From: Cetobacterium somerae ATCC BAA-474
GTDB lineage: Bacteria; Fusobacteriota; Fusobacteriia; Fusobacteriales; Fusobacteriaceae
DNA length: 64,000 nucleotides
Direction: 5' to 3'
Assembly: GCF_000479045.1 (NCBI RefSeq)
Contig: NZ_KI518171.1
Span: forward strand, 42,068 to 106,067
In this document: positions 1-64,000 of the stretch, piece by piece
How positions within the stretch are numbered: position 1 is the first letter of the stretch
Layout of the letters: every line of letters begins with the position of its first letter
Position numbers and translations under genes: made by a program
Notes under the pieces: model-generated
Databases searched by the model: none
Seen by the model: the letters and a program-made list of their open reading frames with translations, nothing else
What the model was told of the DNA's origin: nothing

Positions 1-530
1 GCTAACTCATTTGCAAAAGCTTTTGTAAGTCCTGCTACTCCGTGTTTACTTGCTGTGTATGATGGAACAAACTTTCCACCTTGGAATGATAACATTGAAG
101 CTATATTTATTATCTTTCCTCCACCTTGCTTTTTCATCTCAAATGCTGCAGTCTTACTTAAATAGTATATTGAAGATAGATTTAAGTCAATAACTTGTTG
201 CCAATCACTATTTGGTCCCTCTAAAATTGGTGATCTTTTTATTGTTCCAGCATTGTTTACTAGAATATCTATTCTTCCAAAAGCCTCTATACATTTGCTA
301 ACAGCTTCCATAGCTACTTCCTCTTTTGATAGATCTCCAGTTGCATAAGCTACCTTTCTTCCTAATGCTTCAACTTCTTTTATAACATTTTCCATATTGT
401 CATCATTATATGTGAATATAAATAGGTCTGCTCCTGCTTTTGCAAGTCCCATTGCAAGTGCGTTTCCTATTCCTACGTTTCCTCCAGTTACCATTGCAAC
501 TTTTCCATCTAAATTAAACATGTTTAACAT
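1..530 (-). CDS. kduD: 2-dehydro-3-deoxy-D-gluconate 5-dehydrogenase (short-chain dehydrogenase), 3' end beyond window
   Basis: NAD(P)-dependent short-chain dehydrogenase that interconverts 2,5-diketo-3-deoxygluconate and 2-keto-3-deoxygluconate, the step after KduI. About 176 residues are visible. The N-terminal dinucleotide motif TGGNVGIGNA lies near residue 15, the NNAG motif is present, the catalytic serine is in the NIAS stretch, and the YTASK motif (catalytic Tyr and Lys) sits close to the window edge. The start at 530 is preceded by AGGAGG; a second in-frame ATG three codons later is equally plausible. The gene follows kduI by 12 bases and is probably co-transcribed. The C-terminus is cut off by the window, not by mutation. 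Assignment to KduD rather than another SDR rests on the kduI neighbour and the close match of the motifs. Confidence 0.9.
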   Translation of the reverse strand, partial: MLNMFNLDGKVAMVTGGNVGIGNALAMGLAKAGADLFIFTYNDDNMENVIKEVEALGRKVAYATGDLSKEEVAMEAVSKCIEAFGRIDILVNNAGTIKRSPILEGPNSDWQQVIDLNLSSIYYLSKTAAFEMKKQGGGKIINIASMLSFQGGKFVPSYTASKHGVAGLTKAFANEL

Positions 531-542
531 ATTTCCTCCTAA

Positions 543-1379
543 TTATCTTAACTGATCCATAGCTATATGGTCCATATCAGTAAATGTTTGATTCTCTCCA
601 GCCATTCCCCAAATAAATGTATAGTTTTTAGTTCCTACACCTGAATGAATTGACCAAGATGGTGATATTACCGCTTGCTCATTAGCCATTACAATATGAC
701 GAGTCTCTTGAGGTTGCCCCATTAAATGGAATACTCTTGTGTTTTCATCCATATTGAAATAGAAGTAAACTTCCATTCTTCTCTCATGTGTATGAGTTGG
801 CATAGTGTTCCACATATTATTTGGGTCTAATACAGTCATTCCCATTAAAAGTTGACATGATTTACAAACTGCAGGGTGAACATATTGAAATATAGTTCTT
901 TTGTTTGAATTCTCTAAATCTCCTAAATGAACTGCATTAGCATTAGCTATATCTATCTTTACTGTAGGGTAAGCTACATGGGCAGGAGCACTGTTAACAT
1001 AGTACTTTGCTGGATTTTCTGCAGAATCAGATGCGAATGTAATCTCTTTTACTCCCATTCCTACATATAATCCATCTTTTGAAGCCATTTTATATTCAAC
1101 TCCATCAAGAATTACTTTACCTGATCCACCTATATTTATAAGTCCAAGCTCTCTTCTCTCTAAGAAAAACTCAGATCCTAACTCTTTACATCCTTCTAAT
1201 TTTACTTCAGTTTCAACTGGCATAACTCCTCCAGCTATAACTCTATCCACATGAGAATACATTAAGTTAACTTCGTCAGCAACGAAAACTGTTTCCATTA
1301 AATAGTGTTTTCTTAACTCCTCTGTTGTATAGTGCTTTGAATCCTCTGGATGATTTGCATATCTTGTATCTAATCTCAT
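543..1379 (-). CDS. kduI: 5-dehydro-4-deoxy-D-glucuronate isomerase
   Basis: Cytoplasmic isomerase converting 5-keto-4-deoxyuronate, the ring-opened unsaturated uronic acid released by GH88 enzymes, to 2,5-diketo-3-deoxygluconate. The 278-residue length is that of the family. The zinc ligands His196, His198, Glu203 (in the [13 protein letters not shown] stretch) and His245 (in WSIHSG) fall at the same numbers as in E. coli KduI. It lies between the ABC permease gene (53 bases upstream) and kduD, so the operon both imports and processes unsaturated uronides. Ribosome-binding site GGAGG sits just before the ATG. Function is secure from the conserved metal site. Confidence 0.96.
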
Positions 1380-1432
1380 AGTAAAACTCCTCCTAAATAT
1401 TATGAACTTTTATTTTTAATTTTCTTTGTTAT

Positions 1433-2314
1433 TTACTCTTTTACCGCTCCTAAAGTAACTCCTTTTCTAAAGAACTTTTGGATAAACGGATATATAATCA
1501 TTATTGGAACTATTGATAAAACTATCACAGCATATATTATCGATTGTGGTGATGTTAAACTTTCAGGTGTAATAATCTGCGCTGCTTCTCCAGCCATATT
1601 CTTCTCTACTATTAACTTCTTTAAGAAAACTTGTAGTGGTACTTTAGAATCATCAGTTAATAAAACCATTGTCCAGAAATATCCATTCCATCTTGAGATA
1701 GCATAGAATAACGACACTGTTGTTAATGCTGAAGTTGATAGAGGCAGGTATATTTTTGTCATAATCTGCCACTGAGTAGCTCCATCTATTCTAGCTGATT
1801 CTTCTAGTGATTTTGGTACAGCTTCAAAGAAACTCTTTAAAATTATTACGTTAAATGTATTTACTGCAAATCCTACAATTACAGATGTATAACTATTAAT
1901 AAGACCTAAGTCTCTAAAGTTCAGATATCTCGGAATCATTCCTGGATCAAACCACATTGTCACAACAACCATTAAAGTTAGAATTTTTCTAAATTTTAAC
2001 TCTGGTTTTGATAAAACGTAAGCTCCAGTTATTGTAAAGAACATACTTACAGCAGTTCCTACAACTGTTATAAAGATACTATTTGCATAAGCTAACCATA
2101 TTCCATCTAGACTCATAGCTGCTTTAAATGATGCCATAATAATCCCTTTAGGTAGGAGATACATCTCTCCTATCTCTAAAAGGTATGGTTTTGTCACTGA
2201 TGCTGAGAATACATATATAATTGGATATATAAACATTATTCCAAATATTGCCAATAGGGAATAATTGATAAAATCAAATATTTTTTCATCTTTTGATCTT
2301 TTAATTTTACTCAT
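1433..2314 (-). CDS. ABC sugar importer permease, LplC/YtcP type (CUT1)
   Basis: Inner-membrane permease of a carbohydrate ABC importer. 293 residues with six predicted helices; the cytoplasmic EAA loop reads EESARIDGATQWQIMTKIYL, which docks the ATPase. It resembles the LplC/YtcP group, which in Firmicutes takes up oligosaccharides such as unsaturated uronic disaccharides. It follows the companion permease by 38 bases and is followed by kduI and kduD, so the likely cargo is an unsaturated glycosaminoglycan disaccharide (inference from context). No ATPase gene is present in the window; a shared MsmX/UgpC-like ATPase elsewhere would be needed. A good AGGAG site precedes the start. Confidence 0.92.
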   Translation of the reverse strand: MSKIKRSKDEKIFDFINYSLLAIFGIMFIYPIIYVFSASVTKPYLLEIGEMYLLPKGIIMASFKAAMSLDGIWLAYANSIFITVVGTAVSMFFTITGAYVLSKPELKFRKILTLMVVVTMWFDPGMIPRYLNFRDLGLINSYTSVIVGFAVNTFNVIILKSFFEAVPKSLEESARIDGATQWQIMTKIYLPLSTSALTTVSLFYAISRWNGYFWTMVLLTDDSKVPLQVFLKKLIVEKNMAGEAAQIITPESLTSPQSIIYAVIVLSIVPIMIIYPFIQKFFRKGVTLGAVKE

Positions 2315-2352
2315 AAATCTCTCCTTTCAAATTTTTTAACAGTTAATACTTT

Positions 2353-3330
2353 TTACCAAAGTCCTGATGATGTTATCTTTTTACTCCATCTATTTGCTAG
2401 GTAAACTAGGATAAATCCAATAACTGCATTGAATAATCCAACTGCTGTTGCTAAACCAAAATCTTGCATTAACATACCTGTTCTATAAACATAAGTACTT
2501 ATAACATCTGATGTTGAATATGTTGCTGGTTGATAAAGTAATAAAACTGTTTCAAACGCAACGTTTAGCATACTTCCAACTTTTAGTACTAACATTATAA
2601 CTATTGTTGGTATAATTGATGGGAAAGTTATAAATCTAAGCTGTTGAAACTTTGTAGCTCCATCTATCTTTGCTGCTTCATATAGTGATTCGTCCACTGC
2701 TGTTAAAGCTGCTAAATAGATTACTGCGTTAAATCCTGTACTTTTCCACATATTCATTCCTGTAAATATTCCTCTAAAGTATTCTGGCTTTGATAGGAAG
2801 TATATCTTTTCAAATCCAAATCTTTCTAAAATGTGGTTTATTACACCACTACTTGGAGAAAGAATATTTATAGTTATTCCAGCTGTTACAACTATTGCTA
2901 TAAAGTATGGTAAAAACGAAACTGTTTGAACGAAAGATTTAAAAAATCTATTTTTTACCTCATTTAGCATAAGAGCTAAAATTATGGCAAATGGAAACTC
3001 AAACACCAAACTATATATATTTAAAAATATTGTATTTTTTAGAGTTGTATAAAAGTATGGGCTTGTTAAAAACTCTGTAAAGTTTGCTAGTCCTACCCAT
3101 TCACTTCCTGATATTCCCCTAAATAGATTGTAATCTTTAAAAGCGATTATAAGACCATACATTGGTTTATATGCAAATATCATATACCAAAGTATAAATG
3201 GAAGAAAAATCAGATATAATGACATTTGATCTTTTACGTTTCCTCTTTTTAATCCAGTCATTATTTTTTTTATGAGACCTACTTTTTCTGATTCTACTCT
3301 TTCATCTAATTCTAAAATATTTTCTTTCAT
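2353..3330 (-). CDS. ABC sugar importer permease, LplB type (CUT1)
   Basis: Second inner-membrane permease of the same importer, 325 residues. A short cytoplasmic N-terminal tail is followed by six helices; the EAA loop contains EAAKIDGATKFQQLRFITFP. The LplB group pairs with LplC and a long extracytoplasmic binding protein, all three of which are present here in adjacent positions. It is the first gene after the promoter at 3367-3395, which carries the 35-nt element shared with two other promoters in this locus, so import and KduI/KduD are probably induced together with the lyase. The AAGGAGGG ribosome site is strong. Confidence 0.92.
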   Translation of the reverse strand: MKENILELDERVESEKVGLIKKIMTGLKRGNVKDQMSLYLIFLPFILWYMIFAYKPMYGLIIAFKDYNLFRGISGSEWVGLANFTEFLTSPYFYTTLKNTIFLNIYSLVFEFPFAIILALMLNEVKNRFFKSFVQTVSFLPYFIAIVVTAGITINILSPSSGVINHILERFGFEKIYFLSKPEYFRGIFTGMNMWKSTGFNAVIYLAALTAVDESLYEAAKIDGATKFQQLRFITFPSIIPTIVIMLVLKVGSMLNVAFETVLLLYQPATYSTSDVISTYVYRTGMLMQDFGLATAVGLFNAVIGFILVYLANRWSKKITSSGLW

Positions 3331-3366
3331 ACTAACCCTCCTTACTTATCTGCGTTTTGTAAGGTG

Positions 3367-3395
3367 ATTATAGTTTAAAATTTTTAAAGTGTAAA
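3367..3395 (-). promoter_or_regulatory. Promoter of the permease-kduI-kduD operon
   Basis: Read on the minus strand: TTTACA (3395-3390), 17 bases, TATAAT (3372-3367), about 37 bases before the permease start codon. The -35 hexamer is the end of a 35-nt element shared with the promoters at 13762 and 16477. Confidence 0.8.
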
Positions 3396-3424
3396 TCATC
3401 ATTTTAGGATATACCTTTTTCTAT
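3390..3424 (-). promoter_or_regulatory. 35-nt putative activator site, copy 1 (permease operon)
   Basis: Minus strand: begins ATAGAAAAAGGTATAT and ends GATTTACA, the last six bases being the -35 box. Compared by eye with the copies at 13785-13819 and 16500-16534, 25 of 35 positions are identical in all three and no gap is needed. Position against the -35 box fits a class II activator site. The AraC regulator encoded at 16560-18557 is the likely binder (inference). Confidence 0.65.
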
Positions 3425-3472
3425 ATATCATTTTTCTACTTTTAAATCAATAAAAGTACACTTTATTCTTTA

Positions 3473-5011
3473 TTAGTTACTCGAATTAATAAATCTATCA
3501 TATGACTTTTGATTTATATCTATCGCCTCTTTTAGCCCTATTTCATTTAGTCTATTTAGAAATTCGTCATATGTTTTATTAAAATCTACAGCTCCTAAAA
3601 TCCACTTTTGATTCATCTCTTTTACAGCCATATTAAGTTGCGAATTTATTTTCTGTATTTTTCTATTTTCCTCTTTTGTATATTTTAAAGTTGGCATAGG
3701 ATCTACAATATACCCATTTTGCATATACATCTCTGCCCATTCTGATGCTTTTGGATTTCCCCAAGCCTTTTCATACTCATAATCTTGTAGAGCACCTATT
3801 CTAAATTGTATCCCTTTATCTCTTAAAACCTGTAGAGGTGTCTTTCCATCTGCCTTCATAACTGTATCTGTAAATTTCTTTTTACCATTTTCCTCTTTAA
3901 CAAACGTATCATTTTCTATACCCCAGTTTGACAACTCATACCCTTTTTCAGAGAACCAGTAATCAAAATATTTTATGGCTGCAACAGGATCTTTACATGT
4001 AGCACTTATTCCCCAACCACCTAAATAAGTTGTTCTAGCATCTGGAGCATAACTTTTCCCTTTATATTCTGGCGGTGCTATTGCAACAAATTCAAAATCT
4101 TTCACTTTATCCTTTAACTCTTTATCCTCATTATATGAAGCTGTACTGGCAAACCAATCAAAAGTTACTCCTCCTAAATCATTTCTAAGCATATAGTCTC
4201 TTGCTTGGAAACCTCTTGTGAATATTTCAGGATCTATTAACCCCTCTTTATACCATTTTATAACTTGAGGCATAGCTTCTTTAAATCTCTCTGTTGTTGG
4301 ACCAAATTTTACTTTTCCATTTTCATCTACATAAAATCCTATCTCTGCTCCAAACATTCCAACTAACTCTTTATCAGCAAACTCCACTGATCTTTCAAAG
4401 TATGGAATCTCATCAGCTTTTCCATTTCCATTTGGATCTTTTGTTTTAAAAGCTACCATAACCTCATATAGTTCATCCATTGTCTTTGGAGTTTTTAATC
4501 CTAACTTATCTAACCAATCCTTTCTTATAAATACTCCTTGAGCTGCTCTCATGTTGTACCAATCATAATAATCTGGAATAAAATAGATATTTCCATCTGC
4601 TGCTACAGCATCCATCTTATATCTTGGATATTTCTCAAAAAATGCTTTTATATTTGGAGCATGTTTATTTATCAAATCATTTAATGGCACTATTCCTCCA
4701 TCCATTCCTAAACTTTCTAATTTTTCAGGATAAGCTAAAGAGATAATATCTGGAAGATTTCCAGATGAAACAGCTAAATTAAAAGCTTGTATCTCATCTG
4801 TTAAATTTTTAGAACTATAACTTTTTAATTTCACATTTGTATCCTTAAACGCCTCTTGGAAAACCGTCCAATTTTCATCATATGTCTTTCCATTTTGAAT
4901 AGCTAAAATGCTTAATTCCAAAGGTTTTTCAGAGATCTTATGCTCATTTGCTAAAACTCCTCTTTGTAAAAGTCCCCCAACTAATAGTAATAACCCGATT
5001 TTTTTATTCAT
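3473..5011 (-). CDS. Extracytoplasmic solute-binding protein of the uronide ABC importer
   Basis: 512-residue binding protein of the large LipO/YtcQ group that serves LplB/LplC-type permeases. It has a hydrophobic signal peptide (GLLLLVGGLL) with probable cleavage after VLA near residue 21. There is no lipobox cysteine, so unlike most Firmicute relatives it should be a soluble periplasmic protein, as expected in a diderm. The start at 5011 is chosen over an ATG four codons upstream because GGAGG lies five bases before it and the upstream ATG has no ribosome site. It is preceded by the sulfatase gene (13 bases) and followed by the permeases, which have their own promoter. Confidence 0.9.
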   Translation of the reverse strand: MNKKIGLLLLVGGLLQRGVLANEHKISEKPLELSILAIQNGKTYDENWTVFQEAFKDTNVKLKSYSSKNLTDEIQAFNLAVSSGNLPDIISLAYPEKLESLGMDGGIVPLNDLINKHAPNIKAFFEKYPRYKMDAVAADGNIYFIPDYYDWYNMRAAQGVFIRKDWLDKLGLKTPKTMDELYEVMVAFKTKDPNGNGKADEIPYFERSVEFADKELVGMFGAEIGFYVDENGKVKFGPTTERFKEAMPQVIKWYKEGLIDPEIFTRGFQARDYMLRNDLGGVTFDWFASTASYNEDKELKDKVKDFEFVAIAPPEYKGKSYAPDARTTYLGGWGISATCKDPVAAIKYFDYWFSEKGYELSNWGIENDTFVKEENGKKKFTDTVMKADGKTPLQVLRDKGIQFRIGALQDYEYEKAWGNPKASEWAEMYMQNGYIVDPMPTLKYTKEENRKIQKINSQLNMAVKEMNQKWILGAVDFNKTYDEFLNRLNEIGLKEAIDINQKSYDRFINSSN

Positions 5012-5024
5012 GACACCCTCCATT

Positions 5025-6398
5025 TTATATAATATTTATCCAATCATTTTGCTCTTTTAAAAATAGAGACAATTGATTTTTTAAATTTTTCTTTACCTCT
5101 TTATACTCTATATTATCAACCTCATTTTTCATCTCTAAAGGATCCTTTTTCAAATAAAATAACTCTTCTAAATCTCTAGGATCATATATGTATTTAAACT
5201 CCTTATCTACTACTGATCTTCTTATATCACCAATAGCCACTTGATTTCCTGAATATTGACTGTAAGCATATCTATGCTTTTTTTGAACCTCACTATTTAA
5301 GATATTTTCTCCAACAAAGATCTCTTTACTTTCTAAATTTAAATTCTCTAATACAGTTGGAAGTATATCTAGATGACTGACTACTGTTTCTATCTTTATC
5401 CCATTTTTCTCTGGCATTTTTATTATTAAAGGAACATTTATACTTTGCTCATACATCTCCATTTTCTGAAACATCTTATGTTGACCTAGATGATCCCCAT
5501 GATCAGCAGTAAATACAAACATTGTATTTTCATACTCACCTTTCTCCTTTAACTTTTGAATTATCTCCCCTATTAATTCATCTGCATAATTGGTTAATCC
5601 TAAATATGCTCTCCAAACATCTTTCCAATGCTCTAAATCTTTCTCTTCAGCTAGTTGTGCTGCTATCCCCTCTCTTCTTTTAGGTGGTTCACCTTCACAT
5701 ATTTCATTTATATTTTCAGGAAGTTCTGGGTCTGGGAATCTATCCATAAGTTCTTTTAGTACTCTAAAAGGTGGATGAGGAGCCCATATATTTATAAACA
5801 TCCCTATAGGATTTTCAAAAGTTTCACTTTCTAAATAATTAAGGGCGTTATCAATATAAAACCTATCTCTAAATAGATTTTCAGATTTTTCAAAAAGTGA
5901 AACTCTAGAACCTGTATACTGTCTATCTTCATATATATCTCCATGTCTTTCACTAACTTTAACTCTATCTTCAACGACTCCAAATAGTGGGATATTCTCT
6001 CTTTTACATATTTTTTCATAGTCATCATCTGTTAAAAATTTTTTAAATTTAACTCTATCTTCTAAAGATGGTTTTAAAGTTATATGTTGCATTCCAAAAT
6101 GACTTACATCATATCCACTTTCAAATAGATACTCGTGAATTGTTTTACTGTTTCTTGTTATTTCTGGTATGTTTTTTAAATCATTTATTACCACACTATT
6201 TTTAGTTGGAAATCTTCCTGTTGCTAGTGCAGTTCTAGCAGGAACACATAGTGGACATGTTGTGTAAGCTCTTTTAAAATCAAAACCTTCTGAAGCTAAT
6301 CTATTTAAATTTGGAGTTACCTCTTTACCATTTTGTATCATCCCAATAGTATCTGCTCTTTGATGATCTGTTGTTATAAAAACTAAATTTTTCTTCAC
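5025..6398 (-). CDS. Type I (formylglycine) sulfatase, probably cytoplasmic, acting on glycosaminoglycan saccharides
   Basis: Arylsulfatase-superfamily enzyme, 457 residues. The signature C-x-P-x-R is CVPAR at residues 51-55 followed by TALATGR, so Cys51 should be converted to formylglycine. The metal-binding ITTDHQRAD lies at residues 8-16 and a second acidic motif, FTADHGDHLGQH, lies later in the protein. There is no signal peptide, which places the enzyme in the cytoplasm and suggests that sulfated disaccharides are imported before desulfation. The start is a GTG at 6398 with AGGAGG eight bases upstream; a GTG three codons earlier overlaps that ribosome site. Which sulfate position is removed cannot be read from sequence. 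No maturase (anSME or FGE) is in the window. Confidence 0.88.
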   Translation of the reverse strand: MKKNLVFITTDHQRADTIGMIQNGKEVTPNLNRLASEGFDFKRAYTTCPLCVPARTALATGRFPTKNSVVINDLKNIPEITRNSKTIHEYLFESGYDVSHFGMQHITLKPSLEDRVKFKKFLTDDDYEKICKRENIPLFGVVEDRVKVSERHGDIYEDRQYTGSRVSLFEKSENLFRDRFYIDNALNYLESETFENPIGMFINIWAPHPPFRVLKELMDRFPDPELPENINEICEGEPPKRREGIAAQLAEEKDLEHWKDVWRAYLGLTNYADELIGEIIQKLKEKGEYENTMFVFTADHGDHLGQHKMFQKMEMYEQSINVPLIIKMPEKNGIKIETVVSHLDILPTVLENLNLESKEIFVGENILNSEVQKKHRYAYSQYSGNQVAIGDIRRSVVDKEFKYIYDPRDLEELFYLKKDPLEMKNEVDNIEYKEVKKNLKNQLSLFLKEQNDWINII

Positions 6399-6422
6399 TA
6401 AAAACACCTCCTCTTAATTTTT

Positions 6423-6474
6423 AAAAACCTTCTAAATTTCCATGACATAAACTCATTTATTTAGAAGGTTTTTT
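6423..6474 (-). terminator. Rho-independent terminator after the secreted PL8 gene
   Basis: Perfect 15-bp arms, 6423-6437 and 6460-6474 (AACCTTCTAAAT core), around a 22-base loop, with a T-run on the minus strand. No room for a promoter exists between it and the sulfatase start, so transcription of the sulfatase probably relies on read-through. Confidence 0.75.
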
Positions 6475-6484
6475 ATTAATTATT

Positions 6485-8779
6485 TTATTTTTTTAGTTGT
6501 ATATATTTTGTTTCACCACTTCTAATATTATCTATTTTTAAAATAGTTTTATTTTTTTCTGTTCTTATTTTTAAATTTTTATCAGTAGTTTCAACTAGTT
6601 TATAAGCACCATCTATCTCTAAAACAGACATTACATTTGAAAGTTGAGTTGGATCACTTACCCAAAGCTCCAATGTATTACCTTTTTCTAAAGCTAATAA
6701 CGACAGTGTACTAAAACTCTTATATTTATCAACTTTATGTTGATTATCTTGCCAAAAGTTTATTCCAATATAATCTTTAATCTTTATTCCATGAGCTTTA
6801 TCATTTTGAGATAATACTACAATATCATTTTTAGATATTTCGTCTAAACCTACACTGTACAAATAACCTGCATTTTTAGGATTTTTACCATGATTTATAT
6901 AAGTTGTTATATATTCAACTTCTATTGGAGCGTCACTTTTTCCACCTATATTTTTCCAATTTCCTACTCTAGACTCTTTTTTTGTTACTACCTCTTCATC
7001 TGATAATACTGTATATTTAAAGCTTTCACCATCTGTAATTCTGCTATCAATAGTAGTGTGTATTTCACCATCTGAACTGTTAATATTAGATCCCATTGCA
7101 AACATTGTATTATCTATTAAAAACCATGATTTTTTACCTGAAGTTTGATTATTCCATGAAAGAAAATCCATAGCTGCTAAAGTTACCTCACCTGTTGTCA
7201 CTCCTCCTACAAAAGATTTAGGACTCATCTTAACTTTATGTCTTCTCTCTCCAGATCCATCTCTTCTTTCATTTATACTAGCTGTTACTCCTGGAAGGTG
7301 ATACATATCAACTGTTGGCCAAAACTCTTTAGATTTATCTGAATTTTCACCATAGATATATGTAACTCCATCTCCTGTGTACCATCCCTTTTTATTTTCT
7401 CCATTCATTGTTTCATAATTTCCAATTCTAGATGAATACATTCCTATAACAAACTTTATATTTTTTGGTCCCAAATGAACTACTCTATCCATTCCCCAAA
7501 AAACTTTACTTTTTGGTTCACTTATTTTTTCATACTTCTCATTTATTTCTATATCTTTCATTATCTCTTTTAACTTTAAATTGTATATTTTTTCAGTTGT
7601 CTTATAAGATATATTTTCATCTAAAGCTTTCTTTACAAGTTTTCTTATCTTAGTTTTATATGGTTCAGGAGCTCCCTCTGATATCATAGCTACTGATGTT
7701 ACAATTCCTCTACCTCTTTCAAGTTCATTGCTTCCATCTCTTGAAATCGATCTTCCACTAACTGCATCTGTAACTCCACCATTTATAAGTAAAAATGAAT
7801 ATCCATCAATTATAGAATCATATATATTGTTTAATCTCTCATCTTTCATTTCATATTGTGTACCTGATGTAAGGTATAAAATTGAACCTAATCCATTAAA
7901 CAATACTGAAGCATATGTTCCATTATAAGCGATGTTTCCATGTTGTACAAAAGATGAATCTTTATAAAATCCATCTCCTGTAGTAACATACTCTCCAACA
8001 TCTGCAACTGCTGAAACCCCATCTAAAACTTGCTCTTTATCTTCCATTAAAAATCCACGTGTAAAAGATATTATTGATGTATCCATTCTATTTCCACCTG
8101 TTGAGACTCTTAACTCTGGTGATGATGAGTATTTTGCAGATGGACTATATCCTGAATATTTTGCATAAGGTTGAAAATACTGGGATGCTTTTAAATATTT
8201 CATTCTATTTTCTACTGGAATTTCATCATACATAATTGCCACTATTTCATTTATATTTTTTGGTATTCCAAGCTCCCATTGCCACCAGTTTCCATACTCT
8301 GGAGCTCCTTCATAATATGCATTTCTATGAAGCCACTCTAAAGAATCCAAAATTTCTTTTTTAATTTTCTCGTCTTTGTAGAAGTCTGTTCCTGGAACTA
8401 CATAAGCTTTACTTAAGTTTTTTAATCTTTCATAAGTTGTTTGAATTTGAACTCCACTTTTCATATCCTCTAAATCTGAGTATATTGACATTCTTGCTTC
8501 ATTATAATTGTAGTTTTCTAAATTCTTTTTTCCCATGTTATTCAAAGTATTAATTGTATCTTTTTTTACTTTTGGACTTTCTAATTCTAAACTCTCTTTC
8601 CCTGTTAAAAACTCTGCCCATTTTAATCTCATATTTTTAAAATCTTCTTTTTCACTTTGAGATACACTTGATACATTTGCAACTATTTCTTTATTTGAAT
8701 TTTCTTTAATTATCTTCTTTTCATTTGCTTCAACTATACAAACAGATAGAAGTAGCATTAACATTATCTTCTTTTTCAA
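6485..8779 (-). CDS. Secreted polysaccharide lyase family 8 (hyaluronate/chondroitin lyase)
   Basis: Endo- or exo-acting lyase that cleaves glycosaminoglycan chains by beta-elimination and leaves an unsaturated uronic acid at the new end. 764 residues: signal peptide (MKKKIMLMLLLSVCIVEA), an alpha/alpha domain to about residue 390, then beta-sandwich domains. The catalytic set of PL8 is intact: Asn230 (TGGNRMD), His280 (FVQHGN), Tyr289, Arg343 and Arg347; spacings of 50, 9, 54 and 4 match the pneumococcal hyaluronate lyase set. The NWWQWELG patch (164-171) forms part of the aromatic cleft. The gene follows the double-barrel autotransporter by 16 bases, so the two are co-transcribed. Choice between hyaluronan and chondroitin is not decidable here; the linked sulfatase favours sulfated chains. 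Confidence 0.93.
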   Translation of the reverse strand: MKKKIMLMLLLSVCIVEANEKKIIKENSNKEIVANVSSVSQSEKEDFKNMRLKWAEFLTGKESLELESPKVKKDTINTLNNMGKKNLENYNYNEARMSIYSDLEDMKSGVQIQTTYERLKNLSKAYVVPGTDFYKDEKIKKEILDSLEWLHRNAYYEGAPEYGNWWQWELGIPKNINEIVAIMYDEIPVENRMKYLKASQYFQPYAKYSGYSPSAKYSSSPELRVSTGGNRMDTSIISFTRGFLMEDKEQVLDGVSAVADVGEYVTTGDGFYKDSSFVQHGNIAYNGTYASVLFNGLGSILYLTSGTQYEMKDERLNNIYDSIIDGYSFLLINGGVTDAVSGRSISRDGSNELERGRGIVTSVAMISEGAPEPYKTKIRKLVKKALDENISYKTTEKIYNLKLKEIMKDIEINEKYEKISEPKSKVFWGMDRVVHLGPKNIKFVIGMYSSRIGNYETMNGENKKGWYTGDGVTYIYGENSDKSKEFWPTVDMYHLPGVTASINERRDGSGERRHKVKMSPKSFVGGVTTGEVTLAAMDFLSWNNQTSGKKSWFLIDNTMFAMGSNINSSDGEIHTTIDSRITDGESFKYTVLSDEEVVTKKESRVGNWKNIGGKSDAPIEVEYITTYINHGKNPKNAGYLYSVGLDEISKNDIVVLSQNDKAHGIKIKDYIGINFWQDNQHKVDKYKSFSTLSLLALEKGNTLELWVSDPTQLSNVMSVLEIDGAYKLVETTDKNLKIRTEKNKTILKIDNIRSGETKYIQLKK

Positions 8780-8795
8780 TGTTCTCCCCCTTTAA

Positions 8796-11700
8796 TTAAA
8801 AGCTATAACTTACTCCAACCATTGGTCTAAATGAGTGATATCTATTTTCATTACCTGTTGCTTTATTTTTAGCTTTTATTGTTAATAGTGTAGCTCCTAT
8901 TGTTCCTGTAAGCCCTGGTGCTAAAGGTTGGATATACTTTAGACTATATCTTGTTTCATAATTTTCAGATTTTATTATCTGAGTTCTTGTGTCATTAGAG
9001 TATCCACCATTATATATAGGGAATCTTGCTTCTAACTGAGTATAAGCTCCATTTCCAAAGAAATATCTAAATGTCGGTCTAATCTGAGTTAGTCTTTTTC
9101 TTTCTGTAGCATTGTTATGATCATGCCACGTATCCTCTCTAAATAGATTTAATCTCATAAATGCTCTTGGCATAAGTCCAGAATAATCTATTCCACCTTG
9201 ATTCTCCATTATGAAGTCTCCTTGTCCCTCTTTATCTCCAATATAATTATATTCATATATATTTGTAGAACTTCCATTTAAAGCAAATCCATTACCCAAA
9301 TTATATATAAAGTTTGGAGTAAGTCTAATTTGGTGAACTCCTCTTTTTACCTCTCTAAAACCTTTTTTACCATAATTTTGTGGTTTTTCACTCGTTTCAT
9401 TTCTATATGCAATATTGATTCCATATCTTCCTCTAGAGAAGGTATCATTCCATCTAGCTTCTAAGTGAACTCTTGTTGCATGTTGTTCCGCTTCATTTGT
9501 TTTTAACCCTTGGAACATTTCATTATCTTTATAATATCCTTCAAAGTAATAAGACCATTTTGATTTTAAATCATTTAAACTCATAGTTAATTTTGGAACA
9601 TATAATGTAGATGCAGCATAATCACCTGGATATGGATTACCATCCATATCAAAATATGTCCTATCTGAATCATCCTCTGCTTCTAATAAAATATTAACTG
9701 TTCCTCTCCATCTATCACTCTTATTTCCAGATAGATTATCGAAATATGTATTCACAACATCTCCTACAGAGTTAAATTTATATTTTCCACCTACAGTTAA
9801 ACTATCTGAATCATATTCTTTTGATTTTGTAGAAGTATAACTTCCTAAAAGAGAGAAATCCTCAGTTAAATTTAATGATGCAAAAATATTGTATGATAAC
9901 ATATTTTCCATTTTTGTCGTTTCTATTCTATGCTTTTCTGATAACCCTTGAAGTTTTAATACTTTTCCATCTTTTATATTTCCCAATTCTGTTTCATATT
10001 CAAAATTTCCACCAACAACATATTTTTTTCCAAATAAATATCCTGTTTTCTCTAAAAGAATTCCAGCCTTTGGAACAACAGAATCATAAAACTCTTCGTC
10101 TACAGTTCCTTTACTATTTATAGCTAACTCATTTTGTGGTTTATTTGTTGGCAACGGATCTTCTGTTATATTCCCTTGAACTATTTTAGTCCAATCTATC
10201 CCTCCATAAACTCCAAATTTATAATCATCTTTTAAAACATTATATGCAGCTACAGTTCCTAATCCAAATCCATATGTTGGGAAAGTTGAATCAAAACTTC
10301 CATAAGTATTTCCATAATTTACTGTTCTTTTTAAAGAGTTAAATGAATTTGTTATTCTAGCATTTGAAGTCAAAGAAAATCTATCTGTAAACTTATAGTT
10401 ATAATATCCTCCTACATAGATATTATTTAAATCTGCACTTCCATATTCTCCACCTTCAAACTTAACCTTTCCATTAGATCCTCCATATATCAAACCTAAC
10501 TTAGCATTATTTTCAATCTGCTTTTCTGTAACTCCTAAAATTCCATGCTCTATATATGAAACATCCATTAATCCATTAATTCTATGATTATTATCCATAT
10601 ATATTACATCTTGTGTTGATGAGTTTGTTGCTCTTTCTCTAGTAAAATCACTTTGATTTACTCTATCCATCATTCTTTTTGATAGAGTTCTTGAATTTAT
10701 AGAAGCTATATCAGCCATATATCCATAAACTCCACCTGAAAGTTGTTTCATAGCACTTGTAAACTCTCCTGCTGTTTGAAGTTGTTCTGCATCAGAAACA
10801 GCATAGATTAATGACTTGTCTATATTTTTAGCTTCTAAAGCACTCTTTTCAATTCTATCTCCTTCTAATAAAGTAACAAATTTAGATAATTTAGATGTTG
10901 TTAATATATTTTCATAACTGTTTTTCTTAGCTATTATATTTCCATCTTTTACTTCATAATCCCAAATTACAGATGATTTTATATTCGCATTTTCACCTAA
11001 CTCAATATCCACTCCACCAAAAGCTTCTGATAAGTTAAACTCGTTTCTTCCATCTCCAGATATAAAAGAGAAACTCACATCTCCATTTAAAACTAATTTA
11101 TCTGCTGAAATTATTGAATTTTCTAAAGTTTTATCAGTTAAAGAATTTTTAAAATCTACAACTAATGTACTGTTAGAGATTTCCAATTTTCCTTTATCTG
11201 CTGTTATAATTCCATCATTTTCAAGTTTATTTTTATTCTCATCAAAGTAAGCTTGATTTCCTTGGTTATATTCTAAATCTATAAAAGAGTTATCTATTTT
11301 GCTATTTCCACCTGTTGCTGATAAAATCTCATAATTCTCTATTCTTATATCTGATAAATTATTATCTCCTTGGAAAAACAAGGCATCTATTCCTACTCCA
11401 CCTAAAATATCTCCCTTTACTTTTCCACCTTTTAATACCACGTTATTATTCGTTGGAGCATCATAATATTTTTCAGTTATAGGATCTTTTAATCTAAGAA
11501 CTTCTGATCTTATGGCTACACCATATCCACCATCTATTACTCCACCTTCATTTACAAATGTTCCATTACTAACTAAAACTGCATTTCCAAAGTTATAGTT
11601 TTTAATTTCCCCTGTATTTACAAACTGCCCAGCTACTTTAACTCCTGAACTTACAGAGTAATTTTCTATTAAACCACTATTTTTTCCTGATGATTCTAAT

Positions 11701-13727
11701 CTTATATCCATTCCTATCCCAGTACTATTATTAGATATAACTCCTAAGTTTTCACCATATCCATTTTTTTCTATTTTCATCCCTAAAGCTTTATCAAATA
11801 CTGTTATTTTTCCATTTTCATTATTTAAAACTTTACTATCTGCTCCAGTTGCACTCATAGCTGATGTATTTATACCTGAAGTTTGGATTAAACCATTATT
11901 TTCAACAGTTGCTCCACCTTGAGCTAAAACTGCATTTGATGTTTGACCATCTCCCTCATGAATTATTGTTCCGTTATTTATCCCTACACTTCCTAATCCA
12001 TCTGCCTTTATACCAGCTGTATATTGTTTTCCTGAAACATAGATATTTCCTGCATTTACTCCCTGACCTGCTCCTGATATTGAGATTCCAGATGAAGAGT
12101 TTCCTGTTATAGAGATATCTCCTAGATTTTCTCCTTTTGCTCCTGTTTCAATTGAAATTCCTATTCCCTCTTCTACGACTATCTTTCCACTACTTGTTCC
12201 AGTCGCTCCACCACTTAATTTTATCCCTTTTGCTTTATTTAAAACTAAAATATCTCCTAAATTCTTCAGTGATGAACCTTCTTTATCAGCTGCCATTCCC
12301 GATGTATTTACCGCTGATACTTGAATCAATCTGTTATTTTCAATGTATCCTCCTGTTTGAGCTAACATTGCGTTTGATGTTTGACCATCTCCCTCATGAA
12401 TTATTACTCCATTATTTATTCCTGTACTTCCTACTCCATCTACTTTCATTCCTGATGTATACTGCTTTCCTGAAACATAGATATTTCCATTATTTATTCC
12501 TTGTCCTTTTGCTGAGATAAGCATTCCTGAAGAAGAATTTCCTGATACATTTATTACTCCTGTTGTTTCATTTATTCCTTGAGCATTTTCTCCTGATACT
12601 AAAAATCCAACTGTATTATTAGTTTGTAAATTTATTGTTCCCTCATTTTTTCCTATTCCATTTGCTGAGACTTTTATCCCATTTACCTGTCCCGTTTTTT
12701 CAGTGGGAGCTCCATAAGATACATTTATCGTTCCTTTATTTATTGCTTTAGAATTTATTCCTTCATTTACTCCTTGAACCATCATTCCTGATGAGTCTTT
12801 TCCTGATATATTTATTATTCCTGTTTCAGTGTTTTCTACATATCCACCATTTTGCGATAGTATTGCATTTGAAATATTAACTCCATCTCCTTCATGGTTT
12901 ATTATTCCACTATTTATCCCTTGAGTTCCTATTCCAAAAGCTTGCATTCCAACAGTACCTGCTCCAGCTGTAACATTTATTATCCCTTTATTTTCTGCTA
13001 TTGGATTCTTTTTAGATGATTCGCTTACCTTTATTCCAACAGAATTATTTCCTGATACATTTATTACTCCTGTTGTTTCATTTATTCCTTGAGCATTTTC
13101 TCCTGATACTAAAAATCCAACTGTATTATTAGTTTGCAAATTTATTGTTCCTTCATTTATTCCAATACCGCTGGCAGAAACTTTTACTCCGTTTACTGAA
13201 CTTTCTCCATCTCCTTTTCCATAAGATACATTTATTATCCCCTTATTTATCCCTTGAGAGTTTACTTCATCTTTTACCCCCTGAATTAACATTCCTGAAG
13301 AATCTTTTCCTGATATATTTATTACTCCTAATTTACCGTTTTCTATATATCCGCCATTTTGACTAAACATAGCATTCGAAGCCTTTGCTCCATCACCTGA
13401 GTGATTTATGATTCCATTATTTATTCCTTTAGCTCCTACTCCAGTTGACTGCATTGCTTTTGCCGTTCCTCCATTGACAACAATAGTTCCTCTATTTTCA
13501 ACTATTGATGGCTCTCTAGATGCAACCATACCCGTTGCATTTCCACTTATCGTTAGCGTTGCATTATTAATTTTATTTTGGTTTTCATATGCTTGTATAG
13601 CGTTTCCCGTATCTTTTACTAAATCTTTATTATTTTCAATTACAGTAAAATTTGAATAACTCACTAAACTCTTGCTAGAAAACAATAGAAAGATTCCTAA
13701 CAATACCATTTTCTCTTTCGCTTTCAT
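8796..13727 (-). CDS. Large autotransporter-like outer-membrane protein with two consecutive beta-barrel regions
   Basis: 1643 residues. A signal peptide (to about residue 24) is followed by a beta-helical passenger (about 25-990) made of degenerate repeats of the kind GINNGxIxxxGDG-SNAxxxQxGGxxEN. Residues 993-1318 are a usual autotransporter linker and barrel, opening with MKQLSGGVYGYMADIA and closing on the strand LTVGGKYKF, where such proteins normally end. Here a further 325 residues follow, again rich in alternating aromatic/polar strands and ending with VGVSYSF, a second outer-membrane C-terminal signature. I read this as a fused porin-like barrel. It heads an operon with the secreted PL8 lyase and has the 35-nt regulatory element, so it may bind glycosaminoglycan and admit it through the outer membrane (inference). 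Repeats in the DNA reach 101 bases. Confidence 0.85.
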   Translation of the reverse strand: MKAKEKMVLLGIFLLFSSKSLVSYSNFTVIENNKDLVKDTGNAIQAYENQNKINNATLTISGNATGMVASREPSIVENRGTIVVNGGTAKAMQSTGVGAKGINNGIINHSGDGAKASNAMFSQNGGYIENGKLGVINISGKDSSGMLIQGVKDEVNSQGINKGIINVSYGKGDGESSVNGVKVSASGIGINEGTINLQTNNTVGFLVSGENAQGINETTGVINVSGNNSVGIKVSESSKKNPIAENKGIINVTAGAGTVGMQAFGIGTQGINSGIINHEGDGVNISNAILSQNGGYVENTETGIINISGKDSSGMMVQGVNEGINSKAINKGTINVSYGAPTEKTGQVNGIKVSANGIGKNEGTINLQTNNTVGFLVSGENAQGINETTGVINVSGNSSSGMLISAKGQGINNGNIYVSGKQYTSGMKVDGVGSTGINNGVIIHEGDGQTSNAMLAQTGGYIENNRLIQVSAVNTSGMAADKEGSSLKNLGDILVLNKAKGIKLSGGATGTSSGKIVVEEGIGISIETGAKGENLGDISITGNSSSGISISGAGQGVNAGNIYVSGKQYTAGIKADGLGSVGINNGTIIHEGDGQTSNAVLAQGGATVENNGLIQTSGINTSAMSATGADSKVLNNENGKITVFDKALGMKIEKNGYGENLGVISNNSTGIGMDIRLESSGKNSGLIENYSVSSGVKVAGQFVNTGEIKNYNFGNAVLVSNGTFVNEGGVIDGGYGVAIRSEVLRLKDPITEKYYDAPTNNNVVLKGGKVKGDILGGVGIDALFFQGDNNLSDIRIENYEILSATGGNSKIDNSFIDLEYNQGNQAYFDENKNKLENDGIITADKGKLEISNSTLVVDFKNSLTDKTLENSIISADKLVLNGDVSFSFISGDGRNEFNLSEAFGGVDIELGENANIKSSVIWDYEVKDGNIIAKKNSYENILTTSKLSKFVTLLEGDRIEKSALEAKNIDKSLIYAVSDAEQLQTAGEFTSAMKQLSGGVYGYMADIASINSRTLSKRMMDRVNQSDFTRERATNSSTQDVIYMDNNHRINGLMDVSYIEHGILGVTEKQIENNAKLGLIYGGSNGKVKFEGGEYGSADLNNIYVGGYYNYKFTDRFSLTSNARITNSFNSLKRTVNYGNTYGSFDSTFPTYGFGLGTVAAYNVLKDDYKFGVYGGIDWTKIVQGNITEDPLPTNKPQNELAINSKGTVDEEFYDSVVPKAGILLEKTGYLFGKKYVVGGNFEYETELGNIKDGKVLKLQGLSEKHRIETTKMENMLSYNIFASLNLTEDFSLLGSYTSTKSKEYDSDSLTVGGKYKFNSVGDVVNTYFDNLSGNKSDRWRGTVNILLEAEDDSDRTYFDMDGNPYPGDYAASTLYVPKLTMSLNDLKSKWSYYFEGYYKDNEMFQGLKTNEAEQHATRVHLEARWNDTFSRGRYGINIAYRNETSEKPQNYGKKGFREVKRGVHQIRLTPNFIYNLGNGFALNGSSTNIYEYNYIGDKEGQGDFIMENQGGIDYSGLMPRAFMRLNLFREDTWHDHNNATERKRLTQIRPTFRYFFGNGAYTQLEARFPIYNGGYSNDTRTQIIKSENYETRYSLKYIQPLAPGLTGTIGATLLTIKAKNKATGNENRYHSFRPMVGVSYSF
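11935..12405. repeat. Direct repeat pair in the passenger coding region, 438 bases apart
   Basis: A 33-base stretch (11935-11967) recurs exactly at 12373-12405, both coding for the EGDGQTSNA segment of the passenger. The offset is 146 codons, so exchange between copies would keep the frame. Confidence 0.8.
12541..13151. repeat. 101-base direct repeat pair in the passenger coding region, 510 bases apart
   Basis: Bases 12541-12641 and 13051-13151 differ at one position (12627 T, 13137 C). The offset of 510 bases is exactly 170 codons. Near-identity at the DNA level in an otherwise diverged repeat domain suggests recent duplication or gene conversion. Confidence 0.9.
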
Positions 13728-13761
13728 ACTACCCCCGTTTTATTTTTATTTTAGTATTCCC

Positions 13762-13790
13762 ATAATACCTCACCAATTTTCGTGTGTAAA
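13762..13790 (-). promoter_or_regulatory. Promoter of the autotransporter-PL8 operon
   Basis: Minus strand: TTTACA (13790-13785), 17 bases, TATTAT (13767-13762), about 35 bases before the start codon. The -35 overlaps copy 2 of the shared 35-nt element. Confidence 0.72.
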
Positions 13791-13819
13791 TCAGCCGTTT
13801 TTTATATACTTTTTTCTAT
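13785..13819 (-). promoter_or_regulatory. 35-nt putative activator site, copy 2 (autotransporter-PL8 operon)
   Basis: Minus strand: begins ATAGAAAAAAGTATAT and ends GATTTACA. Length and register are identical to the copies at 3390-3424 and 16500-16534. Confidence 0.65.
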
Positions 13820-13901
13820 GCAAAAAAATATATAGCTAAAATTAAATACCTTTCGCTTCTATATATTTTCTGCTAGAATTTAGCACATATAAAATAGAAT
13901 A

Positions 13902-13930
13902 TTTACATTTTATACTGTTATATGTAATAT
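13902..13930 (+). promoter_or_regulatory. Possible promoter of the LUD gene pair
   Basis: TTTACA at 13902-13907, 17 bases, TAATAT at 13925-13930, about 50 bases before the first LUD gene. The -10 is a moderate match only. Confidence 0.45.
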
Positions 13931-13983
13931 TTACCCATTAGAAATATTATTAATATTCTCTTTTCAATTCCTAAGGAGGACAC

Positions 13984-14625
13984 ATGAAAGAAATTAAAAA
14001 AAATATTCGAAAGAGTCAAATTTTAGAATTAATTGATACTCTTTCTAAAAAAAATTACACTCCAATCTATGCAGATAACATAGTTGAAGCTCGTGATATT
14101 GTTCTAAACTTAATACCACACGGATCATCTATTGCATTAGGTGGCTCTGTTACTATCAACGAATTAAATTTAATTGAACCTTTTAAAAGCAACAATTATA
14201 AATTATTCGACAGATATAACCAACCTGATTGGCCTTCCACTGTTGAATGTATGCGACAAGGATTACTTGCAGATTATTTTGTTACAAGTACTAACGCTAT
14301 TACTAAAAACGGAGAACTTATTCAAATGGATTCTGGAGGAAATCGAGTTGCTAGCTTACTTTACGGACCTAAAAATGCCATTGTTATTTGTGGAATCAAC
14401 AAACTTGTTGATACATGCCAAGATGGATTAAATAGAATTCAAGAGTTTGTTGGACCATTAAATTCAAAAAGAATTAACCATAAAACTCCTTGTAACATCT
14501 CTGGAAAATGTGAAAACTGCAATACAAAACAAAGAATCTGTAATTTTACTACTATTGTAAAATCTGGAGAAAGAGTTGATGGTAAAACTTTTATTGTAAT
14601 TATCAATGAGGAGGTTGGATATTAA
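13984..14625 (+). CDS. LUD-domain protein (LutC/YkgG-like), cysteine-rich C-terminus
   Basis: 213 residues of the LUD (lactate utilisation, DUF162) superfamily, which includes LutC and the C-terminal part of LutB. The core runs from the NxxYTPIYADN region to ICGINKLV, including the conserved LGGSVTINE and MDSGGNRVAS segments. The C-terminus adds a cysteine cluster (Cys169, Cys176, Cys179, Cys186) spaced like a small metal or Fe-S site. LutA and LutB, the usual partners in lactate oxidation, are absent, so a lactate role cannot be assumed. It is transcribed away from the autotransporter operon and overlaps the next LUD gene by one base (TAATG). A strong AAGGAGG precedes the start. Confidence 0.8.
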   Translation: MKEIKKNIRKSQILELIDTLSKKNYTPIYADNIVEARDIVLNLIPHGSSIALGGSVTINELNLIEPFKSNNYKLFDRYNQPDWPSTVECMRQGLLADYFVTSTNAITKNGELIQMDSGGNRVASLLYGPKNAIVICGINKLVDTCQDGLNRIQEFVGPLNSKRINHKTPCNISGKCENCNTKQRICNFTTIVKSGERVDGKTFIVIINEEVGY

Positions 14626-15170
14626 TGGATCAAAATTTAAAATGGTTTTATGACCTAAAAGCAAAAGAGATTACTAAGTTACTTCTCCATAAAGAGTATG
14701 ATGCAATATTAGTTAAAGATTTAAATGAATTAAAAAATATTTTAATCTCTAAAATTCCATCTTCTGAATCTTTAGTTCTTGATCAAACACCTTTTCTAAA
14801 CTCCTTAGAACTCCTTTTTCCATTAAGTAAAAAAGGATGTCGAATATATGATTATAAAAAGGAACAACAGGCTATTCTAGCTGATAACTTTATTGCTGAA
14901 TGTGATTTTATCACTGAAAATGGAGAGCTTATATTTCTAGATAACTTTGCTAGTTCTGCATCAATCTTTGGACCCAACAAAATTTTTGCTATTGTTGGAA
15001 TTAATAAATTTGTAAAAAATTTAATTGAAGCTGAAAAAAAAATGCCTGAAATTTTAGAAATTAGAAATCATTTTAACGATACAAATGATAGTTTTGGGAT
15101 TATTCATCATGGGAGAAAATTTCCAAATAAATATACTGTTCTTGTAGTTCCAGAAAATATCGGTTTTTAA
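14625..15170 (+). CDS. Second, shorter LUD-domain protein (degenerate paralogue)
   Basis: 181 residues, clearly related to the gene before it: the segments ADNFIAECDFITENGEL, FGPNKIFAIVGINKFV and the C-terminal TVLVVPENIGF align with the first copy. The SGGNRVAS stretch has become DNFASSAS and the whole cysteine cluster is missing. The two probably arose by tandem duplication and may form a heteromeric complex in which one subunit has lost its ligand site (inference). Translational coupling through TAATG supports joint expression. It ends at a strong bidirectional terminator. Confidence 0.72.
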   Translation: MDQNLKWFYDLKAKEITKLLLHKEYDAILVKDLNELKNILISKIPSSESLVLDQTPFLNSLELLFPLSKKGCRIYDYKKEQQAILADNFIAECDFITENGELIFLDNFASSASIFGPNKIFAIVGINKFVKNLIEAEKKMPEILEIRNHFNDTNDSFGIIHHGRKFPNKYTVLVVPENIGF

Positions 15171-15194
15171 TATTTTTAAATATTAAATGCATAT

Positions 15195-15224
15195 AAAAAA
15201 GCAGAGTTTTAGCTCTGCTTTTTT
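15195..15224. terminator. Bidirectional terminator between the LUD pair and the GH88 gene
   Basis: Arms AAAAAAGCAGAG (15195-15206) and its complement (15213-15224) around a 6-base loop; U-runs on both strands serve the converging genes. Confidence 0.9.
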
Positions 15225-15228
15225 CATT

Positions 15229-16419
15229 CTACCAATATTTTTTCCACTCTGGTTTAAATAATCTTGTTAAAGCCTCTAAATAATAGTAATCTCCCCAGAT
15301 GTTACACTCTTTAACTCCTGAACCGTGAGGAATTGAGTAAACTGCATCTGTTAAAAGTCCATTAGAATAATCTAAATCTTTTGTACTATAGTTTTTCATA
15401 AGTGATTTCATCATTTTATGAGCTGCATTTAAATAGATCTCTCTATCTGGATCATTTGCATCTAAATATTGATCCATCTCTAAAATTCCACATACTGCTA
15501 TAGCTGCAGCTGATGTATCTCTTGGTTGTCCAGAGCCATCTGTAAACACTAAATCCCAGTAACATACGTCATCTTCTGGTAGATTATTTATAAAGTAATT
15601 TGTAACTCTTTTATAAAGGTCCATATATCTTTTATCTTTTGTATAACCATAAGCTAATGGGAATCCATAAACTCCCCAAGCTTGTCCTCTTGCCCAAGCT
15701 GAAGTATCTGAATAACCTTGTGCAGTAACTCCTCTTGTAGGTTCTCCTGTCTCATGATCAAAATAATATGTGTGATGAGTTGATGAATCCTCTCTAACAA
15801 CAACACTTGAAGCTGTAGCTAAATGTTTCGCTCCAATCTCAGCAAATTTTTTATCCCCAGTCATCTCTGTTGCCCAAAATAATAATGGCACATTCATATT
15901 ACAATCTATAATAAGTCTATAATCCTCTGGTTTTCCTAGATCTCCCCAAGCCTGAATAAACTGCCCTTTCTCTTGAAATCTTGTTATTAAGTGTTCAGCA
16001 GCTTTTATTCCTACCTCTTTAGCTAATTCACTTCCTGTAACTCTCTCTTGAGCAACTGCTGAAAGAGAGTATAAAAATCCAATATCATGGTGATTAACGT
16101 GCACCTTATTCTCTATTCTTGTTTTATAACCTTTTAATTGGTACTCAGCTATTTTTCTATATTTTTCATTTTCAGTCATCTCATAAGATAACCATAACAT
16201 CCCTGTCCAAAATCCTACTGTCCAATCATCAAAATCCTCTGCATTTTTTGTTCCAGGATATATATTATTTACACTAGCTGCTCTTGGGTATGTATCTATA
16301 AATACCTTTGAATTTTCATCTACTTTCTTCATAGCTTCGTGCATTGCAAAAAATAGATCCTCTTTTGACAGCCTAAACTCTTTTGAATATTTCTCTCTCG
16401 TCTTTTTTAATATCTCCAT
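15229..16419 (-). CDS. Unsaturated glucuronyl hydrolase, GH88
   Basis: Hydrates the C4-C5 double bond of the unsaturated uronic acid left by PL8, releasing 5-keto-4-deoxyuronate (the KduI substrate) and an amino sugar. 396 residues, no signal peptide, hence cytoplasmic. Asp112 (HHDIGF) and Asp172 (IDCNMN) correspond in spacing to the two catalytic aspartates Asp88 and Asp149 of the Bacillus enzyme. Other GH88 landmarks are WTVGFWTGMLWLSYE, AWARGQAWGVYGF and RDTSAAAIAVCGI. The start at 16419 has GAGGGGAG just upstream; an in-frame TTG seven codons earlier has no such site. It has its own promoter carrying the shared 35-nt element. Confidence 0.93.
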   Translation of the reverse strand: MEILKKTREKYSKEFRLSKEDLFFAMHEAMKKVDENSKVFIDTYPRAASVNNIYPGTKNAEDFDDWTVGFWTGMLWLSYEMTENEKYRKIAEYQLKGYKTRIENKVHVNHHDIGFLYSLSAVAQERVTGSELAKEVGIKAAEHLITRFQEKGQFIQAWGDLGKPEDYRLIIDCNMNVPLLFWATEMTGDKKFAEIGAKHLATASSVVVREDSSTHHTYYFDHETGEPTRGVTAQGYSDTSAWARGQAWGVYGFPLAYGYTKDKRYMDLYKRVTNYFINNLPEDDVCYWDLVFTDGSGQPRDTSAAAIAVCGILEMDQYLDANDPDREIYLNAAHKMMKSLMKNYSTKDLDYSNGLLTDAVYSIPHGSGVKECNIWGDYYYLEALTRLFKPEWKKYW

Positions 16420-16439
16420 TCTTATCTCCCCTCTTATCA

Positions 16440-16456
16440 AGTTTAAAATTTAAACT
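16440..16456. promoter_or_regulatory. Inverted repeat in the GH88 leader
   Basis: AGTTTAAA, one base, TTTAAACT: 8-bp perfect arms about 20 bases downstream of the -10 box. Could be an operator or chance in AT-rich DNA. Confidence 0.3.
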
Positions 16457-16476
16457 TTCAGTTATAATTTAAATGG

Positions 16477-16505
16477 ATTATACGAGTATTTTTTTTGGTT
16501 GTAAA
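16477..16505 (-). promoter_or_regulatory. Promoter of the GH88 gene
   Basis: Minus strand: TTTACA (16505-16500), 17 bases, TATAAT (16482-16477). Confidence 0.8.
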
Positions 16506-16534
16506 TCTTCTTTTTTGCATCTTCCTTTTTCTAT
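16500..16534 (-). promoter_or_regulatory. 35-nt putative activator site, copy 3 (GH88)
   Basis: Minus strand: begins ATAGAAAAAGGAAGAT and ends GATTTACA. Same length and placement as the copies at 3390 and 13785. Confidence 0.65.
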
Positions 16535-16559
16535 CTCTTTTTTATATTCCGTTTTAGCT

Positions 16560-18557
16560 TTATTTTTCTAAGATCTCTTCTGGATTAAATTGTGTTGGAG
16601 ATATCCCCTCATATTTCTTGAATATTCTTATAAATGTATTAGAACTATTATAACCTAACTCTTCTGCTAAATCTTTTATCTTTATATCTTTTTTCTCTTT
16701 TAATATCTCTTTTGCTTTCTCTATTCTATAAAGATTTATATAATTTTTAAAGTTATCTCCCATAACTTTTTTAAATAATATACTGGTATATTTAAATGAT
16801 AATCCTAAATAATCTGCCAAATTATCTAAAGAAAAATCTATTTGATAGTTTTTATCTATATAATTTTTTATTTTCTCTCTTATGGCTTCATTTTCATCCT
16901 GTTCACTAGTCTTTTTTTGTTTACATATTTCAGTTATAAGTTCATTAAAAATACTTCTAATTTTCTCTAAATTTCCTGTTTTTGTAATACTTTCAATATC
17001 TAATTTCTCACAACGCAATGAACTTTCAAACTCTTTTAACTGAACGACAACTCTATTTAAAGTGTTATAAAGTAGTCCTGTAAACTCTTTGATATCCTTT
17101 TTATCCATTGCTTCTGGATTTATTCTATCTATGAATATTTCATCTACTATTTTTTTAGCACCCTGTAAGTTTCCATTTAGTAGCTTTGAAACTAATTTCG
17201 CTTCTGTTTCAATAGGATATGTAAGTATTAGTTTTCCACTTTTTATATTTTCAGAAAATAGAACTTTTCTTCCTTTAGCCATAAACTTTGCATCTAAAAT
17301 CTTTTTACAAGTTATATACTGTTGGGGGAAACTCTCTACAGATACAAACTCTTTTGATACTGCAGCTATTAACTCTACACTATATTTTTGTCCTATATTT
17401 TCCAACATAAAGTGAAAAGCATCCTCAATAACAGAGTCACTTTCCTCAGGTATTATAAAAGCTATACTTTTGTAGTCTATATCTATATGTTCATAGACTC
17501 CATTTGAAGATAAACTTTCTTTTAAATACTCTCTAGCTAAGGTAAAGTTTTTAAAATCTAACCCTTCATCATCACTATCAAATATCTCAACTAAAACAAT
17601 CTTTAATTTTCTTCCTTGAAGAGATTTTACTTTTCTAGTTAACTCTCCAACTTCATGTATTTTTCTTATTCCTAAAACAAAATCTCTTAAATTCTTTCTT
17701 CTATCTACAACTGCTAATGTATTTATCTCTCCTATTAATTCTTTTCTTTCTTTATACAATTTAATAGAATAATCTATTAACATAGCTAAAAGCCCTAAAG
17801 CTAAAAATATAACTATCGACATTAAAAATAGCATTTGATAAAAATGAGAATAGTTTGGTGTATATAAAAACTTAAAATTTAATCCACTGCTTCTTAAAAC
17901 GTAACCCCCATCACCTTTTCTTTTGGTTACAATATTTCTCTCTAGCTGATAGACTTTATTATCTTTTAAAATTTCCCACTTTCCTACTTCATCATCAAAA
18001 AGACTTGAGAAAAAAAGATCTCTATCTAAATTTACAATCCAGAAAATTCCCTCTTCTAAATTAAAAATTTTATTTTTTAAAATAAAAACAATCTCTTTTT
18101 CTTGAGGAATTAAAATTAAGTTTGAATTTAATTCCTCTTGTTTTTTCTTTTCTACTCCAAGAGTTTTTAAATAGTTATCTTTATTTTTAGTTCCATCTCC
18201 TGTAACAATAATATCAGAGTTATCTTTTCCTAAACTTAAAGTATATCCACTTTTTCCATAAATATTATTCTTCTTTTGGATTTCTTGTAAAACTTTTATT
18301 AAATTATAGTATGATATCTCCTTTGAGTTATAATACTCCTTTATAGGTTCACTATTTTCCAAATCACCAATAGAGGACATAAATAATTCTATTTTTAAAT
18401 TTATTTTATTTAAAAGCCTTTCAACTCTTAATTCCTCATCTTTTTTATACTCACTATATTCCTTTACTCCAAATAAAAATATAAATATTGAAGCAAAAAA
18501 TAAAAATCCCCAAACTTTTTTGTCCAAAAAAATATTTTCACGTTCTTTTTTTAACAT
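16560..18557 (-). CDS. Membrane-anchored AraC-family regulator with extracytoplasmic sensor domain
   Basis: 665 residues. TM1 (about 14-32) and TM2 (about 240-262) enclose a sensor region of about 200 residues that would face the periplasm. A cytoplasmic linker follows, and a C-terminal AraC-type double HTH (about 565-660), including LADYLGLSFKYTSILFKKVM and LAEELGYNSSNTFIRIFKKYEG. This is the YesN/LplR-like one-protein arrangement found next to Firmicute LplABC importers. It follows the second PL8 gene by 30 bases and so is probably co-transcribed with it. It is the best candidate to bind the 35-nt element and switch on the locus in response to a periplasmic glycosaminoglycan fragment (inference). 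Confidence 0.88.
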   Translation of the reverse strand: MLKKERENIFLDKKVWGFLFFASIFIFLFGVKEYSEYKKDEELRVERLLNKINLKIELFMSSIGDLENSEPIKEYYNSKEISYYNLIKVLQEIQKKNNIYGKSGYTLSLGKDNSDIIVTGDGTKNKDNYLKTLGVEKKKQEELNSNLILIPQEKEIVFILKNKIFNLEEGIFWIVNLDRDLFFSSLFDDEVGKWEILKDNKVYQLERNIVTKRKGDGGYVLRSSGLNFKFLYTPNYSHFYQMLFLMSIVIFLALGLLAMLIDYSIKLYKERKELIGEINTLAVVDRRKNLRDFVLGIRKIHEVGELTRKVKSLQGRKLKIVLVEIFDSDDEGLDFKNFTLAREYLKESLSSNGVYEHIDIDYKSIAFIIPEESDSVIEDAFHFMLENIGQKYSVELIAAVSKEFVSVESFPQQYITCKKILDAKFMAKGRKVLFSENIKSGKLILTYPIETEAKLVSKLLNGNLQGAKKIVDEIFIDRINPEAMDKKDIKEFTGLLYNTLNRVVVQLKEFESSLRCEKLDIESITKTGNLEKIRSIFNELITEICKQKKTSEQDENEAIREKIKNYIDKNYQIDFSLDNLADYLGLSFKYTSILFKKVMGDNFKNYINLYRIEKAKEILKEKKDIKIKDLAEELGYNSSNTFIRIFKKYEGISPTQFNPEEILEK

Positions 18558-18587
18558 ATTGCCCCTTTTACAAAACCTTTTTATTTA

Positions 18588-20408
18588 TTATACTACAATT
18601 ATAACTTCCCATGCAATAGTATAATTAATTGGATTCACTCCTAAATCTATCCAAATTTTTATAAACCTATTTTCCTCTTCACCATATATTTCCAAATTTA
18701 TTTTTTCACTTTTATAAAATTTATATATTAGATTACCTAAAGATATCTCTTTAAACTCCCCAGTTACAAAAGTATCCTTCATTGGCTTTCCATCAATACT
18801 TATAGTTTTATTTTTCAAATTAGAGATTCTCATATTAGCTACAGTTGAGTAAACCTCTCCCTCTCCTGTTATATAATTCTCTAAATAAACCATACCTGTC
18901 TTTTTAAAAATATAGTTTTTCTTACTACTTAACTTACCATTCCAGTTGATAAAATCCATATAGGCAACTCCTGAATCTTTATCTCCATATCCTTCAGCTA
19001 CACTATTTTTAGGCATATTTTCCACAGAACTTTCTACACCTTTTATATTTTCCATTTCCATCTTTATCTCTGTTGTCCCTGGAATATAATAAAAATCTAC
19101 ACCTTTCCAATAATCTATATACTCATCTCCTTTTGAGTATATATATACTGCTCCATCCCCTGTAAACCACCCTTTTGTATTCTCTCCATTAAATGTTTCA
19201 AAGTTACCAATTTTTTTTGAATGCATAGCAAGTCCTATGGCAAACTCTCTATTTCTATAGAAAACTCTATCCATCTCATTAAAACACTTTACCTCACTAG
19301 AGTAACTTTTAACTTTAATCTTTGAATTTTTTAATACATCTTTTGATAAGTTATAAAATATAGCCCTTTTCTCTTTTTCTGTATATAGATAACATTTATC
19401 TAAAGACAGCTCTCTTTTTGCTATTTCTAAAAGTTTTACTCTATTTTCTTCATCCACTCCATGAGCCAATAAAAGTAAAGAGTTTATAACCTCATGTCCT
19501 ATTTGATGATCATTTCCATCCCTTGTTATAGCTCTACCATTAACTATATCTGTCATAGCTCCTTTAAAAAATAGAGGTTCAAAAGAGTTGTAAACTCTTT
19601 CACATATTTTTTTAGTATCTATTTTTTTTCTAAGTTTTTCATCCACTAAATATATTATTTCAGCAATTCCTGATAGTAAAACATTTCCATAAGTTCCTGC
19701 ATATGGTATAAACCCGTGCTGTATGAAAGATCCATCTGCATAAAACCCGTCTCTATTACTTAATGTTTCTACATTTTTTTCAGATATTATCTCTAAAGTT
19801 TCAGATATAGATTCTACTGCTTTTTGACATATCTCTAAACTATTTAAAAGAGCACCTCTTAAAAACATAATTTTGCAAGTATCAATTAAATTTCCTCCAG
19901 TTGCTGGTCTTAAAGGAGATCCACTTGGATGCATTGCCACTGGATTATTTCCTAAATATCTCTCATCTGGTAAAAAATATTTTGTTACATCTATTATCTT
20001 ATCTATTAAATCTTTTTCTAACTTCTCATAAAAAAGAATCAATATATCATTTAATAGTAAAGGATATCCAATCTCCCATTGCCACCAGTTTGTATGCTCT
20101 ACAGACTCTAAATTATAGTAATTTTCATAATTATTTTCTAATACTTCATGAGCTATTACAAATAGTAGTTCATCTTTATAATAAACTGAATTCTCTGTAT
20201 TATAAGCTACCCCTAAAGTTAATATTTTTTTATAACTATCTCTAACTCTTTCTACTAAAACTCTTTTTTCGTTCTCTTCAATTAAAGTTTTATTACATTT
20301 ATATTGTTTTAAAATACCTTCACACTCTTGCTCCAATTTTTTTAAAGTATCCTCTGGTGCAATTTTCCCTGTTAAATATTCTATACGTTTTTTTAATATA
20401 TCCCCCAT
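18588..20408 (-). CDS. Polysaccharide lyase family 8 without signal peptide (probably cytoplasmic)
   Basis: 606 residues, paralogue of the secreted PL8. Catalytic residues are kept: Asn173 (TGGNLID), His231 (FIQHGF), Tyr240, Arg292 and Arg296; the aromatic patch NWWQWEIG is at 107-114. The N-terminus is charged (MGDILKKRIEYL) with no hydrophobic stretch, so it should stay in the cytoplasm. It is about 160 residues shorter than its partner, missing the signal peptide, the N-terminal extension and part of the C-terminal beta domain. A likely job is exolytic cleavage of imported oligosaccharides to disaccharides. It starts an operon with the membrane-bound AraC regulator. Start supported by GAGGGAG. 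Confidence 0.88.
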   Translation of the reverse strand: MGDILKKRIEYLTGKIAPEDTLKKLEQECEGILKQYKCNKTLIEENEKRVLVERVRDSYKKILTLGVAYNTENSVYYKDELLFVIAHEVLENNYENYYNLESVEHTNWWQWEIGYPLLLNDILILFYEKLEKDLIDKIIDVTKYFLPDERYLGNNPVAMHPSGSPLRPATGGNLIDTCKIMFLRGALLNSLEICQKAVESISETLEIISEKNVETLSNRDGFYADGSFIQHGFIPYAGTYGNVLLSGIAEIIYLVDEKLRKKIDTKKICERVYNSFEPLFFKGAMTDIVNGRAITRDGNDHQIGHEVINSLLLLAHGVDEENRVKLLEIAKRELSLDKCYLYTEKEKRAIFYNLSKDVLKNSKIKVKSYSSEVKCFNEMDRVFYRNREFAIGLAMHSKKIGNFETFNGENTKGWFTGDGAVYIYSKGDEYIDYWKGVDFYYIPGTTEIKMEMENIKGVESSVENMPKNSVAEGYGDKDSGVAYMDFINWNGKLSSKKNYIFKKTGMVYLENYITGEGEVYSTVANMRISNLKNKTISIDGKPMKDTFVTGEFKEISLGNLIYKFYKSEKINLEIYGEEENRFIKIWIDLGVNPINYTIAWEVIIVV

Positions 20409-20464
20409 TTTTTCTTCTCCCTCTTATAATCTTTTTTCTATATCTCTTAAACTCTTTTGTCTTT

Positions 20465-20493
20465 AATATACTTGCTATGATATTTTTAGTAAA
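20465..20493 (-). promoter_or_regulatory. Promoter of the cytoplasmic PL8-araC operon
   Basis: Minus strand: TTTACT (20493-20488), 17 bases, TATATT (20470-20465). Immediately upstream is AAAGAAAATGGTATAT, similar to the left half of the 35-nt element but closer to the -35 box; the GATTTACA end is not conserved. Confidence 0.6.
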
Positions 20494-20553
20494 TATACCA
20501 TTTTCTTTAAACATCATCTTTTTTCCATAAGAAATATATCTTATACAAAATAA

Positions 20554-20589
20554 AAAGTGTATGCCTTATAATTTCAAGACATACACTTT
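20554..20589 (-). terminator. Terminator overlapping the stop codon of the small AraC gene
   Basis: Arms AAAGTGTATG (20554-20563) and its complement (20580-20589), 16-base loop, T-rich tail on the minus strand. The stop codon lies inside the stem. Confidence 0.7.
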
Positions 20590-21382
20590 ATTTTCTTCTA
20601 TAATTTGATGGAGACTCTTTAAATTTTCTTTTAAAAATTAGAGTAAATGCACTTGGCGATGAAAAAGATAAAATATCAGATATATAGCTAATTTTATAAT
20701 CTGTAGTTTTTAATAATATTGCTGCTTTAGTCAACTTTTGATTTAGTATATATTCTGATGGAAAAATACCTAAGTACTTTTTAAATTGCTCTTTCAATAC
20801 TTTATTATATGTTTTAAACTCCTTCTCTACATCACTAACAGTTATTCTTCTGTCAATATTAGAATCTATATATATAAGTATATCCATAAAATTTTTATCG
20901 TTTAAATAATTAAATCCAATATTATTTTTTCTTTCTCCTAGGTAAAAAATCACATCTAATAATAACTTAAAAAAAGTAAGTTCTTTATCCTCTATTTTTA
21001 AAGCTTTTTCTATTTCAAACAGCACTTTTTTTAGATTATAAATCTTTATTCTTCGATACTCTTTCTTTTTTATCTTATTATTTAATGTTTCTAATAAAGA
21101 ACAATCCTTTATTCTAAAAACATCTAATTTACACTCTTTTGTTAAAACTAAGATACTATTAAAGTAAAATTCATTGCAAATTATCAAATCTCCCTCTTCA
21201 AAAAATACATACTCCTCTGAGTTATAGTAATATAAACCTTTCCCTTTTGTACAAATTCTAATAACTGTACCACTTAAATTTTCTAAATCTTTAAAATATC
21301 TTCTTTTTCCTTTAACATCCTTATAATTAACTCTAAACAGTTCATAAAAACTATTCTTTATAACCTCTATCTCGCTAGACAT
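20588..21382 (-). CDS. AraC-family transcriptional regulator (soluble)
   Basis: 264 residues. The N-terminal half looks like a cupin-type sensor (RICTKGKGLYYYNSEEYVFFEEGDLIIC); the C-terminal ~95 residues are an AraC double HTH with DVEKEFKTYNKVLKEQFKKY and ISYISDILSFSSPSAFTLIF. The sensor is not similar enough to any family I recognise to name a ligand. It lies just upstream of the cytoplasmic PL8 gene in the same direction but is separated by a terminator and a promoter. It could be a second regulator of the glycosaminoglycan locus. Start supported by AGGAGG. Confidence 0.85.
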   Translation of the reverse strand: MSSEIEVIKNSFYELFRVNYKDVKGKRRYFKDLENLSGTVIRICTKGKGLYYYNSEEYVFFEEGDLIICNEFYFNSILVLTKECKLDVFRIKDCSLLETLNNKIKKKEYRRIKIYNLKKVLFEIEKALKIEDKELTFFKLLLDVIFYLGERKNNIGFNYLNDKNFMDILIYIDSNIDRRITVSDVEKEFKTYNKVLKEQFKKYLGIFPSEYILNQKLTKAAILLKTTDYKISYISDILSFSSPSAFTLIFKRKFKESPSNYRRK

Positions 21383-21753
21383 TAATTTTCTATCCTCCTA
21401 TTTAAAGTCAATAAATGGGATATCCTCTCGCTACCTACTTTTTTATTAAAAATCTCTAATTTTACTGATTATCAAATCATACTTTTCTTTAATAAAGGAC
21501 ATCGGGGGACATCTTTATATTCGAAAAATTTTTGTAATGTTGTTTAACTTAAGTCTTAAATAAATATGTTTAAAGTAAATGCGAGAGGATATAGACTTTC
21601 TGAATTTTTTGATTTTAGTAAAATAGTCTTGCTCTTATAGTACTCTATTTTAATGAAAAAAAATGTCATTTTAAAAAATATTTTAACACTTTTTTAAAAA
21701 TATTTTTGTAAAAAAAAAGACTAGATAAACAATTTATCTAGCCCTATTTTCCA
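21383..21753. other. 371-base gene-free stretch with a widely spaced inverted repeat
   Basis: No coding potential on either strand. It holds the inverted repeat ATATCCTCTCGC (21420-21431) and its complement (21581-21592), and between them a heptamer GGACATC repeated at 21497 and 21507, ten bases apart. Upstream of the small AraC gene these could be regulator half-sites. The right end contains the terminator of the 95-residue gene. Confidence 0.5.
21719..21741 (-). terminator. Terminator of the 95-residue gene
   Basis: Arms CTAGATAAA (21721-21729) and TTTATCTAG (21733-21741), 3-base loop, then a long T-run on the minus strand. Confidence 0.85.
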
Positions 21754-22041
21754 TTATGCTTTATGAGCATAGAAGTGTTCACAATCTCCAAACTCTTTTT
21801 CTTTTAATTTCATTAACTCTTTAATAACTTCATTAAAATCAATATTTGAGAACTCTAAATCTTCAATACCTCTTTCTATAACTGTATATCTATCATCATC
21901 TACTTTTGTTAAAGTTATTGTATGATCCTTAGCTAAAGGCATCTCTTTTTTAGTAAATATTACTTTCTCTCCAGTTTTCATTTCGTTTACACACTCTAAA
22001 ATAAATGCTTCAAATTTTTCTACTGTTATTTTTTTAGACAT
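21754..22041 (-). CDS. Uncharacterised 95-residue protein
   Basis: Small, acidic to neutral, soluble protein with no signal peptide or membrane segment. Predicted as mixed alpha/beta, with a lysine-rich N-terminus (MSKKITVEKFEAF) and a C-terminus ending in CEHFYAHKA. I do not recognise a family. It is a stand-alone gene with its own ribosome site (AAGGTG) and terminator, divergent from the DnaJ-like gene, so a stress-related role is possible but not shown. Confidence 0.65.
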   Translation of the reverse strand: MSKKITVEKFEAFILECVNEMKTGEKVIFTKKEMPLAKDHTITLTKVDDDRYTVIERGIEDLEFSNIDFNEVIKELMKLKEKEFGDCEHFYAHKA

Positions 22042-22246
22042 AGTAATTCACCTTTCCCTTAAATATATGTTAGTTTTATTTTTTACTCTCTGTAATTCTT
22101 CTTCTACAAAAAATAGATTTTTCTTTTATTTTTTATATATTTTTTTATTTCATAATTCTAAAGGAATTTCTTTCTTAAGTTAGTAAAGTAAAACATACAA
22201 TCATATAAATAATTTAATTATAGTTTAACTATAGAAGGAGGCTACA

Positions 22247-23269
22247 ATGGCTCTAAAAGAGGATTTTTATAAGATTTTAGAAGTTAATAAAAATGCCAGT
22301 GAGGCTGAGATAAAAAAGGCTTATAGAAAACAAGCTCGAAAATATCACCCTGACAAATTTAGTTCTTCAACTGAAGCTGAAAAAGCTACTGCTGAAAAAA
22401 AGTTTAAAGAGGTTAATGAAGCTTATCAAATACTTTCTGATCCAGAAAAAAGAACTCAATACGATAACTTCGGTCACGCTGCTTTTGAACAAGGTGGACC
22501 TAGTAGTTCTCAAGGTTATGGTCAATATGGTGGTGGACAAAACTATCAAGATTTTAACTTTGGTAATTTCAACTTTAACTTCAACGAGTTTGGTGGCGGT
22601 GGAGGTGACGAAGATTTAGGAGATATCTTTGGATCTTTCTTTGGTGGTAGAGGAGCTCGAAAAAGAGGACCTCAACCTGGAGGTGATCTCTCTATGGAGA
22701 TTGAAATCTCTTTAGAAGAATCAGCTAAAGGTGGAGAAAAAACTATTCGTTACGCTCGTACTGGAAAAAATGGAACTCCTGAAGAGGTGGAGAAAAAATT
22801 TAAAATTCCTGCTGGTATAGCAGATGGACAAAAGTTAAAGTTAGCTAAATTTGGTAATGCTAGTACAAGTGGAGGGCCACATGGTGACCTTTACATACAC
22901 ATAAAAATTAAACCTGATGATCTTTTCATAAGAGATGGATATGATGTTATCTGCAAAGTTCCCGTTAGTTACTACGCTGCAGCTCTAGGTGGAGAAGTAG
23001 AAGTTCCAACTTTAAGTGGAAATAAAAAAATTAAAATTCCTGCAGGAACTCAAAGTGGAAAACGTTTTGCTTTAAGAGAGTATGGAATTTTTAATCCTAA
23101 AACTAAGAAAAAAGGAACTCACTATGCTGAGATAACAATTGAAGTTCCTGTTGATTTAGATGAGGAACAAAAAAATCTACTTAAAGAGTTTGATGAAAAA
23201 CTAAAAGATAAAAATAGAAAAATTAAAACTAGCTTTATAGAAAAAGTTAAAAAGTTTTTTAAACTATAA
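22247..23269 (+). CDS. DnaJ-class chaperone, CbpA type (J domain plus two C-terminal beta domains)
   Basis: 340 residues. The J domain (5-70) carries HPD at 34-36, the Hsp70-stimulating motif. A Gly/Phe-rich segment (about 80-130) follows, then the substrate-binding beta domains to about 310. The zinc-finger repeats (CxxCxGxG) of classical DnaJ are absent, which makes this the CbpA/DjlA-like co-chaperone rather than DnaJ itself. Monocistronic, with AGAAGGAGG before the start and a strong terminator after the stop. A short inverted repeat TATAGTT-T-AACTATA (22219-22233) lies between promoter region and ribosome site. Confidence 0.92.
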
Positions 23270-23299
23270 AAAAAGCTGAAGGTCATCTTCAGCTTTTTT
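23269..23299. terminator. Bidirectional terminator between the DnaJ-like and TonB receptor genes
   Basis: Arms AAAAAAGCTGAAG (23269-23281) and its complement (23287-23299), 5-base loop, T-runs on both strands. Confidence 0.9.
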
Positions 23300-23301
23300 A
23301 C

Positions 23302-25416
23302 TTACATATATAGTTTCCCTGAAAGAAAATAGTTTATTCCTGAGGCTGGTACTGCTATTAAACTTGTTTCTTCATAGTTATACTTTTGATTAAATATGTT
23401 GTTTACTCCAAAACTTACACTTAATATATCTGTAGCCATATATGTTATCATAAGATCTGTATAGTTATAGCTATCAACCTTTGTATCAATAGTATTATTC
23501 TCTTTACCATACTCTTTAACTAAATAACTTCCAACAAGATTAAAATTAGCATTAAATTTTATTCTCTCAGTCACTTCATATCCAGCTCCTAAAATAACTT
23601 TTCCTTTTGGTACCATTGGTAACTCTTCTCCATTATATAATCCCTTGGTTATCTCAGTATTTACATAAGAAAATGACTGATATGTTGTTAGTTTTTCAAA
23701 GTATTGCTCTAAGTATAACTCGCCTCCGAACTTTCTAACTTCATTTAAATTCTTATATTGCCACTCTTTTATCGCTGGATTATGAGAGTTTTTCTGAATT
23801 AACATTATCTCATCATGAGTAAATGTCAAAAATAGTGATAGATTTACAAAAGTGTCTCCTAAAAAATCCCTTGCTCCTACCTCAAAGTTATCTGAAGTTT
23901 CAGATTTTAAATCATTTGAAATATATGTCATATTGACTTTATCAGTTATCTGCCCAGGAAGTGGTGATGTAAACCCTCTTTCATACCTTGTATAGACAGT
24001 TCCTGATTCACTATATCTATAGTTTGTTCCTATTTCAAAAGCATAATTATCACTTCTTTTTTCATCTTCAATACTTTTATACTCATGAATCTTATTCATA
24101 GAGATTACTTCTGTTTCACTATCTCTTTTTCCACCATATCTTGAATGCTCATATCTAACTCCTAAAATAATCTCCCACTGCTCTCCTAAACTGTATCTAT
24201 TAAGTCCATAGATAGCATTGGTCTCTTTAAAAATATCATTTTTAAGATTTATACTTACATCCCCTTTTATTTTTAAATTCGGCATAGGCTTAGGAAAAAA
24301 TTCTCCATTAGCTCGAATTTTACTATCTCTTAAAAGCTTTGTATAACTATAATCATATCCTAAAACAAACTCTCCTTTGTCATATACATACTTTCCCCTT
24401 GTTTTAAAGCCTTTTGTTTCCTCTTTAAACTTACCATTCATAGATGCTGGTAAATCTTTCCCTAAGATATCAAAGGGCATATGTCCAAGATTTGGAAGCT
24501 CATAATCCATAAGAGAGTTCTCTGTAAAATCTCTTTTATAATTTTGATAGTAAAAAGTATTTAAAATCGTAAATTTCTCACTAAATTTATACTCATAATC
24601 TAAGGAGTAAGCTTCTCTTTTAGAGCTGCTTACAACTGGAAATCCCATGGTTTTTCTATCTATTTCCAATATTTTTTTTTCTACTGGTGTAGAGTAATCT
24701 CTATTTTCATCAAAATATGACATTTGAAATTTTACTCTATTTTTATCATTAATTAGATAATCTATTCCGCCACTAAAACTATTGCTTTCCTCTGAATCTC
24801 CATCTCTATAACCATCTCCTTTTAAATAGTTATAGTTAAAGTTTCCATATATATCCTCTGTAATGTTTTGTCCTAGAGATAGACCTGCATTTCTAAAATC
24901 ATATGATTGCATTCCACTTTCTAAAACTAAAAAATCCTTTCTCAAAGAGGATTTAGTTATAATATTTACAACTCCTCCAGAACTTCCCGATCCATTTAAT
25001 ACAGTTCCTCCTCCTGGAACAATCTCTATCCTCTCAATAGAGTTCAAAGAGATTGTATTAATAGGAGTGGTCCCCATAGAATCGTCTATGGGATTTAAAC
25101 CTATACCATCTTGTAAAATTTTAACTTTGGATATCGATTTCTCTCCATTACCTCTAATATCAACTTTCGGTCCAAAATATGTATTTTGAATAATTATATT
25201 TGGTGCTCCTCTTAAAACATCCTCTACATCCTTATAATTCCCATTATCTATCTGCTCTTTAAATAAAAGTGTTACATTTTTATTCTCTGAAAGAATAGGT
25301 GTTTCAAACCCACTAGTTGATAGAATTACTGAATCTTCTAGTTTTATTGCCTTTTCTTGAGAGTAAGTGCAAATAGTAGTAATAATAGATAAAGTTATAA
25401 CCTTTAATATCTTCAT
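23302..25416 (-). CDS. TonB-dependent outer-membrane receptor
   Basis: 704 residues: signal peptide to about residue 19, a TonB-box-like DSVILSTSG near residue 27, a plug domain (about 45-160, with DVLRGAPNIIIQ, VDIRGNGE, ERIEIVPGGG and VVNIITKSS), then a 22-strand barrel. It takes up a scarce ligand such as an iron chelate, corrinoid or small metabolite; the sequence does not say which. It lies 75 bases downstream of a penicillin-V-acylase-like gene and is probably in the same transcript. The last residue is Met after a Tyr (GKLYM) rather than the usual terminal Phe. Confidence 0.9.
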   Translation of the reverse strand: MKILKVITLSIITTICTYSQEKAIKLEDSVILSTSGFETPILSENKNVTLLFKEQIDNGNYKDVEDVLRGAPNIIIQNTYFGPKVDIRGNGEKSISKVKILQDGIGLNPIDDSMGTTPINTISLNSIERIEIVPGGGTVLNGSGSSGGVVNIITKSSLRKDFLVLESGMQSYDFRNAGLSLGQNITEDIYGNFNYNYLKGDGYRDGDSEESNSFSGGIDYLINDKNRVKFQMSYFDENRDYSTPVEKKILEIDRKTMGFPVVSSSKREAYSLDYEYKFSEKFTILNTFYYQNYKRDFTENSLMDYELPNLGHMPFDILGKDLPASMNGKFKEETKGFKTRGKYVYDKGEFVLGYDYSYTKLLRDSKIRANGEFFPKPMPNLKIKGDVSINLKNDIFKETNAIYGLNRYSLGEQWEIILGVRYEHSRYGGKRDSETEVISMNKIHEYKSIEDEKRSDNYAFEIGTNYRYSESGTVYTRYERGFTSPLPGQITDKVNMTYISNDLKSETSDNFEVGARDFLGDTFVNLSLFLTFTHDEIMLIQKNSHNPAIKEWQYKNLNEVRKFGGELYLEQYFEKLTTYQSFSYVNTEITKGLYNGEELPMVPKGKVILGAGYEVTERIKFNANFNLVGSYLVKEYGKENNTIDTKVDSYNYTDLMITYMATDILSVSFGVNNIFNQKYNYEETSLIAVPASGINYFLSGKLYM

Positions 25417-25491
25417 TTTCCCAACCCCTTTTTATAGTCCCTAAAGATATTTACTACTATTTAAAAGATGTTCCTTTGTAACTTTTTATTA

Positions 25492-26583
25492 CTATTTTAT
25501 TAAAATCTCATCTACTGGTTGAATCGTACTCTTATCCATAGTAAGAACTTGAGATTGAACCTTTCCAAAATCTATCTTCTTTAAATCTATTAATCTTATA
25601 TCTTGATTATACATAGTTTTATAGTAAAACAACTTTTCATTTAAATTTATAGCTGTTGTCCATTGAGTTGCACTTGTTATCTCTTTAGGTATTTCATTTT
25701 TATCTGCATATGTCATTCCAATTGGAATATCAAAGTTATTTAAAATATGAAACGCTTGAGTTATTCCCTCCTCATTTCCTACCATTTTTGGAGTGTTATT
25801 TGCATAAAAAGCTGCTCTTACAAATCTTGATGGTAGAGTTACATCTCCTGGTAGTCCTAACATTCCTGAACCAGCTCCCATTGGGAATATTTTTTGCTGT
25901 CCTAACATCTCTGGTTTATTTCCATTTAAATTTAAATTTACATAGTTATTTAAGTTTGTAAGTTGCCAATCAAATCCTGGTGAGTTTGTTAAAACTCCAA
26001 CCTTATTATCATATATTTTTAACTCTCCACCATTTATAATCTCTATAACTATATTTCCACCTTTAGCATCTGATACTCTCCAGTGTCCTGTTGGTGATGG
26101 TTGTCCATTCTCTATTATTATTGGTACAACATCTATCTTTTTAATAGCTTCCTTTACTTCTTCAACTGTGGAAAAACTCGTTAACATCCACTTTACTAAA
26201 TCCATATCATTTAATGAGTTTTTTACTTTTTTCTCATTAAAAGGTGCTAGCTCTCCATAGTTTAAAAAGAAAAATACCCCTGCATTTAATCCTTTTTCAT
26301 TAACTCCCTCTCCTATTAAAGATTCATGCTCAACAGATGCTCCTACAAATCCATACTTTCCCTTCCATTTTTTTCCTAATGTTCTATTTGGCATTGGAGA
26401 CTGATACTCTTTACCTCTTGGCTCTATTATAATTTGACTATTTATTTTATTCTTAGACCACTCTATTGTTCTTGCCTGTATATTATTATTATTTTCTGTC
26501 TTTAGAGAAATTCCCGTACAAGCATCTATATCTATTTTACTAAAAGCTATTAAACATGAAAGTAACGCTATCTTTTTTAACAT
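25492..26583 (-). CDS. Ntn hydrolase of the choloylglycine hydrolase / penicillin V acylase family, exported
   Basis: 363 residues. A signal peptide ends so that Cys22 (in DACTGISL) becomes the N-terminal nucleophile, the defining feature of this family; Arg38 (ARTIEW) and the motif WRVSDAKGGNIVIEI fit the family too. It hydrolyses a linear or cyclic amide in the periplasm: bile-salt conjugates, penicillin V or acyl-homoserine lactones are known substrates of relatives. Gram-negative members often act on acyl-homoserine lactones; bile-salt hydrolases are usually cytoplasmic and lack a signal peptide, which argues against that role. Followed by a TonB receptor gene. Substrate not decidable. 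Confidence 0.88.
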   Translation of the reverse strand: MLKKIALLSCLIAFSKIDIDACTGISLKTENNNNIQARTIEWSKNKINSQIIIEPRGKEYQSPMPNRTLGKKWKGKYGFVGASVEHESLIGEGVNEKGLNAGVFFFLNYGELAPFNEKKVKNSLNDMDLVKWMLTSFSTVEEVKEAIKKIDVVPIIIENGQPSPTGHWRVSDAKGGNIVIEIINGGELKIYDNKVGVLTNSPGFDWQLTNLNNYVNLNLNGNKPEMLGQQKIFPMGAGSGMLGLPGDVTLPSRFVRAAFYANNTPKMVGNEEGITQAFHILNNFDIPIGMTYADKNEIPKEITSATQWTTAINLNEKLFYYKTMYNQDIRLIDLKKIDFGKVQSQVLTMDKSTIQPVDEILIK

Positions 26584-26612
26584 TTCATTTCCTCCTAAAC
26601 TTTATTATAAAT

Positions 26613-26641
26613 ATTATAACACAATAAAAAAGCTAGGTAAA
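26613..26641 (-). promoter_or_regulatory. Promoter of the acylase gene, embedded in the upstream terminator
   Basis: Minus strand: TTTACC (26641-26636), 17 bases, TATAAT (26618-26613). The -35 box overlaps the stem of the terminator that follows the second autotransporter. Confidence 0.55.
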
Positions 26642-26655
26642 TTAACACCTAGCTT
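26630..26655 (-). terminator. Terminator of the second autotransporter gene
   Basis: Arms AAGCTAGGT (26630-26638) and its complement (26647-26655), 8-base loop, TTTTTT after the stem on the minus strand. Confidence 0.85.
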
Positions 26656-26664
26656 AAGTATCTA

Positions 26665-29385
26665 TTAAAATTTAACTCTTACTCCTCCTGAAACTTTCCA
26701 AGAGTTATCCTCTGAAAATATATACTTATACTCTCCATATAAAGATAGTCCATCCCATAGATTTCCAACCTCTGTTCTCACTCCAACCTCTTTAGAAAAT
26801 CTATTTTTATTTTTCAAATCTATCTCTCCACTCTCACTACCTAAACTATTTACTTTAAATTTAACTGTATCATCTAAACTATTAAGTTCCTGTTTAACTC
26901 CTAAATTTAAAGCCATATTTAAAGCACCTTTTCCAATAGTAAATACCTTTCCTATCCCTGTTCCAACGTATCCACTACTTAAAACTCCGTTAAGATTATC
27001 TAGCTCTAAACTATATGTTCCTCCACTTTCACTTATATCTCTTTGGAATATTCCAATACTTTCAACTCTTGCAACTGGTTCTAAATATATGAAATTAAAA
27101 TCATATTTTTTAGATATTTTTCCTAAAGCTCCTACATAATAGTTTTTAATATCTGAACTTAAACTTTCATTTAGACTTTCAAAACTTATATCTGTGAAAT
27201 CTTCGTTATAATCTAAATAACCTAATTGAACATTTCTATCTAAGTTTCCTTTAGAATATCCTGCAAAGAAGCTTCCAAAAGCATTTACAGTATCTTTATT
27301 GTAGTTTAAATACCCTGTTCCTTGGAACATATTGTCCTCTCTTTTTCCTTTATTATCTTTAAATTTAGAATCCAATCGAGTATAACTTAAAATCCATCCA
27401 GAGCTTAAGCTCTCTTTTATTGGATAGTTTTTTCCTATAAAGAAACTATTTAACTCATCTGTATATCCTAATATATTTTCGTATACATCTTTTTTCATTT
27501 TTTCAAAAGAGTAACCAAAAATATAGCTCTCTTTATTTGTTGCTTGAGTCTTTTCGGATATTTGATTTAAAATAGTTTCATTTGTAAATACAATAGCATC
27601 ATTTGTTTGATACATTAAAGATGGAAAATAACCTCTACCAAAGATTTCATCTAAATACCACTCAAATTGTGATCCACTTTCTGAAGATGTAAGTATATCA
27701 AAAAGTTCATTTTTTGTAGAGTTATTCGAGTCGTAATAAATATCTTCTAAATACTTTGCCAAAACATCATCTGTTAATATCTCAAACCTATTTCTTTTAA
27801 ACTCATAAACTCCATTATTTTCAATCACTTCATATAGTTTACTATTACTTTTTATCTCTTTAAAATTACTTGTAATTGAAGAGTGTAAATTTAAAACTCC
27901 TGAATCTACATAGTAATTTCCCACATAACTTCTTCCTATTACAATTGTTTCTAACATTTGAGATTTAGAAGTATTTATACTTCCACCACTTTCCATAACC
28001 AACTTTCCATTATAAGATAGGCTTTGAGTATTAGTCTCCTCTTTATTTATAACTCCCCAGTTATATACAGTTCCTCCATAATTAACCATTCCATATTCAC
28101 CTAAATTTATAACTCCAGTTGGCATATTTTTACCAATAGCTCCTTCAGTTAAAAAATAAGCAAAATCTGTCGTTAATATTGAACCAGGAGTTACAGTATT
28201 AGTATACATATTTATTGTTCCACTATTTTCTAAAACTACAGCCCCCTCTCCTGTCATTGCATTAGTTGCCCTCATTAAACTAGTTGGTGTTCCTATATTT
28301 ATAACTCCTGACTCCGAGTTAATAGCTGTTCCAAATCCATTTATAAACATTGCACCACTAGGTATTTCCATCGTATTATTACCATTGTTATAACTTGGAG
28401 TATTCATTGTTATTGTTCCATTGTTTATAATACTTCCATTTGTTGTCATCATTGCCGAATTTCCATCTAAAACTGTTATTGCTCCATTATTTACTCCACT
28501 TCCTCCACCACTTACATAAATTCCTGCAAAAACTCCTAATAGAGATATATTTCCAGTAGATGAATTTTCCACACTTCCACTTCCTAGGGTAGCCATAGCA
28601 TACCTTGCAGCTCCTAAAATATTACCTTTATTTATAAAGCTTCCATTTTCAACTGTTGCTCCAACTGTATATGAATTATACAGATTTATTGTTCCATTAT
28701 TCTCTGCATATCCTGAATTTAATATACTCATTCCTATTCCACCATAAGATTCAATATTTATAACTCCACTATTTTGATTTATTATAGTTCCTCCATTTGA
28801 ACCTTGCATTCCCACTAAAGTTTGAATTTCAGGTAATTTATTAAGAGAGATTGTATTCTCATTTTCTATTACATATCCTTCTTTTATACTACCCATTCCT
28901 ATTTTATTAGACATATCTACTGTTAAATCACCACCTAATGGTGAACTTCCAGTTTTTAAATCAGTCCCCTCATAAAACACATTATTATAAAAAATATATT
29001 TCTCAACTGTTGGTTTTGGTGGGTCTGGTACTATTGGATCTGGTATTGGTTGAATCGGTGTAGGAGGCTTCACTGGGGGTTCTACTGGCTTTACAATAGG
29101 AGGCACTACTATTGGTGGTTTTATTGGTTGCTCCACTGGGGGTGTTATAGGTGGATCTATGGGTGGTTTTACTGGGGGTTCTACTGGAGGCTCTATCGGG
29201 GGACTTATTGGTGGTGGTAATTCAATCTCTTTTCTCGAATATAAAGATCCATTTTTTAAATAATAGTCTTCCTCTTGGTTTTTAAAATACATAAAGTCTG
29301 ACCAAAAAATTAGCCCTTTATCTTGAGAAAAAACTTTTGTTCCATGTAGAGCTAAAAGAAGTAGTAGAAATCTATACTTTTTCAT
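26665..29385 (-). CDS. Autotransporter with proline-rich stalk (type Va-like)
   Basis: 906 residues from the start at 29385, chosen because GAGGAG lies eight bases upstream and a signal peptide (KKYRFLLLLLALHGTKVFS) begins there. The open frame extends 49 codons further upstream without a ribosome site. Residues 57-125 are a proline-rich tract of PPxxPPV units, then a beta-helical passenger with 'NNGTI' repeats, a helical linker near residue 600, and a single C-terminal barrel of about 280 residues ending SGGVRVKF. Compared with the first autotransporter it has the normal single-barrel end. Probably an adhesin or surface protein. Monocistronic. Confidence 0.85.
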   Translation of the reverse strand: MKKYRFLLLLLALHGTKVFSQDKGLIFWSDFMYFKNQEEDYYLKNGSLYSRKEIELPPPISPPIEPPVEPPVKPPIDPPITPPVEQPIKPPIVVPPIVKPVEPPVKPPTPIQPIPDPIVPDPPKPTVEKYIFYNNVFYEGTDLKTGSSPLGGDLTVDMSNKIGMGSIKEGYVIENENTISLNKLPEIQTLVGMQGSNGGTIINQNSGVINIESYGGIGMSILNSGYAENNGTINLYNSYTVGATVENGSFINKGNILGAARYAMATLGSGSVENSSTGNISLLGVFAGIYVSGGGSGVNNGAITVLDGNSAMMTTNGSIINNGTITMNTPSYNNGNNTMEIPSGAMFINGFGTAINSESGVINIGTPTSLMRATNAMTGEGAVVLENSGTINMYTNTVTPGSILTTDFAYFLTEGAIGKNMPTGVINLGEYGMVNYGGTVYNWGVINKEETNTQSLSYNGKLVMESGGSINTSKSQMLETIVIGRSYVGNYYVDSGVLNLHSSITSNFKEIKSNSKLYEVIENNGVYEFKRNRFEILTDDVLAKYLEDIYYDSNNSTKNELFDILTSSESGSQFEWYLDEIFGRGYFPSLMYQTNDAIVFTNETILNQISEKTQATNKESYIFGYSFEKMKKDVYENILGYTDELNSFFIGKNYPIKESLSSGWILSYTRLDSKFKDNKGKREDNMFQGTGYLNYNKDTVNAFGSFFAGYSKGNLDRNVQLGYLDYNEDFTDISFESLNESLSSDIKNYYVGALGKISKKYDFNFIYLEPVARVESIGIFQRDISESGGTYSLELDNLNGVLSSGYVGTGIGKVFTIGKGALNMALNLGVKQELNSLDDTVKFKVNSLGSESGEIDLKNKNRFSKEVGVRTEVGNLWDGLSLYGEYKYIFSEDNSWKVSGGVRVKF
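29011..29217 (-). repeat. Degenerate tandem repeat coding for a proline-rich stalk
   Basis: About 69 codons in which PP alternates with I/V and charged residues (for example PPVEPPVKPPIDPP). Repeated short units can expand or contract by slippage. Confidence 0.75.
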
Positions 29386-29476
29386 ATTCATCACTCCTCT
29401 TACAAATTTACATGCTTTATACAAAATAAGTAGAAAACTCCCTTTTATTCTTATTATTTTTTTATTTTTAACTTTT

Positions 29477-29492
29477 TTGACTAATGATTCAA
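29477..29492. promoter_or_regulatory. Operator-like palindrome TTGACT-N4-ATTCAA
   Basis: Imperfect copy of the TTGAAT-N4-ATTCAA palindrome found at 29517 and 31996; its centre is 40 bases (about four helical turns) from the one at 29517. Confidence 0.45.
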
Positions 29493-29499
29493 AAAAGCT

Positions 29500-29528
29500 T
29501 TGACTTTTTTTGTAATTTGAATTATAAT
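29500..29528 (+). promoter_or_regulatory. Strong promoter upstream of the 183-residue gene
   Basis: TTGACT (29500-29505), 17 bases, TATAAT (29523-29528). Transcription would begin near 29535, about 90 bases before the start codon. Confidence 0.75.
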
Positions 29529-29532
29529 TCAA
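29517..29532. promoter_or_regulatory. Perfect palindromic operator TTGAATTATAATTCAA over the -10 box
   Basis: The palindrome extends to 20 bp (29515-29534) and fully covers the -10 hexamer, a position expected for repression. Confidence 0.6.
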
Positions 29533-29573
29533 ATGTAAGAAATTTTTAAACTTTTTCCAAAAATCAAATCAAG

Positions 29574-29602
29574 AAAAGGCTCTTATTCAAGAGCTTTTTT
29601 TT
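29574..29602 (+). terminator. Terminator inside the leader of the 183-residue gene (attenuator or small-RNA end)
   Basis: Stem AAAAGGCTCTT / AAGAGCTTTTT with an ATTC loop and one G-U pair, then eight Ts, lying between the promoter at 29500 and the start at 29628. The gene can be read from that promoter only if the terminator is passed. Confidence 0.7.
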
Positions 29603-29627
29603 GTAAGAAACAAGCGGAGGTACAATT

Positions 29628-30179
29628 ATGTCTTTAGTAACTATTGCTAATACTGGCGAGGTTATAAGTAATCAACTTTATTTAATTAACTTTATCGATG
29701 ACTTTCACTACAATCTTCTAAATAAAGAGGATAAAATTAACTATATATTAAATTTTGATTTGAATAAATTTCCCACTTTTTTAAGGGAAGATTTAGTTAA
29801 CATTGAAGCTGAACAGGAATTAGAAAAATATCGTTTAAAATTCTTTCCTGAGCTACCATCTAGATGTGGAGCACAGTTCGCCTTTGAAAAGTTAACAGAC
29901 CTTTTAACTGCAGCTAAGATGTATGGATGGAAAGGTACTATTTATAAAATATCTATTGATACTAGCAAAGATTATACTCTATCTAAGCATAATGCTGATA
30001 TAATCTCTGAAATTAGAAACTCTGATTTCAAATCTATCTCAAATACATTAAATGATTATTGGACTGGAGATATTAAATGGGCAAAGTGTCATGATAGAGA
30101 TCTACACTTTTTACCTACAACTGAGTATTTAATCGAAGGAAGTATCAATATCATTGAAACTTTAGACAAAGCTATATAA
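29628..30179 (+). CDS. Uncharacterised 183-residue protein
   Basis: Soluble protein with no signal peptide or membrane segment. The middle contains PSRCGAQFAFEKLTDLLTAAKMYGWKGTIYKI, which reads like the substrate pocket of an ADP-ribosyl-type or RES-like fold only in a loose way; I do not claim a family. The C-terminal part has WTGDIKWAKCHDRDLHFLPTTEYL. It lies behind a palindrome-covered promoter and a leader terminator and ends at a hairpin that is duplicated after the next gene, so it looks like part of an accessory insertion. Ribosome site CGGAGG. Confidence 0.6.
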   Translation: MSLVTIANTGEVISNQLYLINFIDDFHYNLLNKEDKINYILNFDLNKFPTFLREDLVNIEAEQELEKYRLKFFPELPSRCGAQFAFEKLTDLLTAAKMYGWKGTIYKISIDTSKDYTLSKHNADIISEIRNSDFKSISNTLNDYWTGDIKWAKCHDRDLHFLPTTEYLIEGSINIIETLDKAI

Positions 30180-30183
30180 TAAC

Positions 30184-30216
30184 AAAAAGAGGAAGTTTTA
30201 TAAACTTCCTCTTTTT
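30184..30216 (+). terminator. Terminator of the 183-residue gene; left copy of duplicated hairpin
   Basis: 15-bp perfect arms (30184-30198 and 30202-30216), 3-base loop, T-run. Bases 30185-30213 recur exactly at 30979-31007. Confidence 0.88.
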
Positions 30217-30266
30217 ATTGTTTAATCCAACATGTTATAATAAATAAAAAAGTTTAGGAGGAAAAA

Positions 30267-30980
30267 ATGTACGGTCTATCAGAAACAGATTTTTTTAAAA
30301 TTATTGATATTTTGAAAAAGTACAAAGAAAAAATAGAATGGGTAAAAATTTTTGGTTCTAGATCTAGAGGAGATTATAAAGAAACCTCAGATATAGACTT
30401 AGCTATATTCCTAAGAGTAAACAATATTATTGATGATATACGAAATGATTTTTATGAATCAGATTTAAAATATACTGTAGATGTAATTGAATATACTGAG
30501 AATATTGGAGAAAATATAAAGAGAAATATAGAAACTGATGGAATCTTAATATATAAAACTAATGAGAAAGGTGGGATTTTAATGAATGAAAATAAATTGA
30601 AATATAAACTTGAAGATTTTCAAAAAGCTTTAAAAAAATTAGAAATTGCTTTAGAAAAAGATGCACATTTAGATGAATTATATTTAGATGGTACTATTCA
30701 AAGATTTGAATTTGTATACGAATTAAGTTGGAAACTTATGAAAAGTTATTTGGAATATCAAGGTATAGAAGTTGTAAGTCCAAGAGAAACTTTTAGAGAA
30801 GGATTTAAAGATGGAATAATACATGATGCAACAGAGTGGATTAATCTCATGATAAATAGAAATAGAACTTCTCATACTTATAATGAAGAAACAGCATGGG
30901 ATATATATGATAAAATAAAAAATGAATATATAAATTTATTTAAAGATTTTGAAAAAGAAATGATAAAAAAAATAGATTAA
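30267..30980 (+). CDS. Fused MNT nucleotidyltransferase - HEPN (HI0074-like) protein; one-polypeptide toxin-antitoxin candidate
   Basis: 237 residues. Residues 1-100 are a minimal nucleotidyltransferase with GSRSRG (30-35), the metal aspartates Asp42 and Asp44 in TSDIDLAI, and a third at Asp72 (TVDVIEY). Residues 106-237 are a helical HEPN domain of the HI0074 type ending in RNRTSHTY (198-205), which is the RX4HXY motif of HepT-type ribonucleases, including the tyrosine that MntA-type partners adenylylate. The two halves are normally separate genes. Met106 (base 30582) still has an AAAGGTGG ribosome site six bases upstream, so the HEPN half may also be made alone. Function as a toxin-antitoxin pair is inferred from the family. 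Confidence 0.85.
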   Translation: MYGLSETDFFKIIDILKKYKEKIEWVKIFGSRSRGDYKETSDIDLAIFLRVNNIIDDIRNDFYESDLKYTVDVIEYTENIGENIKRNIETDGILIYKTNEKGGILMNENKLKYKLEDFQKALKKLEIALEKDAHLDELYLDGTIQRFEFVYELSWKLMKSYLEYQGIEVVSPRETFREGFKDGIIHDATEWINLMINRNRTSHTYNEETAWDIYDKIKNEYINLFKDFEKEMIKKID

Positions 30981-31007
30981 AAGAGGAAGTTTTATAAACT
31001 TCCTCTT
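30979..31007. terminator. Right copy of duplicated hairpin, end of MNT-HEPN and TDT genes
   Basis: Begins inside the stop codon of the MNT-HEPN gene. The last codons and stop of the opposing TDT gene lie within it. Confidence 0.7.
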
Positions 31008-31945
31008 ATCTCTTTTATTTGATTTATAACTATTCTAACTATTCTTACAAAGATAATTGATATAAAGAATACAGCTAATGTTGTTGCTGCTACTCCAAAG
31101 TTATACCAGAAAATTCCTCTACTTTCATCTATACTTCTAATGTAGTTTGAATACTTTAAAATTGCTGTAGATCCTATTGCTAAAGGGAATGTAAATGACG
31201 CATATACTGGTGTAAATTTAAGTCTTATAATTTTAACCATTGATATATAAAGCAGTGCTGTCATAAATATTCCTAATGGGAATAAAAATCCTACTATTGC
31301 TGGATTTGGAGTTTTGAAAGCCACTAAATATCCTGCTAAACAAAGATTAGGTGGAGCAGCTATTATTGCAAAAGTTGGAAGTCTTGCATCATCAATCTTC
31401 TCAACAAATATAATTCTATATAACATCATAGGCAGCATTACTATGTAAAAAGCAAAACCTATGTAAAATATTACTTGTGCTAATTGTGGCATCCCCATAA
31501 CCGCTGAGTCCACTGATGCTACAACTATTCCAATTGGTGGCACAAACCAACTTGGAACCATATGCTCTATATTCCAAGAACGAAATCTGTGATATATAAA
31601 TGATACTCCAAATATTAGATGTAAAAGTATACATAATAGCCATAATCCTTTTCCTAAAACAGGTGAAAACTCATAAAGTACAACTGAGAAATTCATTAAA
31701 GCCATATCTAACGTTGGTATAAAACTTCCAAGTGTTGGATGCTTCAGTTCCTCTTTAAACACATCAAAGTGTAGTACATTCTTTATAATTATAGGCAGAA
31801 GTAACATTAATGATATAAAGTTTCCTATGTATAAAGCTTTAGGATTAAGTACTACTGCAACTGCGCCGCTGACTCCAGAAACACCTAGAGCTAAACCTGT
31901 AAGAGCCACTGGTAAATACTTAAAATAATTTTTTAAATTCTTCAT
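30992..31945 (-). CDS. TDT-family membrane transporter (TehA/SLAC1-like)
   Basis: 317 residues with about ten membrane helices and the TDT-family landmarks VPSWFVPPIGIVVASVD and LPTFAIIAAPPNLCLAGY. Relatives are anion channels or carriers (TehA, malate carrier Mae1, sulfite pump Ssu1). No substrate can be assigned. The C-terminal residues EIRGSL and the stop codon are encoded by the duplicated hairpin, so the original 3' end may have been replaced when that element arrived. The promoter carries the TTGAAT-N4-ATTCAA palindrome. The ribosome site is weak (GAGGCGAG). Confidence 0.85.
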   Translation of the reverse strand: MKNLKNYFKYLPVALTGLALGVSGVSGAVAVVLNPKALYIGNFISLMLLLPIIIKNVLHFDVFKEELKHPTLGSFIPTLDMALMNFSVVLYEFSPVLGKGLWLLCILLHLIFGVSFIYHRFRSWNIEHMVPSWFVPPIGIVVASVDSAVMGMPQLAQVIFYIGFAFYIVMLPMMLYRIIFVEKIDDARLPTFAIIAAPPNLCLAGYLVAFKTPNPAIVGFLFPLGIFMTALLYISMVKIIRLKFTPVYASFTFPLAIGSTAILKYSNYIRSIDESRGIFWYNFGVAATTLAVFFISIIFVRIVRIVINQIKEIRGSL

Positions 31946-31981
31946 TTTTCTCGCCTCTGGTTTTAATTTTTTTATATTCTA

Positions 31982-32011
31982 ATTATAGCACACTTTTGAA
32001 TCGTGATTCAA
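31982..32011 (-). promoter_or_regulatory. Promoter of the TDT transporter gene
   Basis: Minus strand: TTGAAT (32011-32006), 18 bases, TATAAT (31987-31982). The -35 box is one arm of the palindrome at 31996-32011. Confidence 0.65.
31996..32011. promoter_or_regulatory. Operator-like palindrome TTGAATCGTGATTCAA over the -35 box
   Basis: Arms TTGAATC and GATTCAA; same form as the palindrome at 29517, suggesting one regulator for both promoters. Confidence 0.55.
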
Positions 32012-32023
32012 CTTTTTTTGTAC

Positions 32024-32049
32024 ATATTTAATTTACAAAAATTAAATAT
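32024..32049. repeat. AT-only inverted repeat downstream of the GntR gene
   Basis: Arms ATATTTAATTT (32024-32034) and its complement (32039-32049) with a 4-base loop. It lacks GC pairs, so a terminator role is doubtful. Confidence 0.35.
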
Positions 32050-32104
32050 ACATATATTGCACTATTATACCTATTTTATCTACACTTTCTTTTAATTTTT
32101 ACTT

Positions 32105-32833
32105 TTAATTTCCTTCTGCTATAAATTTAAATTTATACTTTTTTTGATTATAGTATATTTTAGAATATTCCAAAACCGTACCTTTTTTTAAATAAGTAAT
32201 ATTTTCTGCTAAAAGAATAGGTTCATTCCTTTTAAGTTTTAAAGCGCTAGCTACATAATCACTTGGTATCTCTGCTGATATCTCTCTTTCACTATTTCCA
32301 ATCTCTAAACCTAAACTTTTTATATAATCAAATTTTGATTTTAATAAATTTTTTTCTTTTAAATTAGGTAATAACTTTACACTTATATAACTCTCTTCAA
32401 ATACTGCTGGTACCTCATCTATTTGTCTAACTCTTTCCATTCTCCAAATACTTTCTCCCTCTTTAATACCTAAAATTTTACAGATATTTTTAGGACAAGG
32501 CATTTTTTCAAATGCTAAAACTTTGTTTTCTGGAGTTAGTCCCATTTCACAAACTTTTTGAGTAAATCCACGTAATCTATTTATTGGTAGTTCTATTTTC
32601 TTTTCTATACTACAAACATATGTTCCTTTACCTTGAGTTCTTTCTACTAACCCTTTTATTGTCAAAGAATCAATAGCTTTCTTAGCTGTCATTCTGCTGA
32701 TACTATATTTTTTTGAAAGTTCATTCTCTGATGGAATCATATCTCCCGGTTTTAAATCTCCGCTTTCTATCATCTCTAATAGAATATTTTCAAGTTGAGC
32801 ATATATTGGAATATGAGAATTTTTATCTATCAC
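32105..32833 (-). CDS. GntR-family repressor, HutC/UTRA subfamily
   Basis: 242 residues starting at a GTG with AGGAGG seven bases upstream. N-terminal winged HTH (about 10-75, with YSISRMTAKKAIDSLTIKGL and TQGKGTYV) and a C-terminal UTRA effector domain (about 95-235). HutC-subfamily relatives such as TreR and NagR sense phosphorylated sugars and bind TTGTATATACAA-like palindromes. Such a palindrome covers the start site of the GH4 gene at 39319-39336. It lies after the PTS gene beyond a terminator. Probably controls the mannoside/glucoside cluster. Confidence 0.88.
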   Translation of the reverse strand: MIDKNSHIPIYAQLENILLEMIESGDLKPGDMIPSENELSKKYSISRMTAKKAIDSLTIKGLVERTQGKGTYVCSIEKKIELPINRLRGFTQKVCEMGLTPENKVLAFEKMPCPKNICKILGIKEGESIWRMERVRQIDEVPAVFEESYISVKLLPNLKEKNLLKSKFDYIKSLGLEIGNSEREISAEIPSDYVASALKLKRNEPILLAENITYLKKGTVLEYSKIYYNQKKYKFKFIAEGN

Positions 32834-32889
32834 TGGAACACCTCCTAATCTATATTTTTTTATAATATCTTAACATATTTTCAAAAAAA

Positions 32890-32914
32890 GAAGCTAGCAT
32901 TTTATGCTAGCTTC
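32890..32914 (-). terminator. Terminator of the PTS gene
   Basis: 11-bp arms (GAAGCTAGCAT, 32890-32900, and complement, 32904-32914), 3-base loop, TTTTTTT on the minus strand. Confidence 0.9.
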
Positions 32915-32930
32915 ATAATTTTAATACCTA

Positions 32931-34547
32931 TTATACTTTCTTTGCAAAAATATAATCATCAATAAGATTTCTCATTTTAGTAACTCTTCCACCGTAAACT
33001 ATATGCACATTGTTGTTATCAGGAATAATAATACCATTTGGTTTAGATTTTTTAATTAAACCCTCGTTAATTAAAGATCTATCTTTTATCTCTATTCTTA
33101 ATCTAGAGATACAATTATCTACATCAACTATATTTTTTATTCCTCCAAGACCCTCTATTAACTCTTCAGCTACTTTATTATTCTCTGTATCTAAAGCCTT
33201 ACCATCATTTGAAATCTCTTCACTTTCATCAAAATCACTATAACTTCTTCCCATTGTCATAACATTAAACTTTCTAATTACAAAGCTATATGCAACATAA
33301 TATAATCCAAAGAAAATTGGTCCTAAGAATAGGTATAAGTACCATTTTGTTTGCATTCCTTGTAAAGTTCCAAACACAAACCAGTCAATTATTCCACCTT
33401 GAATATTTCCAATTGTCACATTAAACATCGCTGGTACCATAAATGCTAAACCAGCAAGAATCGAGTTAACAAACCAAAGCATTGGTGAAATAAATATAAA
33501 TGTAAACTCTATTGGTTCAGTTATCCCTGTTAGTATAACAGCTGTTAATCCTGGAATAAAATATTTAACCAGTTGCTCTCTTTTTTCAGGTAAAGCACAC
33601 TTATACATTGCAAATATAGCTGCTGGCATTCCAAATACCATGTGTAAGATCTTTCCTTGAGCTAAGTATTGTGTTGCTCTTGGAGAGAATGCTAAATGAT
33701 TTTCTAATTCAGCAAAGTATATATTTAAAGCTCCAACTTGTGTATGTCCTGCTACATTTTCAATTCCACCAAGAGCTGTAAATCTAAAAGCTTGGTTTAA
33801 AATGTGATGAAGTCCTGTTGGGTTTATCGCTTTTTCTAAGAATCCATATAAGAAAACTCCAAATATTTGTAACTTTGATATAACTGTTCCTAAACTCATA
33901 ATTACGTCATTTATAAGTGGCCATATATAAACTAATCCCATTCCCACTAAAGGCATAAATAGAGCAGCAGCTATAGGCACGAATCTTTTCCCACTATAAA
34001 ATGTAAGTGATGGATGTAACTCAATTTGTCTAAATCTATTATGGATAACCACTCCTAAAAGTCCAGCTATCATTCCACCAATAACATTCATGTTATATAC
34101 AAATATTCCTAAAACATTTGTAAACTGTGAGTTATGAAGAGTAGCTTCTACTGCTGTCATTCCATCATTATCCATAAGATACTTTATAGCAGTTGTAGAT
34201 GGATTATAACCCTGTATCCCTAAAAGATAGTTCATACCAACTAACATAGCTATATAACCAACAACTGATGAATAAACTGCTACCTCTTTATCTCTTTTAA
34301 CAACCCCAAGTGGAATAGCCATAGCAAATAGCAGTGGCAGTTGTCCAAATGGAATTCCAGCTAACTTTCTAATAAATCCTAAAAATGTTTGTACTCCACT
34401 TCCTTGAAGAAAAGGTAGGAACTTAACTATATTTGGATTTTGTAATGCTGCGGATAATCCTAAGAATATCGCCATAAATGACAATATTGATATTGGAAAC
34501 AGCAATGTTTTTCCGAAACTTTGAAGATCTTTTTTAAATTTTTGCAT
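32931..34547 (-). CDS. PTS sugar transporter subunit IICB, glucose/maltose family
   Basis: 538 residues from the ATG at 34547, which has AAAGGGG in front; the frame is open ten codons further upstream. The IIC membrane domain (about 1-415) includes GITEPIEFTFIFISP, the sugar-site signature of the glucose family. The C-terminal IIB domain has the phosphocysteine Cys479 in DNCISRLR. There is no IIA domain, so a separate Crr-type IIA is required. It resembles MalB/MalX-type EIICB. Encoded 16 bases after GH38 and near GH4, it probably imports and phosphorylates alpha-linked mannosides or glucosides at C6 (inference). Confidence 0.9.
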   Translation of the reverse strand: MQKFKKDLQSFGKTLLFPISILSFMAIFLGLSAALQNPNIVKFLPFLQGSGVQTFLGFIRKLAGIPFGQLPLLFAMAIPLGVVKRDKEVAVYSSVVGYIAMLVGMNYLLGIQGYNPSTTAIKYLMDNDGMTAVEATLHNSQFTNVLGIFVYNMNVIGGMIAGLLGVVIHNRFRQIELHPSLTFYSGKRFVPIAAALFMPLVGMGLVYIWPLINDVIMSLGTVISKLQIFGVFLYGFLEKAINPTGLHHILNQAFRFTALGGIENVAGHTQVGALNIYFAELENHLAFSPRATQYLAQGKILHMVFGMPAAIFAMYKCALPEKREQLVKYFIPGLTAVILTGITEPIEFTFIFISPMLWFVNSILAGLAFMVPAMFNVTIGNIQGGIIDWFVFGTLQGMQTKWYLYLFLGPIFFGLYYVAYSFVIRKFNVMTMGRSYSDFDESEEISNDGKALDTENNKVAEELIEGLGGIKNIVDVDNCISRLRIEIKDRSLINEGLIKKSKPNGIIIPDNNNVHIVYGGRVTKMRNLIDDYIFAKKV

Positions 34548-34563
34548 ATTAATACCCCTTTTA

Positions 34564-37128
34564 CTATTTTCTCTCAATTAATATATTTAAAATCTCCTGG
34601 CTTTTTATTTTATATTCTTTTAATGTATCTAATTTTTCCTCAAACATATTGCTAAAGAAAACTCCCTCGTTAAATACTAATTCAACCTCTTTTTCTGTAG
34701 GATTAAACACTCTTATAAATGTCTCACCTGTTTTTTCACTCTCTTTTAATGCGCTTACTACACACCCTTTTAATGTTAAATTTAAGTTTGTAGTTATATT
34801 CTTTCTAACATTTGGAATATTTATATTAAATCTATTGAACTCTTTTAATTGATATCCCTCTACTGGAGTTAAAAACTCTTTTGCTTTTTCACTACTATTT
34901 TTGTCAGTTTTTACAAAAGTAAATCCTAATTTAAAATTAAAGCTCTCTTTATATAGTAGATTATCAGGAGTTTCTATCTCTATTCCTGACGGTCTTCCTG
35001 GTCTATTTATAAGCTCTCTTTTCCCTAAGTGTGAGAACGTTCTAAACAGAGTTATAAATATTTTTTTATCTACAACCTCATACTCTTTTAGTCCGTATGA
35101 GAAAATAGTTGCTATTTCTTTTTCATCTTTAAGTGAAACATATGAGTTAAAAGTTTCAATGGATACTGGCTTTTCTGCCCACTTATCCTCTTCCCAAATA
35201 CTTAACTCTTTTTCAAAATATACTGGTTTTTCAACTACACAAAGATGAGAATCAGATTCAACTGTATTTGTTAAAATCTCTGTATTTAAAACAGCTCTAA
35301 ATCTTGTATCTTCTAAATAGTTAGTATGATCTATTGCTAAATTAACTACATCTCCCTCTCCTAAAGAGATAGTTACACCAAATATAGCTTTACCATCTAA
35401 AACTTTTTCATCTCTTGATTTCTGGTTTTTAGGTGCACTATATATTAAGTCATATTTTAAAACAGACTGATTCTTAGATTTTAAAACTTCACACTTTTCT
35501 ATTTTTACATCTTTAGAATTTAAAATTAAATCTTTATGAGGAGGCGAATAGTCATAACTATCTCCTGCATCTCCACTAGTTTCTATTGAAAATACATCAT
35601 CAATAACTCTATCTTCATTTTTTATTAAAAGATTAAGTTTATTATTTTCTACATATATTTTGTATAGACTATTTTCTACAGATGTTTCAACTTTTTTCTC
35701 ACTTCTTAATGAATAGATCTCTCCATCTTCATAAGTTAAATATTTAACTGATAATCCATCTATCTCATCTATTACAAAAGCAACTTTACTTTTAAAAACT
35801 TTAATATCTAAAAGTCTAGCAGCTACTTGTCTATCTATAAGACCAGCATCTACAAGCTCTTGATTTAATAGTAAGTAATCTACCTCTTTATCCCCATTAA
35901 AAATTTTGAAATCACTAGTTCTTGTAATAAACTCCATTTCAACTTTTTCATTAGATCTTTTATATGGCAGATAGTTATAAAGGGTTACTATATTTCTATT
36001 TTCATTAGTAGAAGCTAAAGAAATAAGTCTCATATATAGCTCTATCTGAGTATCTAAAATCTCTTTCACTTGAGTTAACCTTTGTTTTATATCTCTATTT
36101 ACTAAATCTGAGTTGCATCCACCGATACTATCATGTGCATGAGCTCCAAACAGTTCTTTTAAACACTTTTCAAATATCTCATGTGGATAATCAATATTTA
36201 ACTCTTTTCCTAATAAAGCTAATGGCTCTAAAACATTGTATATTTTATATTCTAACTCTGTATTAAGCAGTTTTATATCCATTCTAGTTGATGTTATAGT
36301 TTTGTGAATTCTTGCATGTTTACTGTGATTTAATTCACCTTCAACACTTTCTAAAACTAATCCTTTTAAACTATCAACATAACTTTCAAAATCTGATACA
36401 GAAACTTTATCACCTTTATAAAAATCTCTTATATTCTCCATAATTGAATGAATATTCTTTTGAATTGGCATCTGATCGTGACCATTCATTACAAGTCTTG
36501 CATCCCCTGCAGAGTACTTATCTAGAACTTTCATTATCTTATCCATTCTAACCTTTAACTCATCTTTATCACTTTCTAAATACTTAGCCCCTTGGTAACC
36601 AGTAGCTAAGTTAACTCCAAATATCACACTTCCATCTATTCCTTTCCATAGGAAGTCTGACTTTTCACCTTTTAACTCACTGTATCCTCTCCAGAAGAAA
36701 GTACTATCTATTCCAAACTGAGAGTATATTTGAGGCATTTGAGCTGAATGTCCAAAAGTATCAGGAGCATATCCAACTTTCATTACATCTCCATACTCTA
36801 AAGCTTTCTCCATTCCATAGTAAAGGTTTCTAATAATTGACTCACCATGTACTAAGAGTAAATCTGTTTGTGTATACCAAGGTCCAACTCTAAGAGCACC
36901 TTTTTTTACTAGACTTTCTGTTCTCTCTTTCCACTTTGGAGCAAACTCTATAAAGTCATCAAGCATTACACTTTGACCATCTAAAACGTAAATTATATCT
37001 TCATTTTTTTCTAAAAATTCTATAACTTCAAACATATGATTTCTAAGAAGTACCTGTGTTTCAGCTTTTGTAAAGTACCACTCTCTATCCCAATGTGTAT
37101 GCATCAATATTTTTATATCTCTACTCAT
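34564..37128 (-). CDS. Alpha-mannosidase, GH38 (MngB-like)
   Basis: 854 residues, cytoplasmic. Metal ligands His12 and Asp14 lie in HTHWDREWY, the nucleophile is Asp123 in GYAPDTFGHSAQ, and further GH38 landmarks are HAHDSIGGCNSD and the mid-domain NGHDQMP. E. coli MngB acts on 6-phospho-mannosylglycerate delivered by a PTS; a PTS gene directly follows here, so the substrate may likewise be phosphorylated. A -10 box TATAAT (37165-37160 on the minus strand) lies 30 bases upstream of the start, with only a weak -35. Located between the RpiR regulator and the PTS gene. Confidence 0.92.
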   Translation of the reverse strand: MSRDIKILMHTHWDREWYFTKAETQVLLRNHMFEVIEFLEKNEDIIYVLDGQSVMLDDFIEFAPKWKERTESLVKKGALRVGPWYTQTDLLLVHGESIIRNLYYGMEKALEYGDVMKVGYAPDTFGHSAQMPQIYSQFGIDSTFFWRGYSELKGEKSDFLWKGIDGSVIFGVNLATGYQGAKYLESDKDELKVRMDKIMKVLDKYSAGDARLVMNGHDQMPIQKNIHSIMENIRDFYKGDKVSVSDFESYVDSLKGLVLESVEGELNHSKHARIHKTITSTRMDIKLLNTELEYKIYNVLEPLALLGKELNIDYPHEIFEKCLKELFGAHAHDSIGGCNSDLVNRDIKQRLTQVKEILDTQIELYMRLISLASTNENRNIVTLYNYLPYKRSNEKVEMEFITRTSDFKIFNGDKEVDYLLLNQELVDAGLIDRQVAARLLDIKVFKSKVAFVIDEIDGLSVKYLTYEDGEIYSLRSEKKVETSVENSLYKIYVENNKLNLLIKNEDRVIDDVFSIETSGDAGDSYDYSPPHKDLILNSKDVKIEKCEVLKSKNQSVLKYDLIYSAPKNQKSRDEKVLDGKAIFGVTISLGEGDVVNLAIDHTNYLEDTRFRAVLNTEILTNTVESDSHLCVVEKPVYFEKELSIWEEDKWAEKPVSIETFNSYVSLKDEKEIATIFSYGLKEYEVVDKKIFITLFRTFSHLGKRELINRPGRPSGIEIETPDNLLYKESFNFKLGFTFVKTDKNSSEKAKEFLTPVEGYQLKEFNRFNINIPNVRKNITTNLNLTLKGCVVSALKESEKTGETFIRVFNPTEKEVELVFNEGVFFSNMFEEKLDTLKEYKIKSQEILNILIERK

Positions 37129-37206
37129 TTAATTACCTCTTTGTTCTTTTTTTAACATTATTATAATCTAACAGAACAAAATATCGTAATCCTTTTTTAT
37201 GGATAA

Positions 37207-37923
37207 TTATCCATTTTGAACTCTATTTATTAGTTCATTAACCATAATTATCATATGTAGCTGCTGTTCACGAGATATAGCATCTAATTTATCTATTGAA
37301 ATATTATGAGTAAATGTAAAATCACAGATTTCATCTAAAGAACTTTCTGATTTTGTTATAGCTACTACAGTTTTTCCACTCTCTTTAAACTTTTTAGCTA
37401 CATGCTTAACTCTTAAAGTTTCTCCTGAACTTGATAGGATAAGCAGTATAAAATCATCAAATTGCTCTATCATTCTCTCTTCACCTACTACAATAGCTTG
37501 AAATCCTAAATATAATAGCTGTCTCTGAAGATAAGAGGCTGTTATTTGAGAAGCTCCAAGACCATATATTAATATTTTTCTATTCTCTTTTATTACCTCT
37601 GCTATCCCTTGAACATCTTGAAAGTTTATATTCTCTATATAAAAAAATGTATTATTTATACTTAAATTCTTTGAACTTTCCATCTTCTCTAGGTCCTGTT
37701 CAATGGAGTATTTCAATTCACTAAACCCTTTAAAACCTAACTTTTTACAAACTCGATTTACACTTGCTTGAGAAGCATAAGCCTCTTCACACAGTTTAAC
37801 TACAGAGTATTTTGGAATTTTATCAAAATTTTTCTCAATAAAATCTAAAATGCTCTCCTCACTTTTAGTAAACTTTGCCTTTAACTCTCTTGTTTGTAAT
37901 AGATTTATAACTTTATACTCCAT
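37207..37923 (-). CDS. RpiR-family regulator with SIS domain
   Basis: 238 residues from the ATG at 37923 (AAGGGTGG upstream); a GTG three codons earlier is less likely. N-terminal HTH_6 domain (about 1-75) with EAYASQASVNRVCKKLGFKG, then a sugar-phosphate-binding SIS domain (about 100-225) including YGLGASQITASYLQRQL and LSSSGETLRVKHVAKKF. It senses a phosphosugar, probably one released from the imported glycoside. Lies 34 bases after GH4, hence probably in its transcript. Confidence 0.9.
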   Translation of the reverse strand: MEYKVINLLQTRELKAKFTKSEESILDFIEKNFDKIPKYSVVKLCEEAYASQASVNRVCKKLGFKGFSELKYSIEQDLEKMESSKNLSINNTFFYIENINFQDVQGIAEVIKENRKILIYGLGASQITASYLQRQLLYLGFQAIVVGEERMIEQFDDFILLILSSSGETLRVKHVAKKFKESGKTVVAITKSESSLDEICDFTFTHNISIDKLDAISREQQLHMIIMVNELINRVQNG

Positions 37924-37966
37924 TGAAACCACCCTTCTAATTTTATATTAATTAGATATTAACATA

Positions 37967-39295
37967 TTATCTTAATGTTGGCCAATACTCCTTATTTGCC
38001 TCAATTAATGCATCTAAAATTTTTCTAGCTTTTTTAGCATCAACAATTGTTCTATTTAATGTTAAAGCTTGAAGTGCTTTAGCATATGATCCTTCAAACC
38101 AAGCCTCTACTGTTAATCTTTCATAAGCAAACTGCTGCTCCATAAGTCCCTTATAGAATGTTCCTATTTTCCCAACTCCAAATGGTCTTGGTCCGTTGAT
38201 TCCTAAGTTAGCCGCTACCTCTACCATTACATCATCATCTAAGTTACTTATCAGTCCGTTATTTTGAACTATCACTATATAGATTCTATTTTCATTGAAA
38301 GCTATTGATTCAGCAACTTCAACAATCATCTCCCCATGAGCATCATTATGAACAACATTAGACTCTCCCATACTTCCTCTTGCTGCAATCTCTCTGCACT
38401 CTTCAAAAACTCTTTTTTCTCTTCCATTCATAACTTCATTGGCTCTAGTGTACTCTGGATCTAACTTTGCCTTTTTATACTCAGGGTAGTAATAGTATTG
38501 TAAATATGTATTTGGCATATAGTCAGGGAAATCCACTAACATATCTCTTACCATTGCATATGTGTCTAACCATGACTGATCTCTTTGCTCTGCATCAGCT
38601 GGTTTAAATCCAGAGTTTAAAGTTATATCCTTTAATTTAGGAACTAAGTCCACTCCATTTTTATCATAGATATTTGTGAACCATCCAAAGTGATTTAATC
38701 CAAAATAAACAGGTTCAAACTCACTTGAATCCATCCCTAAAAGTCTTCCATATGATCTTAAAAGATTTACTGGTTGATCACAGATATTTAGAATTTTTTT
38801 ATCATTTGGAAAAGCTTTCTTAAGTGCATCTGCCACTATTGCTGCTGGGTTTGTATAGTTTAAAAACCAAGCTTCAGGAGCGTATTTTCTAACCTCTTCT
38901 ATAAGTTTTATCATATCCCCAATAGATCTCATACCGTAAGCAAATCCACCTGGACCACAAGTTTCCTGACCTATTGCTCCTAGACTTAGTGGTATCTTCT
39001 CATCTAACTCTCTCATTTTATATCCACCAGTTCTAATTTGACAAAATACAAAATCTGTCCCTGTAAAAGCTACTTCTGGAGAAGTTGTATACTCAAAATC
39101 TACTGTTGGATATTCCTCCTTAAAAAGAACCTTTGCAAACTCCCCTATAACTTCTTGTCTTTCAGGATTATTGTCAAAAAGTACAACTCTTTTTAATGGG
39201 AAAGTTCCCTTCCTTTTACACAGAGCCTTTAAAAGCCCTGGTGTCCAAGTACTTCCTCCACCTGCAATCGTTATTGTAAACTCTTTTTTATTCAT
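37967..39295 (-). CDS. malH: 6-phospho-alpha-glucosidase, GH4 (MalH/GlvA-like)
   Basis: 442 residues from the ATG at 39295 (AAGGGG eight bases upstream). The NAD-binding GGGSTWTPG is at the N-terminus; the ICDQP motif carries the metal-binding cysteine in the form typical of alpha-specific GH4 enzymes; GLNHFGWF supplies the metal-binding His. GH4 enzymes need NAD and Mn and cleave 6-phospho-alpha-glucosides by redox-elimination. Fusobacterium mortiferum MalH is the well-studied relative. The promoter is overlaid by a perfect palindrome, so expression is likely repressed by a GntR/UTRA protein. The symbol is given by similarity and context. Confidence 0.88.
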   Translation of the reverse strand: MNKKEFTITIAGGGSTWTPGLLKALCKRKGTFPLKRVVLFDNNPERQEVIGEFAKVLFKEEYPTVDFEYTTSPEVAFTGTDFVFCQIRTGGYKMRELDEKIPLSLGAIGQETCGPGGFAYGMRSIGDMIKLIEEVRKYAPEAWFLNYTNPAAIVADALKKAFPNDKKILNICDQPVNLLRSYGRLLGMDSSEFEPVYFGLNHFGWFTNIYDKNGVDLVPKLKDITLNSGFKPADAEQRDQSWLDTYAMVRDMLVDFPDYMPNTYLQYYYYPEYKKAKLDPEYTRANEVMNGREKRVFEECREIAARGSMGESNVVHNDAHGEMIVEVAESIAFNENRIYIVIVQNNGLISNLDDDVMVEVAANLGINGPRPFGVGKIGTFYKGLMEQQFAYERLTVEAWFEGSYAKALQALTLNRTIVDAKKARKILDALIEANKEYWPTLR

Positions 39296-39318
39296 AAATC
39301 TCACCCCTTAAATTTGTA

Positions 39319-39336
39319 TAGTTGTATATACAACTA
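39319..39336. promoter_or_regulatory. Perfect 18-bp palindromic operator TAGTTGTATATACAACTA at the GH4 promoter
   Basis: Overlaps the start point just downstream of the -10 box. The core TTGTATATACAA matches the operator type of the HutC/TreR subgroup, pointing to the GntR gene at 32105-32833. Confidence 0.7.
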
Positions 39337-39364
39337 ATATATAATAAAAATTTAGAGTTGTCAA
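39336..39364 (-). promoter_or_regulatory. Promoter of the GH4-RpiR operon
   Basis: Minus strand: TTGACA (39364-39359), 17 bases, TATATT (39341-39336). Confidence 0.8.
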
Positions 39365-39479
39365 TTTTTAATTTACCTCTAAAAATTATTTAAAAAAGAT
39401 TGTAGGTTATTTATAAAGTTCATAGAACTATACTATATATACCTGTAATTTTTTGAAAAAGATTAAATAGGAGGTTTTT

Positions 39480-40319
39480 ATGAGCGATATTATTCAAATG
39501 GAAAAGTTTGCTAAAGATATTCGAAAAGAGACGCTAAAAATGCTTTTAAATAGAGGTTTTGGACATATTGGTGGAGCTATGTCTATTGTAGAAACTCTTG
39601 CAGTTCTATATTCAAATATGAAGATTAATCCCCAAGACCCTAAAAATTTAGATAGAGATTTCTTTGTTTTATCTAAAGGTCATGCAGGTCCTAGTTTATA
39701 CTCCACTCTTGCATTAAAAGGATTTTTTCCTTTAGAAACTTTAATGACACTAAATGACAATGGAACTACTCTACCTAGCCATCCTGATAGAAATTTAACT
39801 CCAGGAATTGATATGACAACTGGTTCTTTAGGACAGGGCATCTCTGCTGCCGTTGGAATAGCTCTAGGTCTTTTAAGAGATGGTAGTGAAAGACAGGTTT
39901 ACTGTATTGTTGGAGATGGCGAACTAAACGAGGGACAGTGCTGGGAAGCTATTCAGTTTGCTGCTCACTTTAAACTTACTAACTTCACTCTTTTTGTAGA
40001 TAACAATAAAAAACAATTAGATGGACCTAATGATGAGATTTGTGAAACTTTTAGTATCTTAGAAAAACTTAGAAGTTTTGGATTCCACTCTATGCAAGTT
40101 AAAGGCGATTCTGTTGGAGAGATTCAAACAGCTTTAAAAGGGGATAACTTTGGAAAACCTAAAGCCATTGTTTTAGATACTATTAAAGGTCAAGGTGTTA
40201 AATACTTTGAAGATTTAAAAGCAAATCACCATGTTAGATTTGATGATGAAATGAAGGGAGTTCTTCTTTGGGAGATTCAAAACTTTGAAAAAGGTGATAA
40301 GGAGGATGACAATGAGTAA
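39480..40319 (+). CDS. Transketolase, N-terminal (TPP-binding) subunit
   Basis: 279 residues, the first half of a split transketolase. Landmarks are HIGGAMSIVETLAVLY, the cofactor motif GDGELNEGQCWEA and VDNNKKQLDG. It overlaps the C-terminal subunit gene by eight bases and is followed by a transaldolase-like gene, so the operon performs pentose-phosphate interconversions, perhaps for a pentose or ketose. Split transketolases are usual in many anaerobes. AGGAGG precedes the start. Confidence 0.93.
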   Translation: MSDIIQMEKFAKDIRKETLKMLLNRGFGHIGGAMSIVETLAVLYSNMKINPQDPKNLDRDFFVLSKGHAGPSLYSTLALKGFFPLETLMTLNDNGTTLPSHPDRNLTPGIDMTTGSLGQGISAAVGIALGLLRDGSERQVYCIVGDGELNEGQCWEAIQFAAHFKLTNFTLFVDNNKKQLDGPNDEICETFSILEKLRSFGFHSMQVKGDSVGEIQTALKGDNFGKPKAIVLDTIKGQGVKYFEDLKANHHVRFDDEMKGVLLWEIQNFEKGDKEDDNE

Positions 40320-41268
40320 TCTTATATTAGAAACTACAGAGATGAGAAAAGCATATAGCGAAACATTAAAAGAACTTATTAAAGAGGATAAAAACGTATA
40401 TGTTTTAGAAGCTGATCTTTCAGAGGCTATAACTACAACATCTATTGGTGTGGATTATCCCAATAATTTTGTTAACTGTGGAATTATGGAAGCTAATATG
40501 GTAGGAGTTGCAAGCGGATTATCTCTTCTTGGAAAAATCCCTTTTATTCATACATTTAGCCCTTTTGCTACTAGAAGATGCTATGATCAGATATTTTTAT
40601 CTGGAGGTTTTGCTAAAACAAATATAAAAATATTAGGTTCTGATACAGGGATTACATCACAATATAATGGGGGAACTCACACATCTTTTGAAGATATTGC
40701 TCTTATGAGAGAGATTCCCGGAGCTACAGTTATCACAGCAACTGACGCTACTATGTTAAAATATCTAATTCGTGAGATAAAAGATATCTATGGAATCCAC
40801 TATATTACAACAATTAGAAAAAATGCTTATAAAATATATGATGAAAATGAAAAATTTGAAATTGGAAAAGGAAAAGTCTTAAAAGATGGTAAAGACTTTA
40901 CGATAATCAGTAGTGGTATAATGGTTGCAGAAGCTTTAAAAGCTGCTGAAGACCTGGAAAAACAAGGGATTAGTGCTGCTGTTATTGATATGTTTACTAT
41001 AAAACCTATAGATAAGAATCTAATTATTGAATATGCTAAAAAAACTGGAAAAATTATAACAGCTGAAAATCATAATGTAACTGGTGGTCTTGGAAGTGCT
41101 GTTGCTGAGGTTCTTGTTGAAAACTATCCTGTACCTATGAGAAAAGTTGGTGTAGAAGATAGATTTGGACAAGTGGGAACACAAGACTTCCTACAAAAAG
41201 AGTATGGTTTAACAGCTGAAAAAATTATAGAAAAGGCAAGTGAACTTGCTTTGGGAGGAAAGCTATGA
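40312..41268 (+). CDS. Transketolase, C-terminal subunit
   Basis: 318 residues from the ATG at 40312, which has AAGGAGG six bases upstream; the frame is open nine codons further back inside the previous gene. It carries the pyrimidine-binding ([28 protein letters not shown]) and C-terminal ([16 protein letters not shown]) domains of transketolase. Its stop overlaps the start of the next gene (ATGA), indicating translational coupling. Confidence 0.93.
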
Positions 41269-41900
41269 AAATTTTTATCGACACTGCTAATGTTAACGAG
41301 ATTAGAGAAGCTGCAAAGATGGGGTGTATCTCTGGAGTTACTACAAATCCATCTCTAATTGCTAAAGAGGGAAGAGATTTTAAAGAGGTTGTAACTGAGA
41401 TTTGTGAAATTGTAGATGGGCCTATCAGTGCTGAAGTTATCTCTTTAAAAGCTGATGAGATGATTGCCGAAGCTTTAGAGCTTGCAAAAATTCACAGCAA
41501 TATAGTTATAAAACTTCCTATTACAAAAGATGGATTAGAAGCTTGTAGACATCTTGTAAATAGAGGTATTAAAACAAATGTAACTCTTATTTTTACAGCT
41601 AACCAAGCTCTTTTAGCTGCAAGAGCTGGAGCTACTTATGTTAGTCCTTTCCTTGGAAGACTTGATGATACTGGAGTAAATGGTATTGAATTAATAAAAG
41701 AGATTGCTGAAATTTTTAAAATTCATAATATCAGTAGTGAAATTATAGCAGCTAGTATTAGAAACACTTACCATTCTAAAGAAGCTGCTAAAGCTGGAGC
41801 ACATATTGGAACAATTCCATACCCTATTCTTTGTAAAATGTTAGAGCACCCTCTTACTGATGCTGGAATCGCTAAGTTTTTAGCTGATTGGAATAGATAA
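41265..41900 (+). CDS. Transaldolase-like / fructose-6-phosphate aldolase family protein
   Basis: 211 residues, the short TalC/FSA-type. The Schiff-base lysine is in NIVIKLPIT; other landmarks are [23 protein letters not shown] and [13 protein letters not shown]. Members are either true transaldolases or fructose-6-phosphate aldolases; being encoded with a transketolase favours transaldolase activity. Ends at a bidirectional terminator. Confidence 0.88.
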
Positions 41901-41925
41901 CCTACACACACTTTATCAAATAGAG

Positions 41926-41954
41926 AAGGCTAGATATTTAAAATATCTAGCCTT
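41926..41954. terminator. Bidirectional terminator between the aldolase and hydratase genes
   Basis: 14-bp arms AAGGCTAGATATTT (41926-41939) and complement (41941-41954), T-runs on both sides. Confidence 0.88.
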
Positions 41955-41972
41955 TTTTCATTATCTTATTTT

Positions 41973-44210
41973 CTATTTATAGTAGTTAATTAAACACCCA
42001 TCTACTAAGATTTTTCTCTCTGTATCTGTTAAGGCTTCTAGTCTTAACTCAATCTCTTTTATATCTTCATTTTTAGTTGAGATTACATAACCTTTTATAC
42101 TATCATCTTTATTTTCAATAGCTGATTTAATATCCTTTATATAGATATAGTCATCATTTTCAAAGTTAATATCCTGCTTTACTATAAATGGAATCATACC
42201 CCAGTTTATTAAGTTTGATCTATAACGCTTCGTTGCATACTCTTTAGCTATATTAGCCCATCCACCTAATACTTTTTGACAAGAAGCAGCTTGCTCTCTA
42301 GCTGATCCATCTCCAGGTTTATTAGCGTAAATTGTACTTCCTATTCCAATCTCTAGTGGTTTAGCACCCTTATCTATTCCTTGGATTTTGTTCAATACTT
42401 TTTCTAAATCCCCAATAAATGGATTTTCACCATTTTCTCTTAAAATTTCAGCTTTATGTATCTCTTTAGCCTTTTTTGTATAATCAGGAACTCTTCTTGA
42501 AAGAGTAAACTCTGCAAGTCTCATAGGGTTTGAACGATATGACGATGTTTCTCCCGATGGAATAAGCTCATCTGTTGTTGTAACAGGATCATTTATAACT
42601 GCACAAACTTTTAAAAGCATATCTTTTGTTAGTGCTGGCATTTTTGGCCAATCTATTATGTTTGGTCCATAGATTAAATCTGATGACTTAGGTTCCTCAA
42701 ACCCATCATACACTTTATTTTTATAAACTTTATCATTAAACTCATATTTTGGTTTTGTAAACTCTATATTTAACTCAGTTGCTGCTGTTAGTCTTCCACC
42801 ATTAATAGCTGTTGCTGCAATAGATCTAGCATCCATTAGAGCTACCATAGAGATTTGACCCTCTCCAGGTTTTGATCCTTCTCTACTCGGGAAGTTTCTA
42901 GTTGTATGTCTAAGACTTAACTGCCCATTAGCAGGAGTATCTCCAGCACCAAAACATGGTCCACAGAAAGCCGATCTTACAACTGCTCCGCTTTCCATTA
43001 CTTTAGCGATTGTTCCATTTTTATTTAACTCAATATATGTTGGCTGACTTGATGGATACACACTTAAAGTAAAATCTACACCTACAGATTTATCCTTTAA
43101 AATATCTGCAGCATCAACTATGTTGTCGTAAGTTCCTCCTGCACATCCAGCTATAACTCCTTGCTCTGCAAAAAGTGAACCATCCTTTATTTTACTTTTC
43201 AAATCTATTTTCATTCCCTGTTCAAGAGCTTCAGCTTCAACTTTTGTTAGTATCTCCTCTAGATTCTCTTGTAACTCTTTTATTGAATAAACATTACTTG
43301 GATGGAAAGGTAGAGCTATCATAGACTCTATTTTATCTAAATCTACAACAACCATTCCATCATAGTAAGCTACATCTTCAGGTGATAACTCTTTATACTC
43401 CTCTACTCTTCCATGCTCTTCTAAATACTCTTTAACTTTATCATCTGTTTTCCAGATAGATGTTAAACATGTAGTTTCTGTAGTCATAACATCAATTCCA
43501 TTTCTAAACTCTACATCTAGATTTGATATTCCCTCTCCTACAAACTCCATTACTTTATTTTTTACATATCCACTTTTAAATACAGCTTTTATTATTGTAA
43601 GAGCTATATCTTGAGGTCCAATACCCTTTTTAGGTGCTCCCTTTAAATAGATACCAACAATTCCTGGATATTTAATATCATAAGTTTTACTTAAAATCTG
43701 CTTTACTAACTCTCCTCCACCTTCACCAATGGCCATAGTTCCTAAAGCTCCATATCTAGTATGACTATCTGAACCTAGTATCATCTTTCCACATCCAGCC
43801 ATAGTTTCTCTCATATACTGGTGAATAACTCCTTGATGTGGTGGAACATAGATTCCTCCATATTTTTTAGCTGCTGACAATCCAAACATATGATCATCCT
43901 CATTTATTGTTCCTCCAACAGCACAAAGAGTGTTGTGACAATTTGTTAAAACATATGGAATTGGAAACTTTTCAAGTCCACTTGCTCTAGCTGTTTGAAT
44001 TATTCCAACATAAGTTATATCGTGTGATGCTAAGCAATCAAATTTTAAACTTAAATTTTCCATATTATTTGAAACATTATGATCAGCTAAAATTTTATAA
44101 GCAATAGTCCCCTTTTTTAAATCCTCTTTATTATATTTTACACCAGATTCCTCTGATATAATCTCTTTTCCATTAACTAAAACTACTCCATTTTCATATA
44201 AAGATATCAT
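41973..44210 (-). CDS. Aconitase-family hydratase (YbhJ-like)
   Basis: 745 residues. Three cysteines for a 4Fe-4S cluster are visible in GCAGGTYDN and [12 protein letters not shown]; the [19 protein letters not shown] stretch is the swivel-side signature of aconitases, and [12 protein letters not shown] lies in the N-terminal half. The overall form is closer to the uncharacterised E. coli YbhJ than to housekeeping aconitase. It is divergent from a CitMHS transporter and shares operators with it, so it probably isomerises or hydrates the imported tricarboxylate. The exact substrate is unknown. Confidence 0.85.
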
Positions 44211-44238
44211 AAGTCCTCCCGCAATTTTCTTTTTTGAA

Positions 44239-44254
44239 TAATTGTATACAATTA
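44239..44254. promoter_or_regulatory. Palindromic operator TAATTGTATACAATTA at the hydratase promoter
   Basis: Perfect 16-bp palindrome immediately downstream of the hydratase -10 box. Core TTGTATACAA recurs at 44400 in front of the transporter. Confidence 0.7.
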
Positions 44255-44255
44255 C

Positions 44256-44284
44256 AATTTATATTTTTTTTTCAATTTTGTCAA
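44256..44284 (-). promoter_or_regulatory. Promoter of the hydratase gene
   Basis: Minus strand: TTGACA (44284-44279), 17 bases, TAAATT (44261-44256). Confidence 0.65.
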
Positions 44285-44353
44285 CTGTTTTTTTATTTTT
44301 ATTTTCACATAATATGTTAGTTTTTAGAAAGTAATGTTTTTTAAAAAAATATA

Positions 44354-44382
44354 TTGACTTTTTCAAAACAAATATTTATAAT
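44354..44382 (+). promoter_or_regulatory. Promoter of the CitMHS transporter gene
   Basis: TTGACT (44354-44359), 17 bases, TATAAT (44377-44382). Confidence 0.8.
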
Positions 44383-44399
44383 TTGCACAACAAGAATTT

Positions 44400-44409
44400 T
44401 TGTATACAA
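44400..44409. promoter_or_regulatory. Operator TTGTATACAA in the CitMHS leader
   Basis: Same 10-bp core as at 44239, about ten bases past the expected start point. FCD-type GntR proteins bind this kind of site; the regulator at 45784-46413 is adjacent. Confidence 0.65.
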
Positions 44410-44448
44410 TTGTTCAATTCTAAAATGAGATTTTTGGGAGGTTTTATT

Positions 44449-45762
44449 ATGTTACTAGCCCTTGCTGGTTTTATTATGCTTTTTGCTATGATGTATTTTC
44501 TTTTTAAATCAAAAACTATACCGTTAGTTGTATTTATTACAATACCTTTTATTGCTGCTATCCTAGCTGGTTTTTCATTTCCAGAAATTGTAACCTTTGT
44601 TAAAAAAGGTGTTGGTAAAACTAGTGAAATGGCTGTTTTATTTATTTTCTCTGTTACTTTCTTCGGTCTAATGTCTGATGCCGGGATGTTTGACGTTATT
44701 GTTGATAAGTTGGTTAAAAAAGCTGGTACAAATGTTATTGCAGTTGCCGTTGTCACTGCCATCGTTGCCATTTTCTCCCACCTTGACGGTGCCACTGTTA
44801 CAACTGTTTTAGTTACAGTTCCAGCTTTACTACCGCTTTATAAAAAACTTAATATCCGTCCTCAACTTCTACTTATGATAGTTGGAGCTGGTATGGGAGT
44901 TATGAATCTTCTACCTTGGGGAGGTCCTGTAGCTAGAGCAGCTACTGTTTTAGGTATGAACCCTAATGATCTATGGCATATTATGATTCCTATTCAAATT
45001 TTAGGAGTTGTAACTACAATAGGACTTGCTATTTTTGGTGCTATGAGAGAGGTTAAATTTAATGGAGCTGGTATTTTAGAAAAAAGCTCTCCAGAGTTTG
45101 AAATAGAAGAGGGAACACATATCTCTCAAAAGAAAGAGGATGAGTTAAAAAGACCTAAACTAACTGCATTTAATATGCTTTTAACTCTTGGAGTTTTAGT
45201 TTTACTTTTAATTAATACTTTCCCTCCATACTTTGTATTTATGATTGGATGTGCCATTGCACTAGTTGTTAACTACCCTAATCCTAAAGATCAAAAAAAT
45301 AGATTAAAAGCACATGCACCTGCTGCCCTTGATGTATCATCTGTTATGTTAGGAGCTGGAGTTATGGTTGGAATTTTAGGTAATAGTGGAATGTTAGAAG
45401 CGATGACAATCCCTCTTTTAAAAGTTATCCCAGCATTTATTGCTTCACAACTTCATATTTTAATGGGTGTTCTATCACTACCTCTTGGATTAGTTTTAGG
45501 AACTGACTCTTATTTCTATGGACTAATGCCTCTTGCTATTGAAGTTGGAAAGAACTTTGAAATAACACCTTTAAGTATGGCTGTAGCTATGACTATTGGT
45601 AAAAATCTTTCTCTTTTCATAAGTCCACTAGTACCTGCAACTTTCTTAGGAATAGGACTTGCTGGTATTGAGTTAAAAGATCATATTAAATACTCTTTTG
45701 TAGGTTTATTTAGTGTTTCTTTAATAATGATGGCATTTGCCCTATCTATAAAAATGTTTTAA
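44449..45762 (+). CDS. CitMHS-family transporter (citrate-metal:H+ symporter type)
   Basis: 437 residues from the ATG at 44449 with GGGAGG upstream; the open frame runs 22 codons further into the operator region and is not used. About twelve membrane helices; the conserved VAIFSHLDGATVTTVLVT and NLLPWGGPVARAA segments identify the family. Members carry citrate as a complex with a divalent metal. Divergent from the aconitase-like hydratase and followed by the regulator on the opposite strand. Confidence 0.9.
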   Translation: MLLALAGFIMLFAMMYFLFKSKTIPLVVFITIPFIAAILAGFSFPEIVTFVKKGVGKTSEMAVLFIFSVTFFGLMSDAGMFDVIVDKLVKKAGTNVIAVAVVTAIVAIFSHLDGATVTTVLVTVPALLPLYKKLNIRPQLLLMIVGAGMGVMNLLPWGGPVARAATVLGMNPNDLWHIMIPIQILGVVTTIGLAIFGAMREVKFNGAGILEKSSPEFEIEEGTHISQKKEDELKRPKLTAFNMLLTLGVLVLLLINTFPPYFVFMIGCAIALVVNYPNPKDQKNRLKAHAPAALDVSSVMLGAGVMVGILGNSGMLEAMTIPLLKVIPAFIASQLHILMGVLSLPLGLVLGTDSYFYGLMPLAIEVGKNFEITPLSMAVAMTIGKNLSLFISPLVPATFLGIGLAGIELKDHIKYSFVGLFSVSLIMMAFALSIKMF

Positions 45763-45767
45763 TAAAA

Positions 45768-45802
45768 AAAAGACCGTCAAAATCTATTTGATGGTCTTTT
45801 TT
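45768..45802. terminator. Bidirectional terminator between transporter and GntR gene
   Basis: Stem AAAAAGACCGTCAAA / TTTGATGGTCTTTTT with one G-U pair, A- and T-runs on the two sides. Confidence 0.82.
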
Positions 45803-46413
45803 ACTATCTCTTTAGCATTTAATAGATGAAGTTTATTAGCTTCTTTTGCCTTTTCTAACTCTCCATCTCTAAGTAAACTTATAATCTCTAAATGCTCATT
45901 GTAAGCTTTTAAAACTCTACTCTCACTTTTTAAAGATTTTCTTTTTAATGCTGATATTATAAAATCGTAGTGTCTTAATATTTTTACAGCATATTCCAGT
46001 GATGACGCTGAATACACCAATGAATTGTACTCTAAAAATAATCTTCTAGCTTCATCCCAATTTTCAGTATCTATAAGATATTTTGTTAAAATTAGGTTCT
46101 GGTATATTCTATCTACTCCATTTTTATTTTTTACAATAGAATCAAATAAAATACCTTCAAGACATATTCTAATTTCGAATATCTCATCTATTTTTTGTGG
46201 AGTTATATCCATAATTCTAAGTCTACCATTTGGTAATCTCTCAATTATTCCTTCAATCTCTAACTTCTTTATAGCTTCTCTTAAAGGAGTTCTACTAACA
46301 TTTAATTTATTTGCATAGTCAATCTCTACTACTTTATCACCAAAATCGATATTTCCAACTAACAGATCATTTTTTATTGTTTCATAGATATTATCACTAC
46401 TACTCTTTCTCAT
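45784..46413 (-). CDS. GntR-family regulator, FadR/FCD subfamily (tricarboxylate module)
   Basis: 209 residues: winged HTH (about 1-70) with NVSRTPLREAIKKLEIEGI and an all-helical FCD effector domain with FEIRICLEGILFD. It converges with the CitMHS gene and probably binds the two TTGTATACAA operators between the transporter and hydratase, with a tri- or dicarboxylate as effector (inference). The start context is weak (ATAATAATG), suggesting low expression. Confidence 0.86.
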   Translation of the reverse strand: MRKSSSDNIYETIKNDLLVGNIDFGDKVVEIDYANKLNVSRTPLREAIKKLEIEGIIERLPNGRLRIMDITPQKIDEIFEIRICLEGILFDSIVKNKNGVDRIYQNLILTKYLIDTENWDEARRLFLEYNSLVYSASSLEYAVKILRHYDFIISALKRKSLKSESRVLKAYNEHLEIISLLRDGELEKAKEANKLHLLNAKEIVKKTIK

Positions 46414-46481
46414 TATTATAATCTCCTAACTCTTTTATATCTAATATGATACTTTTTTTTATAACATTTAGCAAGAAAAAA

Positions 46482-46515
46482 AGACCGACTTAAAATAAAA
46501 TTTTAAAATCGATCT
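46482..46515 (-). terminator. Terminator of the peptidase operon
   Basis: On the minus strand AGATCGA pairs with TCGGTCT (one U-G pair), followed by seven Ts. Confidence 0.6.
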
Positions 46516-46540
46516 CTATTTTTATAAGATATTAACCTTT

Positions 46541-47659
46541 TTATTTTACAATATAACTATTTAAAGCCTCTATAGTTTTAAATAACTCTCTTGTATCTAA
46601 CTTTTCATTTACAGTGTGAACGCCTTCCATTCCCACTCCAATGATTATTGAATTATAACCTTTTTCTGCAAATATATTACTATCTGAACCTCCACCTATA
46701 ATTTGAAGTTCAGTAGCTATTCCCATACTCTCATATACCTTTGCAAACTCCTTTGCAAATGCAAGATCATCTGTTGGTTTTAAAGTTGGGAATACACATA
46801 TTTTTTCAAATAAAAATTCTCCACCTAACTTTTCAACACTATTTTCACAAGCCTTCTCATAAGAGTTTAAAGTCTCAAATATAGATTCTAAAGAGTGTCC
46901 TCTAACCTCTCCTGTAACAACACAAAGATCAGCTACAACATTACTTGGAAACTCAGAGTGAATTGTTCCTAAATTTGAAGTTGTTAAAGTATCTATCCTT
47001 CCTATATTCATATTAGAGATAGCTACTCCTGCTAAAGTTATAGCATTTATTCCCTTTTCAGGTTCAATTCCAGCATGAGCTTTTCTACCTTTAAAAGTGA
47101 TTTTAAAATCATACTTACTTGGAGCGGTATGAGCTATTAATCCAGCTCTACCTGAGTTATCTATAACAATCATATTCTTTGCTGGAACCATATGAGCTGG
47201 AACTAAATTCCAATCTATATTTTTTGCTCCTAGCATTCCATTCTCTTCACATGGAGTTAATAAAACAAATACATCTTCATGCTTTGCTTCGCTCTCTATT
47301 AGGTTTTCTAAAACCTCTAATATAGCTGCAATACCAGCCTTGTCATCTCCACCTAAAGTTGTAGTTTCATCAGTTTTTATAAAATCCCCATCTACAATTG
47401 GATTTATATTTGCACATGGCTCTACTACATCCATGTGAGCTGCTAATGTAACTCCCTCTCCAGAAACATTTCCCTTTAATTTAGCAAATATTGTAGGAGC
47501 ATTTCCACCATATTTTTTAAAACCTAAGTCTAAATATACTTCAAGTCCTAATCTCTCTAATTGTTTTACTAGGTACTCACTATACTCCTTTTCATTTAAT
47601 GATGGAGAGTATATTTTTACCATATCTATAAAACTATTTATTACTCTCTCTTTTTTCAT
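46541..47659 (-). CDS. M20-family zinc metallopeptidase (PepT-like)
   Basis: 372 residues. Metal ligands appear in AAHMDVVE (His75, Asp77), GGDDKAG (Asp105) and TPCEENG (Glu138, Glu139), and a C-terminal His in GVHTVNE. A lid/dimerisation domain lies about 180-290. The family cleaves amino acids from small peptides or deacylates amino acids, in the cytoplasm. The start overlaps the stop of the preceding membrane-protein gene (TAATG), so the peptidase probably processes what that transporter brings in. Confidence 0.9.
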   Translation of the reverse strand: MKKERVINSFIDMVKIYSPSLNEKEYSEYLVKQLERLGLEVYLDLGFKKYGGNAPTIFAKLKGNVSGEGVTLAAHMDVVEPCANINPIVDGDFIKTDETTTLGGDDKAGIAAILEVLENLIESEAKHEDVFVLLTPCEENGMLGAKNIDWNLVPAHMVPAKNMIVIDNSGRAGLIAHTAPSKYDFKITFKGRKAHAGIEPEKGINAITLAGVAISNMNIGRIDTLTTSNLGTIHSEFPSNVVADLCVVTGEVRGHSLESIFETLNSYEKACENSVEKLGGEFLFEKICVFPTLKPTDDLAFAKEFAKVYESMGIATELQIIGGGSDSNIFAEKGYNSIIIGVGMEGVHTVNEKLDTRELFKTIEALNSYIVK

Positions 47660-48321
47660 TATCCAACCCTCTTTTCCATAAGTTTTTTAGCAAATAGTAT
47701 ACTTGAGAAAACTGATACTAATGTTATTAAAAACGCTGGTTTTCCTGGAATAAAGTTAACTAACTTTGTCATAGTAAACGATACTGCTAAAGCAAAAACT
47801 GCAACTTTTGGTGACTTTATTGCAAACTGTGCAAATACTCCTCCAAAAAGACCTGGTATAACTAGTGTCAATAGTGCCATAAAGCTTGGTGGTAATTGAC
47901 TCAATAGAGCTTGTCCAGCTAAAACTGATAGTATTAAAAATACAATACCAATCCAGATAGAAACCCCTATTCCAATAGTTCCCATTATTGAACCCTCTTC
48001 AGTTCCTGCAGGACACTCAGAAGCTTCCTGAGCAGATATAGCAGCAGGTATTCTCATGTTTACAAGGTTTCCTGATAAGAATCCCATGTATAGTCCAGCT
48101 CTACCAACAATTGGATAATAACTAATTGGCTCACTAAAGTAGAAAGCTCCAGAAACAGAAGCTTGTGATATAGCTCCAGCAATTATTGCTGCTAATCCTG
48201 GATTAAATCCAAAGTAAAAAGTCATAATAAGTGCTGGTAAAAGAGAAGCTAAAAATCCTAAAACCATTGTGCTTCTTCCAATTTTTGTAACATCATCTAT
48301 ATATCTATTATAAATTCCCAT
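47659..48321 (-). CDS. Uncharacterised membrane protein, second subunit of putative transporter
   Basis: 220 residues with about six helices; a hydrophilic loop contains QEASECPAGTEEGS. I do not recognise a named family. It is encoded 16 bases after a DUF5058-like membrane protein and overlaps a peptidase gene, so the three form one operon. A two-subunit importer of peptides or acylated amino acids is the most economical reading (inference). Confidence 0.75.
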   Translation of the reverse strand: MGIYNRYIDDVTKIGRSTMVLGFLASLLPALIMTFYFGFNPGLAAIIAGAISQASVSGAFYFSEPISYYPIVGRAGLYMGFLSGNLVNMRIPAAISAQEASECPAGTEEGSIMGTIGIGVSIWIGIVFLILSVLAGQALLSQLPPSFMALLTLVIPGLFGGVFAQFAIKSPKVAVFALAVSFTMTKLVNFIPGKPAFLITLVSVFSSILFAKKLMEKRVG

Positions 48322-48337
48322 TTTTTACCCTCCCAAT

Positions 48338-49039
48338 TTATGCTGCTAAAAGCCCGATAGCTGCTCCACCAAACATAGCAAAAGTAAGTGCCCACTCTTT
48401 TAACCAAGCCATCTTCTCTCCTATTTTTAAGCAAACTACCATAATTATCATTCCAGATATAGCTGCAATTGTTACATCAGGATTTGTATTAAACTTCATT
48501 AAGTTTCCAACGTTAAAGAATGCGAAAGACCCTAACATAGCTCCCAGTCCAACTGCTGGTAAAAGAGCTTTTCTTCCATTTGTTAATAATCCATTAACCT
48601 TATCCATCTTATGTGCAAATAGGAAAACGAAAACAATCCATCCCATTGATCCTAATGCCATAGTCCAAAGTGCATTTGTAAATACAACTGGTAACATATT
48701 TGTTGAAAGCTCAGATCCCATTGCTTGAGCTCCAAAGTTTGCTGCCATTGCCTCAAAGTTTGAACTTCCTATTAAACTTAATCTTAAAGTTGAAACTGGC
48801 GATCCCATTGTAACTAAAAGTGCTAGTAAACTTCCAACAACTCCTAGTGCTGGTCCAATACTTGCCATTGCACTAACTTTAATTCCCTTTGTTATTTTAT
48901 CGTTAGATATCCCTAACTCTTTAGCTGTTGATATTGATTTTTTGATAATTAACCCCGATTGAAGTAATACAATAATAATACCAAAAATAGCTGTTCCCCA
49001 TATAATTGGGTGTGATGCATAGATCATATGCCCGTTCAT
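48338..49039 (-). CDS. DUF5058-like membrane protein, first subunit of putative transporter
   Basis: 233 residues with about six helices. The N-terminal ASHPIIWGTAIFGIIIVLLQ, KKSISTAKELGIS, and SAMASIGPALGVVGSLLALL match my memory of DUF5058 proteins; this should be checked. First gene of an operon with a second membrane protein and an M20 peptidase, behind a good promoter. No transport function has been established for the family as far as I know. Confidence 0.75.
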   Translation of the reverse strand: MNGHMIYASHPIIWGTAIFGIIIVLLQSGLIIKKSISTAKELGISNDKITKGIKVSAMASIGPALGVVGSLLALLVTMGSPVSTLRLSLIGSSNFEAMAANFGAQAMGSELSTNMLPVVFTNALWTMALGSMGWIVFVFLFAHKMDKVNGLLTNGRKALLPAVGLGAMLGSFAFFNVGNLMKFNTNPDVTIAAISGMIIMVVCLKIGEKMAWLKEWALTFAMFGGAAIGLLAA

Positions 49040-49092
49040 AAATCCCTCCTAAAATGTCTTAAATAAGTCTCTAATTCTTGAAACACTTGATT

Positions 49093-49121
49093 ATAGTAGC
49101 ATTTTGATTAAAAAATGTCAA
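49093..49121 (-). promoter_or_regulatory. Promoter of the membrane protein-peptidase operon
   Basis: Minus strand: TTGACA (49121-49116), 17 bases, TACTAT (49098-49093). Confidence 0.7.
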
Positions 49122-49165
49122 TATTATAAACATAAAAATCTCTTTATGAAAAAAACAAATACTAA

Positions 49166-49199
49166 AAGGACAATATCATCCATTGATGATATTGTCCTT
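49166..49199 (-). terminator. Terminator of the hexuronate operon
   Basis: 15-bp perfect arms AAGGACAATATCATC (49166-49180) and complement (49185-49199), 4-base loop. Confidence 0.85.
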
Positions 49200-49228
49200 A
49201 CTATTGACAAAAATCTTTTTATTTTAAT

Positions 49229-50533
49229 CTACTTAATTAACCCCATTAATTTTGGTAGTGCTGTTGAAAGTTGAGGTACATAAACTACTAGTAATAATAC
49301 TGCTATTATAACTGCATAGTACTTTACCATCTCTTTCATAACATCTTCCATTTTAAGTTTAGCAACTTTTACTCCAACAAACAGTGTATTTCCAACTGGT
49401 GGTGTAATATTTCCAATACATAAGTTAAATACTATGATGATTCCAAATTGAACTGGAGTCATTCCAAAAGTTTTAACTATTGGTAGGAATATTGGTGTAA
49501 ATATAAGAATTGCTGGTGTAACATCCATAAATGTTCCAATGAATAGTAAAAGTACATTCATTAGTAAAAGAATTAGATATTTATTATCAGAGATTCCTAA
49601 AATCATATTAGAAATAGCTTGAGGCACACCTGTGAAGGCCATTACCCATGACATAATTGTTGAAACTCCAATTAGGAAAACAATTATTCCTGTCATCTTT
49701 GCACTCTCTTCAAATATTTTAACTAACTGCTTTACAGTTATACTTCTATAGAAGAACATAGATAGTAATAAACTATATACAACTGCTACAACAGACCCCT
49801 CTGTTGGCGTGAATATACCTTTAATAATTCCACCAATAACAATAACTATAAGTGCTAATGATGGTATAGCATCTACAAATGTAGCAAATACAACTGAAAA
49901 CTTTGCTGCTGCCTTTCCTTTCATTCCTCTTTTCTTAGCTAAGAAGAAAGTTAAGATCATACAACCTAATCCCCAAAGTATTCCTGGAATATATCCAGCC
50001 ATAAATAGAGCTGCAACTGATGTTCCTCCACTTACAAGCGAATAAACAATTAGTGAGTTCGATGGTGGTATTAGTAGCCCTGTTGGTGCTGTTGAGATAT
50101 TTACTGTAGCACCTAAAATTGGGTCATACCCTTCCTCTTTTTCCATAGGTAAAAGTATTCCACCCATAGCAGCACAAGCTGCAACTGATGATCCAGAGAT
50201 AGCTCCAAACATCATATTTGCTAAGATATTTGTTTGCATAAGTGATCCAGGTACTCTTCCAGTTAAAGACTGAGCAAAAGATACCAGTTTCTTAGCTATT
50301 CCACCTTGATTCATTATATTTCCAGCTAAGATAAAGAATGGTATAGCTATAAGTGTAAAGTTTGATATTCCAGAAAATATTCTTTGAGCTCCTGTAATAA
50401 GTGTGTTATCAAAAGCTAAAGATGGTAATATAGCTAATATAGAAGATATTCCTATACTTATAGCTATTGGGAATCCTAAAATTAGTGTAACTATCAGCAC
50501 ACTAAACATAATTAGAGCTGTTGTTAAAACCAT
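49229..50533 (-). CDS. TRAP transporter large membrane subunit (DctM)
   Basis: 434 residues, about twelve helices, with the family's GAISGSSVAACAAMGGILLPMEKEEGY and FNLCIGNITPPVGN segments. It forms the ion-driven channel of a TRAP importer with the DctQ and DctP subunits encoded just upstream. Last gene of the uxaC-uxuA-uxuB-dctPQM operon, so the cargo is probably a hexuronate such as glucuronate (inference from context). Confidence 0.93.
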   Translation of the reverse strand: MVLTTALIMFSVLIVTLILGFPIAISIGISSILAILPSLAFDNTLITGAQRIFSGISNFTLIAIPFFILAGNIMNQGGIAKKLVSFAQSLTGRVPGSLMQTNILANMMFGAISGSSVAACAAMGGILLPMEKEEGYDPILGATVNISTAPTGLLIPPSNSLIVYSLVSGGTSVAALFMAGYIPGILWGLGCMILTFFLAKKRGMKGKAAAKFSVVFATFVDAIPSLALIVIVIGGIIKGIFTPTEGSVVAVVYSLLLSMFFYRSITVKQLVKIFEESAKMTGIIVFLIGVSTIMSWVMAFTGVPQAISNMILGISDNKYLILLLMNVLLLFIGTFMDVTPAILIFTPIFLPIVKTFGMTPVQFGIIIVFNLCIGNITPPVGNTLFVGVKVAKLKMEDVMKEMVKYYAVIIAVLLLVVYVPQLSTALPKLMGLIK

Positions 50534-50535
50534 TT

Positions 50536-51015
50536 TTACATCTCCTCCTTCAGTTTCTCTAAAATATCCTTAATATTTAGTAAAGAGTATATACAGATTA
50601 TAACTCCAGATATTGGAAGTACTGCATATATATACCCCATAGATATTCTAAGAGCAGGAGTAGTTTGTGTCATAGTAAGAGCTGTAATTGCTGATCCACC
50701 TCTCACTAAAACTCCAAGTGAAAATAGAAATATTACAAGCTCACTTAAAACTCCTAGTAGACTTTGAGTTTTATTTGTAAGTTTCTCCACAAAGAAAACC
50801 ATTTTCATATGGTCTCTCTTTCCAAAGATATATGCTGCTGCTAGCATTGCCATCCAAGCAAATGAGTAAGAGATTAACTCCTCAGAAACTGTACTTGGTG
50901 ATTTAAAAATATATCTTGATGAAATTTGATAAGTTCCCATTAAAGTCATGAATGCAAATAGTGCCACACAAGTTCCTAGTAAAACTTTATCCAAACCTTT
51001 TCTTATGTTATTCAT
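50536..51015 (-). CDS. TRAP transporter small membrane subunit (DctQ)
   Basis: 159 residues, four helices, typical DctQ size; contains the family segment VSEELISYSFAWMAMLAAAY. Its start overlaps the dctP stop by eight bases and it ends two bases before dctM, consistent with equal expression of the three subunits. Confidence 0.9.
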   Translation of the reverse strand: MNNIRKGLDKVLLGTCVALFAFMTLMGTYQISSRYIFKSPSTVSEELISYSFAWMAMLAAAYIFGKRDHMKMVFFVEKLTNKTQSLLGVLSELVIFLFSLGVLVRGGSAITALTMTQTTPALRISMGYIYAVLPISGVIICIYSLLNIKDILEKLKEEM

Positions 51016-52036
51016 TCTCTTTTCCTCCTGTCATAGACTTTCCAACTTCTTGAATCTTCTCATATATTGGAACTAATTTAGGATTTGATGTCATTACCTC
51101 TTGGTGTAGTGGTAAAACTCTCTCTTGGAACGGTAACACCTCTGGATAGAAGAACTGTACGTTCATCTCCTCTTTAGCTTGTTTAATAGATTTCTCTACA
51201 GAATCTCCCCAAGCATCTCTTTGAACTCTTGAGATTATTTGGAATCCTTTATCAAAAACCTCTCTCTCCTCTGGTGAAAGATTACTTAAAAATCTCTCAT
51301 TTCCAATAACTATATCAGGTACCATCTGGTGCATGTTGTAAGAGTAATACTTAGCAACTTCACCATGTTTGTTACTTGTTACAGCTAACTCGTTATTTTC
51401 CGCTCCATCTATAACGTTTTGTTGCAGTGCTGTATAAACTTCTCCAAACCCCATTGGAGTAGCTGATCCACCAAATAGTTGCATCATTCTAATATTAGAA
51501 GCACTCTGTTGAACTCTAATTTTTAACCCTTTTAAATCATCTGGAGTAAGTATTGGTTTTTTAACTGTATAGAAGTTTCTAGTTCCAGCATCTAACCAAG
51601 CTACTGCTTCAAATCCAGATTTTTTTGTAGATTTAAATATTGGATCTACAATCTCTTTATCATCCATAACTGCATGATAGTGCTCTGGACTTGTAAACAG
51701 ATATGGTAAGTTAAAGATTTGATATATATCTTCAAAACTCTCTAATATTGCATTACTTGCAACAGTAAAATTAATAGCCCCTGTTTGAGTTAACTCAACT
51801 GTATTTACTTGAGAACCTAAAAGCTCATTTGGAAATATTTGAACATCATACTTATCACCAAGATTTTCCTCTATGTACTTCTCAAAAGCAAGCAGCCCTA
51901 TGTTAGTAGGGTGATCTGCCGCTTGGTTGTGTGATACTCTGATGATTTCTTTTCCATTTCCTTTATTACAAGATGTAAAAAGAGCTCCCATGACAATTGC
52001 CATAGTTCCCATTAAAACCTTTTTCATTATTCTCAT
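51008..52036 (-). CDS. TRAP transporter substrate-binding protein (DctP), lipoprotein
   Basis: 342 residues. The signal peptide ends in a lipobox (ALFTSC, Cys23), so unlike most TRAP binding proteins it is predicted to be lipid-anchored. Conserved carboxylate-site stretches: DAGTRNFYTVKKPI, LKGLKIRVQQS and MGFGEVYTALQQNVIDGAEN. Directly after uxuB (27 bases) in one transcript, which supports a uronate ligand. Ribosome site AGGGAG. Confidence 0.92.
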   Translation of the reverse strand: MRIMKKVLMGTMAIVMGALFTSCNKGNGKEIIRVSHNQAADHPTNIGLLAFEKYIEENLGDKYDVQIFPNELLGSQVNTVELTQTGAINFTVASNAILESFEDIYQIFNLPYLFTSPEHYHAVMDDKEIVDPIFKSTKKSGFEAVAWLDAGTRNFYTVKKPILTPDDLKGLKIRVQQSASNIRMMQLFGGSATPMGFGEVYTALQQNVIDGAENNELAVTSNKHGEVAKYYSYNMHQMVPDIVIGNERFLSNLSPEEREVFDKGFQIISRVQRDAWGDSVEKSIKQAKEEMNVQFFYPEVLPFQERVLPLHQEVMTSNPKLVPIYEKIQEVGKSMTGGKENE

Positions 52037-52063
52037 CTTTCTATCTCCCTTTAATTAAGATTC

Positions 52064-53668
52064 TTATTTTGCCTCTAAATACTTGTGTAAAGTATTTCTA
52101 ACTGCATCCTCCCCAGATAGCATTTCTACAAAATAATTTTCTATTAATTCTGAAAGACCAACTTCTTCTAAGTTAACTCCAAAGATTCTATCATTTGTAA
52201 GCACAGTTTTTAGTTGCCCTTTGTAGCTCTCAGGTTTTCCAAACTCAATCCCTACTAGCTGTTCTTTAAGCATCTCTAACATTGGGTCATTACTAATTGA
52301 TCTCTCTAATCCCTTATCATCCACTCCTAAAAGGTATCTAAACCACCCAGCTAACACTAGTGGAATATATTTTAATGATTTAACATCTAAATTCTCATCA
52401 GCCATGTATGACTTAATAGTCTCTCCAAATCTGATAGCTATCTTTTGAGATGTATCTGTAGCTATTCTTTCAGGTTGATCTGGAATATATGGATTTAGGA
52501 ATCTCTCATCTATAACCTCATCTATAAAGGCCTTTGGATCGATTATCTTTGGACTTTCAACAACTTTTAAAGCCTCATTATAACCAACCTCTTTTATTAA
52601 TCTGTTTAAATCCTCATCACTTGCAGCATCATAAATTGATTTCTTATTTAAGATACATCCAAATATTGCAAGTGTTGTATGTAGTGGGTTTAAACATGTA
52701 GTTACTTTCATTTTTTCTGTTTTCTCAACAGTTTCTCTATCTGTTAAAAATACTCCAGCTGCCTCTAGGTTTGGTCTTCCATTAGGGAATTTATCCTCAA
52801 CTATAAAGTACTCTGGTATTTCAGCGTTAACAAAAGGAGCCACAAAGCTGTTTCTATTTGTAATAACTGGTGCCATATCCTCAAATCCTAACTTCTCTAA
52901 AGAGATTTGTACCTCTTCAGCTGGTCTTGGAGTGATTTTATCAATCATAGTCACAGGGTAAGATACTTTAGACTCATCTTTTAAATATGCTAAGAACTCA
53001 TCTTCAACATATCCATTAGTGTTCCAAGCAGTAGCTATCTCTAAAACAGCTGCCTTTATTTTATCCCCGTTTCCAGAACAGTTATCCATACTTACTAAAC
53101 TTATTGGTGTTCCATTAGTTTTAAATCTTGAGTAAAGTAGCTTTGTAATTAAAGCCATTACATGCTTTGGTGAAGTAAATCCGTTTTTGAAATCCTCTAA
53201 TATAACTCCAAAATAGTTTCCTGAAGGATCCTTTAAGTTATATCCCTTTTCAGTTATTGTAAAACTAATCATCTGAAGTGAATCTTTTTTTACAATCTCC
53301 TCTAAAGTTTTGAAGTTCTCATCAGTAGCTTTTATCGACTCAACGATACTACCAATAATCTCATTTTGGAAATCTCCATTTTTATTTAACGTCGTTAAGA
53401 TAGTTAAATTGTCAAATGGTGTGTAAGCTTTATCAATGATCTCAGTGTCAAAGCTCTCAGCTACAATAATCCCTGTATTCTCTAGATTTTTTTCAATTAA
53501 AACTTGTTGTACTTTCCCCATGTATGCTCTAAAGATATTTCCAGCACCAAAGTGTAACCACTTTGGCGTTTTTAAAGTTTCTTCTTTTACTGCTTCAATA
53601 TCATATTTTGGTACTATTACCCCTAATGAACCATCTATGTTTTTTATATCCTTTAAGTTTAATTTCAT
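52064..53668 (-). CDS. uxuB: Fructuronate reductase (mannonate oxidoreductase)
   Basis: 534 residues of the polyol-specific long-chain dehydrogenase family. N-terminal NAD motif HFGAGNIFRAYMG, then SLVSMDNCSGNGDK and the MIDKITPRP stretch typical of the mannitol dehydrogenase group. Reduces D-fructuronate to D-mannonate, the substrate of UxuA encoded next to it. The context with uxaC and uxuA fixes the call over tagaturonate reductase. Confidence 0.92.
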   Translation of the reverse strand: MKLNLKDIKNIDGSLGVIVPKYDIEAVKEETLKTPKWLHFGAGNIFRAYMGKVQQVLIEKNLENTGIIVAESFDTEIIDKAYTPFDNLTILTTLNKNGDFQNEIIGSIVESIKATDENFKTLEEIVKKDSLQMISFTITEKGYNLKDPSGNYFGVILEDFKNGFTSPKHVMALITKLLYSRFKTNGTPISLVSMDNCSGNGDKIKAAVLEIATAWNTNGYVEDEFLAYLKDESKVSYPVTMIDKITPRPAEEVQISLEKLGFEDMAPVITNRNSFVAPFVNAEIPEYFIVEDKFPNGRPNLEAAGVFLTDRETVEKTEKMKVTTCLNPLHTTLAIFGCILNKKSIYDAASDEDLNRLIKEVGYNEALKVVESPKIIDPKAFIDEVIDERFLNPYIPDQPERIATDTSQKIAIRFGETIKSYMADENLDVKSLKYIPLVLAGWFRYLLGVDDKGLERSISNDPMLEMLKEQLVGIEFGKPESYKGQLKTVLTNDRIFGVNLEEVGLSELIENYFVEMLSGEDAVRNTLHKYLEAK

Positions 53669-53694
53669 CTCAAATCTCCTTTTGTTAATAACTA

Positions 53695-54741
53695 TTACTT
53701 TAACTTAGAAAGAGTCTCCCAAATTCCTGTTATATAACTTGCTCCTAAAGCTCTATCATATAATCCGTATCCTGGTTTTCCTGTTTCTCCCCAAATCATT
53801 CTTCCGTGATCTGGTCTTAAATATCCATCAAAGTTATTCTTATGAAGTGCTGCCATAATCTTAACTATATCTAATGATCCACACCCTGAGTAGTGAGCTG
53901 ACTCTTCAAAGCTTACTCCATCCTCAAGAAGTTTTACGTTTCTTACGTGCATAAAGTGGATTCTTCCCATTGCACTGTACTTATCTACTAATCTCTCCAT
54001 GTTGTTGAAGTTAGCACATCCTAATGATCCTGTACAAAGAGTTAATCCGTTGTACTTACTATCAACTAGACTTAAGAATCTATCAACATTTTCCTCACAT
54101 GTTATGATTCTTGGAAGTCCAAAGATTGGCCAAGGTGGATCGTCCGGGTGAATAGCCATTTTTACATCAGCCTCTTCAGCTACTGGAATAATCTCTTTTA
54201 AGAAATACTCTAAATTAGCCCAAAGTCCCTCTTGTCCTATACTTTTATATCCTGCAAATAGCTCTGCTAACTGCTCTTTTGTGTAACTTGAATCCCATCC
54301 TGGTAGTGATAGGTTACTATTTAATGGATCTAACGCATCAACTTGGTCCTTATAGTAAACAAGTGCTGTTGAACCATCCTCTAACTCTTTATCTAACTGT
54401 GATCTAGTCCAGTCAAATACAGGCATGAAATTATAACATATAACTTTAACTCCTGCAGCTCCTAAGTTTCTTATGTTCTGCTTGTAGTTTGCTATATACT
54501 CATCTCTTTTTCCAATACCTAACTTTATATCTTCATGTACTGGTACACTCTCTATAACATCAAATTTTAATCCAGCTTTTTCAACTGTCTCCTTTAAAGC
54601 TAATATCTTATCCATTGGCCAAACTTCTCCAACAGGAACATCATATATAGCTGTTACAATACTATCCATTGTTGGAATCTGCTTTATGTACTCCAGTTTT
54701 ACTGGATCAGATTCTCCATACCATCTAAATGATAATTTCAC
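53695..54741 (-). CDS. uxuA: Mannonate dehydratase
   Basis: 348 residues. The signature [15 protein letters not shown] contains metal-binding residues; MHVRNVK and [12 protein letters not shown] are also conserved. Dehydrates D-mannonate to 2-keto-3-deoxygluconate with Fe(II)/Mn(II). Lies between uxaC (28 bases) and uxuB (26 bases). The product enters the same pool as the KduD product. Confidence 0.96.
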
Positions 54742-54769
54742 TTTCTCCTCCTTAAAATATCTATATTAA

Positions 54770-56173
54770 TTAAATTTCTAACTTAAAGTAGTTCTTTGCA
54801 TTGATAAAACAGATCTCTTCAATCATTGCTTTTAAGATCTCCTCATCATATGGAACCTCTCCATCCTCTACCCAAGTTCCCACTAAGTTACAAAGTATTC
54901 TTCTGAAGTACTCGTGTCTTGTGTAAGATAGGAAACTTCTAGAGTCTGTAAGCATTCCTACAAATCTTCTTAAAAGTCCCAGTTGAGATAGAGCTGTCAT
55001 TTGACGAATCATTCCATCCTTTTGATCGTTAAACCACCATCCAGATCCAAACTGAATCTTTCCTGGAGTATCACTATTTTGGAAGTTACCAATCATAGTT
55101 CCAAGAACTTCATTGTCCTTTGGATTTAAACAGTAAAGTATTGTTTTTGGAAGTTTTCCATCTACATCTAAACTATTTAATAACTTTGATAAAACCTCTC
55201 CATAGTTATTATCTGCTATTGAATCAAAACCAACATCTGCACCTAGTTTTTTAAACATTCTTTCGTTGTTATTTCTAAGAGCACCCATGTGTAGTTGCAT
55301 TCCTAAATCATTTTTGTAATAAATCTTTCCAAGAGCTAAGAAGATCTCAGTTTTATAAATATCTGCTTCCTCTTTTGTTAAAGTCTCTCCTGCTAATCTC
55401 TTAGCGAAGATTGCCTCTATTCTATTCTCAGTATCTCTTCTATAAAAAGGTGCCTCTAAACTGTGGTCAGTTACAACACAACCATTTTCTACGAAGAACT
55501 CCACTCTTCTCTCTAAAACCTCTACTAGTTTTTTGAAAGAGTCTATCTTTTCATTTGAAACAGTTTCTAATTTTTCTAACCAGATTAGGTAATCATCTTT
55601 TTCTAAATAGATGGCCTTATCAGGTCTGAAAGTTGGAAGAACTTTTACTTTAAAGTTCTCATCCTTTAAAATCTCTTGATGAAACTCTAATGTATCAGCA
55701 GGATCATCTGTTGTACAAAGTGCCTTTACATTTGATCTCTCTACAAGTCTTTTAGCTGTAAACTCACTTGTTTTTAAAAGCTCATTAGCTTTGTTCCAGA
55801 TGCTCTCAGCAGTCTTTCTATTTAATACCTCTTCTATTCCAAAGAATCTCTTAAGTTCTAAGTGAGACCAGTGGAAAAGTGGGTTTCCATAAGCGTATTC
55901 CATAGTTTCTGCAAAAGCTAAGAACTTCTCATAGTCAGTTGCATCTCCTGTAATATACTTTTCATCTACACCATTTGATCTCATAGCTCTCCACTTATAG
56001 TGATCTCCATAAAGCCAAATCTGTGTTATATTTTCATAGCTTTTATTCTCAGCTATCTCCTTTGGATTAAGGTGACAGTGATAATCGAATATAGGCATTT
56101 TTTCTGCATATTCATATAGTTTTTTACTTACATCATTTTTTAATAAAAAATCTGAATCCATAAATTTTCTCAT
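54770..56173 (-). CDS. uxaC: Glucuronate isomerase
   Basis: 467 residues, the family length. Landmarks: FDYHCHLNPKEIA with the metal-binding His pair, HMGALRNNN, GSGWWFNDQ and GMLTDSRSFLSYTRHEYFRR. Isomerises D-glucuronate to D-fructuronate (and galacturonate to tagaturonate). First gene of the operon; the absence of uxaA/uxaB-type genes points to glucuronate use. Confidence 0.96.
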   Translation of the reverse strand: MRKFMDSDFLLKNDVSKKLYEYAEKMPIFDYHCHLNPKEIAENKSYENITQIWLYGDHYKWRAMRSNGVDEKYITGDATDYEKFLAFAETMEYAYGNPLFHWSHLELKRFFGIEEVLNRKTAESIWNKANELLKTSEFTAKRLVERSNVKALCTTDDPADTLEFHQEILKDENFKVKVLPTFRPDKAIYLEKDDYLIWLEKLETVSNEKIDSFKKLVEVLERRVEFFVENGCVVTDHSLEAPFYRRDTENRIEAIFAKRLAGETLTKEEADIYKTEIFLALGKIYYKNDLGMQLHMGALRNNNERMFKKLGADVGFDSIADNNYGEVLSKLLNSLDVDGKLPKTILYCLNPKDNEVLGTMIGNFQNSDTPGKIQFGSGWWFNDQKDGMIRQMTALSQLGLLRRFVGMLTDSRSFLSYTRHEYFRRILCNLVGTWVEDGEVPYDEEILKAMIEEICFINAKNYFKLEI

Positions 56174-56204
56174 TTAGAAACTCCTTCAAATCTTTTTGTA
56201 TTAG

Positions 56205-56214
56205 TTGTATGCAA
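56205..56214. promoter_or_regulatory. Operator-like TTGTATGCAA at the uxaC transcription start
   Basis: Differs by one base from the palindrome TTGTATACAA; located just past the -10 box. The FCD regulator at 56354-57049 is the likely binder. Confidence 0.5.
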
Positions 56215-56216
56215 GT

Positions 56217-56245
56217 ATGATAACCAATCTTTTAGAATTTGTCAA
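56217..56245 (-). promoter_or_regulatory. Promoter of the hexuronate operon
   Basis: Minus strand: TTGACA (56245-56240), 17 bases, TATCAT (56222-56217). Confidence 0.82.
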
Positions 56246-56295
56246 TATATTTTTTTGTTCTATTTCAAGAGTTTAGTGTTCTATTTTAAACAAAA

Positions 56296-56336
56296 AGCAC
56301 TTGAAATATAGTAATTTGAACTATACCTCAAGTGCT
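56296..56336 (-). terminator. Terminator of the uxu-type regulator gene
   Basis: AGCACTTGA (56296-56304) pairs with TCAAGTGCT (56328-56336); further pairing inside; TTTTTG follows on the minus strand. Confidence 0.78.
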
Positions 56337-56353
56337 ACATCTCAATATTTTTT

Positions 56354-57049
56354 TTACTTACTGCAAAAATACTCTGGATATTTTGCTTCATATTTTTTAA
56401 TTACATCTTTATAATTTAGAAGATGTTTTTCAATCAGTGTATCTACATTTTTATCATCTTTATTCTTTATTAACTCTACAATTTTTATATGTTGATTTAG
56501 TGTAGCTTCAATATTAGTTTTCTCTAAAGCATCTAAAAGTCTAAGTCTATCATAGTGAGTCGATAATCTTTTAATAGCTTTCCAACTATTCTTTTTATTG
56601 TAGTGCTCAAACAGTATATAGTGAAACTCGTTATCTAAAGTGAAAAACTCATGTAGATCCCCATCAAAATTTAATATTATCTTTTGATACTCTATATTTT
56701 TCTCTAACTTCATCACTAAATCATTTACATTTTTATCACACATAGCCATTTTTAAAATTCTCTCTTCACAAGTTTCTCTAACAAAGATAGCTTCCTCTAC
56801 TAAGTCATAATCTATCTTAGAAACAAAAGACCCTTTTTGAGGAAAAACTTGTAGTAACTTCTCCTCTACTAACTGTACAATAGCCTCTCTCAGTGGCGTT
56901 CTACTTACATTTAGTATCTTACTTAACTCTATCTCCCCTATTGATTCCCCTGGTTTTAAATTTAGACTCATAATATTCTCTCTCAAAACTCTATATATAT
57001 ACTGTCTAGTATTTTCTTTAGAATTTTTACTTACCCCTTGTAATCTCAT
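56354..57049 (-). CDS. GntR-family regulator, FadR/FCD subfamily (hexuronate operon)
   Basis: 231 residues. Winged HTH (about 10-80) with LNVSRTPLREAIVQLVEEKLL and PQKGSFVSKI; FCD domain with EEAIFVRETCEERIL. It lies directly upstream of the hexuronate operon and resembles UxuR/ExuR-type repressors, whose effectors are fructuronate or glucuronate. A GTATAC-containing site (57102-57107) upstream of its own -10 box may be for autoregulation. Confidence 0.88.
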   Translation of the reverse strand: MRLQGVSKNSKENTRQYIYRVLRENIMSLNLKPGESIGEIELSKILNVSRTPLREAIVQLVEEKLLQVFPQKGSFVSKIDYDLVEEAIFVRETCEERILKMAMCDKNVNDLVMKLEKNIEYQKIILNFDGDLHEFFTLDNEFHYILFEHYNKKNSWKAIKRLSTHYDRLRLLDALEKTNIEATLNQHIKIVELIKNKDDKNVDTLIEKHLLNYKDVIKKYEAKYPEYFCSK

Positions 57050-57229
57050 CCTTTTCTCTCCTATAAATGTTTTTATATATTATATCAGCATTTTGTTTAA
57101 ATGTATACTAGTCATACCTTTAAAATTGTATTCAATTTTTTTATCTTGAAAACAACAAAGGAAATATATTGTTTTTCTTGTATTTTAGTAGAGAAATAGA
57201 AGTTAAATCAAATTTTTCAGGAGGTTTTT

Positions 57230-57982
57230 ATGATAGATATAGGAACGATATTTTTAGTATGTTTAATCATCTATATTTTATTCAAAAGAAGAGATCTTAT
57301 TAAACTAGATTTAAGAATTCAAAGGATGCAATACATACTCTTTATAGTTTTTGTTATATTCTTGCTTTTTGTAATAAACTTCTTAGATCAAAAAATCGCT
57401 TTCATTATATCTAATCAATACCCTCAAGGTTTACTAGCTAACTATCCTCTAACAAATGAAACTCTAACTGATATTTTTAAAGGGATAACTCATCTAGGTG
57501 AACCTAATTACTTAGCTTTAGTTGCTTTTCCTGCTTTTTTATATTTTAGATATAAAAAAAATACGAAACTTCAAACTTTAATTTTAAGCGCAGTTGTTAT
57601 AATGATGTTTGGTTCTTTAATCTCAACTATTTTAAAAGCTGTTTTTGTAAGAAGTCGACCATATCAAGAGTGGAATAATTTTGGCTTCTATTTTATCACA
57701 GATGTACTACAAAAAAGAGTTCCTTATAATGGAGATTATATGTCTTTCCCATCAGGGCATACTCTGGTAGCTTCTTGTGGATTCTTTTACTTAGCAATGA
57801 TGAATAAAAATATTCATATGAAAATATTTTGGTCTGCTTTTCCAATATTAGTTGCTGTTTCAAGAGTTTATCTATCATATCACTGGTTAAGTGATGTTTT
57901 AGCTAGTTTACTATTTGGACTTTTCCTTGCTAAAAAGTATAGAGATAGCCTTGACCCATCCTCTTTAAATAACTTAAGCTAG
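57230..57982 (+). CDS. PAP2-family membrane phosphatase
   Basis: 250 residues with about six helices. All three phosphatase motifs are present: KxxxxxxRP at 136-144, PSGH at 174-177, and SRxxxxxHxxxD at 211-222 with His218 as nucleophile. Typical substrates are undecaprenyl pyrophosphate, phosphatidate or phosphatidylglycerophosphate; the active site faces the periplasm. Monocistronic. Confidence 0.92.
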   Translation: MIDIGTIFLVCLIIYILFKRRDLIKLDLRIQRMQYILFIVFVIFLLFVINFLDQKIAFIISNQYPQGLLANYPLTNETLTDIFKGITHLGEPNYLALVAFPAFLYFRYKKNTKLQTLILSAVVIMMFGSLISTILKAVFVRSRPYQEWNNFGFYFITDVLQKRVPYNGDYMSFPSGHTLVASCGFFYLAMMNKNIHMKIFWSAFPILVAVSRVYLSYHWLSDVLASLLFGLFLAKKYRDSLDPSSLNNLS

Positions 57983-58000
57983 GTATTTTATACCTAGCTT
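57976..58000. terminator. Bidirectional terminator between PAP2 and SNF2 genes
   Basis: 11-bp arms AAGCTAGGTAT (57976-57986) and complement (57990-58000), 3-base loop, T-run on the plus strand; the PAP2 stop codon is inside the stem. Confidence 0.88.
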
Positions 58001-58011
58001 TTTTTGTACCA

Positions 58012-61000
58012 TTAGAATAACTTTAATAACTCATCTCTATTCATTTTTAAAAGCTCTCGCTTCTCTCCATCTAAAACTTCACTAATAACCTTTGATTTCT
58101 CATCTTTTATTAGATTTATCTTCTCCTCAATAGTTCCCTTAGTTATAAGTCTAAATACATTTACCACATTTTTTTGTCCCATTCTATGTGCTCTATCTGT
58201 AGCTTGGTTCTCCACAGATGGATTCCACCAAGGATCAAAGTGTATAACTGTATCTGCACCTGTTAAATTTAGTCCACTACCTCCAGCTTTTAAAGAGATT
58301 ACAAATATATCTCCCTCTCCACCATTGAATCTTTCCACTAAGTTTAAACGCTCCTCTATCTTAGTTTTTCCATCTAAATATAAAATATTAAACTCATCTT
58401 TTAAGTGTTCCTTTATTATACTTAACATCTCTGTAAATTGAGAGAAAAGTAGCACCCTATGTCCTCCGCTTTTAGCCTCTTGAAGTAGTTCTAAAAGAGC
58501 ATCTAGCTTTGCACTCTCCCCTTTATAATCCTCAATAAATAGCTTTGGATGATTACACAGTTGACGAAGCCTTGTTAAACAAGATAGTATTTTTATAGCA
58601 TCACTACCATTAGCTTCTACCTCTCTTTTATACTTTTCTAAATATCCTAAGTATAACTTTCTCTGTTTCTCACTTAATTCAACAATCACATCCTGTTCAA
58701 TTTTGTCTGGAAGCTCTTTTAATACTTCACTCTTTGTACGTCTTAAAATAAATGGCCCCACAACACTTTTTAAACTTTTCAGATTATCTAAGTATCTCTT
58801 TTTAAATGTTGTATGTTTTCCAAGATACCCTGGGAAAGCAAAGTCAAATATACTCCAAAGTTCAAGTATGTTATTTTCAATAGGAGTACCTGTAAGAGCT
58901 ATTTTAGTTTCACCCTTTATCTCTTTTATAGCATTTGAAGTTTTCCCCAAAATATTTTTTATATTCTGTGCTTCATCTATAACTATATTGGCAAATCCCT
59001 CTTTAAAAGGTATCATTCCATATAAATCTAAATCATTTTTTAGCACTCCATAAGTTGTTATTAAAACCTCGCCACTTTTTAGACTTTTAATAGTCTCTTC
59101 TCTCTCCCACTTTACACCTACACACATCTTTACTGTTACATTAGGAGCAAATTTTTCAAACTCACTTTTCCAGTTATAAACTAGTGATTTTGGAGCTATA
59201 ACTATACTTGGCAGTTCTCTTTTTTCTAGTGCTAAATACGCTATAGTTTGTAGTGTTTTTCCAAGTCCCATATCATCAGCTAAGATTCCACCAAGACCAA
59301 GTTTTTTAAGAGTATTTAACCACTGAACTCCATAAAGTTGATAGTCTCTTAGCATAGGAAAACTCTTTTTAATAGCTAACTCTTCCTCTTTACTACTAAT
59401 AGATTTTAGATTTCTGTCCATTACCTCAAACTCGCTATCTAAAACTATATTTTTTATTTTTTTTAGCGTTGAACTTAAGAAATAACTATAGTTTTTAGCT
59501 CTAGATATAACTCCAGCCTCTATCTCTTTTTTACTCACCTCTGCTATATCTAAAAGATCATTTAAATCATCTAGCTCAGAGGTATCACTTATATCTATTA
59601 TTCCACCATTTTTTAAAAGGTAATACTTTTTCTTTTCACGAACTGCAGTTAAAAATCTAAGTACCTCATCTTTATCTATTCCATCTATATTAAAACTTAT
59701 CTCTAAAATATCAGTGACCTTTGTTTCTACACGGTAGCTAGCAGTGGTATAACTTTTATTTTTAAACTCCTCAGAGTAATATATCTCATAGTATCTTTCT
59801 AACTCAGGTATACCCTCTACTACAAACTTATATATACTTTCAACATTTGTAATGTGATAAGCGTTGTTTTCAAAGTTATTTTGATAATCTTTTAAAACAT
59901 CTTTATATAAAGAGTATCCCTCTAAAGCATTGCTTAAAATTATTGTTCCATCTAAGTCACCCTCATATATTCCATCATAGAACCTCTTAGTATAAACCTT
60001 TAATCCATAAGTATTATAGGAATCTATATATATTTTATCCTCTATCTTTTTAGGAGTATAAACCTTTTTCTTTATACTTTCTGATAACTCTAACTTTGCC
60101 ATTTTTTGAATGGAGTTTATAACTACAGGAAGATTATTTTCACTAATTACCATAGTTTCACTTCTACTAGTTTTTTGACGAATTTTTTTATAAACTTCTA
60201 TATCCTCACTTGAAACTCTATAAAAAATTGGAGTTCCATTGTCTAAATAAAGAAGAGTTCTCTCTCCCCTTTGAATAAAACTAGATATATTTTTAAAAGC
60301 CAGCTCTATATCACTACCAGAGTTTTTAACATCTATCTCTAATATCTCTTTTAAACTTTTTTCTTTTAAAATTATTTGGTTTCCTTCAACTAAGATATCC
60401 ATTAGTCTATCAAAACTAAACTTATTACTTAAAATAGTTGAAATATTAAGTTCACCATAATAACTTTTTTCTAAAATTCCCTCATACTCCTTTAGAAAAT
60501 CTAAGAACTTTTTCTCCCACCCTTGAAAGTAGTCTGTTGCAGGGTTATACTGATATGATTTTCCAAAATCAAAGGACGTTAGACCATAGGCTTTTAAAAA
60601 TTTTGATAGCTTATTAGTTAACTTATAGTTTTTATCCTTTGTTACAATCTCTATATCTAGTTTAAAGTCTATATATCCCCTTATATTTTCAATTTTTGGA
60701 GTGATCTTTAAAAATATTAGATTTTTTTTCTCACCCATTGGATTTTTTAAAAAATCTAGGTGGATATCTGGTTTAGCTTTTTCTATGCTCTCTTTCTTTA
60801 ATACTAAATTATATGCTGCCATAGCAACGGCTACTATATGTTTACAAGGTTTTACATTCTCTCTAAAATACATACAGCTACAATTAAAATCTAAAACTTC
60901 ATCTTTACTAAAAATAACCTCAGTTTTATAGTTTAAATAGTTACTTCCCTTTACAGAGCCTTCAAGATTACGAACTCCCTCTCCGTAATACTCCTCTTCT

Positions 61001-61107
61001 ACACCATAAAGTTTGAAGTTCCCAGCTTTTCCTCTATTATAATAGTCTTTTCCACGACTGTAAATTGTGTATCCAACTTCATTTTCTAGTCTCTTTAAAA
61101 AATCCAA
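58012..61107 (-). CDS. SWIM zinc finger - SNF2 family ATPase
   Basis: 1031 residues. SWIM finger Cys76-x-Cys78 ... Cys88-x-His90 at the N-terminus, a long middle region (bacterial SNF2-associated), and an SNF2 motor from about residue 585. Motor motifs: ADDMGLGKT (Walker A), VIDEAQNIKN (DEAQ, Walker B), LTGTPIENN, and the second lobe with LFSQFTEML, SLKAGGSGLNLTGADTVI and QATDRAHRMGQ. Acts on DNA or DNA-bound protein complexes; bacterial members (RapA-like or HepA-like) are little studied. Monocistronic. Confidence 0.93.
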   Translation of the reverse strand: MDFLKRLENEVGYTIYSRGKDYYNRGKAGNFKLYGVEEEYYGEGVRNLEGSVKGSNYLNYKTEVIFSKDEVLDFNCSCMYFRENVKPCKHIVAVAMAAYNLVLKKESIEKAKPDIHLDFLKNPMGEKKNLIFLKITPKIENIRGYIDFKLDIEIVTKDKNYKLTNKLSKFLKAYGLTSFDFGKSYQYNPATDYFQGWEKKFLDFLKEYEGILEKSYYGELNISTILSNKFSFDRLMDILVEGNQIILKEKSLKEILEIDVKNSGSDIELAFKNISSFIQRGERTLLYLDNGTPIFYRVSSEDIEVYKKIRQKTSRSETMVISENNLPVVINSIQKMAKLELSESIKKKVYTPKKIEDKIYIDSYNTYGLKVYTKRFYDGIYEGDLDGTIILSNALEGYSLYKDVLKDYQNNFENNAYHITNVESIYKFVVEGIPELERYYEIYYSEEFKNKSYTTASYRVETKVTDILEISFNIDGIDKDEVLRFLTAVREKKKYYLLKNGGIIDISDTSELDDLNDLLDIAEVSKKEIEAGVISRAKNYSYFLSSTLKKIKNIVLDSEFEVMDRNLKSISSKEEELAIKKSFPMLRDYQLYGVQWLNTLKKLGLGGILADDMGLGKTLQTIAYLALEKRELPSIVIAPKSLVYNWKSEFEKFAPNVTVKMCVGVKWEREETIKSLKSGEVLITTYGVLKNDLDLYGMIPFKEGFANIVIDEAQNIKNILGKTSNAIKEIKGETKIALTGTPIENNILELWSIFDFAFPGYLGKHTTFKKRYLDNLKSLKSVVGPFILRRTKSEVLKELPDKIEQDVIVELSEKQRKLYLGYLEKYKREVEANGSDAIKILSCLTRLRQLCNHPKLFIEDYKGESAKLDALLELLQEAKSGGHRVLLFSQFTEMLSIIKEHLKDEFNILYLDGKTKIEERLNLVERFNGGEGDIFVISLKAGGSGLNLTGADTVIHFDPWWNPSVENQATDRAHRMGQKNVVNVFRLITKGTIEEKINLIKDEKSKVISEVLDGEKRELLKMNRDELLKLF

Positions 61108-61182
61108 TTGTACCCTCCAATTTTTTTCTTTTATTTTATATTATATCACAAAACCTTTATTTCAAAAATTTATAAAAAAAGA

Positions 61183-61206
61183 GGCTAGATAAATTAATAT
61201 CTAACC
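61183..61206 (-). terminator. Terminator of the AGCS-lysA operon
   Basis: On the minus strand GGTTAGATA pairs with TATCTAGCC (one U-G pair), 6-base loop, then a T-run. Confidence 0.8.
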
Positions 61207-61208
61207 CC

Positions 61209-62516
61209 TTATATCTCCTCTAACATTAAATCATTTCTTACTAAATCCTCGTAAGTTTCTCTTTTAGAAACTAGATAACTACGTCCATTTTTTACAAAAA
61301 CCACAGCTGGTTTTAAAGCTTTATTGTAGTTACTACTCATTGAGTGTCCATAAGCCCCTGTGCAACTAACAAGTACTAAATCCCCCTCGTCACACTTCCC
61401 TAACTTTGTATCCTTTATAATTATATCTCCAGACTCACAGCACTTCCCAGCTAAAGTCACAACTTCCTTTTTCTCCTCATTCAATCTATTCGCTACAACG
61501 CTTTCATACTTAGCACTATAAAGAGCTGGTCTTATGTTATCTGTCATCCCTCCATCTATAAAGATATACTTCTCTCCACCAAAAGTCTTCTTCTTTCCTC
61601 CCACTGTATAAAGAGTACTTCCAGCTTGAGCAACTATAGAACGCCCTGGTTCTATAGATACCTTTTCAATGGTAACCTTCTCAGACTCTAAAGTTACCTC
61701 TAAAGATTTTACAATTTTTTTCATTAATTTTTTTAGATCTACATCTGTATCCTCATCTGTATACCTAACTCCAAACCCTCCACCAAGGTTTATCTCAGGT
61801 ATTTTTATATTTAACTTTTCCGAAATCTCCTTTGTGAATTTAACCATAGTTTCTATACCTTCACCAAATGCTAACTCATCAAAAATCTGTGACCCTATGT
61901 GACAGTGAAAACCTAAAAAGTTAAGTTCCTCTTTTTCTACTATATCCCTTACAATCTCAACTATATCCCTATCAAAAATAGACTCTCCAAATTTTGATGT
62001 ATGTTTTGCTGTTTTTATATATTCATGAGTGTGAGCATCTATACCTATATTTAGTCTTAGCATTACATCTATTTTTTTACCTAATCTTTTACAAACATCA
62101 GCAACTCTTTTAGCCTCAAATCTATTATCTAAAATTATACTTCCTATCTCACTACCTACACACATCTCTAACTCCTCTAGAGACTTATTATTTCCATGCA
62201 TATGAACTTTCTTAGGATTTATTTTAGTAGATAATATTGTATGTAGCTCCCCTGCTGAAACAGCATCTATATCTAATCCCATTTTATCAACTACTTGAAC
62301 CATCCCTTTAGACAAGTAAGCTTTTGATGCATAAACAATAGTTGTTTTAAATTTGTCACTATGAAATCCCTCTTTTAAGGCTGTTATCTTTTTCTCCATA
62401 AGCTCTAAATCATATATATAAAGAGGTGTTCCATAATCTTTTTGTAGCTTTGTTACTAAAACTCCACCAATCTCTAAAACTCCATCAACATCTTTCATAG
62501 TTCCTAAGTATTTCAT
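61209..62516 (-). CDS. lysA: Diaminopimelate decarboxylase
   Basis: 435 residues, fold III PLP enzyme. Lys65 in VYASKAYLSKG binds PLP; other landmarks are INLGGGFGVRY, EPGRSIVAQAG and the active-site cysteine region AGKCCESGDI. Makes lysine from meso-diaminopimelate. The start overlaps the stop of an AGCS symporter gene (ATGA), so the two are translationally coupled. Confidence 0.95.
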   Translation of the reverse strand: MKYLGTMKDVDGVLEIGGVLVTKLQKDYGTPLYIYDLELMEKKITALKEGFHSDKFKTTIVYASKAYLSKGMVQVVDKMGLDIDAVSAGELHTILSTKINPKKVHMHGNNKSLEELEMCVGSEIGSIILDNRFEAKRVADVCKRLGKKIDVMLRLNIGIDAHTHEYIKTAKHTSKFGESIFDRDIVEIVRDIVEKEELNFLGFHCHIGSQIFDELAFGEGIETMVKFTKEISEKLNIKIPEINLGGGFGVRYTDEDTDVDLKKLMKKIVKSLEVTLESEKVTIEKVSIEPGRSIVAQAGSTLYTVGGKKKTFGGEKYIFIDGGMTDNIRPALYSAKYESVVANRLNEEKKEVVTLAGKCCESGDIIIKDTKLGKCDEGDLVLVSCTGAYGHSMSSNYNKALKPAVVFVKNGRSYLVSKRETYEDLVRNDLMLEEI

Positions 62517-63991
62517 ATTAGCTCACCCTTTTCCTTGTAGTCTTTTAAAGCTATCTTACTATATTTAAATCCTATTATAATTAAAGGTACGTTTATATAC
62601 ACCATCACAATATTTGTTAAATCACTTATTATCCAAATATTATCTAACTCTGCTCCTGACCAAACACATGCTACTCCAAAAGGTATGAAAACTAGTGATG
62701 AGATTAGCTTCATAATATTTAGGAAAACCTTGTTTCTTGATATCTCTGTTGCTGATACCTCTATAAAAGCTATCATTCCTAAGATAGTTGAAAAAGCAAA
62801 CATTCCATAGCATAGAGCAACTAAGAACTGAATGGGTTTCTCTAACATAGTAGGAGATAATACCTTTAATGATGTTATAAAGTAACCTAATTTATCACTT
62901 CTTAAAGCCATAAAATCAAATCCATCTAAGCTCCATAGATTAGCAATTATAACTAAAAATCCTGAGATTGTACAAATTACAAAAGTATCTACAAAAACTC
63001 CAAAAGATTGAATAAATCCTTGCTCCACTGGGTGCTTTGCATCTGCTGCTGCCGCTGCCATAGTTACAGTTCCCTGTCCAGCTTCGTTAGACATAAGTCC
63101 TCTTTTTATACCTTGTTGCAGAGCAATTCCCATAGCTCCTCCAAAGATAGCTTCAGGACTAAAGGCTCCTGCAAATACAGCTGTAAAAAAGTATGGAACT
63201 TTATCTAAATTTAAAGCTATTAAAAACAGTGCTATTATAAAATATGTCACTGCCATTATTGGAACTATAAAGTCTGTTGCTAGAGCAACTCTTCTAATTC
63301 CACCAAAAATAATTACTGTTGTAACTAAGATAATAGTTAATCCTATTACAATATATAGAGTATCTGTTCTAGCATAAACACTTCCTGTGATTTGACTAGC
63401 AACTGATCCAAATGCTGTAAACATATGAAATACTTGAGATGGCAGTGTAAATAGTGCATAAAAAATATATGCCACAGCTATTACAAAACCAACAACTTTA
63501 CTATTATTTAGTAATCTTCTTCCATAATAAGCTATTCCTCCAACATAATCCTCACCATTTTTCTCTTTAAAAATTTGAGAAAGAGTAGCTTCTACAAAAC
63601 ATGTTGCCATTCCAAAGAATGCACTAACCCACATCCAAAATAGTGCTCCAGGCCCTCCTGCTAAAACAGCTCCTGTTACTCCCATTATGTTTCCTGGTCC
63701 AATTCTTGTGGCACTACTTAGTAGAAAAGAGGCCATTGGAGATATTCCAATTTTAGTTTCATTTTTTCTTTTTAAAATATCCACACTTCTTTTAAAATAT
63801 CTAATCTGTACAAAATTCAGTTTTAGTGTGAAATATAGCCCACACCCTATTAGCAGTAAAATCGCTAGTGAAAACTCACCAATTATTGGGATATTTTTAT
63901 AAAACTCAAAGTTTCTTGGAAACTCCCACAGAACATCCGTTATTGGATTTAAAAAACTAAAAACATCATTTACCCTACTTAAATAACTCAT
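62513..63991 (-). CDS. AGCS-family sodium:amino acid symporter
   Basis: 492 residues, about eleven helices. Signature segments ATRIGPGNIMGVTGAVLAGGPGA (part) and LMSNEAGQGTVTMAAAAA identify the alanine/glycine:cation symporter family. Usual cargo is alanine or glycine with sodium. Coupling to lysA suggests lysine, diaminopimelate or a related amino acid could be carried here instead (inference). The start at 63991 is close to the window end; upstream control elements are not visible. Confidence 0.9.
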   Translation of the reverse strand: MSYLSRVNDVFSFLNPITDVLWEFPRNFEFYKNIPIIGEFSLAILLLIGCGLYFTLKLNFVQIRYFKRSVDILKRKNETKIGISPMASFLLSSATRIGPGNIMGVTGAVLAGGPGALFWMWVSAFFGMATCFVEATLSQIFKEKNGEDYVGGIAYYGRRLLNNSKVVGFVIAVAYIFYALFTLPSQVFHMFTAFGSVASQITGSVYARTDTLYIVIGLTIILVTTVIIFGGIRRVALATDFIVPIMAVTYFIIALFLIALNLDKVPYFFTAVFAGAFSPEAIFGGAMGIALQQGIKRGLMSNEAGQGTVTMAAAAADAKHPVEQGFIQSFGVFVDTFVICTISGFLVIIANLWSLDGFDFMALRSDKLGYFITSLKVLSPTMLEKPIQFLVALCYGMFAFSTILGMIAFIEVSATEISRNKVFLNIMKLISSLVFIPFGVACVWSGAELDNIWIISDLTNIVMVYINVPLIIIGFKYSKIALKDYKEKGELI

Positions 63992-64000
63992 ATTTAATTC

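Follow-up and report, generated by a model that had tools for sequence, protein, structure and literature searches.

An autotransporter gene with a second, porin-like module in a glycosaminoglycan locus of Cetobacterium somerae: a candidate outer-membrane entry channel

Main finding

Judged by its sequence, the open reading frame at positions 8796-13727 of the window (the whole 64,000-nucleotide stretch of DNA that was analysed) is an intact type Va autotransporter with a second, porin-like module after its complete barrel. We consider it probable, at roughly 0.7, that the product is a two-barrel outer-membrane protein of glycosaminoglycan (GAG) uptake, in which the first barrel displays a passenger and the second is an OmpG-type pore for GAG oligosaccharides. 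We refer to the frame as the tandem gene. The features of the gene and its surroundings are given in Table 1.

Table 1. Coordinates of the tandem gene, its parts and neighbouring features in the window
Feature	Position	Strand	Description or basis
Tandem-barrel ORF	8796..13727	-	1643 aa: signal peptide, passenger, autotransporter barrel, OmpG-like porin domain
Signal peptide	13656..13727	-	residues ~1-24, by eye
Passenger	10773..13655	-	residues ~25-985, repetitive, without Pfam domain
Autotransporter helix linker and barrel 1	9774..10772	-	residues 986-1318; PF03797 and alignment
Inter-barrel linker	9717..9773	-	residues 1319-1337; start of porin domain from profile match to stand-alone porins
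Porin-like domain (barrel 2)	8796..9716	-	residues 1338-1643 plus stop; ~14 predicted strands; C-terminal VGVSYSF
Exported PL8 hyaluronate/chondroitin lyase	6485..8779	-	PF08124/PF02278/PF02884
Sulfatase	5025..6407	-	arylsulfatase models, below curated cut-offs
GAG disaccharide-binding protein of ABC importer, Smon0123 homologue	3473..5023	-	5gub/5gx8, E ~1e-158
Two ABC permease genes	2353..3330 and 1433..2314	-	
KduI-family isomerase	543..1379	-	PF04962
GH88 unsaturated glucuronyl hydrolase	15229..16440	-	PF07470
AraC-type regulator	16560..18557	-	PF12833/PF00165
Second PL8 lyase	18588..20408	-	PF08124/PF02278; no signal peptide apparent by eye
Putative operator, 34 bp	13786..13819	.	upstream of tandem-barrel operon
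Putative operator, 34 bp	3391..3424	.	upstream of permease-kduI genes
Putative operator, 34 bp, looser match	16501..16534	.	upstream of GH88 gene
Comparison single-barrel autotransporter	26665..29385	-	PF03797 residues 636-886 of 906; tail 20 aa

Domain architecture

The tandem gene starts with ATG and contains no internal stops. The one convincing Pfam domain in its product is PF03797 (Autotransporter) at residues 1068-1298 (E = 2.9e-15, 57.1 bits at a Pfam cut-off of 26), and this match covers profile positions 33-255 of 255, including the last one. F1318 shares an alignment column with the barrel end of the window's other autotransporter (26665-29385). An earlier note on this DNA had placed the end of a complete autotransporter barrel at this residue, and these results bear it out. 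The other autotransporter had been described as having one barrel, with which its Pfam match and short tail agree. Across the 3.07 Mb genome, 10 of the 11 autotransporter barrels have 20 to 40 residues between the end of the Pfam match and the stop, against 345 in the tandem protein.

Behind F1318 the chain runs on for another 325 residues and ends in VGVSYSF, as the note had stated. The extra domain had been counted from residue 1319 onwards; a second module is indeed present, but it properly starts near residue 1338, so that about 19 residues of linker precede a porin-like domain of about 306. Among the 14 homologues compared, the corresponding aligned stretch between the barrels is always 13-19 residues long.

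Like classical type Va autotransporters (PF03797), the protein has a signal peptide (recognised by eye), a long, repetitive N-terminal passenger, a helix linker and a barrel that extends to the end of the profile. It differs in that the classical barrel is the C-terminal domain, which is also how a 2022 review describes the translocator (PMC9289746), whereas here a porin domain lies beyond the barrel. Outer-membrane proteins with several barrels have, as such, been described as a class (Solan et al. 2021, doi 10.1073/pnas.2104059118, cited in PMC11494523 and PMC8592465). GfcD/YjbH proteins carry two barrels per chain, as is predicted for the tandem protein, but GfcD has a globular domain in the periplasm between its barrels (PMC11494523, PMC8592465), unlike the tandem protein. 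The initial statement that no example had been described was therefore too strong; what stands of it is that the searchable papers, an incomplete library, yielded no chain combining an autotransporter with a porin.

Identity of the second domain

A profile built from barrel 2 also matches one stand-alone protein (L034:5602-6624, E = 2e-11). This protein of 340 residues has its own signal peptide, and its gene lies immediately upstream of that for the tandem protein of genome G034; it is a case of the porin occurring as a separate gene, which the note had envisaged. When the barrel 2 profile is compared by hhalign with the group of stand-alone porins led by this protein, the match has an E-value of 8.6e-9 over 270 columns and spans from just past the signal peptide of the stand-alone porins to their C-terminus. 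Control comparisons between profiles gave E = 0.15 for barrel 1 with the same porin group, E = 0.5 for barrel 2 with the window's other autotransporter barrel, E = 0.003 (10% probability) for barrel 2 with barrel 1, and E = 0.019 over 18 columns for barrel 2 with an unrelated barrel family.

The stand-alone protein belongs to PF16946 (OmpG porin) with 25.3 bits at a cut-off of 23, and three relatives in its group score 111-129 bits. Since the direct profile match between barrel 2 and the high-scoring OmpG subset is weak (E = 0.003), the OmpG label for barrel 2 rests on this intermediate chain. Scanned directly against Pfam, the window copy of barrel 2 matched no family; one of its tandem homologues reaches 21.7 bits for PF16946 (below the cut-off of 23), NCBIfam gave no match for the query, and searching barrel 2 against the sequences of solved structures returned nothing or one chance match. 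Taken together, the profile comparisons point to an affinity with OmpG-type porins. Barrel 2 has in common with these monomeric porins (PF16946, PF09381) its length and, as predicted, about 14 strands and an arginine-rich lumen, besides the profile match through the stand-alone relative and the best fold matches. It differs from them in being fused behind an autotransporter and in lying below Pfam detection, save for the 21.7-bit relative. The high-scoring OmpG-type relatives lie within sugar-uptake operons. We take the neighbours of the stand-alone porins to be sugar phosphorylases together with PTS genes, and a GH32 enzyme accompanied by ABC genes; a weaker stand-alone relative in the window's own genome presumably sits among PTS and glycoside hydrolase genes.

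A KdgM- or FomA-like affinity had been suggested for this domain, and for this we find no support. KdgM and NanC are porins for anionic sugars and have a basic lumen. The basic lumen and the proposed role make them similar to barrel 2, but none of 11 homologues gave a KdgM match up to E = 10, and we reject that identity. FomA was likewise rejected, as Pfam scans lent it no support.

Modelling adds to this to a limited extent. AlphaFold on barrel 2 alone (residues 1334-1643) yielded 14-15 strands with a low-confidence pLDDT of 45.7. With this model, Foldseek against the PDB ranked OmpG at positions 1-3 and 5; the matches (E of 0.004 or worse, TM about 0.3) show agreement in strand order and are no proof of the fold. 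A hydropathy scan over 14 homologues indicates 14 amphipathic strands. In the same homologues, Arg makes up 14% and Lys 9% of the lumen-side positions, compared with 10% for Glu and 2% for Asp, where the inward-facing charge is partly by construction because the lumen side was assigned by hydropathy. Six arginines are invariant, four of them on the lumen side. From these predictions we infer that barrel 2 may be a closed pore with an arginine-rich lumen.

Distribution and passenger variation

We searched the barrel 2 profile against 98 Fusobacteriota genomes. Matches occur in 14 of these, one being a 24-residue fossil (genome G022), and the tandem architecture is present in 13, at 15 loci from four genera and two families; three of the 15 loci lack their 5' part because the contig ends there. 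Barrel 2 is between 24% and 98% identical to the window copy across the tandem copies, and a gene for an exported PL8 lyase adjoins the tandem gene at every one of the 15 loci. Pairwise distances in barrel 1 and barrel 2 correlate at 0.93 (91 pairs from 14 homologues), the behaviour to be expected if both domains are passed on together. Viral contigs provided no further usable homologue sequences, and plasmid records no match to the query.

These data also bear on the concern, raised at the outset, that a sequencing error had joined two genes. That a frameshift, a missing stop or a misassembly fused separate autotransporter and porin genes is exceedingly improbable: nothing speaks in its favour, the frame is open through the join at 15 loci in 13 genomes, and the recurrence in 13 of 98 genomes combined with such a wide range of barrel 2 identities excludes chance and frameshift. 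We therefore reject a sequencing artefact, given the homologues with an uninterrupted frame across the barrel join.

The passenger is the variable part. It measures 985 residues in the window copy and 1335 in a relative (L028) whose second barrel is 98% identical. All copies with the upstream part present have a passenger, except two (L037:9697-11595 and L038:9606-11504). These encode proteins of 632 residues that consist of a signal peptide and both barrels, adjoin a PL8 gene and show about 27% identity with the copy in the window; they come from two genomes of one genus. In an unrooted tree they stand alone on the longest branch, which is compatible with loss of the passenger as well as with its original absence. 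Because the passenger thus appears dispensable in evolution while the barrel pair is kept, the comparison suggests that the core function of the tandem protein lies in the pore.

In the fossil mentioned above (G022:C13:15252-15323, in L057), barrel 2 is reduced to its final 24 residues; they lie upstream of an intact PL8 gene and appear to be the remnant of a tandem gene.

The GAG locus and its putative operator

On the 3' side of the tandem gene follow, closely spaced and on the same strand, the genes for the PL8 lyase, the sulfatase and the binding protein, and then the permeases and KduI. The gene of the secreted PL8 neighbour reported before is confirmed; it follows the tandem gene on the same strand after a gap of 16 bp. 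With the Smon0123-type binding protein, the permeases, PL8, GH88 and KduI, the fusobacterial set for GAG import is complete in the window.

It had also been proposed that the tandem gene and the importer share a putative operator. This is confirmed and can be sharpened to a 34-bp site, of which the 3.07 Mb genome has exactly three occurrences, all of them within the GAG locus (Table 1); a control with the reversed pattern gave no hits. Within the window's genome the tandem gene is the single outer-membrane barrel gene preceded by this site. Among relatives a similar site precedes the passenger-less tandem gene, the stand-alone porin of L034 and a 359-residue barrel gene of L054. The AraC-type regulator encoded at 16560-18557 is likely the reader of the putative operator, for which we regard it as the candidate.

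Among solved structures, the window's binding protein is closest to the Smon0123-type proteins of Streptobacillus. The GAG import system of Streptobacillus moniliformis (PMC5430744) has the same enzymes and ABC importer and a homologous binding protein, but there the outer-membrane step is left unknown, the disaccharides reaching the periplasm "by an unknown channel/transporter" (PMC5430744), whereas the window locus has the tandem protein. As the tandem gene always adjoins the exported lyase and belongs to a three-site putative regulon common to the importer, it is a testable candidate for the outer-membrane entry channel of fusobacterial GAG import.

Smon0128 itself is annotated as a hypothetical protein (PMC5430744). 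At its position, in a Streptobacillus-type gene order, four loci (L061:15597-17675, L060:10080-12236, L064:10051-12333 and L065:3175-5229) encode a barrel-like family of 684-760 residues without significant Pfam match, which seems to replace the tandem protein there. This family was rejected as a relative of barrel 2 (profile comparison, E = 0.019 over 18 columns). At L054 the 359-residue barrel-like protein (16976-18055) adjoins the permeases and has its operator-like site at 18125-18158; profile comparison rejected it as a barrel 2 relative too. Given a further barrel gene at the same locus in L034 and L054, other channels may exist beside the tandem protein.

Two further observations concern the surroundings. 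Two LUD-domain genes (13984-15170 in the window) are divergent from the tandem gene and are kept at several related GAG loci (L028, L034, L037, L038 and L058). At L031 (13331-16279), L035 (13118-16039) and L058 (11119-14043), proteins of about 975 residues with weak C-terminal PL8 similarity adjoin the PL8 gene; these are possibly large chondroitinases.

Proposed mechanism and alternatives

In the mechanism that we favour, barrel 1 would act as a type Va translocator that places the long, repetitive passenger on the cell surface; the domain match is direct and the function is deduced from it. The passenger may hold the cell at host matrix or mucosal glycans, or bind them. A linker of about 19 residues, presumably on the periplasmic side, would connect barrel 1 to barrel 2, and GAG oligosaccharides would traverse the latter; the enzyme for these is the exported PL8 lyase of the neighbouring gene. 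The lyase could work outside the cell or in the periplasm, as both sites fit. The Smon0123-type binding protein of the same putative operon would then hand disaccharides to the ABC importer, and GH88 and the Kdu enzymes would complete their breakdown in the cytoplasm. Having both barrels in one chain would fix their ratio and position.

The number of barrels is one point on which another reading is conceivable. Porin-derived strands could have been added to the autotransporter sheet, giving a single merged barrel of about 26 strands with one wide pore. The total is even, so that the topology permits this, and the barrel 1 end residue is M, G or L in 11 of 14 homologues, where the final phenylalanine normally serves as BAM signal; such a loss could reflect recognition by BAM of the chain's last strand alone, or a merger of the two sheets. 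AlphaFold on the tandem region (residues 988-1643, from a two-sequence alignment) gave an unusable model with a pLDDT of 26.8 and did not discriminate. Each half, however, corresponds to a complete family, with PF03797 matched to its last position and barrel 2 having the full length of a mature stand-alone porin, and the join is a near-constant linker of 13-19 residues instead of a short turn. As each half is homologous to a complete barrel and such a linker separates them, two barrels are favoured and we judge a merged one quite unlikely.

Two barrels might also exist without barrel 2 being a nutrient pore: it could serve as structural anchor, as assembly partner of barrel 1 or as a clamp that holds the exported PL8 lyase. 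The constant adjacency of the two genes would agree with a physical association between their products, and transport could be left to the other barrel genes at L034 and L054. Against this, sugar phosphorylase, GH32, PTS and ABC genes stand beside the stand-alone OmpG-type relatives, the putative operator precedes no further barrel gene in the window's genome, and the predicted lumen side is rich in arginine, including invariant ones. We consider a non-pore role unlikely, and retain two barrels of which the second conducts GAG oligosaccharides as the preferred reading.

For the more far-reaching proposal we see the chances as evenly balanced. It holds that an autotransporter and a dedicated porin in one polypeptide would be the missing GAG-oligosaccharide entry channel of this lineage, and that BAM would fold a non-terminal barrel with an internal, often degenerate signal. 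If the two barrels are real, this autotransporter would have its own barrel inside the chain and not at the C-terminus, with a bearing on BAM recognition and folding from an internal signal and on the tying of a surface arm and an entry pore into one chain.

Outside the GAG locus, the window also contains a gene of the choloylglycine hydrolase family (bile salt hydrolase type) at 25492-26583, with a TonB-dependent receptor gene on one side and the second autotransporter on the other.
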